From Saccharofermentans sp. (GTDB lineage: Bacteria > Bacillota > Clostridia > Saccharofermentanales > Saccharofermentanaceae), in NCBI GenBank assembly GCA_024403655.1, contig JAKSRK010000015.1:1-40968 (forward strand): DNA of 40,968 nt, given 5' to 3'. Within the stretch, counting starts at the first letter, position 1, and each line of letters opens with the position of its first letter. The notes under the pieces were generated by a model, which saw nothing but the letters and a program-made list of their open reading frames with translations, did no database searches and was not told where the DNA came from. Positions 1 to 40,968 of the stretch are shown here, piece by piece. Position numbers and translations under genes: made by a program.

Positions 1-19
1 TGGGTTAATAGATGCGGGA

Positions 20-25
20 TAAAAT
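20..25 (+). promoter_or_regulatory. -10 element of a predicted leaderless promoter for the kinase gene
   Basis: TAAAAT lies six bases before the ATG at 32, so transcription would start at or next to the start codon. No Shine-Dalgarno site sits at a workable distance. The -35 region would fall at or beyond the window edge and cannot be read. Confidence 0.45.
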
Positions 26-31
26 ATTAAT

Positions 32-1162
32 ATGAGCAGCATGAATTACTATAAAACTCTGCAGGAGTACAAAAACAAGAATCAATATCTGGTCATGAAC
101 GAAGTGACCAGAGATATATGTCTGAAGAAAACCCTGACGGTCTATGACATTGAAGTTTTTGCATGGCTTAAGAGTCATCATCCGTCTCATACTCCTGAGA
201 TACTGGACTATTACGAAGAGAATGGGAAACTAATCGTCTTCGAGAAGTTTATTTCAGGTTTGCCTCTGGACGAATACATAAGGAAGAACAATCCCGGTAT
301 TAAACAAAGAGTAAAAATACTGTCAGAGATTTGCGACGGATTAACAAGTCTTCACAAATCTCCCCGGCCAATCATCCACCGAGATATTAAGGCGCAGAAC
401 ATCATTATAGATGCGAACGGAAGCGTTACGATTGTAGATTTTGATGCTGCCAAGGTATATAAAAACGGAGAATCCTGCGATACTGTACTTCTCGGAACAG
501 AAGGCCATGCTGCGCCTGAACAGTATGGTTTCGCTCAGTCAGACCCCAGGACTGATGTGTATGGAGTCGGTATTCTTGCAAAAGAAATTCTTCCGAATAA
601 AAAACCATACAGTAGCATTATTCAAAAAGCTACTTCCATGGATCCAAGGTTCAGATATGCGAATACCCGTCAGCTTAAAGACGCTTTGCATGGAAAGAAT
701 TTTGGCAGAGACAAGGCCATTGTACTGGGCATCGTGCTTACTGTTGCCCTTACTGTCATTAGCTTATATTTGTGTCTTCTTTCAGCAACACTTACACCTG
801 CAAGAAAGGCTGCCACGAATGTTCTGAATAAAGTAAGCATCGTTTATACAGATGGCGATTATACTGCAGATGAGCTTGAAGAGATTATCTCCTCCCCTGA
901 TTATTCAAATGCTGAAGAATTCGAAGAAGCCCTTAATAATGGTGCCGAAGTTAGAAATGCTATCGTTCGCTTCGAAGCTCTTGATGTTCATAGTCGTACT
1001 GCATATGGCTATGGCAATATCTTTGCCGGAGCTCATTTGAATTTTGTATCAACGTCCGCTCCTGATGTTGTTGAGTGCGATATATTAACAGTCAGAATAT
1101 GTGCTGTAAGCCATTACTCTAACCACTGGTTCATTTCCTACGAAATTCTTGATGTAGAATAA
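32..1162 (+). CDS. membrane-anchored Ser/Thr protein kinase-like protein
   Basis: A 376-residue Hanks-type kinase fold. The catalytic loop HRDIK is at residues 116-120 (Asp118), the metal-binding DFG motif appears as DFD at 136-138, and a GTEGHAAPEQYG activation/APE segment follows. The N-lobe is short and I cannot find the glycine-rich loop; a candidate ATP-anchoring lysine is around residues 32-33. One transmembrane helix (about 230-252) is followed by about 120 residues predicted to be outside the cell, with no recognised domain. The layout is kinase inside, possible sensor outside, as in PrkC/PknB-type receptors but without PASTA repeats. The start is chosen from the -10/ATG spacing; an internal Met at residue 4 is an alternative. 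The altered DFG and missing loop leave open that it is a weak kinase or a pseudokinase. The substrate is unknown. Confidence 0.8.
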   Translation: MSSMNYYKTLQEYKNKNQYLVMNEVTRDICLKKTLTVYDIEVFAWLKSHHPSHTPEILDYYEENGKLIVFEKFISGLPLDEYIRKNNPGIKQRVKILSEICDGLTSLHKSPRPIIHRDIKAQNIIIDANGSVTIVDFDAAKVYKNGESCDTVLLGTEGHAAPEQYGFAQSDPRTDVYGVGILAKEILPNKKPYSSIIQKATSMDPRFRYANTRQLKDALHGKNFGRDKAIVLGIVLTVALTVISLYLCLLSATLTPARKAATNVLNKVSIVYTDGDYTADELEEIISSPDYSNAEEFEEALNNGAEVRNAIVRFEALDVHSRTAYGYGNIFAGAHLNFVSTSAPDVVECDILTVRICAVSHYSNHWFISYEILDVE

Positions 1163-1177
1163 TAATTCGCACTTACA

Positions 1178-1206
1178 ATGACAAATTCTCCTCATACTGA
1201 TAGAAT
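1178..1206 (+). promoter_or_regulatory. sigma-A-type promoter of the [FeFe] hydrogenase gene
   Basis: ATGACA (1178-1183), a 17-base spacer and TAGAAT (1201-1206). Transcription would begin near 1213, giving a leader of about 15 bases that consists mostly of the Shine-Dalgarno site GGAGGA. Confidence 0.6.
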
Positions 1207-1227
1207 GAACACGGAGGAGAGTTGCTT

Positions 1228-2730
1228 ATGAGAGGTTTACATACACCGGTATCGGATCTTAGAAAGAGCGTCTTTGTTGAAGTAGCAAAGATTGCATACG
1301 AATCAGAGAACGTAAAGGATGATCTTGAGGCACTGCCTTACAAGATATCTCCCGACGAGACACCCAAATTCGGCGACAACATCTACCAGGAGCGTGCCAT
1401 TATTGCAGAAAGAGCACGACTTGCCATGGGTCTTTCCCTTCGTCCGGCCAACAAACCCGTACACATAACAAGCGGTCTTGATCAGAGTTCCGTTGATGAG
1501 GTTTACTACGAAGCTCCTCTTATGCAGGTAATTCCTTCTGCATGCGCGAAATGCGAGGATAACGTCTACGAAGTATCTAACCTCTGCCGTAACTGCCTTT
1601 CGCACAATTGTGTTGAGGTCTGCCCCGTTGGCGCCGTCTCCATGATAGACGACCACTCCCACATAGATAAGGAAAAGTGTATTAAATGCGGTAAATGCAA
1701 AGCAAGCTGCCCTTACGACGCTATTGGAAAGAGGGTGCGTCCCTGTGCTTTATCCTGTGGCATTAAGGCCATCGAAAGTGACGACTTGGGAAGAGCTTCC
1801 ATAAACCAGAATAAGTGCCTTTCGTGCGGTATGTGCATGGTAAACTGCCCCTTTGGCGCCATTGCAGATAAGTCTCAGTTCTACCAGATGATCAGAGCCA
1901 TGAAGTCTGGCGCCAAGGTCATAGCAGAGATTGCTCCTGCGTATATAGGTCAGTTCGGACCCGAAGCTACTAAGGATAAGATTTATGCTGCGCTAAAGGC
2001 TCTGGGCTTCTATGAGGTATACGAAGTTGCTTTGGGTGCAGACATCGGCTGTATAAACGAAGCCAAGGACTATGTCGAGAATGTTATTCACGGAGATAAG
2101 CCTTTTGCTCTTACTTCCTGCTGCCCTTCCTGGGCTATGCTTGCAAAGCTCTTCTTCCCTGAAGTAAAAGATCAGATATCACTTGAGCTTACTCCCATGG
2201 TCGCAACCGCAAGAAGCATCAAGCAGAAAGAGCCCGACGCCAAGGTGGTATTTATTGGCCCCTGCGCTTCCAAGAAGCTTGAGGCTATGAGAAAGACTGT
2301 ACGCTCTGATGTAGACTTTGTTATTACTTTCGAGGAGCTGGATGCTATCTTTACTGCTCGTGGAATAAATCCTTCTACAATTGAAGCTTCAGGTTCCTTA
2401 CACGATGCTACCGGAGCAGGACGCGGCTATGCCATCGCAGGCGGCGTTATGGATGCAATAAAGAAATGCATGGCAGAATACTATCCCGAAGAGGAATTAA
2501 AGTGCGAGCACTACGAAGGTCTTGCTGACTGCCGTACAGCTCTCCTCCTTGCCAAGAATGGCAAGAAGGACGGTCTTCTTATAGAAGGTATGGCCTGCCC
2601 GGGCGGATGTGTCGCAGGTGCAGGAACCCTAATCGATGTCAACAAGGCCAAGAAAGAGGTCGAGAAGATGGTACAGGCTTCCACCAAGAACGTACCGCCT
2701 CTTGAGCTTAAGGATATTGAGTTAGACTAA
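1228..2730 (+). CDS. monomeric [FeFe] hydrogenase, group-B type
   Basis: A 500-residue iron-only hydrogenase that would interconvert 2H+ and H2 with ferredoxin in the cytoplasm. An N-terminal cysteine-rich region (C106-C132) is followed by two ferredoxin-type CxxCxxCxxxCP clusters (C151-C161 and C197-C207). The H-cluster domain follows: TSCCPSW (C298, C299), GPCASKK (C346) and MACPGGC (C457, C461). These are all four cysteine ligands plus the proton-transfer cysteine. GPCASKK in place of MPCxxK fits group B enzymes, which lack the NADH-linked HydA/B/C partners; none are encoded here. The start is ATG 1228, nine bases after GGAGGA; the upstream in-frame TTG at 1222 is too close to that site. 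The gene stands alone between its own promoter and terminator. It faces the Hdr-Flx-Frd operon tail to tail, so a metabolic link through ferredoxin is plausible but not shown. Confidence 0.9.
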   Translation: MRGLHTPVSDLRKSVFVEVAKIAYESENVKDDLEALPYKISPDETPKFGDNIYQERAIIAERARLAMGLSLRPANKPVHITSGLDQSSVDEVYYEAPLMQVIPSACAKCEDNVYEVSNLCRNCLSHNCVEVCPVGAVSMIDDHSHIDKEKCIKCGKCKASCPYDAIGKRVRPCALSCGIKAIESDDLGRASINQNKCLSCGMCMVNCPFGAIADKSQFYQMIRAMKSGAKVIAEIAPAYIGQFGPEATKDKIYAALKALGFYEVYEVALGADIGCINEAKDYVENVIHGDKPFALTSCCPSWAMLAKLFFPEVKDQISLELTPMVATARSIKQKEPDAKVVFIGPCASKKLEAMRKTVRSDVDFVITFEELDAIFTARGINPSTIEASGSLHDATGAGRGYAIAGGVMDAIKKCMAEYYPEEELKCEHYEGLADCRTALLLAKNGKKDGLLIEGMACPGGCVAGAGTLIDVNKAKKEVEKMVQASTKNVPPLELKDIELD

Positions 2731-2744
2731 CCACATAAAGATAA

Positions 2745-2780
2745 ACAGGACCGTTCGAATGAATGGTCCTGTTGCTTTAT
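2745..2780 (+). terminator. intrinsic terminator after the hydrogenase gene
   Basis: Inverted repeat ACAGGACC (2745-2752) with GGTCCTGT (2765-2772). The stem extends through a wobble pair and TTC/GAA to a GAAT loop. A short T-rich tail follows. Confidence 0.75.
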
Positions 2781-3139
2781 CGTAAGAGTCAAATGTTGTA
2801 AATCTTCTGTTATTACCTTGAACATTTATATTCTCGCTTGTATTTTGTTGCAATCGAAAACCGCCCCGATAGCGAAGCGGCCTTCCGATGTGAATGAAAC
2901 AAAAAAGGAGTTAGGAAAAATCACTGTTCTGAATGGTTTATTTGTGTGTATCATTCTTAACATTATGATACCTGTTAGAAGTCCCGGTGTCGTTCACAAA
3001 CCTCTGTAAATTGCGAAGAAAATGTGAACTACAAATTAATCTCTTTCTCCTAAAACCCTCAGAATATCTTTATTTGGGAGTTATTTAGTTAAATGAATTT
3101 TGTCGTCATTTGTCACATTTGAGTTTTTCTCACTAACTA
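2781..3139. other. intergenic stretch with no supported gene
   Basis: About 360 bases between the hydrogenase terminator and the terminator of the opposing operon. A 63-codon frame at 2818-3009 starts with TTG, has no Shine-Dalgarno site and shows no recognisable protein character. A weak CCGC/GCGG hairpin followed by TTTT can be drawn on the minus strand near 2865-2882. Nothing else stands out. Confidence 0.5.
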
Positions 3140-3173
3140 AAAGGAGTTGCTCCGTTTCCGGAACAACTCCTTT
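3140..3173 (-). terminator. intrinsic terminator of the hdr-flx-frd operon
   Basis: AAAGGAGTTG (3140-3149) pairs with CAACTCCTTT (3164-3173). An inner TCCG/CGGA helix also forms. On the minus strand it ends in CCTTTT and lies about 20 bases after the frdA stop. The AAGGAGTTGC arm closely resembles the terminator at 40890-40919. Confidence 0.7.
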
Positions 3174-3194
3174 GATATCAGTTTTGATTCTGAA

Positions 3195-4805
3195 TTATCT
3201 CTCGTGTCTAGCGTACTTAGGAAGAAGCATAGGAGATACTTCGCCTGTCTCAAGACCAGCGTCCTTAAGCTCCTTGTCGAAGCTTGCTACGTGGTCAATG
3301 TTGAGGTTACCGAGAGTAACTTCCTTATACTTAGCTGCTGCCTTCTTACCTGCGTTACGGCCGAATACGATAACGTCAAGGAGAGAGTTACCCATAAGTC
3401 TGTTTGTACCATGGATACCACCTGCAGCCTCACCAGCTACGAGAAGGTTAGGGATTACGTTTGTGAATCCGTCGCCGTTGATCTCAAGACCACCGTTCTG
3501 GTAGTGAAGTGTAGGATAGATAAGGATAGGTACCTTTCTCATATCGATGCCGTAGTTCATGTACATTCTGAACATAGCAGGGATTCTCTTCTCGATTGTA
3601 CCCTCACCGCCGAGAATCTCAATCATGGGTGTATCAAGCCATACGCCCTGAACTCCACCGGGAGCGTCAACACCTCTGCCCTCTCTGCACTCACGGATAA
3701 CACCGGAAGCGTTAACGTCACGAGTCTCAAGGGGATGGATATAAGCTTCACCGTTAGCATTAACAAGCTGAGCACCTACGGATCTTACCTTCTCTGTAAC
3801 GAGAGCTCCGAGGATCTGTGAAGGATATACAGCACCTGTAGGGTGATACTGGATAGAATCCTGATAAAGGAGAGGAGCACCAGCTCTGTATCCGAGTACA
3901 AGACCGTCAGCTGTAGCACCGTAATGGTTGGATGTAGGGAATCCGTTGTAGTGCATTCTTCCTGCACCACCTGTAGCGATAACAACTGTCTTAGCTCTTG
4001 CTACGAGGTAGTCACCTGTCTCCATGTTAAGAAGAACAGCACCTGCAACCTGGCCCTTATCGTCCTTAATAAGCTCAACAGCAGATGTGAACTCGATTAC
4101 GGGGATACCAAGGTTGATTACTTCGTCACGAAGTGTACGCATGATTTCTGCACCGGAATAGTCCTTAGCAGCGTGCATTCTCTTTCTGGAAGTACCGCCA
4201 CCATGTGTTGTTACCATTGTGCCGTCCTCTTCCTTATCGAACTCTACGCCGAGTTCGTTGAGCCACTTAATAGCATCGGGAGCCTCAGATGTGAGTCTCT
4301 TAACGAGCTCAGGTCTTGCAGCGAAGTGTCCGCCACCGAAGCAGTCAAGGTAGTGCTGTACAGGAGAGTCGTTCTCCTTGTCTGCAGCCTGGATACCACC
4401 CTCAGCCATCATTGTGTTTGCATCACCGATACGAAGCTTTGTAACGATCATTACGTTAGCGCCTGCGTTGTGTGCTTCGATAGCACAGGAAGAACCTGCA
4501 CCGCCGGCACCGATTACGAGTACGTCTACATCGTAGTCAATCTTATTAAGATCAACCTTGTCAGTCATAAGACGGCTTGTTGAATGAAGCATTTTTGCAA
4601 GCTCGATAGGAGCTCTCTGACCCTTGTTGGGACCAACCTTGATCTCATCAAAAGAGTCGTCGTTATAGTCAGGATGGAACTTGGAAAGGAGATCATCCTT
4701 CTCCTCTGCAGTAAGTCTTCTGGGCTCAGTAGCCATACGAGCGGCTCTGGTAGCTTCGACCTTCTTAATGGATTCCATCATACTTTCTGAATATGGTGTA
4801 TACAT
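3195..4805 (-). CDS. frdA: fumarate reductase-like flavoprotein subunit, soluble Hdr-linked type
   Basis: A 536-residue FAD enzyme of the fumarate reductase/succinate dehydrogenase/L-aspartate oxidase family. The FAD Rossmann motif GAGGAG is at 99-104, after an unusual N-terminal extension of about 90 residues. Dicarboxylate-site residues are present: HPTG (H321), TEKVR (R341), HYQNGG (H434) and TNRLMGNS (R469), matching E. coli FrdA H232, R287, H355 and R390. The residue that normally carries covalent FAD (His in the SHT..A.GGI motif) is Asn130 here, so FAD should bind non-covalently. The protein ends about 50 residues after the FAD-binding FGRNAG segment and lacks the usual C-terminal helical domain. 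The start follows AGGAGG by 8 bases, just after the frdB stop. As last gene of the operon it probably takes electrons from FrdB and reduces fumarate. Another enoate or dicarboxylate substrate is possible. Confidence 0.85.
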   Translation of the reverse strand: MYTPYSESMMESIKKVEATRAARMATEPRRLTAEEKDDLLSKFHPDYNDDSFDEIKVGPNKGQRAPIELAKMLHSTSRLMTDKVDLNKIDYDVDVLVIGAGGAGSSCAIEAHNAGANVMIVTKLRIGDANTMMAEGGIQAADKENDSPVQHYLDCFGGGHFAARPELVKRLTSEAPDAIKWLNELGVEFDKEEDGTMVTTHGGGTSRKRMHAAKDYSGAEIMRTLRDEVINLGIPVIEFTSAVELIKDDKGQVAGAVLLNMETGDYLVARAKTVVIATGGAGRMHYNGFPTSNHYGATADGLVLGYRAGAPLLYQDSIQYHPTGAVYPSQILGALVTEKVRSVGAQLVNANGEAYIHPLETRDVNASGVIRECREGRGVDAPGGVQGVWLDTPMIEILGGEGTIEKRIPAMFRMYMNYGIDMRKVPILIYPTLHYQNGGLEINGDGFTNVIPNLLVAGEAAGGIHGTNRLMGNSLLDVIVFGRNAGKKAAAKYKEVTLGNLNIDHVASFDKELKDAGLETGEVSPMLLPKYARHER

Positions 4806-4818
4806 CTATGGGCCCTCC

Positions 4819-5493
4819 TTATTTCTCAATCTCTCTGTTGTTGTAAAGATTCTTGACCTCATCAATGGGCTTAGCCATCATCCCTGCCATTGCCTCATCG
4901 AATACGCCGTTATCGATCTCTTCAACACGCTTGGTAAGGTGCTTTGCCTCGGGCTCGATGTACTTACCGTTAAGTCTTCTTGCAAGAAGTCCGACCATGG
5001 GATGTGAGATACCTGCGGGGCATCTTACGGAACAAGTTCCGCACATGATACAGTCGAAAGACTCCTCTGCGCACTTCTTCATATCGCCTCTCTGAGCATA
5101 TGCGATGTACTGCATTGTGTTAAGGCTCTGAGGGCATGCCTTTGTGCAGGCATTACATCCGATACATGAGTAGATCTCAGGATAAAGCTCCATCATAACC
5201 TTCTGGTTAGCCTTGAGATCATTGATATCGTATGTTCTCTTGTCTGTAGGGAAGTAAGGAACCTGTGTGATATACATGCCTTCCTGTACCTTTGTTGTAC
5301 AAGCAAGACCTGTCTTAAGCTCGTTCTTACCCTTGATTCTGTAGATTGTAGCGCAAGCTCCGCAGAAGCCGTGACGGCATCCAACGCCTCTCTTCAAAGT
5401 ATAGCCTGCATATTCCATAGCGGTCTGAATTGTCAGAGCCGCAGGTACGCTGTATTTCTTTCCGTAGAAATATACATTTACCATCTCTTCCAT
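4819..5493 (-). CDS. frdB: fumarate reductase-like iron-sulfur subunit
   Basis: A 224-residue electron-transfer subunit with a plant-type [2Fe-2S] domain (C39, C44, C47, C65). Two CxxCxxCxxxCP motifs follow at C110-C120 and C148-C158. Canonical FrdB/SdhB proteins have [2Fe-2S], [4Fe-4S] and [3Fe-4S] centres; here the last motif has the extra cysteine and should hold a [4Fe-4S], as in HdrC or TfrB-type proteins. There is no CCG domain like that at the C-terminus of methanogen TfrB; HdrB of the same operon could supply it. No membrane anchor subunit (FrdC/D) is encoded, so quinone is an unlikely partner. The start is set at ATG 5493, about nine bases after AGAAAGGA; the longer frame to 5538 would run into flxA. 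It should wire FrdA to the Hdr-Flx module. Confidence 0.85.
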   Translation of the reverse strand: MEEMVNVYFYGKKYSVPAALTIQTAMEYAGYTLKRGVGCRHGFCGACATIYRIKGKNELKTGLACTTKVQEGMYITQVPYFPTDKRTYDINDLKANQKVMMELYPEIYSCIGCNACTKACPQSLNTMQYIAYAQRGDMKKCAEESFDCIMCGTCSVRCPAGISHPMVGLLARRLNGKYIEPEAKHLTKRVEEIDNGVFDEAMAGMMAKPIDEVKNLYNNREIEK

Positions 5494-5512
5494 AATAAGA
5501 ATTCCTTTCTGA

Positions 5513-6352
5513 TCAATATTCGTTGGGAAGTTCATCAATCTGGTCGAACCTGAATACAGGGCCGTCCTTACATACGAACTTGGATCCGATGTTGCATCTT
5601 CCGCACTTACCGATACCGCACTTCATACGAAGCTCAAGTGTTGTGTAGATCTGCTCATCCGTGAATCCCATTTCCTTGAGACCCTGAAGAACGAACTTGA
5701 TCATGATCGGCGGTCCGCAGACGATTCCGATGCAGTCTGTAGAAAAACCGATTTCCTTCAAATATGTGGGAACGAATCCAACGTGGCCGTCCCAGCCTTC
5801 CTGCTCACGGTCGATTGTAAGATATACATTAACATTGGGAGCCTTCATCCAGACATCCTGGATCTCCTGAAGCTTAACCAAATCATCTGCAGATCTTGAA
5901 CCGTAGAGGATATCGATTCTGCCGTAATTCTCTCTGTTATCAAGGCAATAGTTGATAACGGAACGAAGAGGTGCAAGACCGATACCACCGGCGATGAAGA
6001 GAAGGTTCTTGCCCTTGAACTCTGTCTCGACGGGGAAGTTGTTTCCGTAAGGTCCTCTTACTGTAACCTCATCACCAACCTGAAGGGAGTGAAGCTGCTC
6101 TGTAAGAATACCGCACTTCTTGATGGAGAATTCCTGGTACTCCTTATTCGTAGGAGATGAAGTGATGGAGAACATACCCTCGCTTACTCCGGGAATACAT
6201 ACCATAGCACACTGACCGGGCATATGCTCGAAGAGCTTGCCGCCGTCGGGTGCATTTACCTTAAAAGTCTTAACATCGGGTGTCTCCTGTGTGATACCCG
6301 TAATGATACCGATCTGAGGCACCAAACTGTCATGACTGCCGCAATTACACAT
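5513..6352 (-). CDS. flxA: FAD/NAD(P)-binding oxidoreductase, FlxA/AsrB-like
   Basis: A 279-residue ferredoxin-NADP reductase/dihydroorotate dehydrogenase PyrK-like protein. The FAD-binding motif FSITSSP is at 61-67, the pyridine-nucleotide motif AGGIGLAPLRS at 121-131 and CGPP near 212. A C-terminal [2Fe-2S] site has C245, C250, C253 and C261. In FlxABCD-HdrABC complexes this subunit oxidises NADH and feeds electrons towards HdrA; the same role is inferred here. The start is ATG 6352, nine bases after AAGGAGG. The longer frame to 6376 places that Shine-Dalgarno site inside the coding sequence. It overlaps the flxB stop by 8 bases. Homology to sulfite reductase subunit B (AsrB) is an alternative label, but no AsrC sirohaem subunit is present. 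Confidence 0.85.
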   Translation of the reverse strand: MCNCGSHDSLVPQIGIITGITQETPDVKTFKVNAPDGGKLFEHMPGQCAMVCIPGVSEGMFSITSSPTNKEYQEFSIKKCGILTEQLHSLQVGDEVTVRGPYGNNFPVETEFKGKNLLFIAGGIGLAPLRSVINYCLDNRENYGRIDILYGSRSADDLVKLQEIQDVWMKAPNVNVYLTIDREQEGWDGHVGFVPTYLKEIGFSTDCIGIVCGPPIMIKFVLQGLKEMGFTDEQIYTTLELRMKCGIGKCGRCNIGSKFVCKDGPVFRFDQIDELPNEY

Positions 6353-7454
6353 TGGCTCCTGCCTCCTTCTTCTCATTCTCGAATGCCTTTATTACCTTAA
6401 CTACATTAAGGGACTGAGGGCACTTGTCCACGCAACGTCCGCATCCTACGCAGGAATACATACCGTATCTGTCGGGGAAGTAAACGAGCTTATGCATGAA
6501 TCTCTGGCGGAAACGCTGAACCTGTGAAGTACGGTTCTGGCCACCTGCCATAAGTGTGAAGTCGGAATACATGCAGGAATCCCAGCATCTGTATCTCTGG
6601 ATTCCGTCCTTAGTGGAGTAATCCTTGATGTCGTAGCACTGACATGTAGGGCATACGAAAGTACATGTTCCGCAGCCAAGACAAGGCTTGTAAAGTTCGT
6701 TCCATACTTCGGAATTGAACTTCTCATCTGTCTTGCCTTCTCCCCATCCCTCAAGTGAGAGCTTTGTGTTGGGAAGCTTTGTCATGATGTTTGTGATGTT
6801 ACTGATCTCTGCATCTGCAGCGTCATCAGCAGCATCGGAAAGGAGAGAAGCTACGCTCTTTGTAAGCTCTTCACCCTTCTCGGAGATTGCCTTCCAGTAA
6901 AGTTCACCGTCAACAATCCATGTAGCTACGTCAGCCTTTGCCTTGGAAGGATCTGCAGGATCTACACCAAATACAGTACAGAAGCATGACTCTTCGGGCT
7001 CGTGACATGCAAGAGCAACGATGATGCCGTGCTCTCTTCTTGCCTTGTAGAAGTTATCTACGGGATCTGTAAGGAATACCTTATCAAGAGCTTCAATACC
7101 CTTAACGTCGCATGACTTCATGCCGAATACGACAAAATCCTTATCCTTGAGTTCAGTGGGAGTAATCTCAAGCTTTGTTCTGAGCTTTGTCTCAACGAGA
7201 GTCTCACTGCCCTCTTCTTCAGATGCATCCGTAGGGATAATCTTTCTGTTTACCTTGTAAAGTGTCTCGAACTGAGGGAAGAAAGCATCCTTGGGAGACT
7301 TAACTGTTTTAAGAGAGTCAAGTGCTACCTCGCAGTCTTCTGTCCAGTTAGCGTAATTTGCCTGACCAGCCTTCTTAACGGGAAGGAAAAGCTCCTTGCT
7401 CTCGGCGATGGCAGCAAATAACGAATTAATATTGTCTAAAGATATCTTATACAT
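6345..7454 (-). CDS. flxB: 4Fe-4S dicluster protein, FlxB/AsrA-like
   Basis: A 369-residue soluble iron-sulfur protein. The N-terminal two thirds is an AsrA/FlxB-like region with scattered cysteines (C115, C150, C157, C159). Two ferredoxin-type clusters follow: C258-C268, with additional CQC and Cys290/Cys294 nearby, and C335-C345. It probably passes electrons between FlxA and the FlxC/HdrA side. The start overlaps the flxC stop (TAATG) and follows AAAGGAG by nine bases, indicating translational coupling. The B/C letter assignment follows resemblance and gene order and could be swapped in other naming schemes. Confidence 0.75.
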   Translation of the reverse strand: MYKISLDNINSLFAAIAESKELFLPVKKAGQANYANWTEDCEVALDSLKTVKSPKDAFFPQFETLYKVNRKIIPTDASEEEGSETLVETKLRTKLEITPTELKDKDFVVFGMKSCDVKGIEALDKVFLTDPVDNFYKARREHGIIVALACHEPEESCFCTVFGVDPADPSKAKADVATWIVDGELYWKAISEKGEELTKSVASLLSDAADDAADAEISNITNIMTKLPNTKLSLEGWGEGKTDEKFNSEVWNELYKPCLGCGTCTFVCPTCQCYDIKDYSTKDGIQRYRCWDSCMYSDFTLMAGGQNRTSQVQRFRQRFMHKLVYFPDRYGMYSCVGCGRCVDKCPQSLNVVKVIKAFENEKKEAGANV

Positions 7455-8431
7455 TATCCGTTACTCCTTTCTGCCACGATACCGGGCTCGCAATCCTCAA
7501 ATGTGTAGTCAGTAAGGGGGCTCTGAGCCTCAGGATCCTTACCTGCCTGGAACTCTCCGTAAAGCTCATCGATATCCTTGATGAACTTTCTGTTGAAGAG
7601 ATGAAGAGGAATACCCTCAGGACAAACTCTTGAACACTCACCGCAGTCAGTACATCTTCCTGCAACGTGGAAAGCTCTGATAATGTGGAACATCTTCTCT
7701 TCGAAGGAGTCTACATTTGCCTTCTGCTGGCTGTCGAAATTGTTATTATCGAAAGCGCACTTGCGGCATGAGCATGCAGGGCATACGTTACGGCATGCAT
7801 TACATCTGATGCACTTGCTGAGTTCCTTCTTGAAGAACTCGAATCTCTCAGCGGGAGACATAGCCTCGAGAGCCTTAACTTCGTCAAATCTCTCGCTGTC
7901 TGCTGTGTCCTTGGACTCTCCCCAGAGCTCATCGTAAATCATGTGCTCCTTGCCCTTACATACGTGGCAACGACCGAGGAGAAGATCGCTATAAGACATC
8001 TCCTTATCGCCGTAAATTGTCTTGAAGCTTACGCTGTCAGGACCGTCGAGCTCAGTACCGGAAACTTCTTCGATACCCTTGATACCGTTAGCTCTTGCCT
8101 TATCGATATCAAGCTTACCGCGGCAACCTACACCGATGATGTAAGCGTTCTCACGGTCAACTCTGTGCTCTCTGATAAGCTGATTGAAGCTGTAAGAATC
8201 GCAAGGCTTGAGGCATACTGCTGTCTTACCCTCGAGCTTGGATGCTTCGATCATCATCTTGCTTAAGTTTGCTCCGCAGAATCCGTCATAGACGAAGTCC
8301 TTCAAAGACTCTGCAGTCTCGAACATATGAGGTTCGGGATTGTAGGGCATGTCGCCCTTCTTCCAACCGAGTACTCTTGCTACTGTACCGTCAGACAAGA
8401 GTGCTGATAATCTGTCGATTAATCCTTGCAT
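7454..8431 (-). CDS. flxC: 4Fe-4S protein with FrhB/FdhB-like N-terminal region, FlxC-like
   Basis: A 325-residue iron-sulfur protein. The first part (about 40-160) resembles the F420 hydrogenase/dehydrogenase beta-subunit family, with KPCDSY (C77), GVGCRGK (C103) and a CHVC pair (C155, C158). Two 4Fe-4S clusters follow: C207-C217, immediately extended by CPACSCRKC, and C260-C270. The cysteine-rich extension could bind a further cluster. It sits between flxD and flxB with overlapping ends: its start overlaps the flxD stop region by 13 bases, with GGGGGA upstream. It is likely part of the electron wire, and in related complexes such subunits are candidates for the ferredoxin-facing site. That last point is inference. 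Confidence 0.75.
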   Translation of the reverse strand: MQGLIDRLSALLSDGTVARVLGWKKGDMPYNPEPHMFETAESLKDFVYDGFCGANLSKMMIEASKLEGKTAVCLKPCDSYSFNQLIREHRVDRENAYIIGVGCRGKLDIDKARANGIKGIEEVSGTELDGPDSVSFKTIYGDKEMSYSDLLLGRCHVCKGKEHMIYDELWGESKDTADSERFDEVKALEAMSPAERFEFFKKELSKCIRCNACRNVCPACSCRKCAFDNNNFDSQQKANVDSFEEKMFHIIRAFHVAGRCTDCGECSRVCPEGIPLHLFNRKFIKDIDELYGEFQAGKDPEAQSPLTDYTFEDCEPGIVAERSNG

Positions 8432-8862
8432 CTTAAATCCCCCAATCTGACGTTCTCACCAAGAGACTTGATCTTCTCTACGAACTCATTCATCGTAGCG
8501 GAGAACTTGGCACCCTCAGCGGCTGATACCCACTCTACTCTTGTTCTTCCGTTCTCAACACCAATGTAGTCGAGCATGGAGAAGAGGAGTGTCATTCTTC
8601 TTCTTGCAAAATAGTTACCTGATGTGTAGTGGCAGTCTCCGGGGTGACATCCGCAGATGATTACACCGTCTGCACCACGCTCAAATGCTCTCAGGATGAA
8701 CATGGGATTAACTCTACCTGAGCAAGGGACACGAATGATCTTAACGTCTGCAGGATAGGAAAGACGGCTGGAGCCTGCAAGATCCGCACCTGCGTAGCTG
8801 CACCAGTTGCAGCAGAACGCTACGATCAAAGGTCTGAATTCACCATTCTCTGTCATCGGCAT
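8419..8862 (-). CDS. flxD: MvhD/FlxD-family iron-sulfur subunit
   Basis: A 147-residue member of the methyl-viologen-reducing hydrogenase delta-subunit family (MvhD), which bridges an electron-donating module to HdrA through a [2Fe-2S] cluster. Characteristic motifs are FCCNWCSYAGAD (C17, C18, C21), RVPCSGRV (C47) and CGCHPGDCHY (C70, C72, C77). It overlaps the hdrA stop by 10 bases. The start is ATG 8862, ten bases after GGAGG, in preference to the Met two codons later. The order hdrA-mvhD-flxCBA is what marks the neighbouring NADH module as the donor in place of an [NiFe] hydrogenase, which is absent from the window. Confidence 0.88.
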   Translation of the reverse strand: MPMTENGEFRPLIVAFCCNWCSYAGADLAGSSRLSYPADVKIIRVPCSGRVNPMFILRAFERGADGVIICGCHPGDCHYTSGNYFARRRMTLLFSMLDYIGVENGRTRVEWVSAAEGAKFSATMNEFVEKIKSLGENVRLGDLRCKD

Positions 8863-10841
8863 ATTGCATCCACCTCCGAAATCAACTGTCTGTTAGAGAA
8901 GCCCTGAAGGTCCATTGCACCGGAAGGACAAGCGCCTGTACAAGCACCACAGCCCTGGCAGAGAGCAACATTAACCTGAGCAACACGACGTACTTCACGT
9001 ACTCCGGGTCCTCTTACTTCCTGATCCTCATAAGTGATTGCACCGTAAGGACAAACATTTGCACAAGTGGAGCATCCGTTACACATCATGACATCGCACT
9101 TAGCTGTGCAAGGGTTGGTCTTGAGCTTATCCTTGGCAAGAAGACCGATAACCTTAACGGCTGCAGCACCTGCCTGTGATACTGTCTCAGGAATATCCTT
9201 AGGTCCCTGTGTAACACCTGACAGGAAGATACCTGCCGTAGGAGACTCAACGGGACGAAGCTTAGCATGAGCTTCTGTGAGGAAGTTATTTGTATCGATG
9301 CTGGCTGTGAGCATAGTCGCGATCTTTCTGATGTCGGGATTAGGCTCGATAGCAGCTGCAAGAACTACCATGTCAGCATTCATTACGATCTGCTTGTTGT
9401 CGATGAGATCAACGCCCTGTACAAGAAGAGAACCGTCCGGCTGAGGTGCAACCTTACCGACCTGACCCTTGATGTAGTTTACGTGATACTGCTCTACAGC
9501 TCTTCTGTAGAACTCATCGAAGTTCTTACCGGGTGTTCTTACATCAATATAGAATACAGTTACGTTAACATCCGGATACTTATCTCTGATAAGCATAGCG
9601 TGCTTAGCTGTGTACATGCAGCAGATCTTGGAGCAGTAAGACTTACCTCTGTGGTCTGCGCATCTTGAACCAACGCACTGGATGAATACCATGTTCTTCG
9701 GGGGCTTATGGTCGCTCATTCTCTCAAGGTGACCATTTGTAGGGCCTGCCGCATTCATGATTCTCTCGAGTTCAAGAGATGTGATAACGTCGGGGCTCTG
9801 AGAGTAAGCATACTCATCGTACTTGTCGAGCTTGATTATATCAAAGCCTGTAGCAACTACGATTGCACCGTACTTCTCTGTGATGATCTCATCCTGCTGC
9901 TCATAATCAACAGCACCTGCCTGACAAACCTTTGAGCAGACACCGCACTTACCTGTCTTGAACATGAGGCAGTGCTCACGATCGATAACGGGTACGTTAG
10001 GTACAGCCTGAGCAAAAGGTGTATAGATAGCAGATCTTGTATTGAGTTCTCTGTTGAACTCGTTAGGTACCTTCTTCATAGGGCACTTCTGCTGGCATAC
10101 GCCGCAGCCTGTACACTTATCAAGATCAACGCTTCTTGCCTTCTTCTTGATATCAACAGTAAAGTTACCTACGAATCCGCTTACCTTATCTACTTCACTA
10201 TAAGTGTGGATAGTGATATTGGGATGTGTGGATACCTCAACCATCTTAGGTGTGAGGATACAGGATGAACAGTCAAGAGTCGGGAAGGTCTTGTCGAGCT
10301 GGCTCATTCTACCACCGATGGAAGGAGTCTTCTCAACGATATCTACCTTGTATCCTGCCTCAGCAATATCGATTGCTGTCTGGATACCGGCAATACCACC
10401 ACCGATTACGAGAGCTCTCTTAACAACGGGGCTCTCACCTGCCTGGAGAGGAGTATTGAGGTTAACCTTTGCGATTGCTGCTCTTGCAAGAATAACAGCC
10501 TTCTTTGTAGCCTCCTCCATGTCCTTATGAATCCAGGAACAGTGCTCACGAATATTGGCAACTTCAACCATGTAAGGGTTAAGGCCGGCCTTCTCAGCAC
10601 AATTTCTGAATGTTGCTTCGTGCATTCTGGGAGAGCAGGAGCAGACAACAACACCTGTAAGCTGCTTCTCCTTGATTGCCTCTGCAATCTTCTGCTGTCC
10701 TACTTCGGAACACATATAAGGATAGTCTTCCGCGTGAACAACACCGGGCTCGAATCTAACGAGCTCAACTACTTTCTTTACATCAACTGTCGCCGCAATG
10801 TTGGTACCGCAGTGACAGACAAAAACACCTATTCTTTGCAT
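8853..10841 (-). CDS. hdrA: CoB-CoM heterodisulfide reductase-like subunit A, bifurcating flavoprotein
   Basis: A 662-residue HdrA of usual length. The N-terminal domain has CHCG (C9, C11). The thioredoxin-reductase-like FAD domain carries GGGIAG at 147-152. An inserted ferredoxin domain has CTGCGVCQQKCP and CGVCSKVC, and a C-terminal dicluster domain has CNGCSTCANVCP and CQGCGACTGACP. In methanogens and in Flx-Hdr complexes the HdrA FAD is the site of flavin-based bifurcation, splitting pairs of electrons between ferredoxin and the HdrBC branch. It starts two bases after the hdrC stop. There is no sign of truncation, and the domain set is complete enough to support bifurcation. Function in the operon is inferred from family and context. 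Confidence 0.9.
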   Translation of the reverse strand: MQRIGVFVCHCGTNIAATVDVKKVVELVRFEPGVVHAEDYPYMCSEVGQQKIAEAIKEKQLTGVVVCSCSPRMHEATFRNCAEKAGLNPYMVEVANIREHCSWIHKDMEEATKKAVILARAAIAKVNLNTPLQAGESPVVKRALVIGGGIAGIQTAIDIAEAGYKVDIVEKTPSIGGRMSQLDKTFPTLDCSSCILTPKMVEVSTHPNITIHTYSEVDKVSGFVGNFTVDIKKKARSVDLDKCTGCGVCQQKCPMKKVPNEFNRELNTRSAIYTPFAQAVPNVPVIDREHCLMFKTGKCGVCSKVCQAGAVDYEQQDEIITEKYGAIVVATGFDIIKLDKYDEYAYSQSPDVITSLELERIMNAAGPTNGHLERMSDHKPPKNMVFIQCVGSRCADHRGKSYCSKICCMYTAKHAMLIRDKYPDVNVTVFYIDVRTPGKNFDEFYRRAVEQYHVNYIKGQVGKVAPQPDGSLLVQGVDLIDNKQIVMNADMVVLAAAIEPNPDIRKIATMLTASIDTNNFLTEAHAKLRPVESPTAGIFLSGVTQGPKDIPETVSQAGAAAVKVIGLLAKDKLKTNPCTAKCDVMMCNGCSTCANVCPYGAITYEDQEVRGPGVREVRRVAQVNVALCQGCGACTGACPSGAMDLQGFSNRQLISEVDAICR

Positions 10842-10843
10842 TG

Positions 10844-11239
10844 TTACCTCCTGTACCTGCGGAATGCGCTTACAAGAAGCTGCTGAGGAACGTCGTCATC
10901 GAGGAGTGCAGGAATATCTTCAGCGTGAAGATGATCTCCGCCTCTCTGTCTCTCAACAAGCTGACGAGCTGCGTCAACGACTCTTCCGGGCTGAACGTCA
11001 CGAGGGCAACGCTCAACACATGCGAAGCATCCGAGGCACTTCCAAAGTGACTTGGACTCAGCCAAAGCTTCTATATTGTCATTTACTACATAGGAAACGA
11101 ACTGATGGGGCTTAATGTCCATCTCGTTAAAGGAAGGGCAGGATGCGGAACACTTACCGCACTTCATGCACTTATAAGGGTCCGAGCCGCTGATCTGACG
11201 GATCTGCTCGGCCTGCTTCTCAGCCATAGTCAAACTCAT
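10844..11239 (-). CDS. hdrC: heterodisulfide reductase-like subunit C
   Basis: A 131-residue soluble HdrC with two CxxCxxCxxxCP clusters: C24-C34 and C68-C78. It conducts electrons from HdrA to HdrB. Length is somewhat below 200-residue methanogen HdrC proteins but typical for bacterial ones. The start overlaps the hdrB stop (ATGA, 4 bases), a sign of coupled translation. No membrane segments, so this is not the HdrE/cytochrome type. Confidence 0.88.
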   Translation of the reverse strand: MSLTMAEKQAEQIRQISGSDPYKCMKCGKCSASCPSFNEMDIKPHQFVSYVVNDNIEALAESKSLWKCLGCFACVERCPRDVQPGRVVDAARQLVERQRGGDHLHAEDIPALLDDDVPQQLLVSAFRRYRR

Positions 11240-12033
11240 TGTTCAACACCCTCCTTTACTCCGAGAGCCTCAGCGAGAAGCTCTGTGAAATAATATACGG
11301 GAACCTTTGAATCAGCTTCCGACTTATTGAGGTTATACATGCAAAGAGGGCATGCAGTAATAAGCATGTCTGCACCGAATCCGTCAGCGGAATCGAAGAT
11401 CATCTTCGTTCTCTTGGCGGGGATATTCTTATCCTCCAAAGCTGTATATGCACCGCAACATTCATTCCTGTAAGGATAGATGACGGGTTCTGCACCGAGT
11501 GCCCTGATAAAATCTTCCATGATCTGAGGGTTCTCAGGATCGTCAAACTCGAGCACCTTACCGGGACGAAGAGCAAGGCATCCGTAGTATGCACCGATCT
11601 TCTTGCCTGTAAGAGGGTTTACAACCTTCTTCTTGAGCTCATCGAAACCGATTCTGTCACGAAGGACTTCAAGGAAATGTACGACTGTGGTCTCGCCCTT
11701 GTAAGGAGCATCAAGCTGCATGTAGTTGTTTGCTCTGTCAGAGATGTCTGCGACATTCTTCATGTCGTCATTAACGCGCTTAAGCACGTGATGGCAAGCA
11801 GAACAGAGAGTGATAAGGTCCTGCCCCTGCTCCTTGGCGTAGTTAAGAGCTCTGACTGAAGAAAGCTTGGATGCAATCTCGTCTGTGCCCAAAGGATATA
11901 CTCCGCCACAGCACTGCCATTCGGGGATCTCTACCAGTTCAAACCCAAGAGCGACCGCGGCACGTCTGGCATATAAATCAAGATCCTGTGCCTTGTTCTT
12001 CAGGGTACATCCGGGGTAATAACTGTATTTCAT
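11236..12033 (-). CDS. hdrB: heterodisulfide reductase-like subunit B, two CCG domains
   Basis: A 265-residue HdrB. Both cysteine-rich CCG motifs are complete: C9, C41-C42, C77, C80 and C152, C192-C193, C228, C231. In methanogens these bind two non-cubane [4Fe-4S] clusters that cleave a heterodisulfide. Here no CoM/CoB pathway is visible, so the physiological acceptor could be another disulfide, or the clusters could pass electrons to the FrdAB pair encoded downstream. In Campylobacterota MfrABE, a CCG subunit partners fumarate-reductase-like subunits, which is a precedent. It is the first gene of the operon, with GGGAGG six to seven bases before ATG. Confidence 0.88.
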   Translation of the reverse strand: MKYSYYPGCTLKNKAQDLDLYARRAAVALGFELVEIPEWQCCGGVYPLGTDEIASKLSSVRALNYAKEQGQDLITLCSACHHVLKRVNDDMKNVADISDRANNYMQLDAPYKGETTVVHFLEVLRDRIGFDELKKKVVNPLTGKKIGAYYGCLALRPGKVLEFDDPENPQIMEDFIRALGAEPVIYPYRNECCGAYTALEDKNIPAKRTKMIFDSADGFGADMLITACPLCMYNLNKSEADSKVPVYYFTELLAEALGVKEGVEQ

Positions 12034-12099
12034 GAATAGCCTCCCATATAGATGTTCATCTGCTAGGGCTCATGAATGGTCATTCTTAAAAACCACAAT

Positions 12100-12132
12100 A
12101 AGCCTCCCTGCAAATATTTCACAGGAAAGCCT
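12100..12132 (-). promoter_or_regulatory. leader hairpin upstream of hdrB
   Basis: On the minus strand AGGCTTTCCTG (12132-12122) can pair over 11 positions, with three wobble pairs, with CAGGGAGGCTT (12110-12100). The loop is A/T-rich. Seven bases later comes TTTTT. It could be a leader attenuator or just a structured 5' region; no known riboswitch is recognised. Confidence 0.35.
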
Positions 12133-12162
12133 AAAATAACCATAAGCCAATTCCTAATTTAC

Positions 12163-12184
12163 CACACAAGACGGTCCTTGTGTG
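12163..12184. promoter_or_regulatory. perfect inverted repeat, candidate operator of the hdr-flx-frd operon
   Basis: CACACAAG-N6-CTTGTGTG, about 130 bases upstream of the hdrB start. It is not followed by a T tract in the minus direction. On that strand it is flanked by TTTACA on one side and TGG-TAAATT (a possible extended -10) on the other, with a 21-base interval. A palindrome inside a long -35/-10 spacer is the layout used by MerR-type activators, but no regulator gene lies nearby to support that. Confidence 0.4.
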
Positions 12185-12282
12185 TAAAAAATAAATGAGT
12201 TACCCAACTCGCACGGAAATATATTGACTTAAATGCATTTATTTTTGAACTATTGTAAAACAGCAAGGGAAATGATTTTCAA

Positions 12283-14589
12283 TTATCTGTAGGAACCGTT
12301 CAAACGTTTCTTGGCAGTCTTCTCCACATAAAGCTTCTCATCAGCCTGATCAAGAAGTTCAAAGATATCGACGGAATCACCGCATTCGAATCCGCATACG
12401 CCTACGCTGACTTCGATAGGATAGTCCTTGCCCGCATATTCGTTATGCTTAATCATTATTCTGTTGATTCTGTCCTTGATAGTCTGCTCGTATTCGGCCA
12501 GATCACCCACGAGAGCAAATACAACGAACTCGTCGCCTCCGATTCTTCCGATGATATCTCCGTTTCTGAAAGCATCGGTCAGTATGGAAGCAATCTCCCT
12601 GATCGCGAAGTCTCCGTCGTCGTGTCCGAACTTATCGTTGATCATCTTGAGATTATCCATATCGGCATAGCAGATAATGGCATTCTTGCCCCTGTTGGAA
12701 GGATCGTTAATAGACTTACGGGCATACTCGAGAAAACCTCTTCTGTTATATAGTCCGGTGAGTTCATCCTGCTTTGCTTCCTTGCTGAGAAGACTGTTGT
12801 CCCTCATGAATTTCTCAAGGGAATCCTGCAGTTCCTGTTTAACACGGTTCTGCTCTTCTATAAGCATCAGGGACTTAATGGATACAGAGAGCTGGTAAGC
12901 AACAAGTGAGACATTAACCAGATCGGATGAATCAAGCTTATTTACTATAAATCCATACAGATCCTCACCGACGAAGAGGGGGAACACCGTCATGGTGCAC
13001 CTCTTATCGTCATTTATAAACTCATTATCGAAGATTCTCTCTGTTCTTAAAAGCATCTGCTCATCGATAGGCTTATGAACACCTTCCTCGTCTTCGTAGG
13101 CCATGAGAAGAACCGACTTGGGGCATCTCCACTTATCCTGGGGCGTATGCTTAAGGTTACCCTGGAACATATAAAGATAAGATGCTTCAAAGCCTACACT
13201 GACAAGGCCTTCAATCAGATGATCGTAATGAATACCCATGCGGTTGGACATTGTAAAAATCTCGCCGGTCTGTCTGTTAACAAGTCCGGAGACTTTATCC
13301 CTGCTGCCCATATGAGTACTTACGATACTTAATCCCTTCAGGGAGATTATACGGTAGAACTCCGAGAACATACTCTCAGTCCGGATAATCTTTTTGTCAT
13401 CCGACAGGCTGTCCTCGCCGGCACTTTGAAGTGTCTGAAGTACATTAAATAATCTCTCTGTTCCGACAAAAGTCAGAATATCCGAATCGGCAATCCTACG
13501 GAAAGCAGATTCAACTTCTTCGCAGTTCTTCTCCCCCGTCAGGAAGGCAAAATACGAACTGCAGAATTCTTCAAAATACTCCGTTATCTTTAAGGCCTGA
13601 CTGTCTCCGCTGAATACTCCGAAGAGATATTTCTTAAGAGAACCTATACTGTCGTCGCTGTCGGAAGACATATCGGAGAGATTAAATCTGATCTTAAGAC
13701 CGTCGATATCAAGCCTGCTGCAGCCGCAGGAATTACGCTGAACAAGAAAGGTATCCACCGACACCTTGCCGGCAGCACTTCCGTTTATGTATTCTTCCGC
13801 GTTAAGCATGGCCTTGTAGGTAAGTTCTGCGGAACTCGCCTCAACCGTAGTAAGCGGAGGTGTCATTGAAGCGGCAAAATCGTCGTCATCGAAGCTTGCA
13901 ACAAGGATATCCTTACCTATGACAAGACCTCTTTTCTCGAAGACTTTGTAGGAACCTAGTGCCATAAGATCGTTGGCAAACATCACCGCATCAAGATCCG
14001 GGTTGTCGTTAAGAAGCTTTTCAGTTGCTTTGCAACTTCCTTCGGTGAAGTCACCATAAACTATTCTTTCTGCGGGGCATTCAAGATTATTTGCCGCCAT
14101 TATTTCTACAAAAGCATTAAGCCTTTCGCGAGCATCCCTGTTGGTCTCAGGGCCGGAAACGAGGCCTATCTTCTTTGCATTATGCTTCTCAATAAGATGA
14201 AGAAGTGCTCTTCCGAATCCGTTTTTGTTATCGAAAGTAACAGAAGGGTATCCGTCTACTTCCGCAAATAAAGTTACCTTGGGAATATCCGGAAGCTTAT
14301 CGAGGAACTCCTTCTGGAGCTGAAGTTCTGCTCTCGAACCGATGGTACCCAAAAGCACATACAAAATATCTATATTATTCTCTGTAGGAAGCGAGAAAAC
14401 GGAATTATACTGGTACTCGTATTCGATGTCTTCGCTTCTTCCGTCGGGCTTTCCTATATAGTGTCCGGGGAAAATATAAAGATTGGCATCCAGCATATGC
14501 GCAGCAAGTTCCGCACCCTTACATGCCTGACTTGTGAAGTAATTATCGAGATTATCTACCAGAAAACCGATATTAAGTCTTTTGCCCAT
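12283..14589 (-). CDS. diguanylate cyclase with periplasmic-binding-protein-like sensor domain
   Basis: A 768-residue cytoplasmic signalling protein that should make cyclic di-GMP. Residues 1 to about 290 form a LacI/periplasmic-binding-protein type I fold, opening directly with the first beta strand and lacking the helix-turn-helix of LacI repressors. No signal peptide or membrane helix is visible. A middle region of about 300 residues has an uncertain GAF-like part, and a short helical linker precedes the GGDEF domain (about 610-768). The active-site GGDEF is intact at 684-688 and the inhibitory RxxD site is present as RNGD at 675-678, so product feedback is expected. The start follows GAGGAG. 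A sugar-like or other small intracellular ligand may be sensed, but none can be named. It is transcribed toward hdrB but has no operon-like spacing with it. Confidence 0.88.
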   Translation of the reverse strand: MGKRLNIGFLVDNLDNYFTSQACKGAELAAHMLDANLYIFPGHYIGKPDGRSEDIEYEYQYNSVFSLPTENNIDILYVLLGTIGSRAELQLQKEFLDKLPDIPKVTLFAEVDGYPSVTFDNKNGFGRALLHLIEKHNAKKIGLVSGPETNRDARERLNAFVEIMAANNLECPAERIVYGDFTEGSCKATEKLLNDNPDLDAVMFANDLMALGSYKVFEKRGLVIGKDILVASFDDDDFAASMTPPLTTVEASSAELTYKAMLNAEEYINGSAAGKVSVDTFLVQRNSCGCSRLDIDGLKIRFNLSDMSSDSDDSIGSLKKYLFGVFSGDSQALKITEYFEEFCSSYFAFLTGEKNCEEVESAFRRIADSDILTFVGTERLFNVLQTLQSAGEDSLSDDKKIIRTESMFSEFYRIISLKGLSIVSTHMGSRDKVSGLVNRQTGEIFTMSNRMGIHYDHLIEGLVSVGFEASYLYMFQGNLKHTPQDKWRCPKSVLLMAYEDEEGVHKPIDEQMLLRTERIFDNEFINDDKRCTMTVFPLFVGEDLYGFIVNKLDSSDLVNVSLVAYQLSVSIKSLMLIEEQNRVKQELQDSLEKFMRDNSLLSKEAKQDELTGLYNRRGFLEYARKSINDPSNRGKNAIICYADMDNLKMINDKFGHDDGDFAIREIASILTDAFRNGDIIGRIGGDEFVVFALVGDLAEYEQTIKDRINRIMIKHNEYAGKDYPIEVSVGVCGFECGDSVDIFELLDQADEKLYVEKTAKKRLNGSYR

Positions 14590-14705
14590 TTTATTCTCCT
14601 CTTCTGCCCTGAGTTTATCCGCAGATACAATACGATTATACTCTCTTATCCCCCGCCAAAAGCACCCGTAATATAATTGTATTATTCACTTTAACATCCT
14701 TATAT

Positions 14706-14711
14706 TAGAAT
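14706..14711 (+). promoter_or_regulatory. possible -10 element of a leaderless promoter
   Basis: TAGAAT lies seven bases before the ATG at 14719, and no Shine-Dalgarno site precedes that ATG. No good -35 is seen, so this is the weakest of the leaderless candidates in the window. Confidence 0.25.
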
Positions 14712-14718
14712 TAGAACT

Positions 14719-16041
14719 ATGGGAAGGTATGGTGGCAGAACAAAGGCCCTTTGCACGCTTCTTGCAGTGCTTACGGCACAGTTTACTACTATCGGGTGCA
14801 GCTTACTGACACCTAAGGATACTTTGCCTTCAAACACGGTCTACGCCACCAGTGCCGTCTATTCCGAGACGACCTCCGCCACAACTTCAGTCGAGACCGA
14901 GCCTTCGGAGAGCATCCCTTCAAGAGAAGAAAACATCGCCGTACTTCTGGCTGACATTTTCTCTTGCCTTACGGGCGAAAGCATCGATCCCCTCTCGCGT
15001 TCGGACGACGCCTTATTTGTGGCAAACGGCTCCGTAAGCATCAATGACTGCATCTGCTCTTATATTTCTTCTTCACAGCTTAATATAAGCGACGACGACT
15101 TCGTAAGAAGAGCGCATCTGGCACTTAAGGGTGAGGACTGCGGCGAATATACGGCAAGATACTTAAACGGACTTCTTATAAACGGACAGACAAGAGAGGA
15201 CATCGCTTCCCTTCTCATGCAAAGCGAGTATTTCGCAGAATATTGTTCTTCTTACGGCATACTCCCCTCTTTTGAATATGAAAGACAGCTTGAGATAAGT
15301 CAGTGGTATGAAGTTATTAACAGCATCGGAACTACCGACGAGCTTCTTACTTTGGGAGATATACTGCCTCTCGAAAGTGACCTCGAGCTTCTCTACACTG
15401 CCATGGATACGCTGACGGAAAACAACCGCCACTTCGGCTTCATGCTTCTTGATATGAATACAAACGAAGGTATCGTATACAACATAGACGAGATTTTTTA
15501 CACGGCAAGTTCCATAAAGGGGCCTTTCGCGGCAAGCTTTGCCAGCCTGGATCCGGAGGGAGCCCTGAACTGGCAGGGTACCATTACAAATATGCTCGTC
15601 AATTCAGATAACGACGCTTACACGGTTCTTAACAACACTTACAGGAGAGCTTATATTCAGGCCTGGTGCGAAGAGATCGGAATAGATCCCGATCCCTTCA
15701 GATATAAGTATCCTCACATCTCCACAAGACAGCTGACTGCTTTGTGGGTAAGAAGCTATCAGTTCTTCGAGGAAGAAGAGTTCGGTGCCACGGCAGGCCC
15801 CTGGTTTGAAAATCCCGCTTATTCTCTGATTCACAGTGAGCTTGGAGAGATGTATGTGACAAGATCCAAAGCCGGCTGGCTGGTTGACGGCGATCCTTCA
15901 CACACGACTACGGTAGACGGAGGCATAGTCTATGCGACCAACGGCCCTTATGTCGTAGTTATAATGAGCACGGTTCCCAGAGACATCGAGCCGCTTCGCC
16001 CTCTTATGCAGGCACTCGAGTCCTTCCACTGCTCCCTTTAA
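14719..16041 (+). CDS. exported DUF4214-like / beta-lactamase-like serine hydrolase fusion
   Basis: A 440-residue secreted protein. A signal-like hydrophobic segment (about 10-27) ends in TIGC, an imperfect lipobox with Cys27. A Ser/Thr/Glu-rich linker follows (35-70). Residues about 115-180 look like a DUF4214 helical unit (FVRRAHLALKG...SEYFAEY pattern). Residues 235-440 are a class A beta-lactamase-like domain with SxxK (Ser264, Lys267), SDN (296-298) and KAG (384-386) in place of KTG. The usual Glu166-region is not obvious, so hydrolysis of beta-lactams is not assured; the family also includes peptidoglycan-acting and uncharacterised serine hydrolases. It is divergent from the diguanylate cyclase and convergent with the response regulator, with 5 bases between stops. 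The start is uncertain because no ribosome site is seen. Confidence 0.7.
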   Translation: MGRYGGRTKALCTLLAVLTAQFTTIGCSLLTPKDTLPSNTVYATSAVYSETTSATTSVETEPSESIPSREENIAVLLADIFSCLTGESIDPLSRSDDALFVANGSVSINDCICSYISSSQLNISDDDFVRRAHLALKGEDCGEYTARYLNGLLINGQTREDIASLLMQSEYFAEYCSSYGILPSFEYERQLEISQWYEVINSIGTTDELLTLGDILPLESDLELLYTAMDTLTENNRHFGFMLLDMNTNEGIVYNIDEIFYTASSIKGPFAASFASLDPEGALNWQGTITNMLVNSDNDAYTVLNNTYRRAYIQAWCEEIGIDPDPFRYKYPHISTRQLTALWVRSYQFFEEEEFGATAGPWFENPAYSLIHSELGEMYVTRSKAGWLVDGDPSHTTTVDGGIVYATNGPYVVVIMSTVPRDIEPLRPLMQALESFHCSL

Positions 16042-16046
16042 CTAAA

Positions 16047-16673
16047 TCACGGTTTGATTTTCTGATAGTAAAAGCAGGCCAGCTGGGTTCTGTCGCGAAG
16101 ATCCAGCTTGGATAAGACGGAACTCATCATGTTCCTGACGGTGCCTTCTCCGAGGAACATCTTCTCGGATATTTCTTTGTTTGACAGGCCCTCTGCAACC
16201 ATCTCTATAAGTTCCTTCTCCTTGTCGCTTATACCGTAGGAGTCATAGTCGAACTGTTCTTTTCTGTTTAAAAGATCGGGCAGCTTCTTCACGATTCTGC
16301 CTCCGAAGACAATCTGTCCTCCGCCTACGGCCCTTACGGCAGAAGGCAAAGTTCCGCTGTCCTGCTTCAGGATATAGCCGGATGCTCCCATGTTCAAAGC
16401 CTGATTAATATACTCGTCATCAAGGAAAGTCGTAAGGAATAAAATCTTAATCTCCTTATGCTCCTTAAGAATCAGAGAAGCGGCTTCAATACCGTTCATG
16501 CCGTCCATTCTTATATCCATAACAGCAACATCAGGAAGAAGCGATGCCGCCATACTTACGGCTTCTTCTCCGTTTGAAGCTACGCCTGCAACTTCAATAT
16601 CGTTCTGAGCTTCCAGGATTACCTTAAGAGCTCCCGCTACAAGGGGATCGTCATCTGCTATTAAGACTTTCAT
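16047..16673 (-). CDS. NarL/LuxR-family response regulator
   Basis: A 208-residue regulator. The receiver domain has the acidic cluster DDD at 7-9, phosphoacceptor Asp53 and a conserved Lys near 103. The C-terminal LuxR-type helix-turn-helix covers about 145-205 (KEKELIEMVAEGLSNKEIS pattern). It overlaps the kinase stop by 4 bases and is preceded by AAAGGA. It is expected to control the adjacent ABC exporter genes; the inverted repeat at 21175-21196 is a candidate site. Confidence 0.9.
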   Translation of the reverse strand: MKVLIADDDPLVAGALKVILEAQNDIEVAGVASNGEEAVSMAASLLPDVAVMDIRMDGMNGIEAASLILKEHKEIKILFLTTFLDDEYINQALNMGASGYILKQDSGTLPSAVRAVGGGQIVFGGRIVKKLPDLLNRKEQFDYDSYGISDKEKELIEMVAEGLSNKEISEKMFLGEGTVRNMMSSVLSKLDLRDRTQLACFYYQKIKP

Positions 16674-17818
16674 TTTGCTGTCCTTTCCTTAGGCAGTGTC
16701 GCTAATACGGTAAAGCCGTCGCTGCCGCTTATTATGGATGCACGGCCTCCGAGATTACCTGCTCTGGCCGCTATGTTTTTAAGACCTATTCCGCTTCCGT
16801 CGGATAAAGAATCATCAGAGAGGTCAAGCTCCCTAGGCGGGTTGCTGCCGTTATCTTCTATCTTTACCCTCCAGAAGGTATTATTCTCAGTAACTTCAAC
16901 GAGTACCTTATCTCCCTTGGAATACTTGGAGATATTGGTTACCGCCTCTTTGATTATACCCAAAACGGCATTCTTTATATTGTTGTCGGCGGGAGATTCG
17001 ATAAATGTTTTTACGCTGACTTCAAATCTGTCGGATATAGCCTTAGTTATCTCATTAACACCTATGGCAAGATCTATGGAATCGTCGTGAAGTTCATGGA
17101 CGCTCTTCCTTATTCCGGTCATTGCCAGATCAAGTGTCTGCCCTACCGACTCCAGCTGTTCGCCTACAACCTCATCCTTATTGATTATCCTGATTGCCTG
17201 AAGCTGAACGATAACTCTGGTGATCATATGACCGACATTATCGTGAATCTCTCTTGCGATACGGTTACGTTCCTTAAGCCTTGCGACATATATCTCGTTG
17301 TCGGCATTCTTTATTGTCTCTTCGCTTAAGCGTCTGGCATTAACGGAAGCAAGTCTTGCCTCATCGTACTTGTCGATAAGCATCCTGCTGCTCTCTTCGT
17401 ATCTGTCACTCTTAATCGCCATATAGATTCCGACTACGGATATGGCGATTATTACGATTGCATACTGTATTCCTTTTCCCGCCGTAAAGGACAAAAGACC
17501 CAAAGCTACGGCAAGTACAAACTTGGCAAGAAAATCACGTCTTCTGTCTTTTAATAACTTATCGGAAGATACAAGCGCATAGGCCGCACAGGGCAGAGCC
17601 GCCGACATCAGGGGATAAAAGAAGACCGATGAAGCCAGAAGAACGGCAGAGGCAATAGCCCATAAAGTTCCTCTTTTGATCTCCGTAAAAGTCAGGATGA
17701 TTAACGATATCAGAATCGCAACAACCTCCGGCCCGATAACCTCTCCCCTTGTATCAAGGAGGATTACCGATACTACCATAAGAAAAACAAGAAGCTTATC
17801 AAGAAGTCGCCATTCCAT
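16670..17818 (-). CDS. NarL-system sensor histidine kinase (HisKA_3)
   Basis: A 382-residue membrane kinase. Five or six hydrophobic helices (about 8-135) are followed by a linker and the dimerisation/phosphoacceptor helix REIHDNVGH (His192). The HATPase domain has DNGSN and GSGIGLKNI. It is of the DesK/LiaS size class, with little extracellular loop, suggesting it senses the membrane or works with the linked transporter. The start has no Shine-Dalgarno site; instead TGC-TATAAT sits six bases before ATG, predicting a leaderless internal promoter that could express kinase and regulator apart from the ABC genes. Confidence 0.88.
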   Translation of the reverse strand: MEWRLLDKLLVFLMVVSVILLDTRGEVIGPEVVAILISLIILTFTEIKRGTLWAIASAVLLASSVFFYPLMSAALPCAAYALVSSDKLLKDRRRDFLAKFVLAVALGLLSFTAGKGIQYAIVIIAISVVGIYMAIKSDRYEESSRMLIDKYDEARLASVNARRLSEETIKNADNEIYVARLKERNRIAREIHDNVGHMITRVIVQLQAIRIINKDEVVGEQLESVGQTLDLAMTGIRKSVHELHDDSIDLAIGVNEITKAISDRFEVSVKTFIESPADNNIKNAVLGIIKEAVTNISKYSKGDKVLVEVTENNTFWRVKIEDNGSNPPRELDLSDDSLSDGSGIGLKNIAARAGNLGGRASIISGSDGFTVLATLPKERTAK

Positions 17819-17824
17819 AGAGTT

Positions 17825-17833
17825 ATTATAGCA
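17825..17833 (-). promoter_or_regulatory. extended -10 promoter, predicted leaderless start of the histidine kinase
   Basis: On the minus strand TGC-TATAAT is followed by six bases and the kinase ATG (17818). A -35 element at the normal distance is poor, which is common where the TGn extension is present. Confidence 0.5.
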
Positions 17834-17847
17834 TCAAAGGACTGCTG

Positions 17848-19026
17848 TTATTTGACTCCCCTGTTCAAACTTACTGTCTTAATGACGCTTGCAAGAACCG
17901 CCATGGCAACAGCGAACAAAAGCTGAATACCAAGGCAAAGCCAAAGCTCGCTTAAGGCAATCTTATGGCCTACATCTATCGTCATGTTATTGACTCTGAC
18001 CATCCAGTGAAGAGGGAAAAATCTCGACACCTTCAGCAGATTCTCGCTTAATACAGACTGGGGAACGAATACTCCGCAGATAAAGCTCATGGCAAGAGAC
18101 AAGATGTTCGTAATCATGGTAAGCGTATTATGAGCAAGCTTAAACGATGTGATTAATGCGGTCAGTGAGCATGCTGAGATCATCACCGTAAATGTATTAA
18201 GAAGATATACCCACCAGTACTCCTGGTAGACCACTGTGTTATGTCCGAGTATATAAATTACCGCCGAGAAGAAGGCCCAGATAACAACACCGGAAGTGAT
18301 AAGACCCAGAGTATTCGTAAATACTATCGCCTTGCCGTCTACAGGAGCAGCAGCGATTCTGTCGCCGATATTCTTGTCGTTGGAAGCAATGATGATATGA
18401 CCGATACCAAGAGACAGAAAACCGATTATGAGGTAGCCGAAGAACTGGTTAAGCGTATAGACTCTATCATCATTTGAGTCGAGGATGTGATCGTCTTCAG
18501 CTACAAGAACCATTGTCTTCGTCTCGTTAGATAAGAGTTCCTTTGCCTTATCGACAGCTTCACTTTCCGTAAATCCAATCGAACGGTAATCACAGTAAGC
18601 AGATATATAGTTATTTACCAGGCTGTCGATACTGAAGGTAGCTCCGCTCTTATCAGTGTTGGTCGTATAAGTTATTCCGGCTCCTTCGCCGGCTTCTGCC
18701 TTGGACGCAAATCCTTCTTCAATATCCATGTGATATTCACTTATAGAGAAGAAAGTCATATCAAGAATGGAACTCTCGCTTCTGTCAGAGAAGTCCAGCA
18801 TCTCGTTATTAACGGACAGATAATCAATAAGGCCGCGGCTAAGGGGAGAATCGTCGTGATCCACATAGCTGATCGAATAAGTCCTCTGGTACTCGTAATC
18901 CGCCTCAGGCATGGAAAAGCGGGAAGTTCCAAGTCCGATTATCATGGCTACGAAGATAACAAAATATATGACAACACCCAGGGGATTACTCTTCAGACGA
19001 AGGAAGAAATTCTTATAAAGATGCAT
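17848..19026 (-). CDS. ABC-2 type permease subunit
   Basis: A 392-residue permease of the ABC-2/YhgE-like class. One N-terminal helix (about 16-33) is followed by a large extracytoplasmic domain of about 160 residues, then five to six helices from about 195 to 385, ending in a basic tail. GGAGGG is six bases upstream of ATG and the start overlaps the previous permease gene by 14 bases. With its sister permease and the ATPase it forms an exporter; the substrate cannot be told, and drug, lipid or peptide export are all possible. Confidence 0.82.
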   Translation of the reverse strand: MHLYKNFFLRLKSNPLGVVIYFVIFVAMIIGLGTSRFSMPEADYEYQRTYSISYVDHDDSPLSRGLIDYLSVNNEMLDFSDRSESSILDMTFFSISEYHMDIEEGFASKAEAGEGAGITYTTNTDKSGATFSIDSLVNNYISAYCDYRSIGFTESEAVDKAKELLSNETKTMVLVAEDDHILDSNDDRVYTLNQFFGYLIIGFLSLGIGHIIIASNDKNIGDRIAAAPVDGKAIVFTNTLGLITSGVVIWAFFSAVIYILGHNTVVYQEYWWVYLLNTFTVMISACSLTALITSFKLAHNTLTMITNILSLAMSFICGVFVPQSVLSENLLKVSRFFPLHWMVRVNNMTIDVGHKIALSELWLCLGIQLLFAVAMAVLASVIKTVSLNRGVK

Positions 19027-20161
19027 ATTTTTCCCTCCTTAATATGATTGCGCTGATGATAATGAAGATAAGAGATACGGCTGCAATCTTTGCCATATTC
19101 GTATAAAAATCGAGGTCGGCATTATAAAGTGCCATTCTGTAGAAAGCCATGTTCATAATAGTAGCGGGATTAATGTCGTTTACTATAGGACATATCCTTT
19201 CGAAATTGCCCGGCAAAGTGTTTATCATTTCGCCGCTTAAAAATACTGACAGCATTATTACTGCGGTGGTTTTGTTGGCTCTGTTGTCTCTTGTTCCTCT
19301 GAAGATAATGCCGCATATTATTCCGAAGCTTATGGAAAAAATATTTGCAGCAACAACAAAGAGAATAAGCTTAAGGATGTCATTACCGAGGCTGATATTA
19401 AATACATTTCGCATGACGACAAGCTGGATCATATTTATCACTACGGCAATAACAAGATAGGCCAGGAAAGAGCTTACTATCAGCTTTCCTTTCTTCGCGG
19501 GAGATGCCGACAGTCGCATTGCTTCGCAGGAAACATCCGCTTTAAGTTCCGACACGATTGCCGTGCCTCCGTTGGCATTAAAGAAAATACCCATTACAAG
19601 CGAGCTGTAAAAATACCATGAGTACATATTGGGATCGCCTGAGAATACGCCTTTATTGGGTTGAGTGTATTCCCTTATGTCGGAAGCTTCCTCTAATATT
19701 GCCATTGCAGCTTTGGGGTCGCGGCTTAAAGCCTCTCTTATAATCTCGTACTTATTCTTATAGCTGTCTGCGACTGCCTTGGATACTATCGCAGCACTGC
19801 TTGTGTGATCGTTGCTGAGATATATCTCTATATCATTGTCCTTTACTACAAAGAGAACCTTATTCTCGCCGGACTTGATGCTTTCTTCGGCCTGCTCAAG
19901 ATTCATATTCCCGCTAAGATCAAAATAGTATTCGTCGGCATCTTTATCCGCCATACTTCTTACAAGTTCCTGAAAGCCTGTCGCAAATTCACCCTCGTCT
20001 TCTGTAACGACAACAGCCTTTATGGGGTCTATGCTGTTCATCATGTTATATACGCCGCCGAAGCTCAGATACATCGCCGTCATAAGCGCGAGAGGGAATA
20101 TAAGGCTCCAGAAGAGGAATCCGGCGTTTCTTATATTCTTTAAAAGCTGATATTTAAACAT
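19013..20161 (-). CDS. ABC-2 type permease subunit
   Basis: A 382-residue permease with the same plan as its neighbour: one N-terminal helix, an external domain of about 150 residues, then about six helices. The start chosen is ATG 20161, eight bases after AAGGAG. The GTG at 20170 lies inside that site and is rejected. Two non-identical permeases suggest a heterodimeric exporter. It lies 15 bases after the ATPase stop. Confidence 0.82.
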   Translation of the reverse strand: MFKYQLLKNIRNAGFLFWSLIFPLALMTAMYLSFGGVYNMMNSIDPIKAVVVTEDEGEFATGFQELVRSMADKDADEYYFDLSGNMNLEQAEESIKSGENKVLFVVKDNDIEIYLSNDHTSSAAIVSKAVADSYKNKYEIIREALSRDPKAAMAILEEASDIREYTQPNKGVFSGDPNMYSWYFYSSLVMGIFFNANGGTAIVSELKADVSCEAMRLSASPAKKGKLIVSSFLAYLVIAVVINMIQLVVMRNVFNISLGNDILKLILFVVAANIFSISFGIICGIIFRGTRDNRANKTTAVIMLSVFLSGEMINTLPGNFERICPIVNDINPATIMNMAFYRMALYNADLDFYTNMAKIAAVSLIFIIISAIILRREKYASL

Positions 20162-20176
20162 CGTCTTCACTCCTTG

Positions 20177-21118
20177 TCAGTCGTCTCTTAATTCCTTGCC
20201 GGTAAGCTCAAGGAAAACGTCGTTAAGAGTAGGCTGCTCCGAAAAGATTTTCTTCATGGAATAACCCGAATCCTGAAGGATGTTTACTATATCTATTACA
20301 TTGTGCTTACCTGCTCCCGCTTCCACCTTGAGGACACCATTTTTATATTCGCTGTAAAATACATTGGAAAGGTCATTTATTCTGCCCATAACATCTTCGT
20401 CAAGGCCGGCTGTCTCTATCGTAATAATCTCGCTCTTCTTAATCATTCCCTTAAGCTCATCAATAGTGCCTTCGGCTATTACGTGCCCCTTGTCGATGAT
20501 AAGGATTCTGTCGCAGAGCTGCTCTACTTCTTCCATATAGTGAGATGTGTAAACGATTGTGGCACCGCTCTTACGAAGCTGCTCAATACCTTCAAGAATC
20601 TTGTTACGGCTCTGGGGATCTACTGCTACCGTAGGCTCATCGAAGAAAATCAGCTTAGGCTTATGGGCAATTCCGCAGGCGATATTAAGTCTTCTTTTAA
20701 GACCGCCTGAAAGCTTCTTGGGTCTGAACTTAACAAAATCGTTCAATGCTACAAAGTCGATAGCATCCTGAACGCACTTTGCTCTTTCCTTCTTATCCTT
20801 TATATAAAGCCCGCAGAAGAAGTCGATATTCTCATATACTGTCAGTGTGTCATATACTGCTACTTCCTGAGGAACAACACCAATCTCCTTCTTGATATCG
20901 TAAGCCTTGGGAGCCATATTCTTGCCGAAGATTGTTATCTCTCCCTTATCGAATTCAAGAAGTGATAAAACGCAGTTAATTGTAGTGGATTTACCTGAAC
21001 CGTTGGGACCGAGAAGTCCGAAGATCTCGCCTTCCTTTACACTGAGGTTCACATTATCAAGAGCAATAAGCTCCTTATATCTTTTAACAAGTCCGCTGAC
21101 TTTTAAAATCTCAGACAT
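20177..21118 (-). CDS. ABC transporter ATP-binding protein
   Basis: A 313-residue ATPase of the CcmA/DrrA type. Walker A GPNGSGKST is at 37-45, signature LSGG at 136-139, and Walker B with FFDEP at 158-162. An additional C-terminal domain of about 90 residues is typical of this drug/antibiotic exporter class. It is the first gene of the ABC-permease-permease-kinase-regulator set, with GGAGG nine bases before ATG. It drives export by the two downstream permeases. Confidence 0.9.
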   Translation of the reverse strand: MSEILKVSGLVKRYKELIALDNVNLSVKEGEIFGLLGPNGSGKSTTINCVLSLLEFDKGEITIFGKNMAPKAYDIKKEIGVVPQEVAVYDTLTVYENIDFFCGLYIKDKKERAKCVQDAIDFVALNDFVKFRPKKLSGGLKRRLNIACGIAHKPKLIFFDEPTVAVDPQSRNKILEGIEQLRKSGATIVYTSHYMEEVEQLCDRILIIDKGHVIAEGTIDELKGMIKKSEIITIETAGLDEDVMGRINDLSNVFYSEYKNGVLKVEAGAGKHNVIDIVNILQDSGYSMKKIFSEQPTLNDVFLELTGKELRDD

Positions 21119-21174
21119 CAGTCATGCCCTCCTTTATCCTTATGCCGTTATTATCCTAAAAAGACGGCTGCGGC

Positions 21175-21196
21175 ATAAGTGAGGAGAATCACTTAT
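21175..21196. promoter_or_regulatory. perfect inverted repeat upstream of the ABC exporter operon
   Basis: ATAAGTGA-N6-TCACTTAT lies 57 bases upstream of the ATPase start and just after the end of the opposing-in-line gene. It may be an operator, for example for the NarL-type regulator of the operon, or part of the terminator of the upstream gene. A T5 run follows about 17 bases later on the minus strand. Confidence 0.4.
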
Positions 21197-21220
21197 CTGA
21201 GATGACATTTGTCATTATCA

Positions 21221-22618
21221 TTAATCGGGCAGATACCAGACAAACTGAGCATAGGAATTAACGGGATGACAATGACTCGTTACATAATCGTATACGCCTT
21301 CAGGTGCTTCCCAACAGCTCTCCTGATAATCGTCCGTTATAAGGATTACGGTATTGGGGCTGGAGCACGCTTCTTCTACATATACCATAGGATCCGTCAT
21401 ACCCAGATTGCCCTTAAGGAAAAGATCGTAGGGCGGATTATATTCTTCGTTAATAAGACTTATAAGTGCCGCTTCATTTGAGATAGTAACTACATCGTAG
21501 CCTTGTTCTTGATAGAGTGTATTAATATAAGCTATATCTTTATAAGCTTCAAAGCTGCTGCTAAGGGGCACATACTTTAATTCCCTGACATCATTTGTGA
21601 ATACCGCTCCTCTGAACGAGAAGAAAGTAATCATCAGGCAAATGACGGAAGCAGCCACATCAAGATAAATCCACATTCTTTTGTTCATCATTTTTGCCAA
21701 ATGCGGAACAAAAACTTCGAAAAGCGGAATCATAAACCATATTCCCGCGTAACTGGTATGCATCAAATCTACAATAGGAATCGCAGCAGTAAATATCAGT
21801 ACACCGGTAACAATATGGAATATATGCTCTTTATTCGAATCCTTACGGTAAAGCTTTATGTCAGCGATAACTCCGAGAATCGTTATTACAACCCCGGGAA
21901 TACCACTGGCTGCTATTGTCGAATTGCCATCTGTAAAAAGCACTGCGAATAAGCAATATTCCCAGAACTGGCTAAAAGATCCGGTCGCAAGAAGATAGAT
22001 AAGGAATATGGTGCAAATAAGTCCCACACCAAGAAGATATACAATAATATTTTTGAACTTCTTTCCCTTAGGAGCAAGAATTCCAACAATAACGAGACAT
22101 GCAATAAGAAGAAGCGTTCCTGACGTCTGCCTGGACAAAGCTGACAGTGTCGTAACTATTCCGAGAATAAAAACATAACGTCCTGATTCAATACGACTCA
22201 AAAGAATATAAGCAATCATCGCAAAGACGCAAAACATCGTATTATAGGTCGCGATATCAAGTGCAGCTATTCCTGCAATCGACAGCAGCAAAGCAGCTTC
22301 GTCCCCTGTCTTCTGTCTGCAGATTCTATAAATCAGCAACATCATAAAGGTAAGAAATATTGAATTAACTATCCTCATCATCAGGACAGTTCTGGACAGC
22401 AAAAGCGGCAATGCCAGAAAATGAAAAAAGAGCGGTGGCATTACCATGTTAAAGTCCCTGTACGGAACCATTCCTGTGGCAACTGCTCTGCTTAATGTAT
22501 AGACATATACTTCGTCCATACTGTCAAACCTGCAAAGGAGCTCTTTTAGCAAAACTAAAATGCCCAGAATCACTGCAGGCAAAATCATATCCTTTATTGT
22601 ACTTTTCTTCTCTTGCAT
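21221..22618 (-). CDS. polytopic membrane protein, GT39/PMT-like glycosyltransferase candidate
   Basis: A 465-residue membrane protein with about ten helices. It begins with a helix, then the segment FDSMDEVYVYTLSRA...PYRDF followed by MPPLF. This acidic-loop plus PYRDF arrangement is typical of lipid-phosphate-sugar-dependent GT-C transferases. The last about 130 residues are soluble and probably external. It may add sugars to a lipid or protein on the outer face, and the GT2 at 26418-27188 could make its lipid-linked donor. ATG 22618 is chosen because TATAAT ends six bases before it; the GTG at 22633 would lie upstream of the transcription start. Confidence 0.6.
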   Translation of the reverse strand: MQEKKSTIKDMILPAVILGILVLLKELLCRFDSMDEVYVYTLSRAVATGMVPYRDFNMVMPPLFFHFLALPLLLSRTVLMMRIVNSIFLTFMMLLIYRICRQKTGDEAALLLSIAGIAALDIATYNTMFCVFAMIAYILLSRIESGRYVFILGIVTTLSALSRQTSGTLLLIACLVIVGILAPKGKKFKNIIVYLLGVGLICTIFLIYLLATGSFSQFWEYCLFAVLFTDGNSTIAASGIPGVVITILGVIADIKLYRKDSNKEHIFHIVTGVLIFTAAIPIVDLMHTSYAGIWFMIPLFEVFVPHLAKMMNKRMWIYLDVAASVICLMITFFSFRGAVFTNDVRELKYVPLSSSFEAYKDIAYINTLYQEQGYDVVTISNEAALISLINEEYNPPYDLFLKGNLGMTDPMVYVEEACSSPNTVILITDDYQESCWEAPEGVYDYVTSHCHPVNSYAQFVWYLPD

Positions 22619-22624
22619 ACGCCC

Positions 22625-22630
22625 ATTATA
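22625..22630 (-). promoter_or_regulatory. -10 element, predicted leaderless promoter of the GT-C-like gene
   Basis: TATAAT on the minus strand, six bases before ATG 22618. There is no Shine-Dalgarno site at a useful distance. The -35 region would fall inside the terminator hairpin of the upstream gene (22634-22660). Confidence 0.5.
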
Positions 22631-22633
22631 CAC

Positions 22634-22660
22634 AAAACCTCTCCGCGAGGGAGAGGTTTT
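22634..22660 (-). terminator. intrinsic terminator of the fusion acyl-CoA synthetase gene
   Basis: A perfect 10-bp stem, AAAACCTCTC (22634-22643) with GAGAGGTTTT (22651-22660), and a 7-base loop. It lies 13 bases after the stop codon and ends in TTTTGTGT on the minus strand. Confidence 0.8.
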
Positions 22661-22673
22661 GAAGTTAACTCAA

Positions 22674-25199
22674 TTAAGCTGTTACGATCTTGTCCGCATC
22701 GCCTAAGTTGTGACGGTCTGTCGCTTCCTGGCGCATCTTGTACTTAAGAATCTTTCCTGCGGCATTCATCGGGAAGCCGTCTACGAAGTCTACATATCTG
22801 GGAATCTTGTGCTTAGCCATATGTGTTCTGACGTAATCCTTGATTTCCTCTTCGCTGGACTCTTCACCGGGCTTAAGGATAACTGCTGCAAGAATCTCTT
22901 CTCCGTAATCCTTATCAGGAACACCGATTACCTGTACGTCCTGAATCTTGGGATGTGTATAAAGGAAGTCCTCGATCTCCTTGGGGTAAATATTCTCACC
23001 GCCTCTGATGATCATGTCCTTGATACGGCCTGTGATCTTGTAGTAACCGTCCTCAGGTCTTCTGAGAGCAAGGTCACCGGAGTGAAGCCATCCGTCTTCG
23101 TCGATAGCTGCTGCTGTAGCTTCGGGCATCTTGTAGTAACCCTTCATGATGTTATAACCACGTGCACAGAACTCACCGGGAACACCGTCAGGAAGCTCCT
23201 CACCTGTCTCAGGATCTACGATCTTGGTCTCAACACCAAAGAGAGAAGGACCAACGGTATTAACTCTCTGCTCAATGGTATCTGTTGTCTTACTCATTGT
23301 TGTAGCAGGAGATGCCTCTGTCTGACCGTATGTGATAACGATCTCAGGCATATGCATCTTCTCGATAACTTCTTCCATTGTCTTAACAGGACAGGGTGAA
23401 CCAGCCATGATACCTGTTCTCATATGAGAGAAATCTGTCTTGGAGAAGTTCTCATGACCGAGCATTGCTATGAACATTGTAGGAACGCCGTGGAATGCAG
23501 TGATCTTCTCCTGGTTAATGCAGTGAAGTCCCTTACGAGGTGAGAATGCCGTGATAGGAGACATTGTAACACCGTGTGTAACGGAAGCTGTCATAGCAAG
23601 TACCATACCGAAGCAGTGGAACATGGGAACCTGGATCATCATCTTATCGTTAGTGGAAAGATCCATGCAGTCACCGATAGCCTTACCGTTATTTACTACA
23701 TTGTAGTGAGTAAGCATAACGCCCTTAGGGAAGCCTGTTGTACCGGAAGTATACTGCATATTACATACATCGTGCTTGTCGATTGTACGGCGAATCTTCT
23801 CAACTTCACTGTAAGGAACCTTCTCGGCAAGAGCAGGCATGTCATCCCAGTGGAAGCATCCGTCAACATGAGATTCGCAGGTAATGACGTTCTTAAGGAA
23901 AGGAAGTCTTGCTGCATTAAGCTCACCGGGCTTGCTGTCCTTAAGTTCAGGGCAGATCTCATTGATAATCTGGATATAATCAGCATCCTTAAACTTGTCG
24001 ATCATTACAAGAGTACATGTATCTGACTGACGAAGAAGGTATTCAATCTCATGAATCTTATAAGCTGTATTTACAGTTACAAGTACGCATCCGATCTTTG
24101 TAGCAGCCCAGAATGTGAGATACCACTGGGGAACGTTAGTAGCCCAGATAGCGATATGATCACCCTTCTTGCAACCCATTGCGAGGAATGCTCTTGCAAG
24201 ATTATCTACATCATCTCTGAATTCAGGGTATGTTCTTGTATAGTCAAGCTCCGTATAACGGAAAGCATACTGGTTAGGGAAAAGTTCGCAAATCTTATCA
24301 AGGACATCGGGGAATGTATAGTCCACGAGTGTCTCCTTAGGCCAGGGATAGTAACCTGTACCTCTCTTGTCCACCTGAAGTTCAGTCTTCTGGTGGGGCT
24401 TGAACTGCTCCATGAATCCTGCGAAGTGAGGAACAACGATTCCTGCATCGAAGAGATCCTTAGACCATCTGTATACCCACTCAAGTGTTACATAGCCCTG
24501 ATAATTGATAGAATCGAGAGCCTCGAACATCTCCTTAATGGGAAGATCTCCGGTTCCCATAAGCTTATAAGCAACCTTGTCACCCTCCATAACGGAATCC
24601 TTGATATGAGTGTACTTGATAAGCTCGCCAAGATTTGCAACTGTCTCGGCAGGAGACTCGTTAAGGAAACGATAAGGATGGTGCATATCCCAAAGAGCAG
24701 CAACCTTACGGCTTCCGATAGCATCGATAACCTTCTTAAGTCTCTTTGTGTCGGCATAAACACCGTTAGTCTCGATAAGAAGTGTTACATTATATTCTTC
24801 TGCAACGGGAACGAGCTTCTTCATTGTCTCGACAACAACTGCGTCATCGACTTCCTTTGAAGGAGCGGGATCAAGGTCACCGAGAACACGGATATAGCTT
24901 GCTCCAACTTTGTTTGCAAGCTTTGCATATGCGGTGATTTCTTCAATCGCCTTGTCTGTAGTAGCAGGGTTGCATACCGGCTCACCGGAAGAAAGGCAGG
25001 AAATCTCAAGTCCGAGCTTTCTTAACTTTGCTACTGTATTGTCAATATTCTCATCTCTGAAAGGAGGCGCCTTAACTGAGAAAATATCTTCGCCAAGACC
25101 TCTGATCTCGATTCCGTCCAAACCGAAATCCTTTGCCATCGAATAGATGTCCTGCCACGTAAAGTCGGGGCAAGCTAATGTGGAAAAGCTAATCTTCAT
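22674..25199 (-). CDS. fusion of sugar-isomerase-type TIM barrel and acyl-CoA synthetase
   Basis: An 841-residue two-domain enzyme. Residues 1 to about 265 are an AP-endonuclease-2/xylose-isomerase-like TIM barrel with the metal-ligand set Glu143, Asp171, His198 and Glu240 plus HH at 173-174. Residues about 285-841 are an ANL-family adenylating enzyme. It has the phosphate loop YTSGTTGFPKG, YGQTEASP, DGWLHSGDL, GRIKDMIIRGGENIYPKE and the C-terminal NAAGKILK lysine, most like medium-chain or general fatty acyl-CoA ligases. Both halves look catalytically complete. The sequence does not show which acid is activated. It is a single cistron with its own terminator. The ribosome site (AGAG) is weak, so initiation may be modest. 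Confidence 0.85.
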   Translation of the reverse strand: MKISFSTLACPDFTWQDIYSMAKDFGLDGIEIRGLGEDIFSVKAPPFRDENIDNTVAKLRKLGLEISCLSSGEPVCNPATTDKAIEEITAYAKLANKVGASYIRVLGDLDPAPSKEVDDAVVVETMKKLVPVAEEYNVTLLIETNGVYADTKRLKKVIDAIGSRKVAALWDMHHPYRFLNESPAETVANLGELIKYTHIKDSVMEGDKVAYKLMGTGDLPIKEMFEALDSINYQGYVTLEWVYRWSKDLFDAGIVVPHFAGFMEQFKPHQKTELQVDKRGTGYYPWPKETLVDYTFPDVLDKICELFPNQYAFRYTELDYTRTYPEFRDDVDNLARAFLAMGCKKGDHIAIWATNVPQWYLTFWAATKIGCVLVTVNTAYKIHEIEYLLRQSDTCTLVMIDKFKDADYIQIINEICPELKDSKPGELNAARLPFLKNVITCESHVDGCFHWDDMPALAEKVPYSEVEKIRRTIDKHDVCNMQYTSGTTGFPKGVMLTHYNVVNNGKAIGDCMDLSTNDKMMIQVPMFHCFGMVLAMTASVTHGVTMSPITAFSPRKGLHCINQEKITAFHGVPTMFIAMLGHENFSKTDFSHMRTGIMAGSPCPVKTMEEVIEKMHMPEIVITYGQTEASPATTMSKTTDTIEQRVNTVGPSLFGVETKIVDPETGEELPDGVPGEFCARGYNIMKGYYKMPEATAAAIDEDGWLHSGDLALRRPEDGYYKITGRIKDMIIRGGENIYPKEIEDFLYTHPKIQDVQVIGVPDKDYGEEILAAVILKPGEESSEEEIKDYVRTHMAKHKIPRYVDFVDGFPMNAAGKILKYKMRQEATDRHNLGDADKIVTA

Positions 25200-25420
25200 A
25201 ATAATTCTCTCTTCATATATATATTTGCAACTTAATGCAAGGCATAAAAATACTCATAAATACTAACAGATTATATTGCAAGTTTAAATTAGGAATCATT
25301 AATAAAAATGACTCAAAACCTCAATAATTAACCATTTCTTTAACAAAATCATGCAAAAGAATTAATCCTTACCCATTAACATGAGAGCATCAAACAAATA
25401 TTTCAGGGGGGTATTAGGTC
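25200..25420. other. A/T-rich divergent intergenic region
   Basis: This region separates the fusion synthetase (minus) and the CPBP protease (plus). On the minus strand TTGCAT, 17 bases and TATGAA near 25216-25244 could serve the synthetase. A better -10 (TATAAT) sits at about 25273 without a clear -35. No small gene or RNA is recognised. Confidence 0.3.
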
Positions 25421-26356
25421 GTGACTAACCAAATCCAGACGCCGGGCTTCGTTCTCAGAGCAAAAGAATCGAAGTATTTTACCAAGAATAACAGCTTGAT
25501 TCTGTTCATTCTGTTAGAAGTAATAACATTTGTTGTTCTACACTTTGTCAATCTCATGGCATCAACCATTCCTGTTTCATTCCTGGCAGGTATCTATGCG
25601 GGTGCAAAAGGCATGAATTTCATGGACGTACTGGAGCTGGAGGCCTTCACTTCCCTCGATCTCATATCCCGCGTTATTCATACAGTCATCGCTACTCTTT
25701 TCTGCATCTTTATCCAAAAGCGCAAGGCAGAGTCTTTGGGATACACCAAAAAGAATGCCGTATCTCAGTATCTCCTGGGACTTGTAGTAGGTTTTTCCAT
25801 CTTCTCTGCAGGTGTACTTTTTACAATCATTACCAAAACAGCTACATATACCTTAAATAACGAAAAGATTAATATCGGATTATATCTTGCTCTTATTCTC
25901 GGATGGATTATTCAGGGTATGTCCGAGGAAGTTGTCTGCAGAGGTTTCTTCCTTGTATCTTTATCAAGAAAGCTTCCCGTGCCTGCAGCAATCTTTATCA
26001 GCTCCTTCGCATTCGCTGCAATTCACCTTGGCAACAACAACCTTACTGTACTTGCATTTATCAATCTGGCTCTCTTCGGAATCTTTGCTTCACTCGTATT
26101 CTTAAGAACAAAGAACATCTGGTTTGTAAGTGCTATTCACAGCGTATGGAATTACGTTCAGGGTAACTTCTACGGAATCCCCGTAAGCGGCGGTTTCTCC
26201 GGTCCTCACATTCTTACTGCTCAGTTCGATATGACAAAGGAAGTTATCAACGGCGGCGCATTCGGTCTCGAGGGTGGCCTAGCAGTTACAATCGTACTTG
26301 TAATCGGTTGTCTTATTACAGTATTCCTTCCTTCTTTCAAGAAGACTCAGGAATAA
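25421..26356 (+). CDS. CPBP-family intramembrane metalloprotease
   Basis: A 311-residue membrane protein with about eight helices and the CAAX-protease/bacteriocin-processing (CPBP, Abi) motifs: EExxxR (Glu169, Glu170, Arg174), FxxxH (His202) and HxxxN (His240, Asn244). Members cleave prenylated or other membrane-proximal peptides, or act in bacteriocin self-immunity; no bacteriocin gene is seen next to it. The start is GTG, nine bases after AGGGGGG, and no better ATG exists. It is a single gene convergent with the GT2. Confidence 0.85.
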   Translation: MTNQIQTPGFVLRAKESKYFTKNNSLILFILLEVITFVVLHFVNLMASTIPVSFLAGIYAGAKGMNFMDVLELEAFTSLDLISRVIHTVIATLFCIFIQKRKAESLGYTKKNAVSQYLLGLVVGFSIFSAGVLFTIITKTATYTLNNEKINIGLYLALILGWIIQGMSEEVVCRGFFLVSLSRKLPVPAAIFISSFAFAAIHLGNNNLTVLAFINLALFGIFASLVFLRTKNIWFVSAIHSVWNYVQGNFYGIPVSGGFSGPHILTAQFDMTKEVINGGAFGLEGGLAVTIVLVIGCLITVFLPSFKKTQE

Positions 26357-26380
26357 GATTCAGAAAAACACATGCAATTG

Positions 26381-26408
26381 AAAAGGCTGCCCGAACGGAC
26401 AGCCTTTT
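26381..26408. terminator. bidirectional terminator between convergent genes
   Basis: AAAAGGCTG (26381-26389) with CAGCCTTTT (26400-26408) and an inner CCG/CGG pair. A-tracts and T-tracts on both sides let it serve the CPBP gene and the GT2 gene. Confidence 0.8.
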
Positions 26409-26417
26409 CATATTGTC

Positions 26418-27188
26418 TTAAATATTATTCAAAAAAGAATCTACTCTTTCTTTTGTCTTCTCGGAAGTCCAGATATCCACCTGGATTTTATTATCCTTCA
26501 CGTAGCGCTTACGAAGATCTACACACTGCTTTAAGTACTGCATTGTAGCCTGGCTGTCTATCTTCGACTCACCACTGTTCCTCTCGGCAAAAGTATAAGG
26601 AATCTCCGTTACCTTGCTGAACTTAGAAGTAGCAAGAACCTCAATCATTATCTTCCATCCGATAGGTCTCATATCAGCCTGGCTGATTATTTCCTTCCTG
26701 AACATAAACAGTCCGCTTGTCGGATCGGAGATTTTACGAAGACACGGGAGCATAACCTTACCGATATTTCTTGCCGTACCTGAAATGAACTTCCTGTACC
26801 AGTTAAGTCCTCCGTCGCTTCCTCCGGGAATGAGTCTTGAAGGAATACAGATGTCAGCACCGTTCTCGAGAGTTACGTACATGGGAAGCAAAACCTCCGG
26901 CGGATGCTGAAGATCCGCATCCATGCATGCAAGATAATCACCATGCGCTGATTTGAAGCCGAGAAGAACTGCAGTAGCAAGTCCCTTCTCACCTTCCCTG
27001 TGAATATAATTAACATGGCTCTTCTCAGAAGATACCTTCTCCAAAACGGAAGGTGTCTCGTCGGTAGAATCATCCACGAAGAAAATCTCGTGGTCAACCT
27101 TCTGAAGTGCATTGTCAATTCTGTCTACCAGAGAAACTATATTGTCTTTCTCATTAAAGGTAGGAATTACTATAGAAAGTTTTTTCAT
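26418..27188 (-). CDS. family 2 glycosyltransferase, polyprenyl-phosphate mannose synthase-like
   Basis: A 256-residue GT-A enzyme. It opens with LSIVIPTFNEKDNI, has DDSTDETP and the metal-binding DADLQHPPE, and keeps the order of DPM1-type enzymes, but has no C-terminal membrane helices. It would transfer a hexose from a nucleotide sugar to undecaprenyl phosphate at the inner membrane face. ATG 27188 is chosen because CGGAG lies nine bases upstream; the frame's first ATG at 27197 touches that site. The product could feed the GT-C-like protein encoded at 21221-22618, but they are not in one operon. Confidence 0.85.
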   Translation of the reverse strand: MKKLSIVIPTFNEKDNIVSLVDRIDNALQKVDHEIFFVDDSTDETPSVLEKVSSEKSHVNYIHREGEKGLATAVLLGFKSAHGDYLACMDADLQHPPEVLLPMYVTLENGADICIPSRLIPGGSDGGLNWYRKFISGTARNIGKVMLPCLRKISDPTSGLFMFRKEIISQADMRPIGWKIMIEVLATSKFSKVTEIPYTFAERNSGESKIDSQATMQYLKQCVDLRKRYVKDNKIQVDIWTSEKTKERVDSFLNNI

Positions 27189-27250
27189 ATCAAACATCTC
27201 CGTTAACTGATGTATCTAAGATGTTACCACAACTACTGCAAGAAATCTCA

Positions 27251-27565
27251 TTATAAAGATCTGGTCTTAGCTTTATTATCACTATTGACCTTATCGTTAT
27301 AGGCATTCATTCCTGAAGCAACGGCACCTGCTCCGGCAGCAGCTGCCGCAAAAAGGCCGAGCTCTGCAAGCTTTATAAACGTTCTTATAACGGCAAATAA
27401 AGCAGTAACAGATGCGAGGATGATTCCGGCCCAAAGGAAAGGCTGCCAGATGAATCCCGCAAGCATCAGAAGAACTGACAGCGCAGCCAGATACCAAAAC
27501 TTTACAAAGAACCAAAACAGAAACCACAGAGCAAACTGCCCGGCAATACTAAAGAATCTTTTCAT
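27251..27565 (-). CDS. small membrane protein of unknown function
   Basis: A 104-residue protein with two or three hydrophobic helices rich in Trp and Phe (about 5-60), an alanine/glycine-rich segment (about 70-90) and a polar, lysine-containing tail. No family is recognised. The start is fixed by GGAGG seven bases before ATG 27565; upstream in-frame Met codons would lie before the predicted transcript start. A TATAAT at 27585-27590 gives it a short leader. It is divergent from the DHH gene. Confidence 0.6.
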   Translation of the reverse strand: MKRFFSIAGQFALWFLFWFFVKFWYLAALSVLLMLAGFIWQPFLWAGIILASVTALFAVIRTFIKLAELGLFAAAAAGAGAVASGMNAYNDKVNSDNKAKTRSL

Positions 27566-27584
27566 ATCCATCCCTCCAAAGACC

Positions 27585-27590
27585 ATTATA
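27585..27590 (-). promoter_or_regulatory. -10 element for the small membrane protein gene
   Basis: TATAAT, preceded directly by TTG, 19 bases upstream of ATG 27565. It would give a leader of about 12 bases that begins with the Shine-Dalgarno site. Confidence 0.45.
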
Positions 27591-27645
27591 CAACCGCGCT
27601 TTGTAATGATAAAATCGAGTAACAAGATTGATTCGGAGGCTGTAT

Positions 27646-29133
27646 ATGAAACTCAGTGATCTTTTGAACTACGATGACATTGTTATTCAGTGCCACGATA
27701 ACCCGGATGCGGATGCTTTGGCATCAGGATATGCAATTCACTCCTACCTTACCGAACACGGTAAATTACCGAGATTCATATACAGAGGAAGAAGGGAAAT
27801 AAATAAGAATAACATCAAGAAGATGATTAAAGACCTTGAGATTCCCATATCCTACGAACCGGACTTCTCCGAAGAACCTGAACTTCTTGTCACTACCGAC
27901 TGTCAGTATGGTCAGAGCAACGTAACTTGCGGCAAAGCAAAGAATGTTGCAGTTATCGACCACCATCAGGTCAGCGGCGAACTTCCTGAACTTAAGGAAG
28001 TAAGAAGCAGACTCGGCAGCTGTTCCACAGTTGTCTGGGATATGCTCAGAGAAGAAGGGTACAACGTAAATTCAAACATGAAGCTTGCTACGGCTTTACA
28101 CTTCGGTCTTTATACAGATACCGGAAAGCTTACTGAGATTAGTCATCCTCTCGACAGAGATATGCTTGATGCACTCATAACTGACAACGACCTTATAAGG
28201 CAGCTTAGTCTTTCTGTTATTTCTCTTGATGAACTTAAGATAACAGGTAAAGCTATTCTCGGCTTCGATTATTTTAAAGAACGCTCCGCGCTTATTATTG
28301 AAGCTGAAGAATGTGACCCGACAATACTCGGAGTAATGAGCGATTTTGCACTTGAGACTGAAGACGTAAATATCTGCGTGGCTTTCTATAAGACTTCACA
28401 GCAGATAAAGTTTTCGGTAAGAAGCTGTACTAAGGAAGCTCATGCCAACGAGCTCGCAGAATATATCTCTGACGGCTTAGGCGGAGGCGGCGGACATCTC
28501 TTTAAGGCAGGCGGATTCCTGTTCACGGAAAAGGTTGAAGAGGATCCCAAAGATCTTATAAGAGACAGAATCGACAGGTATTTCAAAAAATTCAAAATCA
28601 TATATGCCAAGGACACAGTGCTTGATTCTACTGACATGAAAGCTTATGAGAAGCTGCCTGTCGAAGTTGGTACCGTTAAGCTTTCAATGCTCTATCCTGT
28701 CGGAACACCGGTAGAAATAAGAACACTCGAAGGCGACATCAATATATTTGTCGAGAGTGATACCTACCTCATGATAGGCGTTGAAGGCGAGATTTACCCC
28801 ATCAAAGAAGCAAAGCTCAAGTCCAGCTACGCTCCGTCCGGAAACAGCTACAATAAGTCTTTTGAATATTCTCCAACGATAAAGAACAATCTCACAGGCG
28901 AGAAGAAAACCGTTATAGAATATGCAGACGCGGTTATCGGTGTCGGCAAAACAAAAATAATGGCAAGACCTTTGGGCGAGAACGAGTATGTGAAGCTCTT
29001 CACCGCATGGGACAATGAGAAGTACTACTCAGGCAAGCCAGGAGATTATATCGCTTACAGAGAAGACGACGTACACGATATATACATCATCCAGAAGGAT
29101 CTATTCAGCCTGCTTTATAAGCCGGCTGAGTAA
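27646..29133 (+). CDS. DHH/DHHA1-family phosphoesterase with extra C-terminal domain
   Basis: A 495-residue cytoplasmic phosphoesterase. The metal-site motifs are HDNPDADA (His17, Asp18, Asp21, Asp23), TTDC (Asp85), IDHH (Asp105, His106, His107) and a DHHA1 glycine loop GGGGGH near 284. The first about 320 residues match NrnA-type oligoribonuclease/pAp phosphatases. The remaining about 175 residues are not part of that enzyme and end with PGDYIAYREDD...YII, resembling the PGYTIA-like C-terminal modules of other phosphatases. The substrate could be nanoRNA, pAp or a cyclic dinucleotide product. The start is ATG 27646, six bases after CGGAGG; the TTG frame start upstream overlaps that site. Confidence 0.82.
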   Translation: MKLSDLLNYDDIVIQCHDNPDADALASGYAIHSYLTEHGKLPRFIYRGRREINKNNIKKMIKDLEIPISYEPDFSEEPELLVTTDCQYGQSNVTCGKAKNVAVIDHHQVSGELPELKEVRSRLGSCSTVVWDMLREEGYNVNSNMKLATALHFGLYTDTGKLTEISHPLDRDMLDALITDNDLIRQLSLSVISLDELKITGKAILGFDYFKERSALIIEAEECDPTILGVMSDFALETEDVNICVAFYKTSQQIKFSVRSCTKEAHANELAEYISDGLGGGGGHLFKAGGFLFTEKVEEDPKDLIRDRIDRYFKKFKIIYAKDTVLDSTDMKAYEKLPVEVGTVKLSMLYPVGTPVEIRTLEGDINIFVESDTYLMIGVEGEIYPIKEAKLKSSYAPSGNSYNKSFEYSPTIKNNLTGEKKTVIEYADAVIGVGKTKIMARPLGENEYVKLFTAWDNEKYYSGKPGDYIAYREDDVHDIYIIQKDLFSLLYKPAE

Positions 29134-29135
29134 GA

Positions 29136-32100
29136 TCAGATTCCGTACTGGTTTGCAAGAGCAGTCGGGACAGGCGAACCATTTGTTATCTCGTCTGCCA
29201 TCTCAATCAACTGATCGACAGAATAGTGATCAAAACTTCCGAGCTGCCTGTCAGCTCCTGAATATAATGTAACCGAGAAAAATCTGTCCGCAGCGTCATT
29301 ATGTCCGAGACAGCCATTTAAGCATGCAACCTCATACCAGCTGGAGACATCTATCACACAGCACAAATAACTGCTGTCAGTAACATATACACACCCGCTG
29401 TCTTCATCGTAAGTAATTCCCGCTTCATAATCGATATATCTGACAAAATCGTTGTCATTGTAGTAAATTGAAGTATTTGAGGTATAGCTCATCACTTCAT
29501 CGCCAAAATAATATCTGTTCAGGATACCGCAATCGTTCAGAACCAGGAGAACTTCTTCGTCATTTATCTCAACCCAGTTTGCAGCTATAGCATTTCCATC
29601 CGTGGCGAATGTCCAGATTTCGTCACCGTTATTATTACAAATAACGATTGAATAATCGTCAATAAAAGCGATTTCATCACCGTTTGAAACTACTAATCGA
29701 CAAATACTCCAGTTAGATGGCAATTCAGGACTGATAATGTCGCCGTTTTCAATATCAATCAGGAAAACTTCACCCTTATATCTGACCGCTATCTTCTCTG
29801 CTCCTTTAAAATATTTTGCATCTGCAATTTCATAAGGATCAGAAACGAACGACCATTCATCATTATTCAGATTAGTATCATAAGACTCTACAGTATCGTC
29901 CGTTATATCGTATGCAGTTATCACAAGTTTCCCGCGATCGTTACTGTCCAAAAAGCATATCATACCGTCATTCATCTCGGCATTTGCGTTAATGGGATAA
30001 TACGTCTCTGTGATCTGCCTGGTATCATAATTCAGCCTTGAGCTTGAAGCATCAACAATCAGCATATCCACACCTTCGATCGTGCTAACGCTGATATATA
30101 TTTTGTCTTCGTATATGCCGACAATATTGTAATCATTTCCGTAACGATGGATATCATACAAATCAAGTGTGCCGACTAATTCGTTTTCCTTTGCATCGAT
30201 GACATACAGAGTATATAATCCGTCGTTACCTTCAATTATCGTCAGGTAATCTTCGGCGATAAAATAATCTACAATCCACGAGTCTAACACGACACCTTCC
30301 GTCTCTTCAAAGCGAGTATCATAGCAGTCGACATCGTAATACATCACCTTATAATTATCGCTCGCACGCAGGTAAATACCGTTATTTACAATCGCCATTT
30401 CAATGTCGTCGGTCATAAAACGCTGTACAACATATTCTCCGTCTTCCAGACTAAGAGGGGTTGCAACAGAACCATTCTCTGTAATAAACATGGGAATTCC
30501 GTCTTCATTGCGGTCTGACACATCGATTATCTTATCATTCAGTGAATATGTTATAAGAATTTCACCGCTGTTAATATCAAAAGTCTGACTGCTAAGACCA
30601 CAGGAACAGCAAAGACCTCCCGCTGGGCCAAGTTCAGTTATCATGATGTCAACTTCATTCCCGTAAAAAGTGAATTCATTCGTCCAGACAAGCGAACAAT
30701 CCTCAGCATTTGCACAGAACAGCTGAAAAGTCTTTTCTCCAAAGACTCCTGAACCGGAAAAGGACCCCAGCAGATCATAATAAGTCAAAGTATAATCAAA
30801 TACCAAATATGAGAGTTTACCATTTGAAAGCCAGCAAAATCCGCCCAAATCTCCCTCATAAAGTTCACTATACTCGAATGCTCCGCTGTTAAGGTCCAAA
30901 ATGCTGACGGCAAAGTGCTCATAATCCACAGCAAAAGCGAGCACCTTAAAGGCTACTTTATTCTGAGTAGGATCAAGTTCCATTCTGGTGTAGTAGCTGT
31001 CATCCCAATCCTCGGGATAATGAAGTTCAAAAGTGCGAATAATCTCACCGCTGTCGCTGTCCAACATGATGAGAATCTGATATTCATCAGTACCGGAGGT
31101 CATCAACAGTAGCGTATATCCGTCTTCATAAGAGGCACAGAAATCATCACACTCACGATTATCCTCATCTATATAGGACCATTTTTCCTCTCCGCTGTCT
31201 GCATCAAAAGCACGCAGCGAATTTCTGTCTTTTAACAGAAGAATATCATCATCGGCGAACAGTAACTCCGGTTCCGATCCGATTGTAGAAGAAAAAGCAG
31301 CCTTAACTTCATGAGTAGATGTATCCCAAATTGATACATTTCCACATGAATCTATTGCAGCACAACTCTCGCCGTCTTCGCTGATTTTAAAATCGTAGAT
31401 GTAAGCCGACATTCTGTAATTACAGGTATTAACAAGATTGAATCCGTCATCAACGGTATAGGCACGAGTAGCTTCTACCAATGCCCTCTCAGTCTCGGGA
31501 ACTACCGGCCCTTCCGGATATCCTTCCGGAAGAGAAGCAAGAGCCAGGAAAGCAGCATCATAATCATTATGACTATCGGAAAGCATCAAAGATGCGTTAG
31601 CCAGATAACGTGATCTGCTCGTCATGGCTGCATCAAGACTTTGCTTAACCCTCTGCTCCCTGTCATATGTATAGACAACAAGACCTAACATAAGGGACAG
31701 AATCAATGCAAATACCAGGCTCACGCGCCTTAATACGTGAGCACGTCTTCTGTTTATAAGTTCATCATAAGAGCAGCCCAGGATAGCAGCAGCCAATCTG
31801 GGAAGTTCTTCTCTGTCAGCCTTTCCGATTGGAAGCCTGTAGTCACATGACAAAGGTTCAAGAGCAATTTTTACCGTATGTTCGCTTCCGTCTTCACTGG
31901 TGACCTTTTTATTCTCATATTTAAGAATATCCGGGATAACATCATAAGGCTCACCTGAACAAAGAACGGTCATGACATTATCTCTGCTGTGCTTACTTAA
32001 AAAGTACTCTATCTCTCTTTGTACCCACTGTGATTCCTTGGTATTCTCCGAGCAGATAACAATAAGATAATCCGAATTATCAAGTGCATTGTAAATAGTC

Positions 32101-32291
32101 TCGGTAAGATTACTTGTAGTTGGAAGCTCATCCTTATCACGGAAAACTCTCTCTATCCTGTTCTTACCAGTAAGCTTCTTTATCTTCGAAGGTACGGCGA
32201 AACGTTCGAGTTTACGCTGAACATGCTCGGCAATCTTTGAATCCAAAGGTGCGTGTCTGTAAGATATAAAAGCATTGTATTTTTGTATCAT
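29136..32291 (-). CDS. TIR-domain, transmembrane, beta-propeller receptor-like protein
   Basis: A 1051-residue protein. Residues 1 to about 110 form a TIR domain: YNAFISYRHAPLDSKIAE at the start, then SDYLIVICSENT and SQWVQREIEYF, where Glu93 occupies the position of the catalytic glutamate of NAD-cleaving TIR domains. A linker follows, then one membrane helix (about 189-208). After a helical segment (about 210-290) with the A..S..LA..S pattern seen before WD40 arrays, about 750 residues form WD40/PQQ-like propeller blades rich in Asp and Tyr, each with D-x-D/S-x-G turns. If inserted normally, the TIR is inside and the propeller outside. The start is ATG 32291, eight bases after GAGGG; the TTG at 32321 has no such site. 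It stands alone, divergent from a response regulator. The role could be sensing or defence; no partner effector is encoded beside it. Confidence 0.85.
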   Translation of the reverse strand: MIQKYNAFISYRHAPLDSKIAEHVQRKLERFAVPSKIKKLTGKNRIERVFRDKDELPTTSNLTETIYNALDNSDYLIVICSENTKESQWVQREIEYFLSKHSRDNVMTVLCSGEPYDVIPDILKYENKKVTSEDGSEHTVKIALEPLSCDYRLPIGKADREELPRLAAAILGCSYDELINRRRAHVLRRVSLVFALILSLMLGLVVYTYDREQRVKQSLDAAMTSRSRYLANASLMLSDSHNDYDAAFLALASLPEGYPEGPVVPETERALVEATRAYTVDDGFNLVNTCNYRMSAYIYDFKISEDGESCAAIDSCGNVSIWDTSTHEVKAAFSSTIGSEPELLFADDDILLLKDRNSLRAFDADSGEEKWSYIDEDNRECDDFCASYEDGYTLLLMTSGTDEYQILIMLDSDSGEIIRTFELHYPEDWDDSYYTRMELDPTQNKVAFKVLAFAVDYEHFAVSILDLNSGAFEYSELYEGDLGGFCWLSNGKLSYLVFDYTLTYYDLLGSFSGSGVFGEKTFQLFCANAEDCSLVWTNEFTFYGNEVDIMITELGPAGGLCCSCGLSSQTFDINSGEILITYSLNDKIIDVSDRNEDGIPMFITENGSVATPLSLEDGEYVVQRFMTDDIEMAIVNNGIYLRASDNYKVMYYDVDCYDTRFEETEGVVLDSWIVDYFIAEDYLTIIEGNDGLYTLYVIDAKENELVGTLDLYDIHRYGNDYNIVGIYEDKIYISVSTIEGVDMLIVDASSSRLNYDTRQITETYYPINANAEMNDGMICFLDSNDRGKLVITAYDITDDTVESYDTNLNNDEWSFVSDPYEIADAKYFKGAEKIAVRYKGEVFLIDIENGDIISPELPSNWSICRLVVSNGDEIAFIDDYSIVICNNNGDEIWTFATDGNAIAANWVEINDEEVLLVLNDCGILNRYYFGDEVMSYTSNTSIYYNDNDFVRYIDYEAGITYDEDSGCVYVTDSSYLCCVIDVSSWYEVACLNGCLGHNDAADRFFSVTLYSGADRQLGSFDHYSVDQLIEMADEITNGSPVPTALANQYGI

Positions 32292-32355
32292 GATCCAAAC
32301 CCTCAAATGTCCGTAAGGCAAATCACGGCGACTTTTTTAATATTATTCCAGCATC

Positions 32356-32361
32356 ATTATA
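32356..32361 (-). promoter_or_regulatory. -10 element of the TIR-propeller gene
   Basis: TATAAT on the minus strand, preceded by TTG. It gives a leader of about 58 bases. Its -35 position (about 32379-32384) overlaps the TTGACA of the divergent promoter, so the two promoters would compete. Confidence 0.45.
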
Positions 32362-32373
32362 CAACATCCCGGT

Positions 32374-32402
32374 TTGACATATATCAGGGTTATAAATAAA
32401 AT
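32374..32402 (+). promoter_or_regulatory. consensus sigma-A promoter, predicted leaderless, of the OmpR-type regulator
   Basis: TTGACA (32374-32379), exactly 17 bases, TAAAAT (32397-32402), then six bases and ATG 32409. No Shine-Dalgarno site is present. This is the best-supported leaderless start in the window. Confidence 0.75.
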
Positions 32403-32408
32403 CCAGAT

Positions 32409-33077
32409 ATGACTAAGATTCTAATTGTTGAAGACGATGAAGATATAGGAAATATTCTCTCGGGTGAACTTACAAAAGAAGGTTATGAGACCCTGCGTGC
32501 CTACTCGGGAACCGAAGGCAGGATTATGCTTAAGACCGATCCGGACCTTATTCTTATGGATCTGATGCTCCCCGGAATGACAGGCGAAGAACTTATATCT
32601 CACGTTACTGACGGCACTCCCGTTATAGCAGTAAGTGCCAAATCTTCCACCGACGACAAGCTTGAGCTTTTCGAGAAGGGCTGCGTAGACTACATCACCA
32701 AGCCTTTCGAGATAAAAGAGCTTAAGGCCAGAGTGAGAGTTGCCCTTAATAATTCTGCCAAAAAGAGGAATACGACCCTTCTTACGGCAGGCGATATCAA
32801 GATGGATACGGAGAGCATGCTGGTGACAGTCTGCGACAAACCGGTGCGCTTTACCAGAACCGAGTATGCGATATTAAGAATACTCATCTCCGGCAAAGGC
32901 AGAGTTATAAGCAAGCTTCAACTTCTTGACCTTATCGAAAGTGATACGCCTGACTGCATCGACGAAGCTTCCCTTAAGGTTCACATAAGTAATATCAGGA
33001 AGAAAATCAGAAACTCCGGTGGTAACGATATCATCGAAGCCGTTTGGGGAATTGGCTTCAAAGTAAACTCAGACTAA
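32409..33077 (+). CDS. OmpR/PhoB-family response regulator
   Basis: A 222-residue regulator. The receiver has EDDED at 8-12, phosphoacceptor Asp51 and Lys near 99 (TKPF). A winged-helix DNA-binding domain follows (about 125-222, ending in EAVWGIGFKV). It is the first gene of a regulator-ATPase-permease-permease-kinase set like bacitracin or lantibiotic resistance modules. It should be phosphorylated by the kinase at 35975 and control the exporter, and perhaps the divergent TIR gene. Confidence 0.92.
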   Translation: MTKILIVEDDEDIGNILSGELTKEGYETLRAYSGTEGRIMLKTDPDLILMDLMLPGMTGEELISHVTDGTPVIAVSAKSSTDDKLELFEKGCVDYITKPFEIKELKARVRVALNNSAKKRNTTLLTAGDIKMDTESMLVTVCDKPVRFTRTEYAILRILISGKGRVISKLQLLDLIESDTPDCIDEASLKVHISNIRKKIRNSGGNDIIEAVWGIGFKVNSD

Positions 33078-33108
33078 TCTTACCTGTTTCTTAACTTAAA
33101 CTTCTATC

Positions 33109-33146
33109 CTCCCTCCTGTATGCTCTTAGGCAAGGAGGGAGTTTTT
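33109..33146 (+). terminator. terminator-like hairpin that also contains the ribosome site of the ABC ATPase gene
   Basis: CTCCCTCC (33109-33116) pairs with GGAGGGAG (33134-33141), extended by one T-A pair. Five T residues (33142-33146) follow. The 3' arm is the only Shine-Dalgarno site for ATG 33148, six bases away. The folded form would end transcription after the regulator gene, or hide the ribosome site if transcription passes. Confidence 0.6.
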
Positions 33147-33147
33147 A

Positions 33148-34065
33148 ATGGAATACGTTCTCACTACAGAATCACTGTGCAAAAAGTACGGTAAAAATAA
33201 GATACTTAACGACATAAACATCAAGATACCCAAGGGCTCCATTTACGGCCTCGTCGGTAAAAACGGTGCAGGTAAGACTACGCTTATGCGAGTAATAACA
33301 GGTCTTCAAGCCCCGAGTTCCGGCACATACACTCTTTCCGGCGTCAAGAATACCGACATGAAGATAAACCGCGTAAGAAGGAGAATGGGTGCTCTTGTCG
33401 AGACTCCCGGCCTTTATAAGAACCTCAGCGCATACGACAACATAAAGCTTCAGTACATTAATCTCGGGCTTACTTCCTTTGACGATATCCCCGAGCTTTT
33501 AAAGCTTGTTGCACTTGAAGATGCGGGCAAGAAAAAGGCAGGTAAGTTCTCCCTCGGAATGAGACAGCGCCTGGGAGTAGCTCTTGCAATGTGCGGCAAC
33601 CCCGACATACTTGTTCTCGACGAGCCCATAAACGGCCTTGACCCGCAGGGAATAATAGAGATTCGCGAAATGCTTCTTAATATCAACAAGCAGAAATCTA
33701 CTAGCATACTTATCTCTTCCCACATCCTCGACGAGCTCTCAAGACTTGCCACTGACTATGCCTTCATAGATAACGGAAGGATACTGCAGACCTTAAGTGC
33801 AGAAGCATTGGCAAGGAAAACATCAAAAGCCGCCAAACTTGTAGTAAACGACAACAAAGCAATGAGCCGTGTTCTGGACAGAATGGGCTTGCGCTACGAA
33901 GTCGCTTCCGACGGCTCGATTGACGTATTCGGAGATATCAATGTCAGCTCCCTGGTTCACGAAGCCGACAAGGAAAACGTTGAGATATTAAAGCTCCTCG
34001 AGAACGATGAGACCCTGGAAGCCTACTTCATGAATCTCGTAGGGAAAGGCGGGGATCAGGAATGA
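33148..34065 (+). CDS. ABC transporter ATP-binding protein, lantibiotic-immunity/bacitracin type
   Basis: A 305-residue ATPase of the BcrA/lantibiotic-protection class. Walker A GKNGAGKTT is at 37-45, the signature is FSLGMRQR in place of LSGG, and Walker B is LVLDEP followed by INGLDP. A C-terminal domain of about 90 residues is usual for the class. It overlaps the next gene by 4 bases. Its ribosome site lies in a terminator-like hairpin, so expression may need a signal that opens the hairpin. Confidence 0.9.
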   Translation: MEYVLTTESLCKKYGKNKILNDINIKIPKGSIYGLVGKNGAGKTTLMRVITGLQAPSSGTYTLSGVKNTDMKINRVRRRMGALVETPGLYKNLSAYDNIKLQYINLGLTSFDDIPELLKLVALEDAGKKKAGKFSLGMRQRLGVALAMCGNPDILVLDEPINGLDPQGIIEIREMLLNINKQKSTSILISSHILDELSRLATDYAFIDNGRILQTLSAEALARKTSKAAKLVVNDNKAMSRVLDRMGLRYEVASDGSIDVFGDINVSSLVHEADKENVEILKLLENDETLEAYFMNLVGKGGDQE

Positions 34066-34901
34066 TTGCACAGATTCGCACTCTTCTTTACAGGGTTGTA
34101 AGAAGCAAATCAACCTGGATTCTTCTTATTGCCCCCGCGCTGATTCTGACTCTTGGTTTTTTACTCCGTTTGTTCGAAATCTCCATGGCAGGTTATGAGA
34201 ACGCAATTATCCCCTTTTATCCGGCAGAATACGCAATTCTGCTCTTCTTCGCGAGTGCCGTCTTTACTCATATCATAGTCTCTACAGAAAAGTCGGACGG
34301 AGGCTGGCGCAATAAGATTAGCATCGGAGTAAAAAGAATCTATATCTATATGGCTTCATGGATTGTATCTGCACTCTTCGCGCTTCTTTCCACATCACTT
34401 TTTGTTCTTACGGACTATATTCTTAGAACGATCTGGGGTAATTCGCACACAAAAAACTACATCGCACCAGAAAACAAGTTCATTGTACTTACGCTTGTCT
34501 GGGTCCTGGCTTTTTCTGCCCTTTATACTCTAATAAACGTTTATTTTTCCATGAAGATATTCGGACTGGTTGTTTCCCTTTTAGCATTCTGGGGATTTAT
34601 CGGAATCAGATCCTTATGCCAGGCAAGGCTTGATGAGCCATATAAAAAGTTTTTTGTAAACGAAGAAACCGGGCTGGAGGAATACGAAGAGAATCCCTAT
34701 TATGTCACCGGTAACGTCAGAAAGGCTCTGGTTTACATAAGCGAAAGGGTGCCGATTGTATATAACGATATGACAGATGATACTTCCGACCGCAAAATCA
34801 GCAAACACGTCGATAAAATCCAGAAGGAAACTGCAATTGTTTTTTTATTAACTTCTACTGTCATAGGGATTGTGTCGTTCGAACGAAAGGAGATTACCTG
34901 A
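34062..34901 (+). CDS. ABC-2 family permease
   Basis: A 279-residue membrane protein with about six helices (20-38, 55-75, 95-120, 145-165, 168-185, 255-272) and an external loop of about 65 residues before the last helix. The size and place fit permeases of the lantibiotic-immunity type. It overlaps the ATPase gene by 4 bases (ATGA). The C-terminus ERKEIT resembles the KKELT ending of the next gene, suggesting that the two permeases are distant duplicates. Confidence 0.8.
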   Translation: MIAQIRTLLYRVVRSKSTWILLIAPALILTLGFLLRLFEISMAGYENAIIPFYPAEYAILLFFASAVFTHIIVSTEKSDGGWRNKISIGVKRIYIYMASWIVSALFALLSTSLFVLTDYILRTIWGNSHTKNYIAPENKFIVLTLVWVLAFSALYTLINVYFSMKIFGLVVSLLAFWGFIGIRSLCQARLDEPYKKFFVNEETGLEEYEENPYYVTGNVRKALVYISERVPIVYNDMTDDTSDRKISKHVDKIQKETAIVFLLTSTVIGIVSFERKEIT

Positions 34902-34902
34902 T

Positions 34903-35961
34903 ATGAAGAAAATACTTGGCGGTTATCTCTTCAGGGCAATTAAGACACTGGAAATCTGGCTGTTTATTGCCGTCACAATCTTCGCAGTCATAGTGAGCAA
35001 TTTGGAATACTATGGCGGCGTATCAAGCGGCAACAGCGACTTGCTTAAGTCAGATTATTCCTTAACAACTACGGCAGAAGATGAATATGCCTTTATGGGT
35101 GCATATCCCCAGGGCGGCGATGCACAAATAGCAATAAGAATAAGAGTAGTATTGGGCAAAATCGATGGAGCAGGTTTATTTGCAGCCGCTTCAGCGACTA
35201 TATTTACCGTCCTCTTCCTGAAGAGTCTCTTCTCACAGGGAACTCTGCGTAATCTCATTGCATCAGGTCACAAAAAGTCTACAATCTACCTTGCTTCACT
35301 GATTTTTTGCATCCTGGTATATATTCTTTTTGCTCTTATAGCACTATCAACCTTATATGTGTTTTTTGCAATAAGACAATGGAAGTTCCCTCTGTTCATG
35401 CCGCTTTTGACCGCCAGATGGTTCATGATATTCTTTATCGGACTGACGCTTGTCTCAGTCGCTTTATCAGTTCTCTTCTGTACCAAAAAAGCAATCGCAT
35501 CTTTGGTTACACTTGTTCTTATTGTAGTGTTAGCTTCAGGCACAACTTCTTTTGGTGCAATCTCAGCCCTCATGTTGCCCGAGCGTAGTTTGTCAGCTGT
35601 CAAACTCAAAGAATACGTAGATTCTCACCCCGACAGCGACTTCGAGACCAAAATCGAATTTAATACCAAAAACTTCGAGGATAAACTAAGCATCTTGGAA
35701 AACGGCGAGCCGATAGACCCGGAAATATACCTCGGTAAAAAGGATCCCCATTACGTCGACGGAACCCCGCGTAAGATTCTTATGGCAATGATATATGCGA
35801 ATCCGGGAAGTTATTACCTAATGGACGTTGTTGAGGTAATGACCAAATACAAAATGTGGGAGGCAGGTCTTTATACTATGAGCGATATATGCTGCACGAC
35901 CTGGAGTGTAATCTTCACCGCGTTGGGATTAGCTGTATTCAGTAAAAAGGAATTAACCTGA
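34903..35961 (+). CDS. ABC-2 family permease
   Basis: A 352-residue membrane protein with helices near 15-35, 95-115, 135-165, 180-205, 210-235 and 325-345. An external domain of about 90 residues precedes the last helix. ATG 34903 lies ten bases after AAAGGAG and one base after the previous stop; the longer frame to 34870 overlaps the upstream gene and has no ribosome site. It is likely the second half of a heterodimeric exporter. Confidence 0.8.
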   Translation: MKKILGGYLFRAIKTLEIWLFIAVTIFAVIVSNLEYYGGVSSGNSDLLKSDYSLTTTAEDEYAFMGAYPQGGDAQIAIRIRVVLGKIDGAGLFAAASATIFTVLFLKSLFSQGTLRNLIASGHKKSTIYLASLIFCILVYILFALIALSTLYVFFAIRQWKFPLFMPLLTARWFMIFFIGLTLVSVALSVLFCTKKAIASLVTLVLIVVLASGTTSFGAISALMLPERSLSAVKLKEYVDSHPDSDFETKIEFNTKNFEDKLSILENGEPIDPEIYLGKKDPHYVDGTPRKILMAMIYANPGSYYLMDVVEVMTKYKMWEAGLYTMSDICCTTWSVIFTALGLAVFSKKELT

Positions 35962-35967
35962 TATAAT
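35959..35967 (+). promoter_or_regulatory. extended -10 promoter, predicted leaderless start of the second histidine kinase
   Basis: TGA-TATAAT lies seven bases before ATG 35975 and overlaps the stop codon of the permease gene. No Shine-Dalgarno site is within range. It mirrors the arrangement before the other histidine kinase at 17818. Confidence 0.45.
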
Positions 35968-35974
35968 TTATGGC

Positions 35975-36868
35975 ATGAAGATACTGATCGGCTTTCTGAT
36001 TCTTTTGTTGATACTTCTTATCCTAGCTCTTCTTAAGATATATGACTTAAGAAAGGGTTACGATGAGCTGACGGAAAACATAAAGGATCAGATAAGCGGC
36101 GATACGGGAGTTCCGATAACTCTTACTACTTCAGATTCCAAAGCAAGAAACTGCGCGGAAGTTCTGAATGCCGAACTTAAGTCCCTTCGCGACGAAAGGC
36201 TTAAGTTTGAAGGCGGTAATCAGACCATAAAAGATGCGGTAACCGGTATCTCGCATGATCTGAGGACACCTCTTACATCCATAAATGCCTATCTTGATCT
36301 GATTGAAGAAGAAGGCGATGAGACTAAGAAAAAGGAGTATCTCGCAAGGGTAAAGAAAAGAACGGGCGATCTGAGCCTTCTTACGGAAGAGCTTTTTAAA
36401 TACACGACTTCTTCCGATATGTCATCCTCTGCTCCTTCAGACAGTCGTGAGGAGATTGACCTTAAAAGAACACTTGAAGAATGTCTTATCTCCTTCTACG
36501 CGTCTTTTGTCTCCAAGGGAATCGAGCCTCATATAAACATGCCGGATTCTCCTGTTACAGCTTTATGCAACAAGAAAGACTGCAACAGAATCCTGGAGAA
36601 TATAATCGGTAACGCTATTAAATATTCAGAAGGCGACCTTACAATAACACTTATGGAAAATGCTGCCATCGAATTTTCCAACCCTGCCTCTTCCCTTACT
36701 CCGCTTACAGTATCCAAGCTCTTCGACAAGTACTATACTGTCAATGACGCAGAGGGTTCCACCGGTCTCGGCTTTGCCATCGCTAAGGATCTGATTGAGA
36801 AAAACAGCGGAAGAATTGAGGCAGAACTCAAAAATCAAAACCTTATAATCAAATTATTTTTCTCATAA
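35975..36868 (+). CDS. sensor histidine kinase (HisKA)
   Basis: A 297-residue kinase. One short N-terminal membrane helix (3-24) has almost no external part. The H-box GISHDLRTPLTS is at 91-102 (His94), followed by a HATPase domain with an N-box (NIIGNAIKYS) and GLGFAIAKDLI. Having no sensor domain, it probably listens to the neighbouring ABC exporter, as BceS-type kinases do. It is the last gene of the module, 13 bases after the permease stop, with a possible promoter of its own. Confidence 0.9.
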   Translation: MKILIGFLILLLILLILALLKIYDLRKGYDELTENIKDQISGDTGVPITLTTSDSKARNCAEVLNAELKSLRDERLKFEGGNQTIKDAVTGISHDLRTPLTSINAYLDLIEEEGDETKKKEYLARVKKRTGDLSLLTEELFKYTTSSDMSSSAPSDSREEIDLKRTLEECLISFYASFVSKGIEPHINMPDSPVTALCNKKDCNRILENIIGNAIKYSEGDLTITLMENAAIEFSNPASSLTPLTVSKLFDKYYTVNDAEGSTGLGFAIAKDLIEKNSGRIEAELKNQNLIIKLFFS

Positions 36869-36935
36869 CATCCCAAAAGCATTCATATTTTGTTACAATA
36901 GAAGTTAGTGAATTAGAAATTACGAGGTAATTTAT

Positions 36936-37415
36936 ATGAGACTAGTCGGATTTGTGAGTTTTCTTCAGGAACCGCTTAACGAGTTCTTTGCCAAGGTAAG
37001 ACCTGAGTCCGGCCGTGTCTACGATCCCGAGGGCAGACATAAGGCACTTACTGATATAGCAGAGAACTTCAGACATTTCTGGGTCATGATGGATGACGAG
37101 CAGGAGATTATCGGTTCTATTGCAATTCAGGATCTTAAGTTCGATGAGAAGTATAAGGATGTCCTTCACAGGAACTGCGGAGAGATTAAGTGTTACTACC
37201 TCCTGAAGGAATATCAGGGTAAGGGCTACGGCAAAGAGATGATGGCATTCGCCATCGACCAGGCAAGATCATTCGGATACAACTGGCTTTACTTAGACAG
37301 CATCGCCAACAAGAGTGAGACTGCAATCGCCATCTATAAGCAGTTCGGATTTGAAGAGATCAGCCGCTATAACGACAATGAGAATGCTGATGTCTTCATG
37401 AGAATTAAGCTCTGA
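36936..37415 (+). CDS. GNAT-family N-acetyltransferase
   Basis: A 159-residue acetyl-CoA-dependent acetyltransferase. The CoA-binding motif A, YLLKEYQGKGYGKEMM, is near 87-102, and IAIYKQFGFEEI (motif B) follows. The substrate amine is unknown. GAGGT is eight bases before ATG. A separate gene with its own terminator. Confidence 0.85.
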   Translation: MRLVGFVSFLQEPLNEFFAKVRPESGRVYDPEGRHKALTDIAENFRHFWVMMDDEQEIIGSIAIQDLKFDEKYKDVLHRNCGEIKCYYLLKEYQGKGYGKEMMAFAIDQARSFGYNWLYLDSIANKSETAIAIYKQFGFEEISRYNDNENADVFMRIKL

Positions 37416-37438
37416 TTAATAAGAATTAGTATTATAAG

Positions 37439-37460
37439 ACCACCCGACGGGTGGTTTTTT
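37439..37460 (+). terminator. intrinsic terminator of the GNAT gene
   Basis: ACCACCC (37439-37445), loop GAC, GGGTGGT (37449-37455), then a T run to 37460. Confidence 0.88.
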
Positions 37461-37464
37461 GCTG

Positions 37465-37504
37465 CACAAAAAACCTTCACGGCTTTTGACGGACCGTGAA
37501 GGTT
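37465..37504 (-). terminator. intrinsic terminator of the buk-pta operon
   Basis: AACCTTCACGG (37472-37482) with CCGTGAAGGTT (37494-37504), an 11-bp perfect stem. On the minus strand it is followed by TTTTT. It lies back to back with the GNAT terminator. Confidence 0.88.
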
Positions 37505-37532
37505 AAATTGTTTTCTTAAAGTAATTCGCTTA

Positions 37533-38525
37533 TTACTGTGCCTGAACAGCTGTAAGAGTTACAGTTGTAACGATATCTTCTACGGAACAGCCGCGAGACA
37601 AGTCGTTACAAGGCTTATCGAGACCCTGGAGAACTGCAACAGCCTCACACTTACCAAGTCTCTGAGTAATCTTATATCCGATATTACCTGCCTGAAGATC
37701 AGGGAATACAAGAACATTTGCATGTCCTGCAACCTTGCTTCCGGGTGCCTTGGATTCACCAATCTCAGGAATTAAAGCTGCATCGAACTGCATCTCACCG
37801 TCAAGCATAAGATCGGGAGCGAGCTCGTGAGCGATATTTGTAGCTTCCTGAACCTTGGATACGAGATCATGCTTGGCACTTCCCTTGGTGGAGAATGAAA
37901 GCATTGCAACCTTAGGCTCTTCAATACCGCAAAGCTTCTTTGCAGTGTTAGCTGCAGAGATGGCAATATGAGCAAGTTCTTCAGCTGTAGGACAAGGCAT
38001 AACTACGCAGTCTGCATATACAAAAAGTCCGTCCTCACCGAATGACTTATCGGGAGATTCCATAAGGAAGCTTGAAGATACACACTTGATGCCGGGAGCA
38101 GTCTTGATGATCTGCAATGCGGGACGAAGCATGTCACCTGTGCTGTGAACTGCACCAGATACGAGGCCGTCTGCATCGCCTGTCTTAACCATCATGATGC
38201 CGTAATACATAACATCCTTAACAGTCTCAAGAGCCTGCTCTGCTGTTACGCCCTTGGCCTTACGAAGCTCATAGAAAAGATCCGCATAGGACTGAAGCTT
38301 ATCGGAAGAAACGGGATCTATTGTCTCGATTCCTTCAATATCAACATTATTCTCGGAAGCTGTCTTCAGGATTGCTTCTTTGTTGCCGAGAAGGATAGGT
38401 CTTGCAAGAGATTCATCCTTGATGATTCTTGCTGCCTTTATTGTACGTACCTCATCTCCTTCGGGAAGAACGATTGTCTTTACGTTGGAGCGTGCCTTGC
38501 TTTTTACGCGATCGATTAAGCTCAT
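37533..38525 (-). CDS. pta: phosphate acetyltransferase
   Basis: A 330-residue cytoplasmic enzyme of the phosphotransacetylase family: acetyl-CoA + Pi to acetyl phosphate + CoA. It has the Pta-type N-terminus (VLPEGDEVRTIKAA), SGAVHSTGDMLRPAL, and SFSTKGSAKHDLV near 210-225. Length and motifs match Pta more than phosphotransbutyrylase (Ptb), although the two share a fold. It lies 26 bases after buk, in one operon ending in a strong hairpin. Pairing with a butyrate kinase rather than AckA is unusual and may mean broader acyl specificity for one of the two. Confidence 0.9.
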   Translation of the reverse strand: MSLIDRVKSKARSNVKTIVLPEGDEVRTIKAARIIKDESLARPILLGNKEAILKTASENNVDIEGIETIDPVSSDKLQSYADLFYELRKAKGVTAEQALETVKDVMYYGIMMVKTGDADGLVSGAVHSTGDMLRPALQIIKTAPGIKCVSSSFLMESPDKSFGEDGLFVYADCVVMPCPTAEELAHIAISAANTAKKLCGIEEPKVAMLSFSTKGSAKHDLVSKVQEATNIAHELAPDLMLDGEMQFDAALIPEIGESKAPGSKVAGHANVLVFPDLQAGNIGYKITQRLGKCEAVAVLQGLDKPCNDLSRGCSVEDIVTTVTLTAVQAQ

Positions 38526-38551
38526 GTTGTATGTCCTGCCTTTCGTTTATA

Positions 38552-39673
38552 TCAGAGATCTATGCCTTCGAAGCCATCCCAGACAGGCTTACCCTTATAT
38601 GTATTTATGGGAAGCTCACCGTGAATTGCATCGTATACTGTATGTGCAAGAGCATCCTGCTCAAGCTCTCCGGGGTATGTGCTGATAGGAGCAATAAAGC
38701 CGCAGCGCATTGTGATGTCTTCTGTAATATCAGCGAATCTTAAAAGTCCGCCTGTAAGAAGGATGGCATCTACCTTACCGCAGAGAACGGCACTCATCTC
38801 ACCAATCTGCTTACAAATCTGATAGATCATTGTCTTCCAGACAAGAGTTGCCTTTCTGTCTCCGGCATCAACGAGAGCGTGAATCTTATCTGAATCAGAT
38901 GTGCCGAAGAGGCTTACAAAGCCGCCTGCTCTTGTGCACTTAAGACGTACTTCTTCCACGGAATGCTCGTCGATATAATCAAGAAGCTGCAATACGGGAA
39001 CGCTACCGATTCTTGTGGGAGTATAAGTACCTTCACCGTCAGCACCCATGTTACCGTCTACCATCTTACCGTGGTCATGTGCGCTTACGGTAATACCGCC
39101 ATCGATATGAGCTACGATGAAGTTGCAGTCTTCGTATCTCTTGCCGATCTTCTTTGCATAATCTCTTGCTACTGCCTTCTGGTTAAGAACGTGGGAATGA
39201 GAAATTCTGTAGATACCCTTGATACCTGTAAGACGTGCATAGTCGCAGTACTCGTCAACATTTGTAGGATTAAGAGTATAAGCGTCCTTACCGTACTCCT
39301 GAGCAAACTTCCATGCGAGCATAACTCCGAGCTTTGCAGGGTGTTCACTTCCGCCTACGCCTGCAACGGTATCTTCGTAAAGCTTCTGATCGATAACTGT
39401 TGTTCCGCCGGGCTGGGAATAAGCACTTCCGCCTCTTCCGATATAGATGTCGATAGTAGCGGGATCAATATTGTGATCCTTAAGCATGTCAACGATTACA
39501 CCATATCTGAAGTCGAGCTGATCGTTAACGTGTCCGAATTTAAGGAGAACAGGAGCATCGTGGAAAAGATTCTCTTCGAAGATTGAAGTCTTGTTCTCGT
39601 AAAGGCTTACCTTGGTAGAGGTGGAGCCGGGATTGATAATAAGCATTCTTAAAATGTCGCTTGTATCTGACAT
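38552..39673 (-). CDS. buk: butyrate kinase
   Basis: A 373-residue enzyme of the acetate/butyrate kinase (ASKHA) fold: acyl phosphate + ADP to acid + ATP. PHOSPHATE-1 motif INPGSTSTKVSLY is near 14-26, PHOSPHATE-2 is VAHIDGGITVSAHDHG near 190-205, and the adenosine motif LLTGGLLRF is near 305. Buk, not AckA, is indicated by the short length and by GRGGSAYSQPGGT. GAGGT lies upstream of ATG 39673. A nearer Met at residue 10 is possible as start. No crotonase or butyryl-CoA dehydrogenase genes are in view, so butyrate formation is not shown here. Confidence 0.9.
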   Translation of the reverse strand: MSDTSDILRMLIINPGSTSTKVSLYENKTSIFEENLFHDAPVLLKFGHVNDQLDFRYGVIVDMLKDHNIDPATIDIYIGRGGSAYSQPGGTTVIDQKLYEDTVAGVGGSEHPAKLGVMLAWKFAQEYGKDAYTLNPTNVDEYCDYARLTGIKGIYRISHSHVLNQKAVARDYAKKIGKRYEDCNFIVAHIDGGITVSAHDHGKMVDGNMGADGEGTYTPTRIGSVPVLQLLDYIDEHSVEEVRLKCTRAGGFVSLFGTSDSDKIHALVDAGDRKATLVWKTMIYQICKQIGEMSAVLCGKVDAILLTGGLLRFADITEDITMRCGFIAPISTYPGELEQDALAHTVYDAIHGELPINTYKGKPVWDGFEGIDL

Positions 39674-39884
39674 AAGTATTACCTCTTTTTACGCGATTTC
39701 CTCTATGATAACATTCGCGGTTTTGAATTTACATCTGCAAAACAAGCGAAATATTTACTTAAAAGTGCTTTTTATATCAAATGAACGCCCTCAAAGCGTA
39801 AAATGTGTTATTTACAATAAGACCTTCTAAGTGTTACCATTTCCTTGATTGTAACTATATATAATTAATATAAATGAGGTGCAC

Positions 39885-40865
39885 ATGAAAAAGAACGAAA
39901 GAAAAGACCTTGTCACCAATATCTACACTGCTGATCCTTCTGCACATGTATTTAACGGTAAGATCTATATTTATCCCTCTCACGATGAGGATCTTGACAT
40001 CCCCGAAGATGACGACGGCGAACAGTATGTAATGAAGGATTATCACATCCTTTCCATGGATTCACTTGACAGTGAGTGCGTAGATAACGGCGTTGCAATC
40101 AGCGAGACTGATATTCCCTGGGTTGGAAGACAGCTTTGGGCTCCCGACGCAGTTAATGTAAACGGCAAGTATTACCTTGTATTCCCTGCTAAGGACAAGA
40201 ACGAGATTTTCAGAATCGGTGTTGCTGAGTCTGATTCTCCCGTAGGTCCCTTCAAGGCTCAGGAAAACTACATTCAGGGCAGCTACAGCATCGACCCTGC
40301 AGTTCTTCTTGACGATGACGGAAAGATTTTCTGCTACTACGGCGGTCTCTGGGGCGGTCAGCTCGAGATGTGGCAGTCAGGCAAGTTCAATCCCGACGAG
40401 CACAGACCCGAAGGTGATGAGAAGGCATTAGGACCCATGTTCGCTCAGTTCAGCCAGGACATGACTTCTTTTGTAACTACTCCCAAGATGATTACTATCC
40501 TCGACGAGAACGGTGAGCCCCTTAAGGCTAAGGACGAGGATCGTCGTTACTTCGAAGGCCCTTGGATGCATAAGTTCAACGGTAAGTACTACCTTTCCTA
40601 TTCAACAGGTACAACACACTACCTCTGCTATGCAGAAAGTGATAAGCCCGAAGGTCCTTTCACATACAAGGGAAGAATCATGGAGCCTGTTATCGGTTGG
40701 ACAACTCACCACTCTATCGTAGAGGTTGACGGCGAATGGTATCTCTTCTATCACGATGCAAAGAGATCCGGCGGATGCTCTCACAAGAGATCTGTTAAGT
40801 TCACAAAGCTCAACATCGCAGCTGACGGAACAATCGAGACAATCAAGCCTTACGATCACGAGTAA
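39885..40865 (+). CDS. GH43-type glycoside hydrolase, intracellular
   Basis: A 326-residue five-bladed beta-propeller glycosidase of the GH43 clan. The three catalytic acids can be placed: general base Asp17 (TADPSAH), pKa-setting Asp137 (YSIDPAVL) and general acid Glu224 (YFEGPWM). There is no signal peptide, so it should act on imported oligosaccharides, probably as beta-xylosidase or alpha-arabinofuranosidase. GAGGTG lies just before ATG 39885; the GTG at 39879 overlaps that site. TTGATT, 18 bases and TATAAA upstream form a possible promoter. A single gene with its own terminator. Confidence 0.88.
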   Translation: MKKNERKDLVTNIYTADPSAHVFNGKIYIYPSHDEDLDIPEDDDGEQYVMKDYHILSMDSLDSECVDNGVAISETDIPWVGRQLWAPDAVNVNGKYYLVFPAKDKNEIFRIGVAESDSPVGPFKAQENYIQGSYSIDPAVLLDDDGKIFCYYGGLWGGQLEMWQSGKFNPDEHRPEGDEKALGPMFAQFSQDMTSFVTTPKMITILDENGEPLKAKDEDRRYFEGPWMHKFNGKYYLSYSTGTTHYLCYAESDKPEGPFTYKGRIMEPVIGWTTHHSIVEVDGEWYLFYHDAKRSGGCSHKRSVKFTKLNIAADGTIETIKPYDHE

Positions 40866-40889
40866 TAAATACTCTTAAAGTAAACAATT

Positions 40890-40919
40890 AAGGAGTTGCT
40901 TATACGGCAACTCCTTTTT
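40890..40919 (+). terminator. intrinsic terminator of the GH43 gene
   Basis: AAGGAGTTGC (40890-40899) with GCAACTCCTT (40907-40916) and a T run. The stem is nearly the same as that of the terminator at 3140-3173. Confidence 0.88.
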
Positions 40920-40968
40920 GTTTGTACTTTATCTGAGCTGATGGCCAAATCTACGGACATTTTTTGCA

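What the first reader, a model, noticed from the sequence alone, without database searches (positions are those of the whole stretch)
3195..4805. FrdA lacks the covalent-FAD histidine and the C-terminal helical domain, and has a 90-residue N-terminal extension
The motif that holds the flavinylated His in FrdA/SdhA has Asn130 here, while all dicarboxylate-binding His/Arg residues remain. In E. coli FrdA, losing covalent FAD removes succinate oxidation but leaves fumarate reduction, so this supports a one-way reductase. The protein ends soon after the FAD domain but keeps a conserved-looking N-terminal extension, so it looks like a distinct architecture and not a broken gene.
Basis: partly seen in the sequence, partly recalled or inferred. 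Interest (0 to 1): 0.55.

Follow-up and report, generated by a model that had tools for sequence, protein, structure and literature searches.

The report
Short fumarate reductase with loose flavin
This gene makes an unusual, shortened fumarate reductase that probably holds its flavin without a chemical bond, is found in many gut and rumen bacteria, and sits beside an NADH-using, possibly electron-splitting gene set that may explain how these bacteria make succinate.

Summary
FrdA (536 aa, 3195-4805, minus strand) has Asn130 where E. coli FrdA/SdhA carry the flavinylated His; the aligned catalytic His/Arg/Glu remain. 61 residues follow NRLMGNSL (183-205 in E. coli SdhA/FrdA) and 98 precede GxGxxG (11-13). 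No C-terminal-domain family (PF02910) occurs in the 97.8%-complete genome, and a strong hairpin follows the stop. It is not a broken gene: Asn is present in 81 of 81, 27 of 27 and 40 of 40 rows, and extension and tail lengths are constant in 67 of 67.

FrdA ends the operon hdrBCA-flxDCBA-frdBA, kept in 84 of 85 loci with room; the exception is complete but permuted. Fumarase genes lie near in 72 of 103 loci.

Best reading: a soluble, quinone-free fumarate reductase with non-covalent FAD, probably one-way, fed here by NADH through a bifurcating Flx-Hdr complex, as already proposed for Pseudoclostridium thermosuccinogenes. Across the phylum the same FrdA occurs with other electron-supply genes, or none in reach, so its architecture is not tied to Flx-Hdr. 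One-way action and bifurcation are inferred.

The parts
3195..4805 (-). frdA: 536-aa flavoprotein of a fumarate reductase, no covalent-FAD His, no C-terminal helical domain
4536..4805 (-). N-terminal extension, FrdA residues 1-90; R20, L40, H44-P45-D46 and G58 invariant in 68 rows
   Evidence: a search with it alone hits 28 of 196 class genomes, each time at frdA
4416..4418 (-). codon of Asn130, at the position of the flavinylated His of E. coli FrdA/SdhA
3381..4526 (-). FAD_binding_2 domain (PF00890, whole profile), with catalytic H321, E338, R362, H434, R469
3198..3380 (-). short C-terminal tail (residues 476-536) in place of the helical domain; P525, P529, Y531 invariant in 68 rows
3140..3173 (-). 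terminator-like hairpin just after frdA
   Evidence: z -6.8; not among the pattern hits
4819..5493 (-). frdB: [2Fe-2S] plus two four-Cys [4Fe-4S] motifs; the second stands where E. coli FrdB has a three-Cys motif (start codon chosen among several)
5513..6376 (-). flxA: NAD(P)H/FAD-binding reductase subunit
6345..7454 (-). flxB: AsrA-like iron-sulfur subunit
7454..8431 (-). flxC: two-[4Fe-4S] subunit
8419..8862 (-). flxD: FlpD/MvhD-like subunit
8853..10841 (-). hdrA: HdrA2-like flavoprotein, candidate bifurcation site
10844..11239 (-). hdrC: two-[4Fe-4S] subunit
11236..12033 (-). hdrB: two complete CCG motifs (85 of 85 complete relatives)

Best explanation
FrdA is the catalytic subunit of a soluble, quinone-independent fumarate reductase FrdAB that holds FAD without a covalent bond and works mainly or only from fumarate to succinate. 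In this organism its electrons come from NADH: FlxA oxidises NADH, electrons pass via FlxBCD to the HdrA flavin, one half goes at low potential to ferredoxin, and the other half goes via HdrC/HdrB and the FrdB iron-sulfur chain to FrdA and fumarate (about 2 NADH + oxidised Fd + fumarate to 2 NAD+ + reduced Fd + succinate). The conserved N-terminal extension packs on the FAD domain and probably takes over part of the docking and bracing done in complex II by the missing helical domain. Shown: sequence anatomy, conservation, operon, gene association. Inferred: non-covalent FAD, direction, bifurcation, direct HdrB-to-FrdB transfer, role of the extension.
For: Catalytic residues conserved, flavin His absent. 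Class I fumarase genes on the same strand near frdA in 72 of 103 loci: 43 with the fumA match within 2.2 kb of the frdA start (directly after frdA), 27 at 2.2-3.5 kb, 1 farther, 1 upstream; 64 of 80 in the closest relatives, 7 of 20 in the class-wide set; in reach in 12 of 40 phylum-wide places. All nine operon genes kept in 84 of 85 loci, complete but permuted in the exception. Gene spacing -32 to +19 bases. The second FrdB cluster motif has four Cys in 99 of 101 ORFs (the other two are cut short), where E. coli FrdB has CTFVGYC, fitting loss of the [3Fe-4S] quinone-side cluster. HdrB has both CCG motifs in 85 of 85. The tree puts the clade on the SdhA/FrdA side, away from NadB (96/94). Blautia luti has this cluster (L027); two other FAD_binding_2 loci read there (C95, C53) have no frdB beside them (further weaker ones not read), and a study of that species reports methylviologen-fumarate reductase activity and high frdAB transcription (passages of PMC12773636). 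A published 'succinate operon' with fumarase, Flx-Hdr and fumarate reductase rises about 4-fold under CO2 limitation, though not significantly for all subunits (passages of PMC7282089). The genome has an RnfC above its cut-off as a possible outlet for ferredoxin.
Against: No biochemical test. Asn removes the known attachment site, but other attachment cannot be excluded from sequence. Phylum-wide, 18 of 40 FrdA places show no Hdr or Flx gene in the DNA read (two of these had under 3 kb upstream; one, L229, shows no frdB either), and a nineteenth had only 0.1 kb upstream, so Flx-Hdr coupling is not a property of FrdA itself. The fumarase link is weaker away from close relatives (7 of 20 class-wide) and absent at the window and its nearest relatives L013-L018 and L075; the window's genome has no class I fumarase and one FumC-type protein not resolved from aspartase. 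Most fumarase calls rest on 31-36% identity to L132's proteins. The FAD and active-site part of the model is low confidence (residues 129-217 mostly under 50).
Confidence: 0.7

Rival explanations
1. FrdAB with HdrCB is a thiol-linked fumarate reductase (TfrAB split over four genes): dithiol oxidation at the HdrB CCG clusters drives fumarate reduction, and Flx-HdrA regenerates the thiol separately.
For: TfrA is the best NCBIfam match of FrdA (334.5 bits); HdrB keeps both CCG motifs; four phylum-wide places show hdrC-hdrB-frdB-frdA without HdrA or Flx in reach (L242, L247, L251, L257).
Against: The TfrA cut-off of 718 bits is not reached; TfrB is one fused chain (recalled), here the genes are separate; no thiol carrier like CoM/CoB is known for these bacteria (recalled).
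Confidence: 0.13
2. An NADH-fumarate reductase without bifurcation: Flx-Hdr passes all electrons to fumarate.
For: The Blautia luti study models an NADH-dependent fumarate reductase (passages of PMC12773636).
Against: HdrA keeps the ferredoxin-type cluster motifs and the HdrA2-like layout; plain NADH oxidation would not need HdrA (inference).
Confidence: 0.12
3. Another unsaturated acid, not fumarate, is the substrate, or the protein is an L-aspartate oxidase.
For: NadB-like outgroup proteins also have Asn here; the superfamily includes urocanate reductase.
Against: Fumarase genes lie near in 72 of 103 loci; frdB is directly upstream; the tree separates the clade from NadB; TIGR00551 gives 250.3 bits against a cut-off of 452.75; the aligned C4-dicarboxylate residues are kept.
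Confidence: 0.05

Closest known systems
Pseudoclostridium thermosuccinogenes 'succinate operon' (passages of PMC7282089; Koendjbiharie and van Kranenburg 2019 preprint, seen only in its reference list)
   Same: Fumarase, Flx-Hdr and fumarate reductase genes in one operon; proposed to couple fumarate reduction to ferredoxin reduction
   Different: I did not have its sequence; the passages I saw do not speak of the flavin His, the missing domain or the extension
Blautia luti frdAB (passages of PMC12773636)
   Same: An 88%-identical FrdA in the same nine-gene cluster plus fumarase in strain MSK.16.34 (L027)
   Different: The paper's text has no occurrence of Hdr or Flx and models an NADH donor; that its frdAB is this pair in its strain was not checked
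Thiol:fumarate reductase TfrAB (methanogens)
   Same: FrdA-like subunit; FrdB linked to HdrB/C-type clusters (recalled); best NCBIfam match
   Different: TfrB is a fusion (recalled); the TfrA profile is 546 long and is matched only to 418; FrdA is far below the cut-off (334.5 of 718)
8-methylmenaquinol:fumarate reductase MfrABE/SdhABE
   Same: CCG protein as electron relay to FrdB (recalled); HdrB matches its anchor profile best (145.8 bits)
   Different: Far below cut-offs (FrdA 223.8 of 1100; HdrB 145.8 of 500)
E. coli FrdABCD / SdhABCD
   Same: Flavoprotein fold, catalytic residues, FrdB partner
   Different: No flavin His, no helical domain, extra N-terminus, four-Cys second motif in FrdB, no anchor genes in the operon
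Flavocytochrome c fumarate reductases and L-aspartate oxidase
   Same: Non-covalent FAD (PMC9557727 passages); the flavocytochromes also end soon after the FAD domain and top the second aligner (1d4c_B Z 25.9, 3.3 A, 382 aligned), tied with E. coli FrdA (6b58_C Z 25.5, 3.8 A, 376 aligned)
   Different: No haem domain here; no FrdB partner there (recalled)
FlxABCD-HdrABC (Desulfovibrio)
   Same: Seven donor genes; the title of Meyer et al. 2014, seen in a reference list, links Hdr-Flox and fumarate reduction in D. alaskensis
   Different: Whether a fumarate reductase is a direct partner there was not checked

Membership tests
Complex II flavoprotein (SdhA/FrdA, flavinylated) | FAD_binding_2 fold and C4-dicarboxylate residues | tested here: met
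   PF00890 228.9 bits over the whole profile; residues conserved; top Foldseek match E. coli FrdA, E 1.2e-28
Complex II flavoprotein (SdhA/FrdA, flavinylated) | His that carries the covalent FAD | tested here: not met
   Asn in every clade row examined
Complex II flavoprotein (SdhA/FrdA, flavinylated) | C-terminal helical domain PF02910 | tested here: not met
   0 of 61 members; absent from the genome, while 11 of 14 control genomes ring
Complex II flavoprotein (SdhA/FrdA, flavinylated) | FrdB with a three-Cys [3Fe-4S] motif | tested here: not met
   four Cys in 99 of 101 ORFs; the other two (L071, L042) are cut short
Complex II flavoprotein (SdhA/FrdA, flavinylated) | Membrane anchor subunits in the operon | tested here: not met
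   none recognised among the nine operon genes; distant relative L231 has a b561-type cytochrome next door
Thiol:fumarate reductase TfrAB | TfrA profile NF004900 above cut-off | tested here: not met
   334.5 of 718 bits
Thiol:fumarate reductase TfrAB | FrdB-HdrD fusion | tested here: not met
   separate frdB, hdrC, hdrB
Thiol:fumarate reductase TfrAB | Thiol as electron donor | not testable with these tools
   needs assay
L-aspartate oxidase NadB | TIGR00551 above cut-off | tested here: not met
   250.3 of 452.75 bits; tree side
FlxABCD-HdrABC | All seven genes present with their domains | tested here: met
   HdrA gives 792 of 1100 bits to the HdrA2 profile, below its cut-off
FlxABCD-HdrABC | Bifurcation of NADH electrons | not testable with these tools
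   needs assay

The most novel reading that the evidence does not exclude
This FrdA defines a separate, phylum-wide class of fumarate reductase: always non-covalent FAD, no helical domain, and an N-terminal arm that serves as a universal dock. The same FrdAB is plugged into different electron sources (Flx-Hdr from NADH, HdrA fused to an NAD(P)-binding module, HdrCB alone, or b-type cytochromes), and in gut and rumen Clostridia it makes succinate formation an energy-conserving, ferredoxin-yielding step.
Probability: 0.35. Interest if true: 0.65.

Novelty: new variant of a known kind. Interest (0 to 1): 0.45.

Why it matters
Succinate is a fermentation product of gut Clostridia such as Blautia luti, and how such bacteria reduce fumarate without a membrane complex is not settled. 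If this enzyme couples fumarate reduction to ferredoxin reduction, ATP-yield and hydrogen budgets for such species change, because the published B. luti model assumes an NADH-dependent fumarate reductase (passages of PMC12773636). The family also offers a natural test of two ideas: that loss of the covalent flavin bond makes the enzyme one-way, and that the complex II helical domain is dispensable if another element docks FrdB.

Tried and rejected
Broken gene or frameshift: rejected (no frame of domain length after the stop; constant ends in 67 of 67 rows). In the 81-row set two rows have odd lengths (L048 416 aa, L089 558 aa); I suspect assembly errors but did not check.

Split C-terminal domain elsewhere: PF02910 has no match in G000, G060 and G286; G059 (Blautia luti) has two, both in other flavoproteins.

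Asn130 as a unique signature: rejected, since 8 of 14 outgroup proteins share it and 2 of 5 TfrA-profile-like proteins have Ala. The signature is Asn plus extension plus short tail.

A fixed link of this FrdA to Flx-Hdr: held in the close and class-wide sets, not across the phylum. Of 40 places, 5 have the full nine genes (L222 and L223 completed by L264 and L265), 12 have an Hdr variant without FlxAB in reach (2 of them cut by contig ends), 4 have HdrCB only, 18 have none in reach (2 with under 3 kb upstream), and 1 was too short to judge.

Fold of the extension alone: the isolated 99-residue model is weak (pLDDT 63, pTM 0.27), so no fold search was run on it. In the full model the same stretch scores 78-96 per block, which suggests that it packs on the core. 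No PDB sequence match (best E 0.22). The structural aligner tied flavocytochrome c (Z 25.9) and E. coli FrdA (Z 25.5), so it does not decide between them. The terminator pattern scan did not list the hairpin and found no excess over shuffles.

Dropped rows and flaws: genus loci L002-L012 were left out of the 81-row alignment (Asn checked later). Two TfrA-like loci (L171, L174) gave wrong ORFs and were left out of the tree and counts; the tree used 10 of 21 clade rows. A first residue look-up was one position off and was corrected. The script stopped with an error at its last listing (row L177), after the results used here. Loci of different collections may hold the same genome twice; I did not remove such pairs. 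(a plasmid search with the GGDEF neighbour) led nowhere. True methanogen TfrA and MfrA sequences were not at hand; only profile scores were used.

Literature: ten searches and passages of seven papers showed no description of this FrdA architecture and no assay of the complex. Most subscription journals and the 2019 preprint are outside the library, so absence from print is not claimed.

Full report
What is there. The ORF at 3195-4805 on the minus strand encodes 536 aa. It starts 13 bases after frdB behind a GGAGG ribosome-binding site and is followed by a hairpin of -29.6 kcal/mol, z -6.8 against shuffles. It is the last of nine tightly spaced genes (gaps -32 to +19): hdrB, hdrC, hdrA, flxD, flxC, flxB, flxA, frdB, frdA. 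Gene names rest on Pfam and NCBIfam matches, below the NCBIfam cut-offs, and on gene order. Record titles of near relatives suggest a Saccharofermentans-like gut or rumen clostridium (inference).

The three claims. Against E. coli K-12 FrdA, SdhA and NadB (fetched) the residue at the flavinylated His is Asn130. The residues H321, T337, E338, R362, H434 and R469 match the catalytic set. After NRLMGNSL only 61 residues remain, against 205 in FrdA and 183 in SdhA; before GxGxxG there are 98, against 11 and 13. PF02910 is found in 0 of 61 family members and nowhere in the window's genome of 97.8% completeness, while the same search rings in 11 of 14 control genomes.

More than chance. Asn130 is present in 81 of 81 rows (window copy plus 80 genome-contig loci at 75-97% identity, the best 80 of 576 relatives in a capped scan), in 27 of 27 class-wide rows and in 40 of 40 phylum-wide rows with tblastn identities down to 51%. 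In the 67 class- and phylum-wide rows the part before GxGxxG is 94-99 residues and the part after the NSL motif 58-72. In the extension R20, L40, H44, P45, D46 and G58 never vary in 68 rows; in the tail P525, P529 and Y531 never vary. A search with the extension alone hits 28 of 196 class genomes, each time at the frdA gene (places compared). The clade is discrete: in the class search 43 of 293 genomes have a member at 60% identity or more (one split over two contigs), the next match scores 207.9 bits at 37%, and no other listed match exceeds 42% (capped list); in the phylum search 40 of 398 genomes have a member at 689 bits or more and the next are at 291 and 278 bits and start at profile position 87-89, thus lack the extension. 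In the window's own genus it is patchy, 12 of 59 genomes.

The residue alone is not enough. Eight of 14 outgroup flavoproteins also have Asn at this position, seven of the eight on the NadB branch, and 2 of 5 TfrA-profile-like proteins have Ala.

Where it sits in the family. A tree of 32 proteins puts the clade on a long stem (1.88) on the SdhA/FrdA side of a branch with support 96/94, with the NadB proteins on the other side. The full model (pLDDT 75, pTM 0.79) matches E. coli FrdA best in Foldseek, and flavocytochrome c and E. coli FrdA equally in the second aligner (Z 25.9 and 25.5). The stretch 129-217, which includes Asn130, is mostly under pLDDT 50, so no claim is made on flavin contacts. 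The extension scores 78-96 per ten-residue block within the full model but 54-77 in its first ninety residues when folded alone, which suggests an arm packed on the core and not a domain of its own.

The partners. Of 103 loci examined, 85 have at least 7.4 kb upstream, and 84 of these show all nine genes in the same order and strand. The exception, L132/L179, has fumarase-frdBA-hdrBCA-flxDCBA, complete but permuted. Class I fumarase genes lie on the same strand near frdA in 72 of 103 loci: 43 with the fumA match within 2.2 kb of the frdA start (directly after frdA), 27 at 2.2-3.5 kb, 1 farther, 1 upstream. The share is 64 of 80 in the close relatives, 7 of 20 class-wide, 1 of 2 further loci, and none at the window; many loci are cut short, so these are lower bounds. 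Pfam confirmed the fumarase at L132 and the one beside frdA in Blautia luti; the rest rest on tblastn to L132's proteins. FrdB has a [2Fe-2S] motif (99 of 99 complete ORFs) and two four-Cys motifs; the second is CxxCxxCxxxC in 99 of 101 ORFs, the other two being cut short, where E. coli FrdB has CTFVGYC. HdrB has two complete CCG motifs in 85 of 85.

Beyond the class. Among 40 phylum-wide places, 5 have Flx-Hdr, 12 have an Hdr variant without FlxAB in reach (in L225 an HdrA fused to an NAD(P)-binding GltD-like module; the others were not scanned), 4 have only hdrC-hdrB-frdB-frdA, 18 have no Hdr or Flx gene in reach and 1 was too short. Neighbours in the last group include a b561-type cytochrome with two [4Fe-4S] motifs and ATP-citrate lyase (L231), and by appearance only, unscanned, malic enzyme and multihaem cytochromes. 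So the FrdA architecture is older or wider than its link to Flx-Hdr.

Mechanism. Non-covalent FAD follows from loss of the attachment residue and from the behaviour of engineered and natural homologues (passages of PMC9557727: potential lower by 90-150 mV; soluble fumarate reductases and L-aspartate oxidase reduce fumarate only). With standard potentials (recalled: NADH -320 mV, fumarate +33 mV, ferredoxin -400 to -500 mV) NADH can pay for ferredoxin reduction if fumarate takes the other half of the electrons. The genome holds an RnfC above cut-off, and a group B1 [FeFe] hydrogenase lies next to the operon (1222-2730, 581.9 bits against a cut-off of 450), so reduced ferredoxin has possible outlets.

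What was known. The Pseudoclostridium thermosuccinogenes 'succinate operon' was proposed to couple fumarate reduction to ferredoxin reduction (passages of PMC7282089, citing a 2019 preprint not held). In tubeworm symbionts and Thioflavicoccus, tfrAB interspersed with flxABCD-hdrABC led to a similar suggestion of a joint complex (passages of PMC6315080). The Blautia luti study measured methylviologen-fumarate reductase activity and high frdAB transcription; its text has no occurrence of Hdr or Flx and models an NADH-dependent enzyme. What I add is the family definition (Asn, extension, short tail, four-Cys FrdB), its spread, its fumarase link, and its modular partners.

Verdict. It is a new variant of a known kind.

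Noticed in passing
window 1222-2730 (+): Group B1 monomeric [FeFe] hydrogenase (HydM-like, 581.9 bits against a cut-off of 450) converges on the operon; a possible outlet for ferredoxin reduced by the bifurcating complex.
   Followed up: partly
L225 9622-14091: 1489-aa HdrA fused to a GltD/NfnL-like NAD(P)-binding module beside hdrBC, flxD, frdBA and, by appearance, succinyl-CoA synthetase genes: another electron-input design for the same FrdAB.
   Followed up: partly
L231 4153-12259: The same FrdAB type beside a b561-type cytochrome with [4Fe-4S] motifs and both ATP-citrate lyase subunits, which suggests use in a reductive TCA cycle.
   Followed up: partly
L242, L247, L251, L257: Four-gene set hdrC-hdrB-frdB-frdA without HdrA or Flx in reach, like a thiol:fumarate reductase split into separate genes.
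   Followed up: no
window 22674-25199 (-): 841-aa fusion of a xylose-isomerase-like TIM barrel with an AMP-binding enzyme.
   Followed up: no
window 29136-32321 (-): 1061-aa protein with an N-terminal TIR domain (also a ThsB_TIR match) and a PQQ_2 beta-propeller match; possible defence or signalling protein.
   Followed up: no
window 12283-14589 (-): 768-aa fusion of a LacI-type periplasmic-binding-like sensor with a GGDEF diguanylate cyclase upstream of the operon on the same strand.
   Followed up: no
window 32-1162 (+): Protein kinase domain with a C-terminal extension.
   Followed up: no
NadB-like outgroup proteins: Asn at the flavin-His position is common there too, so this residue alone should not be used to annotate fumarate reductases.
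   Followed up: yes
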